From Anas platyrhynchos (lineage: Eukaryota > Chordata > Aves > Anseriformes > Anatidae), in the NCBI RefSeq assembly GCF_047663525.1, contig NC_092616.1, forward strand, positions 5,617,501-5,681,500: a stretch of DNA of 64,000 nucleotides, in the 5' to 3' direction. Both the position numbers and the translations under genes were made by a program. A model generated the notes under the pieces. The model had not been told where the DNA came from and searched no databases. It saw nothing but the letters and a program-made list of their open reading frames with translations. How positions within the stretch are numbered: position 1 is the first letter of the stretch; every line of letters starts with the position of its first letter. Below are positions 1-64,000 of this stretch, in pieces.

Positions 1-3000
1 AGTTTGTACTGGGAAGGGGCTGGGGGGCCCAGTTTGTACTGGGAAGGGTCCCATTTTGTACTGGGAAAGGGCCCAGTTTGTACTGGGAATTAGCTGGGGG
101 TCCCAGTTTGTACTGGGAATGGGCCCAGTTTGTACTGGGATGGGTCTGGGGAGCCCAGTTCATACTGGGAAAGGGCTGGGGGTCCCAGTTTGAGCTGGGG
201 ACAATCCCAGTTTGAGCTGGGTTGGAGCTGGGAGCCCTGGTTTGTACTGGGAAAGTTCCCAGTTTGCAGTGGAATAGGCCCAGTTCATACTGGGAAGGGG
301 CTGTGGGTCCCAGTTTATACTGGGAATGGGCCCAGTTTGTACTGGGATGGGGCCCAGTTTGTAGTGCGAAGGGGCTGGGGGTCCCAGTTTGTCCTGGGAA
401 TGGGCCCAGTTTGTAATGGGAAGGGGCTGGGGATCCCAGTTTGTACTGGGAATGGTCACAGTTTGTACTGGGAAGGGGCTGGGGATCCCAGTTTGTACAG
501 GGAAGGGTCCCAGTTTGTACTGGGAAGGGGCTGGGGGTCCCAGTTTGTACTGGGAAGTGTCCCAATTTGCAGTGGGATGGGCCCAGTTGATACTGGGAAT
601 GGACAGGGGATCCTGGTTTGTACTGGGAAAGGGCATAATTCATACTGGAAAGGGGCTGGGGATCCCAGTTTGTACTGGGAAGATGCTGGGGGGCCCAGTT
701 TGTACTGGGAAGGGTCCCAGTTTGTAGTGGGAAGGGGCTGGGTGTCCCAGTTTGTACTGGGAAGGGTCCCAGTTTGTAGTGGGATGGTGCTGGGGGACCC
801 AGTCTGAACTGGGATGGGCCCAATTCATACTGGGAAAGGCTGAGGATCTCATTTTGTACTGGGAATGGGCCCAGTTTGTACTGGGATGGAGCTGGGGAGC
901 CCAGTTCATACTGGGAAGGGTCTGGGGGTCCCAGTCTGTACTGGAAATGGGCCCAGTTTGTACTGGGGTGGGCCTAATTCATACTGGGAAGGGGCTGGGG
1001 TTCCCAGTTCATAATGGGAAGGGGCTGTGGGTCCCAGTTTGTACTGGGATGGGGCTGGGGGGGGCAGTTTGTACTGGGAATGGGCCCAGTTCATACTGGG
1101 ATGGGGCTTGTGATTCCAGTTTGTACTGGGAAGGCACCCAGTTTGTAGTGGGATGGGTCCAATTCATACTGGGAATGGTCTGAGGATCCCAGTTCATACT
1201 GGGGAGGGGCTGGGGGTCCCAGTTTGTACTAGGACAGTGCCCAGTTTATGCTGGGATGGGGCTGGGTTCCCAGTTTGTACTGGGAGGGGTTCCAGTTTGT
1301 ACTGGGACGGGGCTGTGGGTGCCCAGTTTGTACTGGGAATGGGACCTGTTCATACAGGAAAGGGGCTGGGGAGCCCAGTTCATAATGGGAAGGGGCTGGG
1401 GAGCCCAGTTCACATTGGGACTTGTCCCAGTTTATACTGGAATGAGGCTGGGGATCCTGTTTCATACTGGGATTGGGCCCAGTTCATACTGGGATGGGGC
1501 TGGGGGTCCCAGTTTATACTGGGAATGGGCCCAGTTTGAGTCGGGATGAGGCTGGGGGTCCCAGTTTGTACTGGGAAGGGTCCCAGTTTGTAGTGATAAG
1601 GGGCTGGGGGTCCCAGTTTGTACTGGGAATGGGCCCACTTTGTAATGGGATGGGTCTGGGGGGCCCAGTCTGAACTGGGATGGGCCCAATTCATACTGGG
1701 AAAGGGCTGAGGGTCTCAGTTTGTACTGGGAATGGTCCCAGTTCGTACTGGGAATGGGCTGGGGGTCCCAGTTTGTACTGGGAATGGTCCCAGTTTGTAC
1801 TGGGATGAGGCTGGGGGGCCCAGTCCGAACTGGGATGGGCCCAATTCATAATGGGAAGGGGCTGGGGGTCCCAGTTTGTACTGGGAATGGGCCCAGTTTG
1901 TACTGGGAATGGGCTGGGGGTCCCAGTTTGTACTGGGAATGGGCCCAGTTCATACTGGGATGGGGCTTGTGATTCCGGTTTGTACTGGGAAGGCTCCCAG
2001 TTTGTAGTGGGATGGGCCCAATTCATACTGGTAAGGGTCTGGGGATCCCAGTTGATACTGGGAAGGGGCTGGGGGTCCCAGTTCGTACTGGGGCAGCGCC
2101 CAGTTTGAGCTGGGATGAGGTGGAGGGTTCCAGTTTGTACTGGGACAGTGCCCAGTTTGTATTGGGATTGGGCTGAGGGTCCCAGTTTGTACTGGGAATG
2201 GGTCCAGTTTGTACTGGTAAGGGGCTGGGGGTCCCAGTTCATAATGGGAAGGGGCTGGGGGTCCCGGTTTGTACTGGGAAGGGGCTGGGGAGCCCAGTTT
2301 GTTCTGGGAATGGGATCAGTTCATACTGGGAAGGGGCTGGGGAGCCCAGTTCACATTGGGACTTGTCCCAGTTTATACTGGAATGAGGCTGAGGATCCTG
2401 TTTCATACTGGGATTGGGCCCAGTTCATACTGGGATGGGGCTGGGGGTGCCCAGTTTGTACTGGGAGGGGTTCCAGTTTGTACTGGGAGAGGGCTGCGGG
2501 TGCCCAGTTTATACTGGGAATGTGTCCAGTTTGTACTGGTAAGGGGCTGTGGGTGCCCAGTCTGAACTGGGAATGGGCCCAGTTTGTAGTGGAAATGGGG
2601 TCAGTTCTTACTGGGCTGGGGCTGAGGGTTCCAGTTTGTACTGGGAAGGGGCTGGGGGTCCCAGTTTGTACTGGGATGGGGCTGGGGAGCCCAGTTTGTA
2701 CTGGGAATGGGCCCAGTTTGTACTGGGAATGGGCAGGGGATCCCAGTTTGTACTGGGATGGGGCTCAGTTTGTACTGGGAAGGGGCTGGGGGGCCCAGTT
2801 CATATTGGGAATGGGCCCAGTTCATACTGGGATGGGGCTTCTGATTCCGGTTTGTACTGGGAAGGCTCCCAGTTTGTAGTGGAATGGGGCCAATTCATAC
2901 TGGGAAGGGGCTGAGTGTCCCAGTTTGTACTGGGAAAGAGCTAGGGGTCCCAGTTTGTACTGGAAAGGCTCCCAGTTTGTACTGGGATGGGCCCAATTCA

Positions 3001-4210
3001 TACTGGTAAGGGTCTAGGGATCCCAGTTCATACTGGGAAGGGGCTGGGGGTCCCAGTTCGTACTGGGGCAGCGCCCAGTTTGAGCTGGGATGAGGTGGAG
3101 GGTTCCAGTTTGTACTGGGATGGGGCTGTGGGTGCCCAGTTTGTACTGGGAATGGGCCCAGTTCATACTGGGATAGGGTTGGGGGCCCCAGTTCATATTG
3201 GGAATGGGCCCAGTTTGTACTGGGATGGGTCTGGGGAGCCCAGTTCATACTGGGAAAGGGCTGGGGGTCCCAGTTTGAGCTGGGGACAATCCCAGTTTGA
3301 GCTGGGTTGGAGCTGGGAGCCCTGGTTTGTACTGGGAAAGTTCCCAGTTTGCAGTGGAATGGGCCCAGTTCATACTGGGAAGGGGCTGGGGTTCCCAGTT
3401 CATAATGGGAATGGGCCCAGTTTGTACTGGGATGGGGCCATGGATCCCAGGTCATACTGGGAAAGGGCTGGGGGTCCCAGTTTGTACTGGGGTGGGGCTG
3501 GGGGTCCCAGTTTGTACTGGAATGGGGATGGGGATCTTGTTTCATACTGGGACTGGGCCGAATTCATACTGGGATGGGGCTGGGGGTGCCCAGTTTGTAC
3601 TGGGAAGGGTCCCAGTTTGTAGTGGGAAGGGGCCCGGTGTCCCAGTTTGTACTGGGGAAGGGCATAATTCATACTGGGAAGAGGCTGGGGATCCCAGTTT
3701 GTACTGGGAAGGGGCTGGGTGTCCCAGTTTGTACTGGGAAAGGGCATAATTCATACTGGGAAGTGGCTGGGGATCCCAGTTTGTACTGGGATGGGGCTTG
3801 GGGTCCCAGTTTGTACTGGGATGGGGCTCAGTTTGTACTGGGAAGGGGCTGGGGGGCCCAGTTCATATTGGGAATGGGCCCAGTTCATACTGGGAAGGGT
3901 CTGGGGATCCCAGTTCATACTGGGGAGGGGCTGGGGGTCCCTGTTTGTACTGGGGCAGTGCCCAGTTTGAGCTGGGATGGGGCTGGGGGTTCCAGTTTGT
4001 ACTGGGACAGAGCCCAGTTTATGCTGGGATGGGGCTGGGGGTCCCAGTTTGTACTGGGAATGGGCCCAATTTGTACTGGGAATGGGCAGGGGGTCCCAGT
4101 TTGTACTGGGAATGGGCCCAGTCCCTACTGGGCTGGGGCTGGTCTTCCCAGTTCATACTGGAATGGTCCCAGTTCATACTGGAATGGTCCCAGTTCATAC
4201 TGGGATGCCC
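1..4210. repeat. Minisatellite A, downstream of TLCD3B
   Basis: A tandem array fills this stretch. The core of nearly every unit is CCCAGTTTGTACTGGG or its variant with TTCATACTGGG, an inverted repeat with 6-bp arms (CCCAGT/ACTGGG) and a 4-nt loop. Units come in a short form of about 22 bp and a long form of about 30 bp that adds GGGGCTGG. Blocks are duplicated at larger scale: about 160 bp near 145-305 recurs almost unchanged near 3,225-3,385. Both strands are open over long stretches, but only as repeat peptides, so I call no gene. The array lies beyond the TLCD3B poly(A) signal and is intergenic as far as visible. Confidence 0.95.
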
Positions 4211-4259
4211 CCCCCCCCCCCCGTGTCCCAAGGAGCAGCCGGGTCGGTTCCCAAAGTCC

Positions 4260-4265
4260 TTTAAT
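4260..4265 (-). terminator. TLCD3B polyadenylation signal (ATTAAA)
   Basis: On the minus strand an ATTAAA hexamer sits in a short non-repetitive stretch (about 4,226-4,300) between two arrays, 1.27 kb past the TLCD3B stop codon. Cleavage would fall near 4,240. A run of 14 C on the plus strand (4,208-4,222) separates it from minisatellite A. It is the only good signal seen in this interval. No transcript evidence is available here. Confidence 0.6.
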
Positions 4266-4304
4266 GCAGCGGCCGGGACAGCGCGGGGGCACCCATGGGT
4301 GGGG

Positions 4305-5405
4305 GGCACCAAAGGGACCCCCCGGGACCCCCAGAGGGACCTCAGGGGGCCCCTAGAGACCCCCGGACCCCCTTGGGACCCCCTTGGGACCCCCATTATG
4401 GACCTTAGGGTGCCCTATAAAGACCCTGGAACCCCCATAAGGACCCCCGGACCCTCTTAGGACCCCCTTAAGTACCTTGGGGTGCCCCCTGAAGACCCCA
4501 GGACCTCCATAAGGACCCCAGAACCCCCTTGGGACCCCCATATGAACCTTGGGGTGCCCCCTGAAGACCCCAAGACCCTCTTGGGACCCCCTTGGGACCC
4601 CCATTATGGAACTTAGGGTGCCCCCTGAAGACCCCAGGACCCCCATAAGGACCCCGGGACCCCCTTAGGACCCCCTTGGGACCCCCATATGGACCTTAGG
4701 GTGCCCCCTGAAGACCCCAGGACCCCCCATATGGACCTTAGGGTGCTCTATAAAGACACTGGAACCCCCATAAGGACCCCAGGACCCCCTTGGGACCCCC
4801 ATATGGACCTTGGGGAGCCCCCTGAAGACCCCAGGACCCCCTTGGGACCCCCTTGGGACCCCCATATGGACCCTGGGGTGCCCACTGAAGACCCCTGGAC
4901 CCCCCATATGAACCTTAGGGTGCCCCCTGAAGACCCCAAGACCCCCATAAGGACCCCAGGAGCCCCTTGGGACCCCCTTGGGACCCCCATTATGGACCTT
5001 AGGGTGCCCTATAAGGACCCTGGAACCCCCATAAGGACCCCAGGACCCCCCCATATGGACCTTAGGGTGCCCCCTGAAGACTGCAGGACCCCCTTGGGAC
5101 CCCCTTGGGACCCCCATATGGACCTTGGGGTGCCCCTTGAAGACCCCAGGACCCTTTTGGGACCCCCTTGGGACCCCCATATGGACCTTGGGGTGCCCCT
5201 TGAAGACCCCAAGACCCCCATAAGGACCCCAGGACCCCCTTGGGACCCCCATTATGGACCTTGGGGTACCCCCTGAAGACCCCAGGACCCCCATAAGGAC
5301 CCCAGGACCCCCTTGGGACCCCTTTGGGACCCCCATAAGGACCTTGGGGTGCCCCCTGAAGACCCCTGGCCCCCCTTGGGACCCCCTTGGGACCCCCTTG
5401 GCCCC
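4305..5405. repeat. Minisatellite in the TLCD3B 3' UTR
   Basis: Tandem units of roughly 70 bp are built from GGACCTTAGGGTGCCCCCTG, AAGACCCCAGGACCCC and CATAAGGACCCC blocks with CTTGGGACCCCCATATGGAC. Copies differ by small substitutions and by loss or gain of whole blocks. If the UTR call is right, the mature TLCD3B mRNA carries a long G-rich repeat. Confidence 0.9.
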
Positions 5406-5536
5406 CCCACATCCCTCCTGCACCCCCCTTTTCCACCCCTACCCCTTTCCCCCCCCCATTTCCCCCCCATTTCCCCCCCCATTTCCCCCCCTACCCCCCC
5501 CCCTCAACTCCCACCCCCCCACCCCATCCCCCGGGC

Positions 5537-5803
5537 TCAGGGCGGGTGCCGGGGGGGGGGTCGGAAGAGGCGCCAGGCCCCCCGGCAGATGAGGCCGAAC
5601 CAGTAGAGCTGCGGGGCCAGCAGGGCGGCGGCGGCGGCGTTGTAGGCGGGGGGCAGCGCCCCCGGCACCCGCAGCAGGGGGAGCCCCCGGTGGCGCCCGT
5701 AGGCCCAGTAGAGGTAGGGGAAGAGCAGGACGCGGCAGCCCAGGAACGTCACCAGCATGGCCACCCCGTTCAGCTTGTGCAGGGCCGTGTGCTGCCGCTT
5801 GTA
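5537..5803 (-). CDS. TLCD3B: TLCD3B coding exon 5 (terminal)
   Basis: Residues 179-266 and the stop. It begins YKRQHTALHKLNGVAM, then VLLFPYLYWAYGRHRGLPLL and LLAPQLYWFGLICRGAWRLF, and ends RHPP. The acceptor is CCCCCAG|TACAAG. The first 49 nt of this exon with its upstream intron edge recur twice inside intron 4. Confidence 0.94.
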   Translation of the reverse strand, partial: YKRQHTALHKLNGVAMLVTFLGCRVLLFPYLYWAYGRHRGLPLLRVPGALPPAYNAAAAALLAPQLYWFGLICRGAWRLFRPPPRHPP

Positions 5804-8800
5804 CTGGGGGGGGGACAGGGGGGGTGGGGTGGGGTCCCACCATCATCCCAAATCATCCCGGGGACCCAAGGGGTTGGGGGTATAAAGGGTTGGGGGTGAA
5901 GGTTGAGGGATATGTAGGTTTGGAGGTCTACCAAGACCTCAAGTCAACCCGGGGACCAAAGGGGTTGGGGGTATAAAGGGTTGGGGGTGAAGGCTGAGGG
6001 ATATGTAGGTTTGGGGGTCTACCAAGACCCCAAGTCAACCTGGGGGCTCAGGGGTTGGGGGTGTGAAGGGTTGGGGACATGAGGGGTTGGGAACCCAAAG
6101 GTTGAGGGACACGTGGGGATGGGGGTCTACCAAGACCCCAAGTCAACCCGGGGACCCAAGGGTTGAGGGACACAAGGGTTGGGGGTCTACCAAGACCCCA
6201 AGTCAACCTGGGGGCTCAGGGGTTGGGGGTATGAAGGGTTGGGGGTGAAGGTTGAAGGATATGTAGGGTTGGGGGTCTACCAAGACCCCAAGTCAACCCG
6301 GGGACCCAAGGGTTGGGGGTATAAAGGGTTGGGGTCCAAAAGTTGGGGGGCGTGTGGGGTGGGGTCCCACCATCATCCCAAATCATCCCGGGGACCCAAG
6401 GGGTTGGGGGTGGAAAGGGTTGGGGGGTAAAGGTTGAGGGACACGTGGGTTGGGGGTCTACCAAGACCCCAAGTCATCTTGGGGACCCAATGGTTGAAGG
6501 ACATGAAGGGTTGGGGGTCTACCACCACCCCAAATCATCCTGGGGACCCAAATGTTGAGGGACACGAGGGGTTGGGGGTATGAAGGGGTAGGGGTGAAGG
6601 TTGAGGGACACGTGGGGTTGGGGTTCTACCAAGACCCCAAGTCAGCCTGGGGGCTCAGGGGTTGGGGGTGGAAAGGGGTGGGGGCCAAAAGTTGAGGGAC
6701 ACGTGGGTTGGGGTCCCACCATCATCCCAAATCATCCCGGGGACCCAAGGGGTTGGGGGTGGGAAGGGTTGGGGGTGAAGGTTGAGGGACATGTAGGGTT
6801 GGGGGTCTACCAAGACCCCAACTCAACCCAGGGACTCAAGGGTTGGGGGTATAAAGTGTTGGGGGCCAAAAGTTGAGGGACACGTGGGTTGGGGTCCCAC
6901 CATCATCCCAAATCATCTTGGGGACCCATATGTTGAGGGATATGTGGGGTTGGCAGTCTACCAAGACCCCAAATCATCTTGGGGACCCAAGGGTTGAGGG
7001 ACATGTAGGGTTGGGGGTCTACCAAGACCCTAAGTCAACCTGGGGGCTCAAGGGGTTGGGGGTGGAAAGGGGTGGGGGTGAAGTTGAGGGACACGTGGGT
7101 TGGGGTCCCACCATCATCCCAAATCATCCTGGAGACCCAAGGGAATGGGCCCAGTTCATACTGGGAAGGGTCTGGGGATCCCAGTTCATCCTGGGGAGGG
7201 GCTGGGGGTCCCAGTTTGTACTGGGAAGGGTCCCAGTTTGTACTGGGAATGGGCCCAGTTTGTACTGGGAATGGGCCCAGTTTATACTGGGAAGGGGCAG
7301 GGGATCCCATGCATGGCCACCCCGTTCAGCTTGTGCAGGGCCGTGTGCTGCCGCTTGTACTGGGGGGGGGACAGGGGGGGTGGGGTGGGGTCCCACCGTC
7401 ATCCCAAATCATCCCGGGGACCCAAGGGGTTGGGGGTGGGAAGGGTTGGGGGGTAAAGGTTGAGGGACACGTGGGTTGGGGGTCTACCAAGACCCCAAGT
7501 CATCTTGGGGACCCAATGGTTGAAGGACATGAAGGGTTGGGGGTCTACCACCACCCCAAATGATCCTGGGGACCCAAATGTTGAGGGACACGAGGGGTTG
7601 GGGGTATGAAGGGGTGGGGGTGAAGGTTGAGGGACACATGGGGTGGGGTCCCACCATCATCCCAAATCATCCCGGGGACCCCAGGGAATGGGCCCAGTTC
7701 ATACTGGGAAGGGGCTGGGGATCCCAGTTCATACTGGGGAGGGGCTGGGGGTCCCAGTTTGTACTGGGAAGGGTCCCAGTTTGTACTGGGAATGGGCAGG
7801 GGATCCCATGCATGGCCACCCCGTTCAGCTTGTGCAGGGCCGTGTGCTGCCGCTTGTACTGGGGGGGGAACAGGGGGGGTGTGTGGGGTGGGGGGCTACC
7901 AAGACCCTAAGTCAACCAGGGGACCCAAGGGTTGAGGGATATGTGGGGTGGGGGTCTACCACCACCCCAAATGATCCTGGGGACCCAAGGGGTTGGGGAC
8001 ATGAGGGGTTGGGAACCCAAAGGTTGAGGGACACGTGGGGATGGGGGTCTACCAAGACCCTAAGTCAACCCAGGGACACAAGGGGTTGGGGGTGGAAAGG
8101 GGTGGGGGTGAAGGGTGAGGGATATGTAGGGTTGGGGTCCCACCACCACCCCAAATGATCCTGGGGACCGAAATGTTGAGGGACACAAGGGTTGGGGGTC
8201 TACCAAGACCCTAAGTCAACCTGGGGGCTCAGGGGTTGGGGATGGGAAGGGGTGGGGACATGAGGGGTTGGGAACCCAAAGGTTGAGGGACACGTGGGGA
8301 TGGGGGTCTACCAAGACCCCAAGTCAACCCGGGGACCCAAGGGTTGGAGGACATGAAGGGTTGGGGGCCCACCACCACCCCAAATGATCCTGGGGACCCA
8401 AGGGGTTGGGGACATGAAGGGTTGGGGGTGAAGGTTGAGGGACATGTAGGATTGGGGGTCTACCACCACCCCAAATCATCTTGGGGACCCAAGGGTTGGG
8501 GTATAAAGCCTTGGGGACATGAGGGGTTGGGAACCCAAAGGTTGAGGGACACGTGGGGTTGGGGGTCTACCAAGACCCTAAATGATCCTGGGGACCCAAG
8601 GGTTGAGGGACATGAGGGTTGGGGGTCTACCAAGACCCCAAGTCAACCTGGGGGCTCAGGGGTTGGGGGTGGAATGGGTTGGGGGTGAAGGTTGAGGGAC
8701 ACGTAGGGTTGGGGGTCTACCACCACCCCAAATCATCTTGGGGACCCAAATGTTGAGGGACACGAGGGTGGGGGTCTACCAAGACCCTAAGTCAACCTGG

Positions 8801-11800
8801 GGACCCAAGGGGTTGGGGGTATGAAGGGTTGGGGGTAAAGGTTGAGGGACATGTAGGGTTGGGGGTCTACCAAGACCCCAAGTCATCTTGGGGACCCAAT
8901 GGTTGAAGGACATGAAGGGTTGGGGGTCTACCACCACCCCAAATCATCCTGGGGACCCAAATGTTGAGGGACATGAGGGGTTGGGGGTATGAAGGGGTGG
9001 GGGTGAAGGTTGAGGGACACGTGGGGTTGGGGGTCTACCAAGACCCCAAGTCAGCCTGGGGGCTCAGGGGTTGGGGGTGGAAAGGGGTGGGGGCCAAAAG
9101 TTGAGGGACACGTGGGGTGGGGTCCCACCATCATCCCAAATCATCCCAGGGACTCATGGGGTTGGGGGTATGAAGGGTTGGGGGTCTACCAAGACCCCAA
9201 GTCAACCTGGGGACCCAAGGGTTGGGGGACACGTGGGGTTGGGGGTCTACCATGGTCTTCTGGGGACCCAAAAGTTGAGGGACACAAGGGTTGAGGGACA
9301 TGTAGGGTTGGGGGCCCACCATCACCCCAAATCATCGCAGGGACTCAAGGGGTTGGGGGTATGAAGGGTTGGGGGTGAAGGTTGAGGGACACGTGGGTTG
9401 GGGTCCCACCACCCCCCCAAATCATCCCGGGGACCCCAGGGTTGGGGACGTGAGGGTTTGGGGTCCCCCCGACGTCATTTTGGGGCTCACCAGGATGAGG
9501 ACCTTGCCCAGGCAGACGAAGGGGGTGCTGAGCTCCGCCATCAGCAGGCAGCCCAGGAAGAAGTCACCCTTCCCCTGGCGCCACAGCTGGGGGGGGACAC
9601 GTGATCTAATGTCCCCAAATGTCCCCAAATGTCCCCAAAAGTCCCCAAATGTCCCCAGGTGTCCCCAAGAGTCCCCATGACCACGGAGAACCATGGTGGA
9701 CCTCCATGAGCACGTCCACACCAAGCCACCATCCCTCCACCTCCACATCCCCTCAACACCCCCATGTCCCCTCAACACCCCCATGTCCCCAAGGTGTCCC
9801 CAAAGTGTCCCCAAATGTCCCCAAAAGTCCCCAAATGTCCCCAAGTGTCCCAATGACCACGGAGAACCATGGTGGACCTCCATGAGCACGTCCACACCAA
9901 GCCACCACCCCTCCACCTCCACATCCCCTCAACACCCCCATGTCCCAGAGGTGTCCCCAAATGTCCCCAAATGTCCCCAAGTGTCCCCATGACCACGGAG
10001 AAGCCCCCAAGAGTCCCCATGGCCATGGAGAAGCCAACAAGCCCCATGACAACGTGGTGGACCTCCATGAGTAGCTCCACGCCCAGGTGACATTCTTCCA
10101 CCCCGTGTCCCCAAATGTCCCCAAAGTGTCCCCACATGTCCCCAAATGTCCCCAAAGTGTCCCCAAGTGTCCCCAAGTGTCCCCATGACCACGGAGAGGC
10201 ATGGTGGACCTCCATGAGCACGTCCATACTGAACCACCACCCCTCCACCTCCACATCCCCTCAACACCCCCATGTCCCAGAGGTGTCCCCAAGTGTCCCC
10301 AAATGTCCCCAAAGTGTCCCCAAATGTCCCCAAATGTCCCCAGGTGTCCCAATAACCACGGAGAAGCCCCCAGGAGTCCCCGTGGCCATGGAGAAGCCAA
10401 CAAGCCCCATGACAACGTGGTGGACCTCCATGAGTAGCTCCACGCCCAGGTGACATTCTTCCACCCCGTGTCCCCAAATGTCCCCAAATGTCCCCAAAGT
10501 GTCCCCACATGTCCCCAAGTGTCCCAATGACCACAGAGAACCATGGTGGACCTCCATGAGCAAGTCCACACCAAGCCACCACCCCTCCACCTCCACATCC
10601 CCTCAATACCCCCATGTCCCTGAGGTGTCTGAAGTGTCCCCAAAAGTCCCCAAATGTCCCCAAAGTGTCCCCAAATGTCCCCAAGAGTCCCAATGACCAC
10701 GGAGAACCATGGTGGACCTCCATGAGCACGTCCACACCGAACCACCACCCCTCCACCTCCCCAACCCCTCAACACCCCCGTGTCCCCTCAACACCCCCAT
10801 GTCCCCGAGGTGTCCCCAAATGTCCCCAAAGTGTCCCCAGGTGTCCCCAAATGTCCCCAAGTGTCCCAGTGACCATGTAGAAGCCCACAAAGGTGTGGTG
10901 GACCTCCATGAGCATGTCCATACCAAGCCACCACCCCTCCACCTCCCCATCCCCTCAACACTCCCATGTCCCCAAGTGTCCCCAAAGTGTCCCCAAATGT
11001 CCCCAAAAGTCCCCAAATGCCCCCAAATGTCCCCAAGAGTCCCCATGACCACGTAGAAGTCCACAACAGCATGGTGGACCTCCATGAGCACGTCCACACC
11101 AAGCCCCCACCCCTCCACCTCCCCATCCCCTCAACACCCCCGTGTCCCCTCAACACCCCCACGTCCCCAAATGTCCCCAAACGTCCCCAAAAGTCCCCAA
11201 AGTGTCCCAATGACCACGGAGAACTGTGGTGGACCTCCATGAGCACGTCCACACCAAGCCACCACCCCTCCACCTCCCCATCCCCTCAACACCCCCACGT
11301 CTCCAAATGTCCCCAAATCTCCCCAAATGTCCCCAAGAGTCCCCAAATGTCCCCAAGAGTCCCAATGACCACGGAGAACCATGGTGGACCTCCATGAGCA
11401 CGTCCACACCAAGCCACCACCCCTCCACCTCCACATCCCCGTGTCCTCACGCCACCACCATGTCCCCAAGATGTCCCCAAATGTCCCCAGACGTCCCCAA
11501 ACGTCCCCAAAGCGTCCCCAAGCCCCCCCGTCCCCACTCACGGTGGCCACGGGGAAGCAGACGAGCACCATGGCGGCGTGGTGGAGCACCATCAGCAGGT
11601 CCTTGCGCAGGTAGGAGGCGGCGGCGGCCCGCAGGGAGGGGGGGGGTCCGGCCTCGTGACCTTTGACCCGCGCCCGGTGGCGGTGGCACAGGAACATGGC
11701 GTAGACGTCGTAGACGAAATAGGGGACGGCGAATTGGGGGTACGCCCCCGCCAGCCAGTGCCTGGGGGGGGGACACGGGGGGGACACGGGGGGGACACGG

Positions 11801-14800
11801 GGAGAAGGGTTGGGGGACGGGGAGGGGGGTGGGAGGGGGGGAGAGGGGGTTTTGGGGGGTGGGTGAGTCGGGATTGGGGGGTGTTTGGGGATTTGGGGGG
11901 GCTGGTGGCTTGGGGACACCCCAGTTTGGGGACCCAGAGACACAGGGATTTGGGGACACCCCAATTTGGGGGACTCAAACACCCAGGGATTTGGGGACAC
12001 CCCGATTTTGAGGGATCCAGGGAGAAGGTGGCTTTGGGACACCCCAATTTTGGGCACCCAGACACCCAAAGATTTGGGAACACCCCGATTTTGGGGGACT
12101 CAGAGACCCAGGGATTTGGGGACACCCTGATTTTGGGGGATCCAGGTGCCCAGGTGGCTTGGGGACACCCCAATTTGGGCACCCAGAGATTTGGGGACAC
12201 CCCAATTTTGGGGACTCAGAAACCCAGGGATTAGGGGACACCCCAATTTTGGGGGACACAGGTGTCCAGGTGGCTTGGGGACACCCCAATTTGGGGACCC
12301 AGAGATACAGGGATTTGGGGACACCCTGATTTTGGGGACCCAAGAGTCCCATTTGACTTTGGGACACCCCAATTTGGGGCACGCAGGTGTCCAGGTGGCT
12401 TTGGGACACCCCAATTTTGGAGACCCAAGTGTCTGGAGATATGGGGACACCCCAATTTGGGGGACCCAGACTCTCAGGGATTTGGGGACACCCCGATTTG
12501 GGGCACCTGAAGACCCAGGGATTTGGGGACACCCCAATTTGGGGGACAGAGACACCCAAGGATTTGGGGTCGCCCCGATTTTGGGGGATCCAGGGGGAAG
12601 GTGGCTTTGGGACACCCCAATTTTGGGCACCCAGAGACCCAGGGATTTGGGGACACCCCAATTTGGGAACCTAGACTCTCAGAGATTTGGGGACACCCCA
12701 ATTTAGGGGACCCTGACACCCAGAGATTTGGGGACACCCCGATTTTGGGGACCCAGGTGTCCAGGTGGCTTGGGAACACCCCAGTTTGGGGACCCAGACC
12801 TCTAGGGACTTGGGGATACCCCAATTTAGGGGACCCAGACCCTCAGAGATTTGGGGACACCCTGATTTTGGGCACCCAGGTGTCCAGGTGGCTTTGGGAC
12901 ACCCCAATTTGGGTACCCAGAGACCCAGGGAATTGGGGACACCCCAATTTTGGGGACACAGACACCCAAGGATTTGGGGACACCCCGATTTTGGGGGACT
13001 CAGACTCTCAGGGATTTGGGGACACCCCAATTTGGGGAATCCAAGGGTCCCAGGTGACTTTAGGACACCCCAATTTGGGCACCCAGACACCCAGGGATTT
13101 GGGGACACCCCAATTTTGAGGATCCAGGTGTCCAGGGTGACATGGGGACACCCCAATTTGGGACACCCAAGTGCCTGGAGATATGGGGACCCCACAAATT
13201 AGGGGACTCAGAGACCCAGGGATTTGGGGACACCCCAATTTGGGGGACTCAGAGACCCAGGGATTTGGGGACACCCCGATTTTGGGGGATCCAAGGGGAC
13301 AGGTGGCTTGGGGACACCCAAATTTGGGCAGCCAGAGACCCAGAGATTTGGGGACACCCCGATTTGGGGGACTCAGACACCCAGGGATTTGGGGACACCC
13401 CGATTTTGGGGGGCACGGGTGTCCAGGTGGCTTGGGGACATCCCAAATTGGGGCACCCTAATGCCCAGTTGACTTTGGGACACCTCAATTTGGGCACCCG
13501 GAGACCCAGAGATTTGGGGACACCCTGATTTGGGGGATCCAAGTGTCCCAGGTGACTTTAGGACACCCCAATTTAGGGGATGCAGGTGCCTGGAGATATG
13601 GGGACACCCCAATTTGGGGCACCCAGAGACCCAGAGATTTGGGGACACCCCAATTCTGGGGACCCAGACCCTCAGAGATTTGGGGACACCCTGATTTTGG
13701 GGACCCAAGGGTCCCAGTTGACTTTGGGACACCCCGGTTTGGGCACCCAAGTGTCTGGAGATATGGGGACACCCCAATTTGGGGGACTCAGACACCCAGG
13801 GATTTAGGGACACCCCAATTCTGGGGGACCCAGGTGCCCAGGTGACTTTGGGACACCCCAATTTGGGGCACGCAGGTGTCCAGGTGGCTTTGGGACACCC
13901 CAATTTTGGAGACCCAAGTGTCTGGAGATATGGGGACACCCCAATTTGGGGGACCCAGACTCTCAGGGATTTGGGGTCACCCTGATTTGGGGGATCCAGG
14001 TGTCCAGGGTGACTTTGGGACACCCCAATTTGGGCACCCAAGTGTCTGGAGATATGGGGACACCCCAATTTGGGGAACCCAGACCCTCAGAGATTTGGGG
14101 ACACCCCAATTTTGAGGATCCAGGTGCCCAGGTGGCTTTGGGACACCCCAATTTGGGGGACCCAGACATCCAGGGTCTTGGGGACATCCCAAATTGGGGT
14201 ACCCTAATGCCCAGTTGACTTTGGGACACCCCAATTTGGGCACCCAGAGACCCAGGGATTTGGGGACACCCCAATTTTGAGGATCCAGGTGTCCAGGGTG
14301 GCTTTGGGACACCTCAATTTGGGCACCCAAGTGCCTGGAGATATGGGGACACCCCAAATTAGGGGACTCAGAAACACAGGGATTTGGGGACACCCCGATT
14401 TTGGGGGGCACGGGTGTCCAGGTGGCTTGGGGACATCCCAAATTGGGGCACCCTAATGCCCAGTTGACTTTGGGACACCTCAATTTGGGCACCTGGAGAC
14501 CCAGAGATTTGGGGACACCCCGATTTGGGGGACAGAGACACCCAGGGATTAGGGGACATCCTGATTTTGGGGGATCCAGGGAGAAGGTGGCTTTGGGACA
14601 CCCCAATTTTGGGCACCCAGAGACCCAGGGATTTGGGGACACCCCGATTTTGGGGGATCCAAGGGGACAGGGTGGACTTGGGGACACCCCAATTTGGGCA
14701 CCCAGAGACTCAGAGATTTGGGGACACCCCAATTTGGGGGACTCAAACACCCAGGGATTTGGGGACACCCCGATTTTGAGGGATCCAGGGGGAAGGTGGC

Positions 14801-17800
14801 TTTGGGACACCCCAATTTTGGGCACCCAGACACCCAAAGATTTGGGAACACCCCGATTTTGGGGGACTCAGAGACCCAGGGATTTGGGGACACCCCGATT
14901 TTGGGGGATCCAGGTGCCCAGGTGGCTTGGGGACACCCCAATTTGGGGACCCAGAGATACAGGGATTTGGGGACACCCCAATTTTGGGGACCCAAGGATC
15001 CCAGCTGGCGTGGGGACACCCCAATTTGGGCACCCAGAGACCCAGGGATTTGGGGACACCCCGATTTTGGGGGATCCAAGTGACCCAGTTGACTTTGGGA
15101 CACCCCAATTTGAGCACCCAGACCCTCAGGGATTTGGGGACACCCCAGTTTGGGACACCCAAGTGTCTGGAGATATGGGGACACCCCAAATTAGGGGACT
15201 CAGACACCCAGGGATTTGGGGATACCCTGATTTTGGGGGATCCAGGGGGACAGGTGGCTTGGGGACACCCCAATTTTGGGCACCCAGAGACACAGGGATT
15301 TGGGGACACCCCAATATTGGGGACACAGACACCCAAAGATTTGGGGTCACCCTGATTTGGGGGATCTAGGGGGACAGGGTGGACTTGGGACACCCCAATT
15401 TGGGCACCCAGACACCCAAAGATTTGGGGACACCCCGATTTTGGGGGACTCAGACTCTCAGGGATTTGGGGACACTCCAATTTGGGAACCCTGACACCCA
15501 GAGATTTGGGGACACCCCAGTTTGGGGTACCCAGAGACCCAGGGATTTGGGGACACCCCGATTTTGGGGGGCACGGGTGTCCAGGTGGCTTGGGGACATC
15601 CCAAATTGGGGCACCCTAATGCCCAGTTGACTTTGGGACACCTCAATTTGGGCACCTGGAAACCCAGAGATTTGGGGACACCCCGATTTGGGGGACAGAG
15701 ACACCCAGAGATTTGGGGACACCCTGATTTTGGGGACCCAAGTGTCCCAGTTGCCTTCGGGACCCCCCAATTTGGGCACCAAGACACCCAAAGATTTGGG
15801 GACACCCCGATTTTGGGGGATCCAGGTGCCCAGGTGACTTTGGGACACCCCAATTTGGGCACCCAGAGATTTGGGGACACCCTAATTTGGGGAACCCAGA
15901 GACACAGAGATTTCGGGACACCCCAATTTTGGGGATTCAGAAACCCAGGGATTAGGGGACACCCCGATTTTGGGGGACACGGGTGTCCAGGTGGCTTGGG
16001 GACACTCCAGTTTGGGGACCCAGAGATACAGGGATTTGGGGATATCCCAATTTTGGGGACCCAAGGATCTCAGCTGGCGTGGGGACACCCCAATTTGGGC
16101 ACCCAGAGACCCAGGGATTTGGGGACACCCCGATTTTAGGGACCCAAGTGTCCCAATTGACTTTGGGACACCCCAATTTGGGCACCCAGGTGTCCAGGTG
16201 GCTTTGGGACACCCCAATTTAGGGGATGCAGGTGCCTGGAGATATGGGGACACCCCAATTTGGGGCACCCAGACACCCAAAGATTTGGGGACATCCCAAT
16301 TTTGGGGACTCAGACACCCAGAGATTTGGGGACACCCTGATATTGGAGGATCCAGGGGGACAGGTGGCTTGGGGACACCCAAATTTGGGCACCCAGAGAC
16401 CCAGAGATTTGGGGTCACCCTGATTTGGGGGATCCAACTGTCCCAGTTGACTTTGGGACACCCCAATTTGGGACACCCAAGTGTCTGGAGATATGGGGAC
16501 ACCCCAATTTGGGGCACCCAGACCCTCAGGGATTTGGGGACACCCCAATTTTGGGGGACACGGGTTTCCAGGTGGCTTGGGGACACCCCAATTTGGGCAC
16601 CCAGAGACCCAGGGATTTGGGGACACCCCAATTTTGAGGATCCAGGTGTCCAGGGTGACTTGGGGACACCCCAATTTGGGACACCCAAGTGTCTGGAGAT
16701 ATGGGGACACCCCAATTTTGGGGACCCAAGTGTCCCATTTGACTTTGGGACACCCCAATTTGGGGCACGCAGGTGTCCAGGTGGCTTTGGGACACCCCAA
16801 TTTTGGAGACCCAAGTGTCTGGAGATATGGGGACACCCCAATTTGGGGGACCCAGACCCTCAGGGATTTGGGGACACCCCAATTTTGGGGACTCAGACAC
16901 CCAGGGATTTGGGGATACCCTGATTTTGGGGGATCCAGGGGGACAGGTGGCTTTGGGACACCCCAATTTGGGCACCCAGAGACCCAAAGATTTGGGGACA
17001 CCCCGATTTTGGGGGACTCAGACTCTCAGGGATTTGGGGACACCCCAATTTGGGCACCCAAGTGTCTGGAGATATGGGGACAACCCGATTTGGGGGACCC
17101 TGACACCCAGGGATTTGGGGACACCCCGATTTTGGGGGGCACGGGTGTCCAGGTGGCTTGGGGACATCCCAAATTGGGGCACCCTAATGCCCAGTTGACT
17201 TTGGGACACCTCAATTTGGGCACCCAGACACCCAGGGATTTGGGGACACCCCAATTTGGGGTACCCTGACACCCAGAGATTTGGGGACACCCCGATTCTG
17301 GGGACCCAGGTGTCCCAGTTGCCTTTGGGACCCCCCAATTTGGGGCACCCAGACACCCAAAGATTTGGGGACCCCCCAATTTCCTTCCCCCAAGTATCCC
17401 ATTTACCTTCAGCACCCCCCAAATTTGAGGCACAAAAGCAGTCGGGGACTTTGGGACCCCCCAATTTGGGGTCCCCCCCGCGTGTGTCCCCCCCCGTCTC
17501 CCCCAGGAATTAACCCCGGGGCCGGGTTAATCCGGGATGAGCCCCGGCAGCTGTCACCGTAATCCCCCGCGAGGACACCGCGTCCCCTGTCCCCCCCTCC
17601 CTGTCCCCCTCCCCGGGTCCGGGGGAATTTGGGGGGCGTCTGGGGGGGGTGGGGGCACCCATGGGTGCTGGGGGGGGGGGTGACACTCACTGGTCGTCGA
17701 TGACGTGGTGACAGGAGGAGGAGATGATGTAGCCGGCTGTGGAGGCCATCACCGCCTGCACCGAGGACACCAGCCTGGGGGGGGGACGTTGGGGACACTT

Positions 17801-19472
17801 TGGGGACACTTTGGGGACACTTTGGGGACACTTTTTGGGGACATGGGGACATGGGGGGCAGCCGCCCTGCCACCCCGTCCCCGTGTCCTGGTGCATCTGT
17901 GCCCGCTGTCCTCGGTGTCCCCAAATGTCCCCATTGTCCCCCAGTGTCCCCCAGTATTCCCCATTGTCCCCCGGTGTCCCCAAATGTCCCCAGTGTCCCC
18001 CAGTGTCCCCAGTATTCCCCGGTGTCCCCCGGTGTCCCCCAGTGTCCCCAGTGCTGCATCATCCCCGACCCCGCTGCAGCCCCAGCCCCGTCCCTGTCCC
18101 CTCGCTGTCCTTGTCCCCTTCCCTGTCCCTGTCCCCGTCCCCTCCCTGTCCCCATCCCTGTCCCTGTCCTTGTGCCACATCCACCCCCCTCCTGTCCCCC
18201 TCCTGTCCCTGTCCCATCCCTGTCCTTGTGCCCCATTTGTCCCTGTCCTGTCCCTGTCCCCATCCCCTCCCTGTCCCCCTCCTGTCCCTGTCCTTGTCCC
18301 CATCCCCTCCCCGTCCCCATCCCATCCCCATCCTCTCCCTGTCCCTGTCCCCATCCCCTCCCTATCCCTGTCCCTGTCCTGTCCCTGTCCCCATCCCATC
18401 CCCGTCCTTGTCCCCATCCCCTCCCTGCCCCATCCCCTCCCTGTCCCCCTCCCCATCCCCATCCCATGCCCTCCCTGTCCCCCTCCTGTCCTTGTCCCCA
18501 TCCCCGTCCTGTCCCTGTCCCTGTCCCCGTCCCCATCCCCATCCCCTCCCTGTCCCTGTCCCCCTCCTGTCCTTGTCCCCATCCACATCCTGCCCCCATC
18601 CCCTCCCAGTCCCCGTCCTTGTCCCCATCCCGTCCCCATCCCCTCCCTGTCCCCCTCCTGTCCCTGTCCCTGTCCTTGTCCCCATCCTATCCCTGTCCCC
18701 TCCGTGTCCCTGTCCCCCTCCTGTCCCTGTCCCCATCCCCTCCCTGCCCCCATCCCATCCCCATCCTGTCCCTGTCCTTGTCCCCATCCCGTCCCCATCC
18801 CCTCCGTGTCCCCATCCCCTCCCTGTCCCCCTCCTGTCCCCTTCCCCGTCCTTGTCCCCATCCCATCCCCACCACCTCCCTGTCCCCTCCTGTTCCTGTC
18901 CTTGTCCCCATCCCATCCCTGTCCCCATCCTTATCCCCATCCCGTCCCCGTCCTTGTCCCCATCCCCTCCCCTCCCTGTCCCCCTCCTGTCCTTGTCCCC
19001 ATCCCCATCCCATCCCCATCCCCTCCCAGTCCCCATCCTTGTCCCCAGACCCTCCCTGTCCTGTCCCTGTCCCTCTCCCCATCCCCTCTGTGTCCCCATC
19101 CCCTCCCTGTCCCCCTCCTGTCCCTGTCCTTGTCCCCATCCCCTCCCTGTCCCCATCCTTGTCCCCATCCCATCCCCGTCCTGTCCCTGTCCCCAATCCC
19201 CTCCCTGTCCCCAATCCCCTCCCTGTCCTTGTCCCCCTCCCCATCCCCTCCCTGTCCCCCTCCTGTCCCTGTCCCCATCCCATCCCTGTCCCCCTCCTGT
19301 CCTTGTCCCCCTCCCCCCCCCAATGTCCCCCCTCTCACCTGGCCGCCACGATGACCGCGTCGGGCTCCGGCCAGCGGAGGCCGGGCAGGCGCCGGAGGCC
19401 GCTCTTGGCCAGCAGGAAGAGGCCGGGGAAGAAGAGGAGGCCGCCGGCCAGGGGGGCTCCAGGGGGGGCCAT
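5537..19472 (-). CDS. TLCD3B: TLCD3B (FAM57B), TLC-domain ceramide synthase-like membrane protein, complete
   Basis: Five coding exons on the minus strand join in frame to 266 residues: 19472-19339, 17774-17691, 11761-11542, 9586-9491 and 5803-5537 (stop TGA). All introns are GT-AG. Human TLCD3B is 274 residues. Recognisable blocks are PGLFLLAKSGLRRLP, LVSSVQAVMASTAGYI, FAVPYFVYDVYAMFLCH, LLMVLHHAAMVLVCFP, WRQGKGDFFLGC and LLFPYLYWAYGRH. It is a multipass ER/Golgi TLC-domain protein linked to ceramide metabolism; human mutations cause cone-rod dystrophy (family knowledge). The paired HH in LHHAAMV is a TLC-family hallmark. The ATG at 19472 opens a hydrophobic N-terminal segment like the human one. 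TLCD3A was considered, but the adjacent ALDOA and PPP4C favour TLCD3B. Introns total about 13 kb and are nearly all tandem repeat. Confidence 0.95.
7143..7310. repeat. Minisatellite A segment inside intron 4, copy 1
   Basis: About 168 bp of units with the CCCAGTTTGTACTGGG core sit inside the otherwise unrelated intron 4 array. The segment ends GGGGATCCCAT and passes directly into a copy of coding exon 5. The parent array lies 3 kb away, beyond the gene's 3' end. Confidence 0.9.
7311..7359 (-). pseudogene. TLCD3B: Duplicated 5' edge of TLCD3B exon 5, copy 1
   Basis: These 49 nt are identical to the first 49 nt of coding exon 5 (5755-5803, encoding YKRQHTALHKLNGVAM). The copy continues without a break into the intron side: the acceptor tract and about 70 nt beyond match with one substitution seen. 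If the acceptor were used after exon 4, the frame would leave the exon copy into minisatellite A and hit a TAA after about nine further codons. It is a partial exon duplicate, not a second gene. Confidence 0.93.
7685..7809. repeat. Minisatellite A segment inside intron 4, copy 2
   Basis: A second block of units with the CCCAGT/ACTGGG core, similar to copy 1 but shorter. It again ends GGGGATCCCAT at the junction with exon 5 sequence, so both copies share one ancestral breakpoint. Confidence 0.9.
7810..7858 (-). pseudogene. TLCD3B: Duplicated 5' edge of TLCD3B exon 5, copy 2
   Basis: A second 49-nt copy, identical to exon 5 over the exon part and 499 bp from copy 1. The acceptor-side tract differs slightly (GGGGAACAGG instead of GGGGGACAGG on the plus strand) and diverges sooner. 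Read in the exon frame it stays open through the minisatellite for about 35 codons and then stops. Confidence 0.92.
9491..9586 (-). CDS. TLCD3B: TLCD3B coding exon 4
   Basis: Residues 147-178, LWRQGKGDFFLGCLLMAELS through FVCLGKVLIL. It is 96 nt, phase 0 at both ends. The acceptor is CCCAG|CTGTGG and the donor CTG|GTGAGC. Confidence 0.94.
9600..11530. repeat. Exon-3-like minisatellite in TLCD3B intron 3
   Basis: Units of roughly 180 bp alternate runs of TGTCCCCAAA with a conserved segment, CATGGTGGACCTCCATGAGC then ACGTCCACACCAAGCC. Read on the minus strand the conserved segment encodes LLMEVHH-like peptides resembling the 3' end of coding exon 3 (LLMVLHHAAMVLVCFP). The best-preserved units are near 10,018-10,096 and 10,381-10,460, where minus-strand translation gives LGVELLMEVHHVVMGLVGF. 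About ten units are visible. Confidence 0.9.
11542..11761 (-). CDS. TLCD3B: TLCD3B coding exon 3 (TLC domain, HH motif)
   Basis: Residues 73-146. It begins HWLAGAYPQFAVPYFVYDVY and ends LLMVLHHAAMVLVCFPVAT. The acceptor is CCCCAG|GCAC and the donor ACC|GTGAGT. Copies resembling its 3' end make up the adjacent intron 3 array, and its 5' edge resembles the unit of the intron 2 array. Confidence 0.94.
11880..17400. repeat. Minisatellite filling TLCD3B intron 2
   Basis: About 5.5 kb of units of roughly 45-50 bp are built on GGGGACACCCCAATTTGGG, CACCCAGAGACCCAGGGATT and ATCCAGGTGTCCAGGTGGCT. A recurrent variant reads AAGTGCCTGGAGATATGGGG. Copies are mixed and locally re-duplicated. The interval 17,401-17,690 next to exon 2 is GC-rich but non-tandem, and I see no feature in it. 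Confidence 0.93.
17691..17774 (-). CDS. TLCD3B: TLCD3B coding exon 2
   Basis: Residues 45-73, LVSSVQAVMASTAGYIISSS through HHVIDDQ. The acceptor is CCCCAG|GCTGG and the donor is CCA|GTGAGT. The 84-nt length keeps frame. Confidence 0.93.
17795..19325. repeat. Simple CCCTGTCC/CCCATCCC tract in TLCD3B intron 1
   Basis: A short GGGGACACTTT repeat (17,795-17,835) and CCCAGTGTCCCC units (17,930-18,050) lead into 1.25 kb of CCTGTCCCCATCCCCTCC-type repeat. The plus strand is almost pure pyrimidine, so the TLCD3B transcript strand is a GGGA/GGGGACA purine tract. Long open frames here are repeat artefacts. Confidence 0.93.
19339..19472 (-). CDS. TLCD3B: TLCD3B coding exon 1
   Basis: Encodes residues 1-45 (the last codon is split), from MAPPGAPLAGG through DAVIVAAR. 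It carries the hydrophobic N-terminal segment GGLLFFPGLFLLA. The donor is AG|GTGAGA. Confidence 0.92.
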
Positions 19473-19479
19473 GGCTTTG

Positions 19480-19700
19480 AAATTTTTTTTTGGGGGGGGG
19501 GGTCAGGGAGGGGAGGGGGGGGGGGGGTCCCGGCCTCCCGCCCCGCCGCCCGCACGGCTGGGCACGGGGAGGGGCGGGGCTTAGGGGGGCGGGGCCTCAG
19601 GGGGCGGGGCCTCAGGGGGTGGGGTCAGAGGGGGCGGGGCCTAAAGGGGGAGGGGCCTAAAGGGGGAGGGGCCTCACCCCCCCCCCCTTGGGGCCTAGCC
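19480..19700 (-). promoter_or_regulatory. TLCD3B proximal promoter, GC-box cluster
   Basis: Just upstream of the TLCD3B ATG the plus strand carries repeated GGGGCGGGGC elements (SP1/KLF type) spaced about 17 bp apart between 19,570 and 19,675. No TATA box is seen close to the ATG. The promoter role is inferred from position. Confidence 0.5.
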
Positions 19701-19772
19701 CCCTGCCCGAAGCCTGCCCCCCCCCCCCTCTCAGGTGTCCCCCCCCCCTCACTCAGGTGCCCTCCCCGCCTC

Positions 19773-19862
19773 ATTTGCATAAATTTGCATCTCATCACAA
19801 CCCATTCAGATAAATAGATCCATAAAGCCCCGCCCCCTGGCCTCATTTGCATAAATTTGCAT
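19773..19862. promoter_or_regulatory. Two paired octamer (POU) sites
   Basis: ATTTGCAT occurs at 19773-19780, 19783-19790, 19845-19852 and 19855-19862. The two members of each pair start 10 bp apart, one helical turn, and the second pair repeats the first 72 bp away. ATTTGCAT is the reverse complement of the Oct octamer ATGCAAAT. Function is inferred. Confidence 0.6.
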
Positions 19863-19912
19863 AATTTTTCATGCAGGCCGCGGCCCGGCCCCCCCCCCTC
19901 AGGGCGCCGCGC

Positions 19913-20354
19913 GTCGCTATGGCAACGGGCGGCCGGAATGGAGCTGCGCATGCGCGGCGCCGCCCCGCCTGATTGGCCGCCCGCGCAGCCAATAGGAGGA
20001 GGAGGATGAGGCGCGTTGCCAGGCAGAGCGCTCGGCCGCTCCCATTGGTTAAAGGGAGCGAGCGGCCGGCCAATGGGAAGGCGGGACGCGCGTTGCTATG
20101 GAGACGGAGGGGGGGTCGCCACGGCAACCGAGCGGCGCGAATATCAACGAGGGGGGCGTGGCTCACGACCACTTAATTAACATATTCCTCATTAATATTC
20201 ATGAAGCAACGCGAGCATGAATATTAATGAGCCCCCAGCGCCACCGCCCCGCCCCCTGTCAATCACCAGGCCCCGCCCCCGGCTAAGCCACGCCCCTCCC
20301 CTTGGCCCCGCCCCCTCGTTGCTATAGAAACCGCCCCCGGGTCGCCATGGCAAC
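19913..20354. promoter_or_regulatory. Cluster of RFX X-box-like motifs with CCAAT and NRF1 sites
   Basis: Five 14-mers close to the X-box GTTGCCATGGCAAC occur: GTCGCTATGGCAAC (19913), GTTGCTATGGAGAC (20092), GTCGCCACGGCAAC (20115), GTTGCTATAGAAAC (20318) and GTCGCCATGGCAAC (20341). Between them are CCAAT boxes in either orientation (19972, 19989, 20044, 20070) and an NRF1 palindrome GCGCATGCGC (19946-19955). This lies between the divergent TLCD3B and ALDOA genes and is one of few non-repetitive islands in the window. RFX factors bind X-boxes in ciliary and neuronal genes (established). Which gene it serves is not visible. Confidence 0.6.
20188..20231. repeat. Perfect 16-bp inverted repeat, AT-rich
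   Basis: CTCATTAATATTCATG at 20188-20203 is matched exactly by its reverse complement at 20216-20231 across a 12-nt spacer (AAGCAACGCGAG). The arms contain ATTA homeodomain cores. It stands out as AT-rich sequence in a very GC-rich window. Confidence 0.9.
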
Positions 20355-20385
20355 GAGGCCCCGCCCCTCCCTGAGGAGGGCCCAA

Positions 20386-21190
20386 AGGGGGGGGGGGCAA
20401 AAAAAAGGGGGGGCAAAAGGGGGGGAAAGGGGCAAAATTGGGGGAAAAGGGGTCAAAAATTGGGGAGGGGGGGCCCAAAATATGAGGGGACCCCCCCAAA
20501 AATAAATGGGGGGGGGGAATTTGGGGACTGGGGGGGGTTAAAAGTGAGGTGGGGGCCTAAAAAATATAAGGGGGGGGTAAAAATATTTGGGGGGGGGTAA
20601 AAATATTTGGTGGGGGCCCAAAATATAATGGGGGGGGGGGCCAAAATGGTGGGAGGGGGTCTGAAAACTATGGGGGGGGGGGGCAAAAATCTGGGGGGGG
20701 GGGCAAAAAAAATCGGGGGGGGGCCAAAAAAAAATCGGGGGGGCAATAAAAAATCGGGGGGGGGGCTGAAATTCATGGAGGGGTCCCCCAAAAAAGCAGA
20801 GGGGGGGGGTAAAAGTCATGGGGGGGGCTAAAAGGGATGGGGGGGCCCCAAAAATAAGGGGGAGCCCCCCCCAAAAAAAATATTGGGGAGGGTCGAAAAA
20901 GGGTGGGGGGGGGGTAAAAGTTCATGGGGGGGGGGAGAAAGCATGGGGGGGGTCCCAAAAATAAGGGGGGGGTCCCAAAAAAAAAGGGGGGGCAAAAATA
21001 AAGGGGGGTCCCAAAAAAAGGGGGGGTCCCAAAAAAAAGGGGTGGGGGCAAAAATAAGGGGGGGGTCCCAAAAATGGAGGGAACCCCCCCCCAAAAAGTG
21101 ATAAGGGGGGGGCCAGGGGGGGCTCCCCTCCCCCCCCCCCGGGTGCCTGGGGGTGGGGGAGGGGCTGCGGGGGGGGGGGGGGGGGAGGGG
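20386..21190. repeat. G-run/A-run low-complexity tract
   Basis: Runs of 6-12 G alternate with runs of A, as in GGGGGGGTCCCAAAAA and GGGGGGGCAAAAAT. It has G-quadruplex potential on the plus strand. No gene is supported. Indel errors in the assembly are likely in such homopolymers. Confidence 0.85.
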
Positions 21191-21202
21191 CGGGGGGGGG
21201 CC

Positions 21203-21332
21203 CCTATTTTTGGCCGCCGAAAGGGCAGAGGGCACCGGAGAAGGTCAGGGCGGGGGGGCCGCCCCCGGCGCCCCTATATAGGGGGGAGCCCCCGGCCCCC
21301 GGCTGCTGCCCCCCCCGGACGCCCCCACCCTG
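21203..21332 (+). promoter_or_regulatory. Candidate TATA-containing ALDOA promoter and noncoding exon
   Basis: A MEF2/CArG-like CCTATTTTTGG (21203-21213) is followed by a TATA box, CCTATATAGG with TATATA at 21275-21280. A transcript starting near 21,303 would give a short exon ending CCCTG|GTGAGT at 21332. Mammalian ALDOA has a muscle promoter with MEF2 sites (established), so this is probably its counterpart. The exon and start site are inferred from spacing alone. Confidence 0.5.
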
Positions 21333-21359
21333 GTGAGTTTTTTTGGGGGGGGGGTCTTT

Positions 21360-21870
21360 TTTTTTTTTTAGGGGGGGGGACCCCAAATTTCCTCCCCCCC
21401 CCCCCACCCAAGACCCCCCCAAACCCTCCTCTGATCCCCCCCCAACCCCATAACCCCCCCCCATGGGACCCCACCCCCCCGGACCCCCCCCAAATTCCCC
21501 CTGGACCCCCCCAAAACCCCTTGGGACCCCCCAACCCCCCCCCCAAATCCCCCTTGGACCCCCCCCCAAAAAAATTTGGACCCCCCTTTCCCCCCCAACC
21601 CCCCCCTAAAACCCCTCTGCCCCCCAAAAAAAATTTGGCCCCCCCCCAAACCCCTCTGGACCCCCCCAAAAAAATTTGGGCCCCCCCAAAACACCTCTGG
21701 ACCCCCAACCCCCCCAAATCTCCCTTGGACCCCCCCCCAAAAAAAAATTTAGATCCCCCAACCCCCCAAAACCTCTCTGCCCCCCCCCAAAAAAAAATTT
21801 GGGCCCCCCCCAAAACCCCTCTGGACCCCCCAAAACCCCCCCCCAACCCCAAAAGGACCCGGTGGGCCCC
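21360..21870. repeat. C-run/A-run low-complexity tract
   Basis: Repeats of CCCCCCCAAAAAAATTTGG and AAACCCCTCTGGACCCC. It lies in the presumed first intron of the upstream ALDOA transcript. No coding signal is seen. Confidence 0.85.
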
Positions 21871-21996
21871 CCCCCGTGACTCAGCGCGCCGTTGCCCCTT
21901 TAAGAGCGCGCCTTCCCGGTCCCCCCCACCCGTGACGTCACCTCGCCCAGGCCCCGCCCCCTCGTTCCCGCGCGTCCGGCCGCTCCCCGAGCCCAG
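21871..21996 (+). promoter_or_regulatory. Candidate second (ubiquitous-type) ALDOA promoter and noncoding exon
   Basis: In order: an AP-1/antioxidant-response-like TGACTCAGC (21877-21885), CCTTTAAGAG as a weak TATA-like element, a perfect CRE TGACGTCA (21933-21940) and a GC box. A noncoding exon would end GAGCCCAG|GTGGGG at 21996. ALDOA genes use alternative promoters spliced to one ATG exon (established in mammals). The assignment here rests on position and motifs. Confidence 0.5.
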
Positions 21997-21999
21997 GTG

Positions 22000-23045
22000 G
22001 GGGAGGGGGGGGGGGGGGGGGGGAGGTTTTGGGGGCAAAAAGGGCGGATTTGGGGGCGAAGGGGGGGGTGAGGGGGTGGTGAGGGGGTTGGGGAGAGGTT
22101 TGGGGAGAAAAGTGGGGATTTTGGGGGCGGGAGGGGGGAATTTGAGGCTTTGGGGCGAAGGGAGAGGTTTTGGGGTGAAAAACGGCCGTTTTGGGGGCGA
22201 GGAGGGGTTTGGGGTGAAAAAGGGGGGTTTTGGAGGTGGAGGAGTCGGGTTTGGGGGGAAAAGGAGGGGAATTGGGAGGGGAAGGGGTTGGGAAGCGGGG
22301 TGTGAGGTTTTGGGGTGAAAAGAGCAGATTTTAGGGGGGTTGGGGTGGAGGTGGAGATTTGGGTGGAAAAATGAGGAATTTGGGGCCGAAAGGGGAAGGT
22401 TTGGGGTGCAGGGAGGGATTTGGGGTGAAGCGGGGACATTCGGGGTGCGGGAAAGGGTTGGGGTGGAAAGCCAAGATTTTGGGGCAAAAAGCCCAAATTT
22501 TGGGTGTGGGGGGAGATTACAGAGGGAGGGACACAGATTTGGGGTGAAATACGGGTTTTTGGGTTAAAGGGGGTGATTTGAGGGGAAAACGCAGGTTTAG
22601 GGCAAAAGGAGGTGGTTTCGGGGAGAAAAGCGCAGATTTTGGGTGTGGGCACAGATCTGAGACAAAAACGCGCAGATTTGGGGTTAAAGGGGCAGATTTG
22701 GGGTGAGAAACGCAGATTTTGGGCAAAAAGAAGGTGGTTTCAATGTGAAAAACCCAAATTTTGGGCAAAAAAGTAGGCGGTGAGGGTGAAAAGTGCGATT
22801 TTGGGGCAAAAGGGAGCAGATTGGAGGCAAAAGCGCAGATTTTGGGTGCGGGGACGCCTTTTTGGGGCGAAAAACGCAGGTTTTGGGTGCGGGGGGTTGT
22901 TTTTGGGGGGCAAAAAGTGACAATTAGGGGCGAAAAGGAGACAGATTTGGGGTAAAAACAGGAGGTTTTGGTATCGAGGAGACAATCTTGGGGGCAAAGA
23001 GCGCAGATTTGGGGCGCACCCTGCGGATTTTGGGGGAAAAAAGGG
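22000..23045. repeat. Diverged repeat in ALDOA 5' intron
   Basis: Units of about 30 bp follow the theme GCGCAGATTTTGGGTG and GGGGCAAAAAGG, with frequent TTTGGGG. Copies are more diverged than in the other arrays. The stretch 23,046-23,219 is non-tandem; within it TCCCGCAG|CGCTCGGACACCCG| followed by GTGGGT could be a 14-nt noncoding exon, but I cannot support it. Confidence 0.75.
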
Positions 23046-23219
23046 AGGTTTCGGGGCCCGGCGGGGGGCGGGGTGCCCTTGAAGCACCCTTGGGTGCGGG
23101 GGTGGCCCCCGGGTGTCCCCTCCCCTGTCCCCTCCCCCCCCGGGCGTGTCCCCCTGTCCCCTCCCCGTCCCCTCCCCGCTGCCATTTCGGCGCCGGCTCC
23201 CGCAGCGCTCGGACACCCG

Positions 23220-24540
23220 GTGGGTGGCCCCGCACCCTTGGGTGTCCCCAGGTCCCTTGGGTGGCCCCTGTCCCCTTTGGGTGGTCCCTTGGTGTCCCTT
23301 GGGTGCTCCCCGTCCCCTTTGGGTGTCCCCTTGGGTGTCCCCCGTCCCCCTTGGGTGTCCCCTTGGGTGTCCCTTGGGTGTCCCTGGGTGTCCCCAAGTC
23401 CCTTTGGGTGGCCCTTGGGTGCCCCCTGTCCCCCTTGGGTGTCCCCAAGTCCCTTTGGGTGTCCCTTGGGTGCTCCCCGTCGTCCTTGGGTGCCCCCTGC
23501 CTCCTTTGGGTGGCCCCTTGGGTGGCCCCACATCCCCTTGGGTGGTTCCTTGGTGGCCCTTGGGTGCCCCCAAGTCCCCTTGGGTGTCCCTTGGGTGCCC
23601 CCCGTCACCCTTGGGTGTCCCCTTGGGTGTCCCTTGGTGGCCCTTGGGTGTCCCAAATCCCTTTGGGTGTCCCCCTTGGGTGCCCCCCGTCCACCTTGGG
23701 TGTCCCCTTGGGTGTCCCTTGGGTGCCCCCCATCACACTTGGGTGTCCCTTGGTGGCCCTTGGGTGTCCCCAAGTCCCTTTGGGTGGCCCTTGGGTGCTC
23801 CCCGTCGCCCTTGGGTGCCCCCTGTCTCCTTTGGGTGGCCCCTTGGGTGGCCCCACATCCCCTTGGGTGGTTCCTTGGTGGCCCTTGGGTGTCCCCAAGT
23901 CCCCTTGGGTGTCCCTTGGGTGCCCCCTGTCCCCTTTGCGTGTCCCTTGGGTGTCCCCTGGGTCCCTCCTTGGTGTCCCTTGGGTGCTTCCTTGGTGTCC
24001 TTTGGGTGGCCCGGTGTCCCCTTGGGTGTCCCCAGCTCCCTTGGGTGCTCCTGTGTCCCCCTTGGGTGGCCCCAGGTCCTTTGGGTGTCCCCTCGGTGTC
24101 CCCTGGGTCCCTCCTTGATGTCCTTGGTGTCCCCTTGGGCGGTTCCTCTGTGTCCCTAAGCACCCTTGGGTGTCCCCAGGCACCCTTGGGTCCCTCCTTG
24201 GTGTCCCCTTGGGTGGTTCCTTGGTGTCCCTAAGCACCCTTGGGTGTCCCCAGGCACCCTTAGGTCCTCCTCGATGTCCCTTGGGTGTCCCCAGGTCCCC
24301 TTGGTGTCCCTTGGGCAGTTCCCCAGGCACCCTTGGGTGTCCCCAGGCACCCTTGGGTGTCCCCTTGGTGTCCCTTGGGTGTCCCCAGGTCCCCTTGGTG
24401 TCCCCTTGGGTGTCCCCAAGCACCCTTGGGTGTCCCCAGGCACCCTTGGGTCCCTCCTCGCTGTCCCTTGGGTGTCCCCAGGTCCCCTCGGTGTCCCCTC
24501 AGCACCCATGGGTGCCCCCTCCCACCCTCCCCTGTCCCTG
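23220..24540. repeat. CCCTTGGGTGTCCCC minisatellite
   Basis: Short units of about 15-25 bp, chiefly CCCTTGGGTGTCCCC with GGTGGCCCC and CAAGTCCCTTT variants, lie in the ALDOA 5' intron. Both strands are open only as repeat peptides. Confidence 0.92.
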
Positions 24541-25855
24541 GGGTCCCCATGGGGTTCTTTTTGGGGTCCCCAAGTTCTCCAAGGGTTCTCTGTAGGGTCC
24601 CCAATGTCCCCCATGGGGTCCCCGATGTCCCCTATGGGTTCTCCCTGGGGTCCCCGATGTCCCCATGGGTTCTCCAAGGGGACCCCAATGTTCTCTGTAG
24701 GGTTCTTGATGTTCCTCTTGGGGTTCCTGATGTCCCCATGGGTTCTCCCAAGGGGACCCCAACCTTTTTTAGGGTCCCTGATGTCCTCCATGGGGTCCCC
24801 AACATTCTCCTTGGGGTTCTTGATGTTCCCCATGGGGTCCCCAATGTTCTCCTTGGGGTCCCCAATGTCCCCATGGGCTCTCCAAGGGGACCCCAATGTT
24901 CTCCTTGGGGTTCCTGATGTTCCCCATGGGGTCCCCAATGTCCCTTATGGGTTCTCCAAGGGGACCCCAATGTTCTCCTTGGGGTTCCTGATGTTCCTCT
25001 TGGGGTCCCCGATGTCCCCTATGGGTTCCCCATGGGGTCCCCAATGTTCTTGATGTTCCTCTTGGGGTTCCTGATGTCCCCATGGGTTCTCCAAGGGGAC
25101 CCCAACCTTCTTTAGGGTCCCTGATGTTCCCCATGGGGTCCCCAACGTTCTCCTTGGGGTCCCTGATGTCCCCTATGGGTTCTCTAAGGGGACCCCAATG
25201 TCCCCATGGGCTCTCCAAGGGGACCCCAATGTTCTCCTTGGGGTTCCTGATGTTCCCCATGGGGTCCCCAATGTCCCTTATGGGTTCTCCAAGGGGACCC
25301 CAATGTTCTCCGTGGGGTTCTTGATGTTCCTCTTGGGGTCCCCGATGTCCCCTATGGGTTCCCCATGGGGTCCCCAATGTTCTTGATGTTCCTCTTGGGG
25401 TTCCTGATGTCCCCATGGGTTCTCCAAGGGGACCCCAATGTTCTCCTTGGGGTCCCCAATGTCCCCTATGGGTTCTCCAGGGGGACCCCAACCTTCTTTA
25501 GGGTCCCTGATGTTCCCCATGGGGTCCCCAATGTCCCCTATGGGTTCTCTAAGGGGACCCCAACCCTCGTTAGGGTCCCTGATGTCCCCTATGGGTTCCC
25601 CATGGGGTCCCCAATGTTCTTGATGTCCTTCTTGGGGTTCCTGATGTCCCCCATGGGGTCCACGATGTCCCCATGGGTTCTCCAAGGAGACCCCAATGTT
25701 CTCCATGAGGTTCTTGAGGTTCTCCATGGGGTCCCCAACGTTCTCTGTAGGGTTCCTGATGTTCCTCTTGGGGTTCCCCGATGTCCCCATGGGGTCCCCA
25801 ATGTTCTTGGGGTCCCCAACGTTCTCCCCGGGTTCCCCGGTGTCCCCCTGACGCT
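24541..25855. repeat. Minisatellite directly upstream of the ALDOA ATG exon
   Basis: Units combine GGTTCTCCAAGGGGACCCC, AATGTTCTCCTTGGGGTTCC and TGATGTTCCCCATGGGGTCC. The array runs to within about 20 bp of the acceptor of the exon holding the ALDOA start codon. Confidence 0.92.
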
Positions 25856-25884
25856 GTCCCCATCTTGTCCCCAGTGCCACCACC

Positions 25885-36804
<10,920 letters not shown>

Positions 36805-36934
36805 GTGACGTCACCAGGGACACCGATGACGTCACCAGGGACGCCGTGACGTCACCGGGAGCGCCGTGACGTCAGCGGGGAACGCCGCGCCGTGTGACAC
36901 TCCTGTCCCCTCTCCCCCCGTCCCCTCGCCCTTC

Positions 36935-36940
36935 AATAAA
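36935..36940 (+). terminator. ALDOA polyadenylation signal (AATAAA)
   Basis: AATAAA lies in CTTCAATAAAGGAACG, 131 nt after the stop codon, giving a short 3' UTR with cleavage near 36,956. A long array starts directly afterwards. Confidence 0.85.
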
Positions 36941-36959
36941 GGAACGCTGCCTGCAGGGC

Positions 36960-39650
36960 CAACGCCTCGGGGGACACGGGGGGGACATTGGGGGGACAGG
37001 GGGGGATGTGGGGACATGGGGGGGACGTGGGGACATGGGAAGGGGACATGGAGGGACGTGGGGACATGTGGGAGGTGGTGGGGACACGTGGGGACATGGA
37101 GGGAAATGGGGCAGTGAGGGACATGGGGACACGGGGATGTGGGGGGGACACATGGGGACATGGACGTGGGACATTGAGGGACTTGGGGACACGTGGGGAC
37201 ATGGGGACACAGGGAAATGGGACATTGAGGGACACTTGGGGACGTGGTGGGGACATGGACGTGGGACATTGAGGGACTTGGGGACATTTGGGGACATCAC
37301 AGGGACACTTGGGGACATGGTGGGGACATGGACGTGGGACATTGAGGGACACTTGGGGACATTTGTGGACATGGGGACACGGACACTTGAGGACGTGGTG
37401 GGGACATGGACGTGGGACATTGAGGGACTTGGGGACATGGGGACACAGGGAAATGGGACATTGAGGGACACTTGGGGACATTTGGGGACATGGGGACACA
37501 GGGACACTTGGGGACGTGGTGGGGACATGGACGTGGGACATTGAGGGACTTGGGGACGTGGGGACACGGAAATGGGACATTGAGGGACACGGGGGATGTG
37601 GTAGGGACATGGGGACACGGAGGGACGTGGGGACGTGGTAATGGGACACTGAGGGACGTGGGGACATGTGGGGACATGGTGGGGACACAAAGGGACATGG
37701 GGATGTGGGAAGGGGATGTTGAGGGATGTGGGGACATGGAAAGGGGACATGGAGGGACTTGGGGACATGTGGGGACATGGGGACACAGGGAAATGGGACA
37801 TTGAGGGACACTTGGGGACGTGGTGGGGACGTGGATGTGGGACATTGAAGGACTTGGGGACATGGGGACACAGGGACACTTGGGCACGTGGTGGGGACAT
37901 GGACGTGGGACACTGAGGGACGTGGGGACATGGGGACACAGGGAAATGGGACATTGAGGGACACTTGGGGACGTGGTGGGGACATGGACATGGGACATTG
38001 AGGGACTTGGGGACATTTGGGGACATGGGGACACGGACACTTGAGGACGTGGTGGGGACATGGACGTGGGACACTGAGGGACGTGGGGACATGGGGACAC
38101 AGGGAAATGGGACATTGAGGGACACTTGGGGACGTGGTGGGGACGTGGATGTGGGACATTGAGGGACTTGGGGACATTTGGGGACATCACAGGGACACTT
38201 GGGGACGTGGTGGGGACATGGACGTGGGACACTGAGGGACTTGGGGACATTTGGGGACATCACAGGGACACTTGGGGACGTGGTGGGGACATGGACGTGG
38301 GACATTGAGGGACTTGGGGACATGGGGAAAGGGGACATTGAGGGACACTTGGGGACGTGGTGGGGACATGGACGTGGGACATTGAGGGACTTGGGGACAT
38401 CACAGGGACACTTGGGGACGTGGTGGGGACGTGGATGTGGGACATTGAGGGACTTGGGGACATTTGGGGACATGGGGAAAGGGGACATTGAGGGACACTT
38501 GGGGACGTGGTGGGGACGTGGATGTGGGACATTGAAGGACTTGGGGACATTTGGGGACATCACAGGGACACTTGGGGACATGGTGGGGACATGGACATGG
38601 GACATTGAGGGACTTGGGGACATGGGGACACAGGGAAATGGGACATTGAGGGACACTTGGGGATGTGGTGGGGACGTGGATGTGGGACATTGAGGGACTT
38701 GGGGACATTTGGGGACATGGGGACACAGGGACACTTGGGGACGTGGTGGGGACATGGATGTGGGACATTGAGGGACATGGGGACATGGGGACACAGGGAA
38801 ATGGGACATTGAGGGACACGGGGGATGTGGTAGGGACGTGGGGACACGGAGGGATGTGGGGACGTGGTAATGGGACACTGAGGGACATGGGGACACATGG
38901 GGACATGGTGGGGACACAAAGGGACATGGGGATGTGGGAAGGGGACATTGAGGGACGTGGGGACATGGTGGGGACATGGAGGGAAATGAGGCACTGAGGG
39001 ACGTGGCCATGGGACATTGAGGGACTTGGGGACATGGTGGGGACATGGGAACTTTGAGGGACATGGGGACACATGGGGACGTGGTGGGGACACAAAGGGA
39101 CATGGGGACGTTGAGGGACATGGGGACATGGTGGGGACATGGGGACAGAGGGAAATGGGACGTTGAGGGACATGGCGGGGACACGTGGGGACATGGCCAT
39201 GGGACATTGAGGGACGTGGGGGGGGTCTGGGGACACTGGGGACACCCAGGTGACAATGGGGGGGTCTGGGGACAATGAGGGGACACCCAGGGGACATTGG
39301 GGACACTCAGGTGACAATGGGGGGGGGCAGGGGACAATTGGGGGGGGGGTCTGGGGACACTGGGGACACTCAGGTGACAATTGGGGGGAGTCCAGGGGAC
39401 AACTGGGGGGGGTCCCAGAGGGAAATGGGGACACCCAGGTGACACTGGGGGGGTCTGGGGACAATGGGGGGACACCCAGGTGACATTGGGGACACTCAGG
39501 TGACAATGGGGGGGTCCAGGGGACAATTGGGGGGGGGGTCTCAGAGGAAAATGGCGGCACCCGGGGGCCTGCGGGGACACCCAGGTGACAGTGGGGGGGT
39601 CAAGAAGACAATGGGGGGCTCCAGGTGACACTGGGGGGGTCCTGGTGACA
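36960..39650. repeat. Intergenic minisatellite between ALDOA and PPP4C
   Basis: Units combine GGGGACATGGGGACAC, TTGGGGACGTGGTGGGGACA and TGGACGTGGGACATTGAGGG. After 39,210 the theme shifts to GACACCCAGGTGACAATGGG. A 919-codon minus-strand open frame across it is pure repeat. Confidence 0.93.
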
Positions 39651-39729
39651 ATGGGGGGCTCCAGGTGACAATTGGGGACCCCCAGGAGCCCCCAGGCCCT
39701 AATTTGGGCCCCCCCGGAACCAAAATTGC

Positions 39730-39942
39730 GCGGAACCCCCGCGTCGGGTCTCGCGTTCCGGGGGGGACCCTTAAAGAGGAGGCACCGCCCCCCCCTTCCC
39801 CCTACAGCCCGCGCTGGGGGCGTGGCCTCCGCCCGACTTCCGGGGAGGAGGGGGCTGAAGGCGGGGCCGCGCCGGAAGTGACGTTGAGGCGGCGGCGGCG
39901 GGGACGGTGGCGGCCGGAGGGGGGGCGCGGAGCCGCCGCCGG
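39730..39942 (+). promoter_or_regulatory. PPP4C promoter and noncoding first exon
   Basis: A CpG-rich non-repetitive island carries ETS-type sites, ACTTCCGGG (39836-39844) and CCGGAAGTGACG (39872-39883), and no TATA box, as expected of a housekeeping gene. A noncoding exon ending near 39942 (CCGG|GTGCGG) is likely because the ATG exon is preceded by a splice acceptor. The exact donor is uncertain. Confidence 0.55.
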
Positions 39943-39954
39943 GTGCGGAGGGGC

Positions 39955-40545
39955 CCGGGGGGGGTTTGGGGGGGATTTGGGGGGCCGGGGGGGGCTGTGG
40001 GGCACGGGGAGGGGCCGGGGGGCCGCTGTGGGGTGGTTATGGGGGGGTTATGGGGGGTTGGGGGGGGCTATGGGGTAGTTATGGGGCACGGGGGGGGTTA
40101 TGGGGGGGGTATGAGGGGCTATGGGGCAGGAGAGGGGCTGTGGGGGGGGTATGGGGTGGTTATGGGGCTGGTGAGAGGTTATGGGGTGGTTGTGGGGGGT
40201 TATGGGGGTGCTATGGGGCACGGGAGGGGCTGTGAGGCCGCTATGGGGTGGTTGGGGGGGGCTATGGGGTAGTTATGGGGCACGGGGGTGGTTATGGGGG
40301 GCTGTGGGAGGGCTATGGGGCGGTTATGGGGTGATTATGGGGCATAGGGGTGGTTATGGGGCTGCTATGGGGTTGTTATGGGGGGGCTATGGGGCTGTTA
40401 TGGGGCATGGGAGGGGCTATGGGGTGGTTATGGGGAGGTTGTGGGGGGCTATGGGGGGGCTGTGGGGTGCTTTGGGGGAGGTGGGGGGTTTATGGGGGCA
40501 GAGGGGGCACTTATGGGGCTGGGGGGGGCGGTTATGGGGCCAGAG
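39955..40545. repeat. GGTTATGGGG repeat, PPP4C intron 1 (5' half)
   Basis: Short units of about 12-25 bp: GGGGTGGTTATGGGG, GGGGGGCTATGGGGC and GGCACGGGGGGG. The transcript strand is strongly G-rich. Confidence 0.9.
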
Positions 40546-40559
40546 ATCCTCCCCTCTGG

Positions 40560-41840
40560 GTAGCTGGGGGGCAATTGGGGGCCCTGGGGGGCAATTAGGG
40601 ATCCCATAGGGACCCTTTAGGGCAGTTAGGGAGGCTAAGGGGCACTTGGGGACCCCATAGGGTGGCTTGGGGGCAATTGGGGACTCTGGGGGGCAATTAG
40701 AGACACTCATGGGGCAGCTTGGGGGCAATTAGGGACCCCATAGGGTGGCTTGGGGGCAATTAGGGACCCCGGGGGGGCAATTAGGGATCTTATAGGGCCC
40801 CTTTAGGGCAGTTAAGGACACTAAGGGGCACTTGGGGACCCCATAGGGACCCTCCTAGGGGCAATTAGGACCCCGGGGGGCAATTAGGGAACCCCTGTGG
40901 GGGCAATTAAGGATCCTATAGGGCCCCTTTAGGGCAGTAAGGGGCACTTTGGGACCCCTGTGGGGCAGTTAGGAATGCCAAGGGGCACTTAGGGACCCCA
41001 TAGGGCAGCTCGGGGGCAATTAGGGACCCCCATGGGGCAGCTGTGGGGCAGTTAGAGACCCCAATAGGGCAGTTTGGGACCCCAATAGGACAGCTAAGGG
41101 GCACTTAGAGACCCCATAGGGTAGTTAGGGACCCCATGGGGCAGCTCAGGGGCAATTAGGGACCCTCATAGGGGCAATTAGGGACCCCCGTGGGGGCAAT
41201 TAGGGATCCTATAGGACCCCTTTAGGGCAGTTAGGGACGCTAAGGGGCACTTGGGGACCCCATAGGGCGGCTTGGGGGCAATTAGGGACCGCCATAGGGG
41301 CAATTCGGGACCCGCAGGGGCAACTAGGACAACCCCTGGGGCAATTAGGGAACCCCGTGGGGGCAATTAGGTATCCTATAGGTCCCCTTTAGGGCAGTTA
41401 GGGAGGCTAAGGGGCACTTGGGGACCCCATAGGGTGGCTTGGGGGCAATTAAGGACCCACATAAGGGCAATTAGTGCCCTCCCAGGGCAATTAGCGCCCC
41501 ATGGGGGCAATTAGGGACCCCTGTGGAGGTAATTAGGGATCCTACAGGACCCCCTTAGGGCAATTAGGGACACTAAGGGGCACTTGGGGACCCCATAGGG
41601 CAGCTCGGGGGCAATTAGGGACCCTCATAGGGGCAATTAGGACCCCGTGGGGGCAATTAGGGACCCTCCTGGGGCAATTAGGAACCCCTGTGGGGGCAAT
41701 TAGGGATCCTATAGGTCCCCTTTAGGGCATTTAGGGACACTAAGGGGCACTTGGGGACCCCATAGGGCGGCTTGGGGGCAATTAGGGACCCTCCTAGGGG
41801 CAATTAGGACCCCGGGGGGGTAATTATGGCCCCAGTGGGG
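40560..41840. repeat. GGGGGCAATTAGGG array, PPP4C intron 1 (3' half)
   Basis: Units of about 20-40 bp are dominated by GGGGGCAATTAGGGACCCC, CATAGGGCGGCTTGGGGGC and TAAGGGGCACTTGGGG. The core GGGGGCAATTAGGG is the exact reverse complement of the core of the intron 4 array. The array ends within about 20 bp of the acceptor of the ATG exon. Confidence 0.93.
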
Positions 41841-41866
41841 CAATTTCTGACCCTTTTGCCCCAGCC

Positions 41867-41964
41867 ATGGGGGAGCTGAGCGACCTGGACCGGCAGATCG
41901 AGCAGCTGCGGCGCTGCGAGCTCATCAAGGAGAGCGAGGTCAAGGCGCTCTGCGCCAAGGCCAG
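41867..41964 (+). CDS. PPP4C: PPP4C coding exon 1
   Basis: Residues 1-32 plus a split arginine codon, [20 protein letters not shown] then [12 protein letters not shown]. The exon starts at 41865 after GCCCCAG. The donor is CCAG|GTACCC. Confidence 0.96.
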
Positions 41965-44900
41965 GTACCCCAATTAGCTAATTAACTCGTTAATTAACCC
42001 CCCTGGGGGGTAATTAGTCTCCCCAGGGGGTAATTAACCCACCCCCGGGGGGGTAATTGATGGTTATTTGCCCCGCAGGGAGATCCTGGTGGAGGAGAGC
42101 AACGTGCAGCGCGTCGACTCGCCCGTCACGGTGAGCTGGGGGGGTAATTAGGGGGCCAAGGGGGTAATTAAGGGGTTGAGGGGGTAATTAGGGGTGTGGG
42201 GGGGTAATTAGGGGTCCCTGGGGGGCGGTTTTGGGGTGTGACCCCCCCCTTTTTTGTTGCCCCCCCCAGGTGTGCGGTGACATCCATGGGCAGTTCTACG
42301 ACCTCAAGGAGCTCTTCAGGGTGAGCTAATTGCCCCCACTAATTGCCCCCCTCACCCCCTAATTGCCCCCCTGTGCCTGTAATTGCCCCCCTCGTCCCCT
42401 AATTGCCCCCCATACCCCTAATTGCCCCCCAACTGCCCCCATGCCCCATAAATACCCCCTATATCCCCTAATTGCCCCACCTGCGTATCCCCTAATTGCC
42501 CCCTCTACCCCCTAATTGCCCCCCATACTCCTAATTGCCCCCTAATTGCCCCCATGCCCCCTAATTGCCCCCCCATACTCCTAATTGCCCCCTAATTGCC
42601 CCCCCTCGTCCCCTAATTGCCCCCCAAGTGCCCCCATGCCCCATAAATGCCCCCTATATCCCCTAATTGCCCCCTATATCCCCTAATTGCCCCACCTGCG
42701 TATCCCCTAATTGCCCCCTCTACCCCCTAATTGCCCCCCCATACTCCTAATTGCCCCCCAAGTGCCCCCATGCCCCCTAATTGCCCCCCCATACTCCTAA
42801 TTGCCCCCCAAGTGCCCCCATGCCCCCTAATTGCCCCCCTATATCCCCTAATTGCCCCCCATCCTCTAATTGCCCCCCAACCTGCCCCAGAAGTGCCCCC
42901 CGCCCCCCAAATGCCCCCACCCCCTCACCCACCCCCCAAAATCTGCCCCTAAATGCCCCCCAACCCCTAACTTCTCCCCCAAAACACCCCCTAAATACCC
43001 CTAATCTGCCCCTCCCGCCCCAAATTTGCCCCCCATGACCCTAATCTGTCTCCCCTAACCCCCTAATCTGCCCCTAATCTGACCCCCTGACCCTAATTTG
43101 CCCCCCTGTGACCCTAATATGCCCTCCTCTAACCCTAATCTGCCCCCCTGTGACCCTAATCTGCCCCCCCCACCCCTAATCTGCCCCCCAACCCTAATAT
43201 GCCCTCCCCTAATCCCCTAATCTGCCCCCCTGTGACCCTAACCTGTTCCCTCTGCCCCTAATCTGCCCCCATGTGACCCTAATCTGCCCCCCCGACCCTA
43301 ATCTGCCTCCCCTAACCCCCTAATCTGCCCCCCATGACCCTAATCTGCCCCCTTCTGCCCCTAACCTGACTCTCCCGACCCTAATCTGCCCCTCTGCGGC
43401 CCTAATCTGCCCCCACCGACCCTAATTTGCCCCTCTGTGACCCTAATCTGCTTCCCCTAACCCCCCAATCTGCCCCCCCCGACCCTAATCTGCCCCCCCC
43501 TGCCCCTAATCTGCCCCCCCAGGTGGGCGGGGACGTCCCCGAGACCAACTACCTGTTCATGGGCGACTTCGTGGACCGGGGCTTCTACAGCGTGGAGACC
43601 TTCCTGCTGCTGCTGGCGCTCAAGGTAGGGCCACGAGGGCACCCATGGGTGCTGCCGGGGGTCCCCGAGCCCCCCACCCACGTGTGCAAACCCCCCCCCA
43701 CCCATAGGTGCGTTACCCCGACCGCATCACCCTAATCCGGGGCAACCACGAGAGCCGTCAGATCACGCAGGTCTACGGCTTCTACGACGAGTGCCTGCGC
43801 AAGTACGGCTCCGTCACCGTCTGGCGCTACTGCACCGAGATCTTCGACTACCTCAGCCTCTCCGCCATCATCGACGGCAAGGTGCGACACGCCAACGACA
43901 CGCTAACGACACGGGGAGGTCGCGGGGCGGCCCCCACGGGGGTCCTGGGTGGAAGGCCGGGGGCCTTCGGGGTCTTTCTTCCAGTTTAGGGGGTGAAATT
44001 TGGTGTTAGGAGGGGGTAAGGATGTGCTGAGGATGCGTTAGGACATGCTAAGGACATGTCAGCACATGTTAAGAACATGCTAAGGACACCTCACAACACG
44101 TTAAGGGTGTGGGGAGGGCCCTCGGGGTCTTTCTTCCAGCTTTGGGGGCGAAAGTGGGTGTTAGGAGGGGGTAAGGATGTGCTAAGGATGTGTTAGGACA
44201 TGCTAAGGACACACCAGTACATGTTAAGAACATGCCAACACGTGCTAAGGACACCTCACAACACATTAAGGGTGTGGGGAGGGCCTTGCTTCCACCTCTT
44301 GGCCCCTTTTAGTCTTTTATTTTGTTATTTTGGCCAAAATTCGGTGTAGGTGTGTGCTAAACGTAAGTCAGGACATGGGAATTACATGCTAGGACACGCT
44401 AAGGACAAGCTAAGTGCACACAGAGGGGTGGGGGGAGGCACGTGAGGGTCCTGTGTGTCCAGCTCAGTCCCTTTCCAGTGTTTTTGGAATTAAAACTTGG
44501 TGTTAGGGTTTAGTAATGGTGAGCTGGGACATGCTAAGAACATGCTAAGGTCATGCTAACACATGCTAAGCACATGTGTGGGGTGTGGGGAGGCCCGTGT
44601 GTGGGTCCTGCATCCGCAGCTCGCTCCTTCGTGGTGTTTTCCTCGTTATTGGGAGTAGAAACGGGACATTAGGAGGTGTTGATGGTGCGTTAGGACATGC
44701 TAAGAACATGCTAGCACACGCTAAGGACATGCTAAGCACATGGAAGGGTGGTAGGGGCTCCGTGTGAAGGCCCTGGGTCATCAGCTTTGCCCCTTGTGGT
44801 GTCCCTGTTATCACTGGTGGCAAGATGAACACGCTGGGACACGCTAAGGACATGGCAGAACATGTCAAAGGCATAGAATGACATAGAACATGCTAAGAAC

Positions 44901-46873
44901 ACGGTAAAACATGCTACAGGCATGGTAGAACACGCTAAGTACCCACCAAGAGCTTGCATGAGCACAGAGAGGGCCACGCGTGATGGGGCCACACCAGGAT
45001 ATCCCTGCTCTGCGTCACACGCTAAGAACATGCTAGGAACATGCTAAGCACACGCGTGTCCCCGCAGATCTTTTGCGTGCACGGCGGCCTCTCGCCCTCC
45101 ATCCAGACCCTGGACCAGATCCGCACCATCGACCGCAAGCAGGAGGTGCCCCACGACGGCCCCATGTGCGACCTGCTCTGGTCCGACCCCGAAGGTGGGC
45201 GCCGCACACGCGTGACAACGCGTGACGTCACATGACGTCACGTGTCAGGACGTGTTGTGACATCCCCGGGTGCCCCACGAGGCGTGGAGGGGCAGGGGGT
45301 GGGCTGTGGGCTCCCCACGGCCACGCACGATGTCACACGTTGTCCCCAGGTGGGTGACACGCTAACGACACGCGTGTCATCACGTGGAGCCACACGTGTG
45401 GACACGTATGACACCCGTTTGGGCCACGTGTTCACCCACACAGCCCCAAATCCACGCTGTTCTCAGCCACATGACACACGTCTGACCCCCCAGGCATGTC
45501 CACATGCCACAGACACACATGTAACACGCGTGTGCATCACATGTCACCTCCCAACACGCGTGTCCACGTGCGTTTTTACCCCCCACCACGTGTCTATACC
45601 CCAAATCCGTGACCCTATTCCATGTCCTGGTCCCCGACACGTGTATCCCAGCCCCCACACGCATGTCCCGGCCCCGACACGTGTGTCCCGGCCCTGACAC
45701 ACGCGTGTTCCCCCCCCCAGACACGACGGGCTGGGGCGTGTCGCCGCGGGGCGCGGGTTACCTGTTTGGCAGCGACGTGGTGGCCCAGTTCAACGCCTCC
45801 AACGACATCGACATGATCTGCCGGGCCCACCAGCTGGTGATGGAGGGCTACAAGTGGCACTTCAACGAGACCGTCCTCACCGTCTGGTCCGCCCCCAACT
45901 ACTGCTACAGGTCAGTGACACGCCAAGGACACGCTAAGGACATGCTAAGGACACGTCGAGGGGGTGGGGGGTTGGTGGGAGAGGTGGGAGGTGTTGGGGT
46001 GGGGATGGGTGTGTTGTGGGGTGGTGGCTGCGGCCCCTCTGCTGCTTTAGGAGAGGCCCAACATGCTAGTGACACGATAAAGACATGCTAAGAACATGCT
46101 AAGGTCATGTTAAAGGGCGTAGGGGTTGGTGGTGCCAAATGGCTCTGGGTGATGCTTGGTGGGAACGGTCCCATCAATGGGATCAGTCTTCAACTCATCA
46201 TGGAGAATAGTCCCAACATGCTAGTGACATGCTAAAGACATGCTAAGAACATGCTAAGGTCATGTTAAGGGACACAGGGGTTGGTGGTAGGGCTGGGGGA
46301 CCAGAGGGCTCCTGGTGATGCTTGGTGGGAGCGGTCCCATCAATGGGATCAGTCTCCAGTTGGTCATGTAGAATAGTCCCAACATGCTAGTGACATGCCA
46401 AGGACATGCTAAGAACATGCTACGGTCATGTTAAAGGGCACAGGGGTCTGTGGTGGGGTTGGGGATCCCAGAGGGCTCTGAGTGACACCACGATGGGGTC
46501 GTCGCCATCCCAGGGCCGGTCTCTGACTACACTTAAAGTGGAGCCCCAACACTTTAAGAACATGCTAAGAACATGTCAAGATCATGCTAAGAGCACACAG
46601 TGCTGGCACAACTCCCTGAGCTCCTCTCCAACTGGGCCACCCCACCACGAAGCCAGACCCCCAAACCCACTCCGCGGGGCCCACACGCTAACGACACGCT
46701 AACAACATGCTAATTACATGCTAATTACACGCTAACGACACAGGTGCGGGAACGTGGCGGCCATCCTGGAGCTGGACGAGCACCTGCAGAAGGAGTTCAT
46801 CATCTTCGAGGCGGCGCCGCAGGAGACGCGGGGCATCCCCTCCAAGAAGCCGGTGGCCGACTACTTCCTGTGA
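41867..46873 (+). CDS. PPP4C: PPP4C, serine/threonine protein phosphatase 4 catalytic subunit, complete
   Basis: Eight coding exons join to exactly 307 residues, as in human PPP4C: 41867-41964, 42079-42130, 42270-42320, 43523-43624, 43708-43881, 45068-45194, 45721-45910 and 46744-46873. It is a PPP-family metallophosphatase acting with PPP4R subunits in DNA repair, centrosome and signalling functions (family knowledge). All PPP motifs are present: GDIHG (Asp54, His56), GDFVDRG (Asp82), RGNHE (Asn114, His115), HGGLSP (His164) and RAHQ (His238). The C-terminal DYFL, whose leucine is methylated in PP2A-like enzymes, is intact. The ATG in CAGCCATGG starts [10 protein letters not shown] where human has MAEISDLDRQ. 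The upstream AG acceptor shows that a noncoding exon precedes it. Confidence 0.97.
41985..42235. repeat. GGGGGTAATTAGGG repeats in PPP4C introns 2 and 3
   Basis: Both short introns (41965-42078 and 42131-42269) carry a few copies of GGGGGTAATTA, a close variant of the intron 1 core GGGGGCAATTA. The coding exon between them is unaffected. Confidence 0.8.
42079..42130 (+). CDS. PPP4C: PPP4C coding exon 2
   Basis: 52 nt for residues 33-50, [18 protein letters not shown]. The acceptor is CCGCAG|GGAG and the donor ACG|GTGAGC. Confidence 0.96.
42270..42320 (+). CDS. PPP4C: PPP4C coding exon 3
   Basis: 51 nt for residues 51-67, [17 protein letters not shown], with metal ligands Asp54 and His56. 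The donor AGG|GTGAGC is followed within 6 nt by the TAATTGCCCC array. Confidence 0.96.
42327..42890. repeat. CCCTAATTGCCCCC array, PPP4C intron 4 (5' part)
   Basis: Units of about 13-25 bp: CCCCTAATTGCCCCCC, with CATACTCCTAATTGCCC and CCCTATATCCCCTAATTGCC variants. The core is the reverse complement of the intron 1 core. It begins 6 nt inside the donor. Confidence 0.93.
42891..43520. repeat. CCCTAATCTGCCCC array, PPP4C intron 4 (3' part)
   Basis: Units of about 18-22 bp: GACCCTAATCTGCCCCCC and CCCCTAACCCCCTAATCTGC. It runs directly to the acceptor CCCCCCAG|GTGGG of the next coding exon. Confidence 0.92.
43523..43624 (+). CDS. PPP4C: PPP4C coding exon 4
   Basis: 102 nt for residues 68-101, [20 protein letters not shown] then [14 protein letters not shown], with Asp82. 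Confidence 0.96.
43708..43881 (+). CDS. PPP4C: PPP4C coding exon 5
   Basis: 174 nt for residues 102-159, from [20 protein letters not shown] to [10 protein letters not shown], with Asn114 and the catalytic His115. The donor is AAG|GTGCGA. Confidence 0.96.
43885..45055. repeat. ACATGCTAAGG repeats, PPP4C intron (43882-45067)
   Basis: Clusters of a 10-12-bp motif GGACATGCTAAG/GACACGCTAA sit within larger diverged units of roughly 190 bp that also contain TCGGGGTCTTTCTTCCAG and a GGTGTTAGGAGGGGGTAAGG stretch. The array opens 5 nt after the donor with GACACGCCAACGACACGC. Confidence 0.88.
45068..45194 (+). CDS. PPP4C: PPP4C coding exon 6
   Basis: 127 nt for residues 160-201 plus a split aspartate codon, [20 protein letters not shown] through CDLLWSDPE, with His164. 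Confidence 0.96.
45195..45720. repeat. ACACGTGT-rich PPP4C intron
   Basis: This intron is dense in ACACGTGT, GACACGCGTG and TGACGTCA-like words (for example TGACGTCACATGACGTCACG near 45,222) and contains GGTGACACGCTAACGACACG, the motif of the two neighbouring introns. It is less regular than other arrays. Confidence 0.65.
45721..45910 (+). CDS. PPP4C: PPP4C coding exon 7
   Basis: 190 nt for residues 202-264 plus a split arginine codon, [20 protein letters not shown] through VWSAPNYCY, with His238 in CRAHQ. Confidence 0.96.
45915..46740. repeat. ACATGCTAAGG repeats, PPP4C intron (45911-46743)
   Basis: The same GACATGCTAAGGAC motif as in the intron two exons upstream. Three larger copies of roughly 180 bp (from about 46,055, 46,200 and 46,380) share CAACATGCTAGTGACA and GGTCCCATCAATGGGATC. 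The intron ends GCTAACGACACAG|G. Confidence 0.9.
46744..46873 (+). CDS. PPP4C: PPP4C coding exon 8 (terminal)
   Basis: Residues 265-307 and [23 protein letters not shown] through [10 protein letters not shown]. Human has QKDF where this protein has QKEF. Confidence 0.96.
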
Positions 46874-48150
46874 CCCCCCCGCGACCCCCCCGGGACCCCC
46901 TGGGACCCCCCCCGGGACCCCCCCCACCGTGTCCCCCGTCCCCAATTTGGGGCCCCCCCCCGGGGGCGCTGGGTGACACGGGGTGCGTGCCACCGCCCCG
47001 TCCCCTGGGGTCACCCTCCAGGGTCCCAAGGGAGGTGGGGGCCCCCCCGGCCCAATTTGGGCCCCCCCCCATCCCTTTTTGGGGTCCCCCCATCCCTTTT
47101 TGGGGTCCCCCCATCCCTTTTTGGGGTCCCCCTGTCCCCTTAATGGCCATTTTGGGGACCCCCCCGGCCCCTTTAGAGACCCCCCCCCCGCCATTTAGGG
47201 TTTCCCCATTCTCTTTATGGTCCTTTTGGGGACCCCCCAATCTTTTTTGGGACCCCCCCACCCCTTTTTGGGGTCCCCCTGTCCCCTTAATGGCCATTTT
47301 GGGGACCCCCCCAGCCCCTTAATGGCCCTTTGGGGACCCCCCCATCTTTTTTGGGACCCCCACATCCCATTTAGGGTCCCCCCATCCCTTTTTGGGGTCC
47401 TCCTGTCCCCTCAATGGCCATTTTGGGGACCCCCCCAGCCCCTTAATGGCCCTTTTGGGGACCCCCCCATCTTTTTTGGGACCCCCACATCCCATTTAGC
47501 CCCCCCCCCCGCCATTTAGGGTCTCCCCATCCCCTTTATGGCCCTTTGAGGACCCCCCCGTCTCCTTTAGGGACCCCCCCATCCCATTTAGGCCCCCACC
47601 ATCCCCTTAATGGCCCCATTTGGGGACCCCTCATCCCATTTAGGGCCCCCCCCGTCCCCTTTATGGCCATTTTGGAGACCCCCCCACGTCCTTTAGGGCC
47701 CCCCCCTACCCATTAGGGACCCCCCATCTTCCTTATGGCCCTTTTGGGGACCCCCCGTGACTTTTAGGGACCCCCCAGTGACTTTTGGGGTCCCCCATCC
47801 TCTTCATGGCTCTTTTGGGACCCCCCCCCACCCCTTTAGGGACCCCCCCACCCCCTTTATGGCCATTTTGGGGACCCCCCCTCCCTTTTGGGGCCCCCTC
47901 CTGTGACTTTTGGGACCTCCCCATCCCCTTTATGGCCCTTTTGGGGACCCCCCCGTGACTTTTGGGGGCCCCCCCTCCTTTTGGGGACACCTCGGGGACC
48001 CCCCCGATGCATTTTTTGGGGTGTGGGGGGGGCATCGGGGCGCAATTTTCTTTTTTTTTTGTTCTTTTCTCGTTATTTTTTGTTTGTTTTTTTGGTTCCT
48101 TTTCCAAGCGGCGCTGCGTCTGCTCCTTTTAGATAAAAAACGACACCAAA
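46874..48150 (+). other. PPP4C 3' UTR with minisatellite
   Basis: After the stop the sequence is C-rich and, from about 47,060 to 48,010, a tandem array of TTTTTGGGGTCCCCC, TTAATGGCCATTTTGGGGAC and CCCCATCTTTTTTGGGACCC units. A T-rich stretch (48,048-48,105) follows. A possible weak signal, GATAAA, is at 48132-48137; no AATAAA was seen, so the 3' end is uncertain. Confidence 0.5.
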
Positions 48151-48189
48151 AACTGACCGAAACGCCCCAAAATGAGAAACAATGCGGGG

Positions 48190-49440
48190 GGGGGCTATAG
48201 GGGGCACGTGTATAGGGGATTAGGGGGGGTTGTAGGGGATTTGGGGGGGGTTATAGGGGATCTGGGGGGGTTGTAGGGGATTTGGGGGGGGTTATAGGGG
48301 ATCTGGGGGGGTTGTAGGGGATTTGGGGGGGTTGTAGGGGTTGTGTGGGGGCTATAGGGGATTTGGGGGGGCTATAGGGGATTGGGGGGGCTGTAGGAGA
48401 TTGGGGGGTTCTAGGAGATTAGGGGGGCTGTAGGGGATTGGGGAGGTTATAGGGGATTAGGGGGGTTTATAGGGGATTGGGGGGGGTTGTAGGGGTTGTG
48501 TGGGGGCTACAGGGGATTTGGGGGGGTTATAGGGGTTGTGTAGGGGCTATAGGGGATTTGGGGGAGTTATGGGGGATTGGGGGGTCTATAGGGGATTTGG
48601 GGGGGTTGTAGAGGTTGTGTGGGGGCTATAGGGGATTAGGGGGGTTATAGGGGATTTGGGGGGGCTGTATTGGATTAGGGGGCCTATAGGGGATTGGGGG
48701 GGGCTATAGGGGATTTGGGAGGGTTGTAGGGAGTTGGGGGGACTATAGGGGATTTGGGGGGGCTGTAGAGGTTGTGTGGGGGCTACAGGGGATTTGGGGG
48801 GGTTATAGGGGATTTGGGGTGGTAGGGGTTGTGTGGGGGCTATAGGGGATTAGGGGGGGCTCTAGAGGTCACCTGTGCTATAGGGGATTTGGGGGAGTTC
48901 TAGGGGTCACGTGGGGGCTCTGGGGGAATTGGGGGGATCTGGGTGATTAGGGCTGTAGTGGATTGGGACTACAGAGGATTAGGGTGGGTATAAGGGATTG
49001 GGGAGCTATAGGGGATTAGGGGGGTGATAGGGGTCATGTGGGTTATAGGGGATTTGGGGGGGTTATAGGGGATTAGTGGGGCTATAGGGGTCACATGGCC
49101 TATAGGGGATGTGGGTGTCTATGGGGGGGGGTCACATGGGCTATAGGGGCTTTGTGGGGGGTCTGTAGAGGTCACGTGGGTTATAGGGGAATTTGGGGCA
49201 GCTCTAGGGGTCGCAGTCTCTGAGGATCGTATTGGGGCTGGAGGGGTTACAGGGCCTATAGGGGACGCCCCCACCCCCTCCTGTGCCCCCATTGGGTGGT
49301 GCCTGGGGGGGGTCCCCTAAAGTTTTGGGGGTCCCATAGGGGTTTGGGGGGGGGCTATAGGGGATTGGGGGGGTTATATGGTCACATGGGGGGAGCTTTG
49401 GGGTTGGGGGTTATGGGGCAGGGCCCCATAGCGTGACCAC
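48190..49440. repeat. GGGGATTTGGGGGGG minisatellite
   Basis: Short units GGGGATTTGGGGGGG, TTGTAGGGG and CTATAGGGGATTAGG, with longer TTGTGTGGGGGCTATAGG variants, lie between PPP4C and SRCAP. Strong G-quadruplex potential on the plus strand. No gene is seen. Confidence 0.92.
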
Positions 49441-49504
49441 CCCCCCAAAATGGGGGTGATGTGGGCTGGGGACCCCCAAACTGGGGGTGTTCAGGGGGTT
49501 GGGG

Positions 49505-51690
49505 ACCTCCCACGGGCCCCTGGGACTGGCTCAATATGGCTGCCCTCCCACCCAACATGGCTGCCTTCCTATGAGCCTCATGCCCATATCAAATATGGCT
49601 GCCATCCCATCAGCCCCTGGGGCTGACCCAACATGGCTGCTATCCCGTGAGCCTCTTGCCCTCATCCAAGATGGCCGCCTTCCCATGAACCTCGAGCCCA
49701 TACTAAATATGGCCGCCTTCCCATGATCCTCCAGGCCTGACCCAACTTGGCTGCTATCCCATGATCCTCCAGGCCTGACCCAAGATGGCTGCCATCCCAT
49801 CAGCCCCTGGGGCTGACCCAACATGGCTGCCACTGTGAGCCACTTGCCCAAATCCAAGATGGCCACCTTCCCATGATCCTCCAGGCCTGGCCCAAGATGG
49901 CTGCCATCCCATGAGCCTCTAGCCCATGCCCGTGGTGGCTGCCATCCCATGATCCCCTGGGGCTGAACCAACATGGCCACCCTCCCGTGAGCCTCCAGCC
50001 CAAACTCAATATGGCTGACTTCCCATGATCCTCCGGCCTGACTCAAGATGGCTGCCATCCCATCAGCCTCTAGCCCTAACTAAATATGGCTGCCATCCCA
50101 TGAGCCTCTTGCCCTAATCCAAGATGGCTGCCATCCCATCAGCCCCTGGGGCTGACCCAGCATGGCTGCCACCATGAGCCTCTTGCCCAAGTCCAATATG
50201 GCTGCCTTCCCATGATCCTCTAGGGCTGACCCAAGATGGCTGCCATCCCATGAGCCTCATGCCCTTACCCAACATGGCCGCCATCCCATCAGCCCCTCGG
50301 GCTGACCCAACATGGCTGCTATCCCGTGAGCCTCTTGCCCTCATCCAAGATGGCTGCCTTCCCATGAGCCTCGAGCCCATACTAAATATGGCTGCCTTCC
50401 CATGATCCTCTAGGGCTGACCCAAGATGGCCTACCTCCAATGAGCCTCTTGCCCTTACCCAACATGGCTGCCATCCCATCAGCCCCTGGGGCTGACCCAA
50501 TGTGGCTGCTGTCCCATGAGCTTCCAGCCCAAACTCAATATGGCTGACTTCCCATGATCCTCCAGGCCTGACCCAAGATGGCTGCCAACCCATGAGCCTC
50601 TTGCCCATATCCAAGATGGCTGCAATCCCATCAGCCCCTGGGGCTGACCCTACATGGCCACTGCCCCATGAGCCTCTTGCCCTAATCCAATATGGCTGCC
50701 TTCCCATCAGCCCCTGGGGCACACCCAACATGTCCACCCTCCCATGAGCCTCTAGCCCAAACTCAATATGGCCGACGTCCCATGATCCTCCAGGCCTGAC
50801 CCAATATGGCTGCCATCCCATCAGTCCCTGGGGCACACCCAACATGGCCGCCACCCCATCAGCCTCTTGCCCTCATTCAACATGGCCGCCATCCCATGAC
50901 CCCTTGGGGCTGACCCAACATGGCTGCCACCCCAGGAGCCTCTTGCCCAATCCTAACATGGCCGCCTTCCCATGTGCCCCTGGGGCTGACCCAAGATGGC
51001 CGCCACCCCAGGAGCCTCTTGCCCATACCCAAGATGGCCACCTTCCCATGATCCCCCAGGCCTTCCCCAACATGGCGGCCCCCTCCTCAGCCTCTTGCCC
51101 TAATCCAAGATGGCTGCCATCCCATGAGCCCCTGGGGCTGACCCAAAGTGGCTGCCATCCCATGAGCCTCTTGCCCTAATCCAAGATGGCCACCTTCGCA
51201 TGATCCCCCAGGCCTTCCCCAACATGGCGGCCCCCTCCTCAGCCTCTTGCCCTAATCCAAGATGGCCACCTTCCCATGATCCTCTAGGGCTGACCCAAGA
51301 TGGCCTACCTCCAATAAGCCTCTAGCCCTTACCCAACATGGCTGCCTTCCCATGAGCCTCTAGGCCTGACACAAGATGGCTGCCATCCCATCAGTCCCTG
51401 GGGCACACCCAACATGGCCGCCATCCCATGGGCCTCTTGCCCTCATCCAATATGGCTGCCATCCCACGACCCCTTGGGGCTGACCCAACATGGCTGCGAC
51501 CCCAGGAGCCTCTTGCCCAAACCTAACATGGCCGCCTTCCCATGACCCCCTGGGGCTGACCCAAGATGGCCGCCACCCCAGGAGCCCCTTGCCCTTACCC
51601 AAGATGGCCGCCTTCCCACGATCCCCTAGGCCTTCCCCAACATGGCGGCCCCCTCCTCAGCCTCTTGCCCTGCCCCAACATGGCCGCCGC
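49505..51690. repeat. AAGATGGCNGCC (YY1-like) minisatellite upstream of SRCAP
   Basis: About 2.2 kb of units of roughly 38 bp, each with CAAGATGGCTGCCATCCCAT, CAACATGGCCGCC or CAATATGGCTGCC followed by GAGCCTCTTGCCC, CAGCCCCTGGGGCTGACC or GATCCTCCAGGCCTGACC. The repeated AANATGGCNGCC word matches the YY1 core AAGATGGCGGC. It ends about 70 bp before the SRCAP CpG island. Confidence 0.93.
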
Positions 51691-51739
51691 CCCATCATGC
51701 CCCGGGGCCGCCCCATGTCCCTCCCGTAGTCCTCCCCCC

Positions 51740-52220
51740 CCCATGGACTCCATTTCCCATCACCCCCCACTCCCTCTTCTCGCGAGACCCTCCCTGAACT
51801 CCCGCGCATGCGCCACACGGGGGGGGGGCGTTCCCGCGCGCCACGCGCCTCCCGCCATCTTCCCCCCGCGCTCCCCAAACCTCGCGAGACCTCCCCCCCA
51901 GCTTTCCCCCACCCCCCGCCTCCAACTCTCGCGAGACCCCCGTGGCCCCGCCCCCTTCTCGCGGGAGCGCGGCGCGGCGGCCGCCGCCATTTTGCCGCTG
52001 GCTCGGGGGCGCCGCGGACTCCATTTCCCGTGAGCCCCTCGGAACGGGGGGGGGGGGGGGGGGGAACGGGGAAAGGGGGGGGGGGGGAGCCCGGGAAGCG
52101 GCGGCGGCGGCGGGGGCGGGAGCGGGAGCGGGGCCGGAGGGCAGAGGGAGGGGAGGGGAGGGGAGGGAGGGAGGCGGTGGGTGTGGGGGGGGGGTGGGGG
52201 GGGAGGTGGGGGGCCGGGGG
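51740..52220 (+). promoter_or_regulatory. SRCAP CpG-island promoter
   Basis: A non-repetitive CpG-rich island contains two perfect TCTCGCGAGA elements (51778-51787 and 51927-51936), a third core CTCGCGAGA (51881-51889), a perfect NRF1 site GCGCATGCGC (51804-51813), two GGACTCCATTTCCC elements (51745 and 52017) resembling ACTACAATTCCC, and GCCGCCATTTTG YY1-type sites. TCTCGCGAGA is a housekeeping promoter element bound by BANP (established). Direction is inferred from SRCAP lying downstream. Confidence 0.65.
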
Positions 52221-52459
52221 TTGGGAGCCGGCCGCCATTTTGCGGCGGATCCGCGGCGGGGCTGAGGCCGAGCCCCGGGCGGCGGCGGCGGGAGCGGAGC
52301 GGAGCGGGAGGAGCCTCCCCCCCCCCTCCCCCCTCCCCTCCTCCTCCTCCTCCTCCTCCTCCTCCTCCTCCTCCTCTTCCTCCTCCCTCCCCCCCTCCTC
52401 TTCCTCCCCCCCCTCAGTGTGTGGCTCCGCGGCTCCCCCCCCCCTCCCCGCCCGCCCAG
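52221..52459 (+). other. Putative SRCAP 5' UTR exon
   Basis: A GC-rich stretch including GCCATTTTGCGGCGGATCCG and a CTC-triplet tract ends in an excellent donor, CCCAG|GTAAGA at 52459/52460. It is taken as a first noncoding exon. The 5' end is unknown, and a second possible donor GCTGAG|GTGAGG at 52624 offers an alternative. Confidence 0.45.
52339..52405. repeat. CTC trinucleotide tract
   Basis: About 12 CTC repeats plus imperfect CTCTTCCTC copies within the presumed SRCAP first exon. On the opposite strand this is a GAG repeat. Confidence 0.9.
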
Positions 52460-52739
52460 GTAAGATGGCGGCGCCCCCCCCCCCCTCCCCTTTTCCCCCC
52501 CCTTTCTCCTTCCTCCGGTACCGGCGGCCCCGCCCCCTCCCCCTCCCCCCCCCCCCCCCGGTCCCTTCCCGCCTCCCCGGGCAAAGGGCGGGAAGCGGCC
52601 GGCAGGGGACGGGGCCGCGCTGAGGTGAGGGGGGGGGGGAGGGACACGGGGAGAGGGGGATTTGGGGGGAAAGGGGGAGATTTGGGGGGGGAAAGGGGGA
52701 AATTGGGGGGGAAAGGGGGAAACGCGGGGTGTGGGGGGG

Positions 52740-55700
52740 TGGAAGGGGCCCAAAATGAGGTGAAAGGGTCGCAAAATGAGATAAAGGGGCCCAAAATGAG
52801 GTAAAAGGGGCCCGGCGTGAGGTAAAGGGGGGTTAAAGGAGGTGGAAGGGTCCCAAAATGAGGTAAAAGTGGCCCGGTGTGAGGTGTGGGGTCCCGAAAT
52901 GAGGTAAAAAGGTCCCGAAATGAGGGAAAAGGGCCCCGGAATGAGGTAAAAGTGGCCCGGTTTGGGGTGAGGGGTCTTGAAATGAAGCAAAATGTCCCGA
53001 AATGAGGTAAAGGGGTCCCAGTGTGAGGTGAGGGGTGTTTGCGTGAGGTAAAAGTGCCCCAGTTTGAGGTGAGGGGTCCCAAAATGAGGTAAAAAGGTCC
53101 CAAGATGAGGTAAAAGTGGCCGGGTTTGGGGTGAGGGGTCTTGAAATGAAGCAAAATGTCCCGAAATGAGGTAAATGGGCCCCGGTTTGAGGTGAGGGGT
53201 CCTTACGTGAGGTAAAAGTGGCCCGGTTTGGGGTGAGGGGTCCCAAAATAAGGTAAAAATGTCCCAAAATGAGGTAAAGGGCCCCGGTTTGAGGTGAGGG
53301 GTCTTTAAATGAAATAAAACGTCCCAAAATGAGGTAAAAGTGCCCCAGTTTGAGGTGAGGGGTCTTTAAATGAAGCAAAATGTCCCAAAATGAGGTGAGG
53401 GGTCCTTTCGTGAGGTAAAAGGGTCCCAAAATGAGGTAAAGGGGTCCCGGTGTGAGGTGAGGGGTGTTTATGTGAGGTAAAAGGGTCCCGAAATGAGGTA
53501 AAAGTGCCCCGGTTTTGAGGTGAGGGGTCCTCAAAATAAATAAAAGGGCCCTGGTGTGAGGTGAGGGGTCCTTAAACGAAGTAAAAATGTCCCAAAATGA
53601 GGTAAAGGAGTTTTGGTGTGAGGTAAAAGGGTCCCAAAATGAGGTAAAAGGGCCCTGGTTTTGAGGTGAGGGGTCCCAAAATAAGGTGAAGGAGTCCCAG
53701 TGTGAGGTGAAGAGTCCTTAAATGAGGTAAAAGGGTCCCAAAATGAAGTAAAAGTGGCCCAGCTTGGGGTGAGGGGTCTTTAAATGAAGTAAAATGTCCC
53801 GAAATGAGGTAAAGGGGTCCCTGTTTGAGGTGAGGGGTCCCAAAATGAGGTAAAAGGGCCCCAGAATGAGGTGGGGGGTCTTTAAATGAAGCAAAATGTC
53901 CCGAAATGAGGTAAAGGGGTCCCGGTGTGAGGTGAGGGGTGTTTACGTGAGGTAAAGGGGTCCCAAAATGAGGTAAAAGTGGCCCAGTTTGGGGTGAGGG
54001 GTCTTTAAATGAAGGAAAATGTCCCAAAATGAGGTAAAAGTGCCCTGTTTTGAGGTGAGGGGTCCCAAAATAAGGTAAAGGAGTCCCAAAATGAGGTGAG
54101 GGGTCCTTTTTGAGGTAAAAGGGTCCCAAAATGAGGTAAAGGGGTCCCGGTGTGAGGTGAGGGGTGTTTATGTGATGTAAAAGGGACCCGAAATGAGGTA
54201 AAAGTGCCCCGGTTTTGAGGTGAGGGGTCCTCAAAATAAATAAAAGGGCCCTGGTGTGAGGTGAGGGGTCCTTAAACGAAGTAAAAATGTCCCAAAATGA
54301 GGTAAAGGAGTTTTGGTGTGAGGTAAAAGGGTCCCAAAATGAGGTAAAAGGGCCCTGGTTTTGAGGTGAGGGGTCCCAAAATAAGGTAAAGGAGTCCCGG
54401 TGTGAGGTGAAGAGTCCTTAAATGAGGTAAAAGGGTCCCAAAATGTGGTAAAAGTGGCCCGGTTTGGGGTGAGGGGTCTTTAAATGAAGCAAAATGTCCC
54501 GAAATGAGGTGAGGGGTCCTTCCGTGAGGTAAAAGTGCCTCGGTGTGAGGAGAGGGGTCTTTAAATGAAATAAAATGTCCCGAAATGAGGTAAATGGGCC
54601 CCGGTTTGAGGTGAGGGGTCCCAAAATGAGGTAAAAGTGGCCCGGTTTGGGGTGAGGGGTCCTAAAATAAGGTAAAAATGTCCCAAAATGAGGTAAAGGG
54701 GTCCCGGTTTGAGGTGAGGGGTCTTTAAATGAAATAAAGCGTCCCGAAATGAGGTAAAAGTGCCCCAGTTTGAGGTGAGGGGTCTTTAAATGAAGCAAAA
54801 TGTCCCAAAATGAGGTGAGGGGCCCTTTCATGAGGTAAAAGGGTCCCAAAATGAGGTAAAGGGGTCCCGGTGTGAGGTGAGGGGTGTTTATGTGATGTAA
54901 AAGGGACCCGAAATGAGGTAAAAGTGCCCCGGTTTTGAGGTGAGGGGTCCTCAAAATAAATAAAAGGGCCCTGGTGTGAGGTGAGGGGTCCTTAAACGAA
55001 GTAAAAATGTCCCAAAATGAGGTAAAGGAGTTTTGGTGTGAGGTAAAAGGGTCCCAAAATGAGGTAAAAGGGCCCTGGTTTTGAGGTGAGGGGTCCCAAA
55101 ATAAGGTAAAGGAGTCCCAGTGTGAGGTGAAGAGTCCTTAAATGAGGTGAAAGGGTCCCAAAATGTGGTAAAAGGGCCCCGGAATGAGGTAAAAGTGGCC
55201 CGGTTTGGGGTGAGGGGTCTTTAAATGAAGCAAAATGTCCCGAAATGAGGTGAGGGGTCCTTTCGTGAGGTAAAAGTGCCTCAGTTTGAGGTGAGGGGTC
55301 TTTAAATGAAGCAAAATGTCCCAAAATGAGGTAAAAGTGCCCTGTTTTGAGGTGAGGGGTCCCAAAATAAGGTAAAGGAGTCCCAAAATGAGGTGAGGGG
55401 TCCTTTTTGAGGTAAAAGGGTCCCAAAATGAGGTAAAGGGGTCCCGGTGTGAGGTGAGGGGTGTTTATGTGAGGTAAAAGGGACCCGAAATGAGGTAAAA
55501 GTGGCCCGGTTTGAGGTGAGGGGTCTTTAAATGAAGCAAAATGTCCCAAAATGAGGTGAGGGGTCCCAAAATAAGGTAAGGGAGTCCCAGTGTGAGGTGA
55601 AGAGTCCTTAAATGAGGTAAAAGGGTCCCAAAATGAAGTAAAAGTGGCCCAGCTTGGGGTGAGGGGTCTTTAAATGAAGTAAAATGTCCCGAAATGAGGT

Positions 55701-56040
55701 GAAGTGGCCCGGTTTGAGGTGAGGGGTCCCAAAATAAGGTAAAGGGGTCCTGGTTTGAGGTGAGGGGTCCTCAAATGAGGTAAAAAAGTCCCAAAATAAG
55801 GTAAAGGGTCCCAAAATGAGGTGAGGGGTCCTTTCGTGAGGTAAAGTGGTCCCAAAATGAGGTAAAAGGGCCCCGGTTTGAGGTGAGGGGTCCTCAAATG
55901 AGGTAAAAAAGTCCCAAAATGAGGTAAAGGGGTCCCGGTGTGAGGTGAGGGGGGGTTAAATGAGGTAAAAGGGTCCCGAAATGAGGTAAAAGGGGCCCAA
56001 AATGAGGTAAAGGGGTCCTTAAATGAGGTGAGGGGGTCCT
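52740..56040. repeat. AAAATGAGGTAAAAGGG minisatellite, SRCAP 5' intron
   Basis: Subunits of about 19-20 bp: GTCCCAAAATGAGGTAAAAG and CCCGGTTTGAGGTGAGGGG with TCTTTAAATGAAGC. A higher-order block containing CTCAAAATAAATAAAAGGGC recurs near 53,529, 54,229 and 54,949, spaced about 700-720 bp. Nearly every subunit contains GAGGTAAAA or GAGGTGAGG, that is GAG|GTAAAA/GTGAGG donor-like words. Confidence 0.93.
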
Positions 56041-57350
56041 AAAGAGAGTTAAAAGGGTCCCAAAATGAGGTGGGGGGTCCCAAAATGAGGTGAGAGGGCC
56101 CTAAAGTGAGGTAAAGGGGTCCTAAAACCAGGTGAGGGGGTCCCAAAATGCGGAAAAAGGGTCCCAAAATGTGGTAATGGGGTCCCCAAATGAGGGGAGG
56201 GGGTCCTGGGGTGGGTTTGGGGTAAAGGGGGCTCAAAGTGAGGTGATGGGGTCCCAAAATGAGGAAAAAGGGTCCCAAAATGGGGTGATGGGGTCCCAAA
56301 AAAAGGTAATGGGGTCCTGGTGGGGAATAAGGGGGTTGGGGGAGGTAAGGGGGCTGTTTTGGGGTAAAAGGGGCCCAATATGGGACAACAGGGTTTAGAT
56401 ATGAGGTAACAGGGCCGGTGTGAGGTAATGGGGGCCTGATAGGAGGTAATGGGGCCATTTTGGGGTAAAAAGGGCCCAAAATGGGACAATGGGGTCATGA
56501 TACATGATAATGGGGTTCTGATAGGAGGTAACAGGGCCGTTTTGGGGTAAAAAGAGCCTAATATGGGATAAGGGGATCCTGATATGGGATAACAAGGTCC
56601 CAATATGAGGTAACGGGGCTGTTTTGGGGTAAAAAGGGCGCAGTATGGGACAACAGGGTTGTGATAAGGGGTAATGGGGTTCTGTTTTGAGGTAATGAGG
56701 CCGTTTTGGGGTAAAAAGAGCCTAATATGGGATAAGGGGATCCTGATATGGGATAATGGGGCCGGTGTGAGGTAACGGGGTCCTGATATGAGGTAATGGG
56801 GCTGTTTTGGGGTAAAAAGGGCCCAATATGGGACAATGGGGTTGTGATAAGTGATAATGGGGTTCTATTATGAGGTAACGGGGCCATTTTGGGGTAAAAA
56901 GTGCCAAATATGGGACAATGGGGTCGCAATAAGCGATAATACGGTCCTGATATGAGGTCATAGGGATGTTTTGGGGTAAAAAGGGCCCAATATGGGACAA
57001 CGGGGTTGCGATAAGGGATAATGGGGTTCTGACATGAGGTAACGGGGCTGTTTTGGGGTAAAAAGGGCCCAATATGGGATAAGGGGATCCTGCTACGGGA
57101 TAATGGGGCCGGTGTGAGGTAATGGGGTCCCGATATGAGGTAACAGGGCTGTTTTGGGGTAAAAAGTGCCAAATATGGGACAATGGGGTCGCAATAAGTG
57201 ATAATAGGGTCCTGATATGAGGTCATAGGGACGTTTTGGGGTAAAAAGGGCCCAAAATGGGACAATGGGGTCGCAATAAGTGATAATGGGGTTCTGACAT
57301 GAGGTAATGGGGCTGTTTTGGGGTAAAAAGTGCCCAATATGGGACACCGG
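56041..57350. repeat. GATATGAGGTAATGGGG minisatellite, SRCAP 5' intron
   Basis: Units of about 55-60 bp: GTTTTGGGGTAAAAAGGGCC, CAATATGGGACAATGGGG and TCCTGATATGAGGTAACGGG. It is related in style to, but distinct from, the array on its left. The last unit is about 90 bp from the exon at 57456. Confidence 0.93.
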
Positions 57351-57455
57351 GGTCCCTCTCCGAGCTAACCATAACCCCGCTCCGAGCTAACAAGCCCCCA
57401 AAACGCCACATTTTGGGGCCAAAACCCCCAATTTTTGCCTTTCCCCCCCCTCCAG

Positions 57456-57521
57456 GAGCGCCCCCCGCCGACACCGTGGAAGTGGAGTGTGAGGAGGACG
57501 AGGAGGGCCCAGCACACACAG
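57456..57521 (+). CDS. SRCAP: SRCAP upstream exon a (coding or 5' UTR)
   Basis: 66 nt between CCTCCAG| and |GTGGGT. In the frame that later reads MTGSNPVSP it encodes APPADTVEVECEEDEEGPAH followed by T and a split glycine. The open frame and matching phase with the next two exons suggest one transcript. I do not recognise this peptide in human SRCAP, so it may be untranslated. Confidence 0.5.
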
Positions 57522-57635
57522 GTGGGTGCCGAGCTCCCCGGGGGGGGCACCCAAAGGTGCTGGGCCCCCCCTAAAGGTGGGAGACGCCCCCTAAAATCGG
57601 GGGGCGACCCTAAATGTCCCCCAAAACCCCCCCAG

Positions 57636-57793
57636 GCGGCTCGGCGGAGCGCAGGCTGGGCCGCCAGGGCGCCCAGGAGCTGGACGGCTCCTCCCGGAGG
57701 GAGCAGGATGAGGCCCCCCCTTCCTCTCAGCAGCCCCTGGGGCCCGAGGGCCCCCCCCGGGCCCCCCCCCAGCACCCGCCGCTGCGCCCCGAG
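57636..57793 (+). CDS. SRCAP: SRCAP upstream exon b (coding or 5' UTR)
   Basis: 158 nt between CCCCAG|GCGG and GAG|GTGAGT. Phase 1 in, phase 0 out. In frame it reads GGSAERRLGRQGAQELDGSS, then proline-rich sequence ending PPQHPPLRPE. It joins exon c in frame (LPAGRMTGSNPV). Human SRCAP has a short N-terminal segment before MTGSNPVSP, so an N-terminal extension is possible. No ATG is seen upstream of MTGSN in exons a-c. Confidence 0.5.
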
Positions 57794-57879
57794 GTGAGTG
57801 AGGGACCCCCAAATCGGGAACGGGGGCCCCAAAACGCACCCGCGGGTGATTTGGGAGCACAAAATTCGCCAAAGTTCAT

Positions 57880-60235
57880 TCAAACTGCTCGTAGCCCCCC
57901 CCCAGATCTCAGCCAGACCCCTCAAAGCCCCCCCAAATCTCGCCCAAAGCCCCCCAAAATGCTCCTAGCCCCCCCAAACTGCTCGTAGCCCCCCCAAATC
58001 TCAGCCAGACCCCACAGAGCCCCCCCAAATCGCACCCAGACCCCACAAAGCCCCCCAAATCGCTCCCAAACCCCTTGTGGACCCCCCCAAATCTCAGCCA
58101 AACTCTTTGTAGCCCCCCCAAGCCTCCCCCAAAATTCTTGTAGCCCCCCCAAATCTCACCCAGACCCCCAAAATCTCATCCACACCCCACAAAGGCCCCC
58201 CCAAACCTCGCCCAAAGCCACCCAAATTTCACCCAAACCCCACAAAGCCCCCCCAAATCTCACCCAGATCCCTTGTAGCCCCCCCAAACCTCACCCAAAG
58301 CCCCCCCAAAATGCTCCTGGCCCCCCCAAATCTCACCCAGACCCCACAAAGCCCCCCCAAACCTCACCCAAAGCCCCCCCAAACTGCTCGTAGCCCCCCC
58401 AAATCTCACGCAAACCCCACAAAGCCCCCCCAAATCTCACCCAGCCCCTCCAAATCTTACCCAGACCCCTTGTAGCCCCCCCAGATCTCACCCAAAATTC
58501 TTGTAGCACCCCCAAACCTCAACCAAAGCCCCCCCAAACTGCTCGTAGCACCCCCAAATCTCACCCAAAGCCCTCGTAGCCCCCCCCCAAACCTCACCCA
58601 CACTCCCCAAAGCCCCCCCCAAACTGCTCATAGTCCCCCCAAATCTCACCCAAACCCCACGAAGCCCCCCCAAATCTCACCCATGACCCCTGTAGCCCCC
58701 CCAAATCTCACCCAGCCCCCCCAAATCCTGCTGAGACCCCTCAAAGCCCCCCCCAGATCTCACCCAAACCCCACAAAGGCCCCCCAGATCTCACCCATGA
58801 CCCCTGTAGCCCCCCCAAACCTCGCCCAAAGCCCCCCACATCTCACCCAAAATTCTTGTAGCCCCCCCAAATCTCACCCAAACTCTTCATAGCCCCCCCA
58901 AACCTCACCCACACCCCTCGTAGCCCCCCCAAATCTCACCCTAAACCCTTGTAGCCCCCCCAAAATCTCACCCACACCCCTCGTAGCCCCCCCAGACTCG
59001 TGTGTGCCCCCCCCAAACTCATCTTTGTACCCTATAGATCCCCTAATACGCCTCTAAGCCCCCCCGAATCTCACCTCCAGCCCTCAAAGCCCCCCCAAAC
59101 CCAACCCAGAACCCCCAAAGCCCCCCCAAATCTCCTCTCTGTGCCCTACAGACCCCTTAAGATTCGTTTCAACCCCCCCAGAGCCCCCCCAAATCTCATC
59201 TGCACCCCCCAGAAGCTCCCCAGGAGTCATCTGGGTCCCCCAAACCTCACCCAGAGCCCCCACAGCCCCCCCAAATCTCCCCCCAAGCCCCCCATAGGCC
59301 CCCAAATCCCATTTAATCCCCCCAAATTCAACGTAGTCCCCCCCATAGCCCCCCCAAATCCCCCCTAATCCCCCCATAGCCCCCCAAATCCCCCCTAATC
59401 CCCCTATAGCCCCCCCAAATCCCATCTGATCACCCTATAGCCCCCCAAAATCCCACCTGATCCCCCCCAAAATCCCACATGATCCCCCCAAATCCCCCCA
59501 AAATCCCACCTGATTCCCCCCAAACCCCAATAACTCCCCCCAAACTCCTCATATCCCCCCAAATCTCCCCCAAATACCACCTGACACCCCCCAAATCTCC
59601 CCAAAATCCCACCTGATCCCCCATAACCCCCCCAAACCCCCATAACCCCCCCCCATAACCCCTCCAAACCTCCCCCAGCCCCCCGTACCCCCCCCAAATC
59701 CCACCTAAACCCCCCATAGCCCCCCCAAATCCCACCTAAACTCCCTATAGGCCCCCCCAAATCCCATCTAATCGCCCTATAGCCCCCCAAATCGCCCCAA
59801 AATCCCACCTGATCCCCCCAAACCCCCCATAGCCCCCCCAAATCTCCCCCAAATCCCCCCCCATCACCCCCAAACCCCCATAACCCCCCCCGTAACACAC
59901 CCCAAACCTCCCCCAGCCCCCCGTAACCCCCCCAAATCCCACCTAAACTCCCTATAGGCCCCCCCCAAATCCCACCTAAGCCCCCTATAGGCCCCCCCAA
60001 ATCCCATTTAATCACCCTATAGCCCCCCAAATTGCCCCAAAATCCCACCTGATGCCCCCAAACCCCCCATAGCCCCCCCAAATCTCCCCCAAATCCCCCC
60101 CCATCACCCCCAAACCCCCATAACCCCCCCCGTAACACACCCCAAACCTCCCCCAGCCCCCCGTACCCCCCCCAAATCCCACCTAAACCCCCCAGATCCC
60201 CTCCCAACTCCCCCTAAACCTCCCCAAATCCCCTC
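57880..60235. repeat. CCCCCCCAAATCTCACCC array, SRCAP intron
   Basis: To about 59,000 units are GCCCCCCCAAATCTCACCC with CAAACCCCACAAAGC and CTTGTAGC. From 59,270 they become CCCCCCAAATCCCACCTAA and CCCCATAGCCCCCC. A block of about 250 bp around 59,770-59,940 recurs at 60,010-60,180. CCCCCAAATCTCACC and CTTGTAGC recur throughout. Confidence 0.92.
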
Positions 60236-60273
60236 GGGGAGCCCCCCCTGACCCCCCCCGCCGTGTCCCGCAG

Positions 60274-60459
60274 CTCCCCGCAGGCAGAATGACGGGCAGC
60301 AACCCGGTGTCCCCCGCCTCCTCGGGCTCCCCCGGCAGCGTCTCGCCCCCCGCCTCCTCCCCCGCCGCCCCCTCCCGGCCCGATGGCCCCCCCGGCCCCC
60401 CCGAGCCCCCCAGCCTCTGGGACAAGACCCACGCCGAGATCGCCGAGCAGGCCAAGCAT
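60274..60459 (+). CDS. SRCAP: SRCAP exon c (MTGSNPVSP)
   Basis: It starts after CCCGCAG|CTCCCC and ends AAGCAT|GTGAGC. The five codons before the ATG (LPAGR) continue the frame of exon b. The ATG context CAGAATGA is weak in flanking bases. Confidence 0.92.
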
Positions 60460-62547
60460 GTGAGCGATGCCTTTTTGGGGTGGATTCTGGGGATTTTGGG
60501 GCCGATTCTGGGGTTTTGAGGCCGATTGTGGGGTTTTGGGGTCGGATCTGGGAGGTTTGGGGCCAATACTGGGGTTTTGGGGTCGATTCCGGGGGGTTTG
60601 GGGTTGATTCTGGGGGGTTTGGGGTCGGTTCTGGGATTTTGGGGTCGATCCAGGGGGGTTTGGGGTCGATTCTTGTGGTTTTGGGGTCGGATCTGGGAGG
60701 TTTGGGGCCGATACTGGGGTTTTGGGTATGATTCTGGGGGTTTGGGGGCAATTCCGGGGGGTTTGGGGTTGATTCTGGGGGATTTGGGGTCGGTTCTGGG
60801 ATTTTGGGGTCAGTTCCGGGGGGTTTGGGGCCGGTTCCGGGGATCTGGGAGCCGATTCTGGGGTTTTGAGGCCGATTCCGGGGTTTTTGGGGTCAGTTCC
60901 GGGGGGTTTGGGGTCAATACCAGAGGTTTTGGGGTGGATTCTGGGGGTTTTGGGGTGGGCTTTGGGGGCACTTAGGGGGGTTTGGAAGGATTTAGGGTGG
61001 TTTTGGGTGCATACAGAGTGATTTTTTTGAGGATTTGGGGTGGCTTTGGAAGTATGTAGGGGTATTTTTGAGGGATTTAGGGCAGTTTGGGGGGCATATA
61101 GAGTGGGTTTTTGGAGGTTTTGGGGTGGCTTTGGGAGGCTTTGGGGTGGCTTGGGGATATTTAGGGGATTTCTTGAGGGATTTAGGGGTGGTTTTGGGGT
61201 ACTTTAGGGTGGTTTTGGGTGCATACAGAGTGGGTTTTGGGAGGTTTTAAGGTGGCTTTGGAGCATTTAGAGTGCCGCGGGGTGGCTTTGACGGATTTGG
61301 AGTGGCTTGAGGGGGATTTAGGGGGATTTTTGAGGGAGTTAGGGTGGCTTTGGGGCGCTTTAGGATAGTTTTGGAGGCATTTAGAGTCATTTTTTGAGAA
61401 TTTGGGGTGGCTTTGGGGCGCTTTAGGATAGTTTTGGAGGCATTTAGAGTCATTTTTTGAGAATTTGGGGTGGCTTTGGGGTGCTTTAGGATAGTTTTGG
61501 AGGCATTTAGAGTCATTTTTTGAGAATTTGGGGTGGCTTTGGGGTACTTAGGGGGATTTTTGAGGGATTTAGGGCGGTTTTGGGTGCATACAGAGTGGCT
61601 TGGGAAGGGTTTGGGGTGGCTTTGGGAGGATTTGGGGTATTTAGGGAAATTTTTGAGGGAGCTAGGGTGGCTTTGGGGTGCTTTATGGTGGTTTTGGGCA
61701 CATACAGAGTGATATTTTGAGGATTTGGGGTGGCTTTGGGGTATTAGGGGGATTTTTGAGGGATTTAGGGTAGTTTTGGGGGCATATAGAGTGGGCTTGG
61801 GGAGGATTTGGGGTGGCTTGGGGAGGATTTGGGAGGATTTGGCGGGGTTTGGGGAGGAATTGGGAGGATTTGGCGGGGTTTGGGGAGGATGTTGGGGTTT
61901 TGGGAGTATGTAGGGGTATTTTTGAGGGATTTAGGGTAGTTTTGGGTGCATACAGGGTGGCTTTGGGAGGCTTTGGGGTGGCTTTGGAGGAATTGGGAGG
62001 GTTTGGGGTGGTTTGGGGAGGATTTGGGTTGGATTGGGGGGGATTTGGGGTGGTTTGGGGAGGAATTGGGGTGGCTTTGGGGTACTTAGGGGCATTTTTG
62101 AGGGATTTATGATGGTTTTAGGGTGCTTTTGGGTGCGCACAGAGCGATTTTTTTGAGCTTTGAAGCTCCTTGGGAACCCTTTGGCCTCCTCGGGGTGCTT
62201 TTGGACTCCCTTTTGGGGTTCTTTTGGGCTCCTTGGGGTACTTTTGGGCTGTTTTGGGGTACTTTCGGGCTGTTTTGGGGTTCTTTTGGGCTCCTTGGGG
62301 TACTTTCGGGCTATTTTGGGGTTCTTTTGGTGCTCGGGGCCGTGACTTTGTGCCCGCGCAGGAGGCGGAGGTGGAGCACCGCGTGGCCGAGATGAAGCGC
62401 GAGGGCTTCTGGTCGCTGCGGCGCCTGCCCAAGGTGCCCGAGCCCGCGCGCCCTAAGGTGCACTGGGACTACCTGTGCGAGGAGATGCAGTGGCTGGCAG
62501 CAGATTTCGCCCAGGAACGCCGCTGGAAGCGCGGCGTGGCCCGAAAG
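60289..62547 (+). CDS. SRCAP: SRCAP, SNF2-family chromatin remodeller, 5' part only
   Basis: Two exons with an unmistakable SRCAP sequence, 60274-60459 (ATG at 60289) and 62362-62547, both 186 nt and phase 0. They encode MTGSNPVSPASSGSPGSVSP, a Pro/Ser/Ala-rich stretch, then WDKTHAEIAEQAKH, EAEVEHRVAEMKREGFWSLR and HWDYLCEEMQWLAADFAQER. The last part is the start of the HSA domain, which in SRCAP/INO80-class remodellers binds actin-related proteins. SRCAP exchanges H2A for H2A.Z in promoter nucleosomes (established). The ATPase, the AT-hooks and everything after RRWKRGVARK lie beyond the window. Human SRCAP starts about 23 residues before MTGSN, so the true start here may be upstream. Confidence 0.93.
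60480..62335. repeat. GGTTTTGGGGTCGATTCTGG array, SRCAP intron
   Basis: Two families: to about 60,960 GGGGTCGATTCTGGGGTTTT; from there GGTGGCTTTGGGGCGCTTTA, ATTTTTGAGGGATTTAGGG and TTTTGGGTGCATACAGAGTG. A near-exact triplicate of about 65 bp lies at 61,340-61,530. Confidence 0.92.
62362..62547 (+). CDS. SRCAP: SRCAP exon d (HSA domain start)
   Basis: It starts after CGCGCAG|GAGGCG and ends CGAAAG|GTGGGT. It reads EGFWSLRRLPKVPEPARPKV then HWDYLCEEMQWLAADFAQER and RWKRGVARK, nearly the same as human SRCAP. Confidence 0.95.
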
Positions 62548-62559
62548 GTGGGTCCCAAC

Positions 62560-63925
62560 CCTATAATTTGGGGGTTTGGGGGTGGGGTTGGGGTTGGGGT
62601 GGTTCTAGGAGGGGTTGGGGGGAAGTTAGGAGGGGTTTGGGGGTTGATAATTCGCTATAATGGCCACTGGAGAAGGTCTGGGGGCATCTAAGAGGGGTTT
62701 TGGGAACATTTGGGGTTGGGTTTGGCCCTATAAGGGTTGGTGGAGAAGGTCTGGGGGCATCTAATTGGGGTTTTGGGGTCATTTGGGGTAGTCTCAACCC
62801 TATAAGGGTTGGTGGAGGAGTTCAGAGGGCATCATGGAGGGGTTTTGGGGTTGATAATTCCCTATAATGGCCACTGGGGAAGGTCTGGGGGCATCTAGGA
62901 GGGGTTTTGGGGTCATTTGGGGTTGGTTCAATCCTATAATGGCCACTGGAGGAGCTCTGGGGGCATCTAGGAGGGGTTTTAGGGCCATTTGGGGTTGGGT
63001 CAGCCCTATAAGGGTTGGTGGAGAAGCTCTGGGGGCATCTAGGAGGGCTTTTGGGGTTGGTTATTCCCTATAATGGCCACTGGAAGAGGTCTGGGGGCGT
63101 CTAGGAGGGGTTTTGGGGGACATTTGGGGTTGGGTTGGCCCTATAAGGGTTGGTGGAGAAGCTGCTGGCATCTAAGAGGGGTTTTGGGGGTCATTTGGGG
63201 TAATCTCAACCCTATAAGGGTTGGTGGAGGAGTTCTGAGGGCATCTAGGAGGGGTTTTGGGGTTGATAATTCCCTATAATGGCACTGGAGAAGGTCTGGG
63301 GGCATCTAGGAGGGGTTTTGGGAACATTTGGGGTTGGTTCAATCCTATAATGGCCACTGGAGAAGCTCTGGGGGCATCTAGGAGGGGTTTTAGGGCCATT
63401 TGGGGTTGGGATGGCCCTATAAGGGTTGGTGGAGAAGCTCTTTTGGCATCTAGGAGGGTTTTTGGGGTTGATAATTCCCTATAATGGCCACTGGAGAAGG
63501 TCTGGGGGCATCTAAGGAGGGGTTTTGGGAACATTTGGGGTTGGTTCAATCCTATAATGGCCACTGGAGAGCCTCTGGGGGCACCTAAGAGGGGTTTTAG
63601 GGCCATTTGGGGTTGGGTTTGGCCCTATAAGGGTTGGGGGGGAAGCTGGGGGGGGGTTGGGGTGGATTGTTCCTTGTAATGGCCATCTAGGAGGGGTTTT
63701 GGGGTCATTTGGGGTTGGGTCGGCCCTATAAGGGTTGGTGGAGGAGTTCTGGGGGTATCTGGGACGGGTTTTGGGGTCATTTGGGGTAGTCTCAACCCTA
63801 TAAGGGTTGGTGGAGGAGCTTTGGGGCATCTAGGAGGGGTTTTGGGGTTGATTAACCCTATAACGACCACTGGAGACCCTCTCAGAGGGGTTTTTGGGGA
63901 CATTTGGGGTCACTTCATCCCTACA
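62560..63925. repeat. GGCCCTATAAGGGTTGGTGG array, SRCAP intron
   Basis: Units of about 70-75 bp: GGTCTGGGGGCATCTAGGAG, GGGTTTTGGGGTCATTTGGG and CCCTATAAGGGTTGGTGG or CCCTATAATGGCCACTGG. The opening bases of the intron (GTGGGTCCCAACCCTATAA) resemble the unit. CCCTATAAGGG is itself palindromic. The last 75 bp of the window are non-repetitive with no feature seen. Confidence 0.92.
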
Positions 63926-64000
63926 ACTTGCCAGAGAGCTCTGGTGCCACCCAGGAGCCCTTTGGTGCCCCACCCTTGGGCGCCCCGAAGTTTGGGGCTC

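Follow-up and report, generated by a model that had tools for sequence, protein, structure and literature searches.

The 64,000-nt stretch of Anas platyrhynchos DNA analysed here (the window, whose numbering is used throughout) has a GC content of 60%, a tandem-repeat coverage of 81% (TRF) and 418 G4 motifs, compared with an average of 9 across 20 mononucleotide shuffles. An exon-by-exon reading places a TLCD3B-like gene on the - strand, with exons at about 19.4, 17.7, 11.7, 9.5 and 5.7 kb, and the joined protein of 267 amino acids matches the TLC domain PF03798 (E 4.3e-30), in agreement with the identity and the strand assigned to this gene in a preliminary description of the same DNA. On the + strand are found an ALDOA-like gene at 25.9-35 kb, whose partial protein of 314 amino acids is a class-I aldolase (E 6.7e-159) with many aldolase A chains among its best solved relatives, a PPP4C-like gene at 42-46.9 kb, whose partial protein contains a Metallophos domain (E 7.5e-29), and an HSA-domain exon near 62.4 kb. 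The domains were computed, whereas the names TLCD3B and PPP4C are our assumption from sequence resemblance and synteny. With its tandem repeats, its G4 motifs and the order TLCD3B-like (-), ALDOA-like (+), PPP4C-like (+) and HSA exon (+), the window resembles GC-rich avian genes long thought to be missing. ALDOA is a dot-chromosome gene in chicken according to the available text of Hron et al. (PMC12954441) and, from its gene content (ALDOA) and its repeat content, the window looks like part of an avian dot chromosome.

The region studied comprises the last two coding exons of the TLCD3B-like gene, the intron between them, which consists mostly of a tandem array referred to here as array B, and a minisatellite array, array A, located on the other side of exon 5 (Table 1). 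The acceptor edge of exon 5 (5755-5803, 49 nt) is present three times on the + strand of the window, starting at 5755, 7311 and 7810, and a BLAST search of the window with exon 5 on both strands rendered the same three places and no other, including no inverted copy of the exon. The two additional places lie within intron 4 and are, as previously claimed, identical to the exon edge throughout 7311-7359 and 7810-7858. Each of them matches exon 5 with 97.6 bits, compared with 32.2 bits for the best match in 200 dinucleotide shuffles of intron 4, and similarity by chance was therefore rejected. Both copies reach the exon border at 5803 and include the AG acceptor. The exact match to the source extends for 87 nt in copy 1 (5755-5841) and for 59 nt in copy 2 (5755-5813), and over 5755-5881 copy 1 is identical to the source at 126 of 127 positions, the sole change being A to G at 5842. 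The single change described earlier for the intron side of copy 1 is thus correct, whereas the length of that side, given as about 70 nt, is 78 nt. In copy 2 a different intron-array flank follows the first 20 acceptor-side nucleotides. The presence of unspliced intron sequence at the acceptor in both copies led us to reject an RNA-mediated (retro) insertion. The whole feature had been delimited as 7143-7858, of which the start holds; since A block 2 extends to 7809 and copy 2 has an acceptor side that continues past 7858, its extent becomes approximately 7143-7880. In a collection of viral contigs, not of birds, 144 short-pattern matches to an exon 5 peptide were found, of which 0 were confirmed as relatives.

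Table 1. Features of the region between array A and coding exon 4 of the TLCD3B-like gene (window coordinates).
Feature	Position	Strand	Remarks
Minisatellite array A	1-4207	+	Units of ~22/30/52 nt, with the core CCCAGTTTGTACTGGG; lies past the TLCD3B 3' end
Best source for the initial 70 nt of A blocks 1 and 2	3872-3941	+	69/70 to each block; next best 64/70
Poly(A) signal ATTAAA	4260-4265	-	Only AWTAAA on the - strand between 4201 and 9490
TLCD3B coding exon 5	5537-5803	-	88 codons + stop; copied edge is 5755-5803
TLCD3B intron 4	5804-9490	-	Mostly tandem array B; 84% TRF-covered; G4-rich
A block 1, in intron 4	7143-7310	+	
Exon 5 edge, copy 1	7311-7359	-	49/49 nt; then, on the + strand, 78 nt of acceptor side to 7437 with one change
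Stretch following copy 1 (acceptor side and array B)	7360-7682	+	
A block 2, in intron 4	~7686-7809	+	Resembles block 1, minus 44 nt
Exon 5 edge, copy 2	7810-7858	-	49/49 nt; 19/20 of the first acceptor-side nt agree
TLCD3B coding exon 4	9491-9586	-	Its donor is the would-be partner of the real and the decoy acceptors

Each copy of the exon edge is joined to a block of minisatellite A. The parent array was said to lie past the 3' end of the gene, and this holds, because the poly(A) signal ATTAAA is found at 4265-4260 on the - strand and the array ends at 4207. When up to 3 mismatches were allowed on both strands, the A core was confined to the first 4.3 kb of the window and to 7150-7790; this restricted distribution, together with the sharing of 18-mers across exon 5 described below, upholds the view that A is foreign to intron 4. 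A single stretch of array A is the best source for the beginning of both blocks, although its lead shrinks when 100 nt from 3872 onward are compared (91 matching positions vs 87 for the next best with block 1, and 91 vs 89 with block 2), so that a clear source can be named for no more than the initial 70-80 nt. The figure of only 91 of 100 for block 1, with 87 for the next best, implies that a different or older A allele may have served as the template. The A core sequence was not found in the literature searched, and the above-mentioned collection of viral contigs, not of birds, contained no exact match to a 22-nt A motif.

The join between A and the exon is common to both copies and reads GGATCCCAT followed directly by GCATGG. 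The word GATCCCATGCATGG is present at 7303 and 7802 only, and the copies share the 16 nt immediately to the left of the breakpoint, where the source shares none with either; the same mid-exon breakpoint had been described for both, and these observations support it. In array A, GGATCCCA is followed by G in 11 out of 11 cases and by T in 0 out of 11, and the exon flank at the source breakpoint is CACCAGCATGG, so that the join fits a CCAG microhomology plus one extra T. At the join between B and A, GGG is common to both sides, and any microhomology at the joins is thus short, 3-4 nt. The sharing of one junction pair by both copies points to one origin followed by duplication. Nevertheless, the copies are not one stretch pasted twice, since A block 2 differs from block 1 by a 44-nt indel, there are 5 substitutions in 154 nt over the left join (7101-7254 vs 7644-7797), and the right flanks of copies 1 and 2 are unlike each other. 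The left B flanks of the two A blocks are identical at 55 of 60 positions to each other and at 58 and 57 of 60 to the B unit at 6691; because they are closer to that unit than to one another, the start of the duplicated unit cannot be fixed, and recombination with other B units seems likely from these comparisons. The identities, the junctions and the order of the segments, namely array A, partial exon 5 and intron 4 as already proposed, are direct observations. Longer repeats are usual within intron 4, where stretches of 240-325 nt are 94-95% identical in pairs (6354-6652 vs 7380-7677, 95.3%; 6357-6680 vs 8766-9089, 94.2%; 7409-7648 vs 8792-9031, 95.4%), a sign of larger-scale duplication within array B.

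A comparison of the distinct 18-mers of 28 intervals located between exons or unique islands, in all 378 pairs and with low-complexity words dropped, rendered 136 words common to 1-4230 and intron 4, that is, across exon 5, and 19 for the next pair. Only 5 of the 378 pairs shared at least 6 words (136, 19, 18, 7 and 7), and of the weaker four, one corresponds to a repeat of PPP4C and three consist mainly of inverted words, of the TGTCCCC type in two of them and of a G-rich motif in the other. A BLAST comparison of four pairs of neighbouring arrays (the 3'UTR array against A, intron 4 and intron 3 in turn, and intron 4 against intron 3) found nothing shared at an E value of 1e-4. The A blocks are therefore the clearest transfer across an exon in the window. 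The PPP4C repeat is a ACATGCTAAG-type family (43882-46744) located in introns on either side of the exon at 45740-45911; it accounts for the 19 shared 18-mers, its best match is 32 nt at 97%, and it may represent another, weaker case of repeats on both sides of an exon. Repeats of the TGTCCCCAAA type, mainly inverted, are found at 9587-11541, 17775-19329 and 34958-39701, in TLCD3B introns and beyond ALDOA, and their recurrence probably reflects the independent growth of a simple motif.

The copying of exon edges into introns has been described in chicken as exon stuttering by Hron et al. 2026 (PMC12954441). In the available text of that work, the phenomenon affects 115 genes and 236 introns (190 on dot chromosomes); a lateral part of an exon together with its splice site, 20-187 nt of exon (median 36), is copied 1-44 times as direct repeats into the adjacent intron, extensive variation of intron length among individuals is a feature, and the duplicated splice sites open the possibility of alternatively spliced transcripts. 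The expansions are called strictly local and isolated between exons, which is a generalisation and not a criterion of the screening, and on the mechanism the authors can only speculate. Their screen looked for direct copies of exon parts in the adjacent intron, with blastn-short matches of at least 20 nt and at least 42.1 bits. By the same procedure, intron 4 yields two matches to the neighbouring exon 5, each of 49 nt, 100% identity and 97.6 bits, both touching the exon border at 5803 with the AG acceptor included, in an intron covered to 84% by TRF repeats. As far as that text describes it, the TLCD3B case is like stuttering in the lateral position of the copied part and its splice site, in the direct orientation within the adjacent intron, in the size of the exon part and the number of copies, in an intron full of imperfect tandem repeats and in the ALDOA neighbourhood. 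Since exon-edge copying has thus been published for avian dot chromosomes, the exon copies alone are unsurprising. What differs is that the copies in TLCD3B carry a minisatellite from beyond the 3' end of the gene, across the terminal exon: strict locality does not extend to a pair of intervals with 136 18-mers in common across exon 5, and the A block is, when set against the text of PMC12954441 alone, the unusual part. When 20 exon intervals, several with approximate borders, were compared with the whole window and matches overlapping the listed exons were dropped before counting, 12 matches of at least 20 nt remained outside those exons. Only two of these attain 42.1 bits, and TLCD3B exon 5 is the source of both; in 5 mononucleotide shuffles of the window the maximum was 26.3 bits. 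No other stuttered exon was found among the 20 intervals. The main text of PMC12954441, whose supplement lists its 115 genes, contains none of the names TLCD3B, FAM57B and PPP4C.

We consider it probable, with appreciable room for doubt, that the locus, as represented by this one haplotype, is a case of exon stuttering on an apparent avian dot chromosome with an extra step, in which template switching was followed by duplication; template switching and tandem duplication, already put forward in the preliminary description, are plausible. Synthesis along the + strand in intron 4, during replication or repair, would have left array B near 7142 and copied about 170 nt of array A from approximately 3872 onward. 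A switch to position 5755, within exon 5, would have come next, so that the exon edge and the acceptor were copied into intron 4, and synthesis would have resumed in array B. The resulting chimeric unit (A block, exon edge, acceptor and B) would have been duplicated, and its copies trimmed and reshuffled via recombination between B units. Both this polarity and the origin of the feature in a single event are what we infer from the arrangement. Array B contains 9.3-11.6 G4 motifs per kb across its three parts; in the 4.2 kb of array A there is a single one. The units of A fold into hairpins, and for one 61-nt stretch the fold is only modestly better than that of shuffled sequences (z of -1.9, with 8 of 200 shuffles folding equally well). 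The G4-rich B and the hairpin-forming A are plausible reasons for stalled synthesis and may have driven the process.

Other explanations would account for part of these data. An intron with 84% of tandem repeat (TRF) is error-prone for assemblers, and reads from exon 5 and array A might have been mis-joined within it. However, an assembly error is unlikely because the copies differ from each other, by the 44-nt indel, by the 5 substitutions in 154 nt and by their right flanks, and in addition they have in common one junction with an extra T that follows none of the 11 GGATCCCA words of array A; for chicken, the available text of PMC12954441 reports that raw nanopore reads confirmed the general repeat structure of PHF8 introns. 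We regard such an artefact as improbable, and as slightly less so an unequal recombination within array B between a normal chromosome and a deletion allele that had lost everything from array A to 5755. This last possibility, whose product would be an otherwise normal gene containing A, part of the exon and intron sequence, is itself unlikely in our judgement: the deletion would indeed give the order A, partial exon 5, intron 4, and the B units offer ample homology, but a loss-of-function allele would be needed beforehand, as well as a second junction (B to A), and the A tract is only about 170 nt and not long.

It can also be the case that the copies have been kept because their putative acceptors tune TLCD3B via truncated or unproductive mRNAs. 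On the - strand both decoy acceptors, at 7359 and 7858, are ahead of the real one at 5803 in transcript order, as had been pointed out, and they rank first and second among the 97 AGs of intron 4, with scores of 12.07 (copy 2) and 11.59 (copy 1) compared with 11.59 for the real site, in an approximate matrix that discriminates poorly. This same matrix assigns only 5.4 to the real acceptor of exon 4 and 7.36 to that of exon 2, values that lie under or within the range of ordinary intronic AGs such as those at 7286 (9.22) and 7128 (8.72), so that the acceptor score is weak evidence. Were the decoys used and read through, the predicted proteins would measure 242 residues for copy 2 and 204 for copy 1, compared with 267 for the native protein, whose final 72 residues would give way to others. 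The best donor-like word downstream, ATGGTGGGA, located 204 nt after the decoy acceptor of copy 2 and 248 nt after that of copy 1, has a score of 6.14, higher than the real donor of exon 3 (5.77) and lower than that of exon 2 (6.94), and a cassette exon is thus conceivable; but this word is found at seven places of intron 4, including 5841, just before the real exon. Moreover, most of what lay upstream of the pyrimidine tract is missing from copy 2, whose acceptor side is reduced to about 20 nt, and youth alone can explain that the 49 nt are identical. We therefore hold a retained function to be very unlikely. A recursive splice site was rejected, since the copies read CAG and then TAC, not GT. 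Branch points conform to a TGAC-like consensus, and the sole change in the first 127 nt of copy 1 (7398, + strand A to G), about 39 nt before the decoy acceptor, converts GATGATGG into GATGACGG on the transcript strand, which is closer to TGAC. The decoy acceptors could be used at a low level; the copies may be taken as passive, and most likely they are a by-product without function, presumably neutral.

The pattern from B to A to exon 5 and back to B is that of iterative switches with templated insertion, from which we infer the mechanism at TLCD3B. In human rearrangements, according to the available text of PMC5120786, templated inserts of 6 to 13,357 bp accompany repeated switches of template, a mark of FoSTeS/MMBIR, and the TLCD3B case resembles that description in the short sequences shared at the joins, in an insertion of about 170 nt templated from a few kb away, in the occurrence of more than one switch and in the gain of copies. 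It differs in that it is of kilobase scale within one gene, involves minisatellite arrays and is evolutionary rather than de novo. Polymerase theta, in the portion of PMC5730883 at hand, generates tandem duplications with microhomology and occasional templated inserts; its end joining would likewise explain microhomology and a templated insert at a duplication, but the insert in TLCD3B is long and its source is about 3.3 kb away. We think that template switching fits better than polymerase-theta end joining.

A wider reading is that stuttering on avian dot chromosomes is not a strictly local slippage, and that template switching over several kb can ferry an extragenic minisatellite across a coding exon and seed it in an intron, joined to an exon edge whose acceptor looks intact; we give this reading an even chance. 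The junctions and the insert from outside, traced to source positions, record the path of a copying event, which argues for template switching over simple slippage. With a pair of almost identical acceptors preceding the real one, this locus also offers a clean case for the question of whether copies of this kind affect splicing in a conserved gene. If template switching at the kilobase scale is true, it would unite as a single process the spread of minisatellites, the copying of exon edges and the provision of new splice sites.
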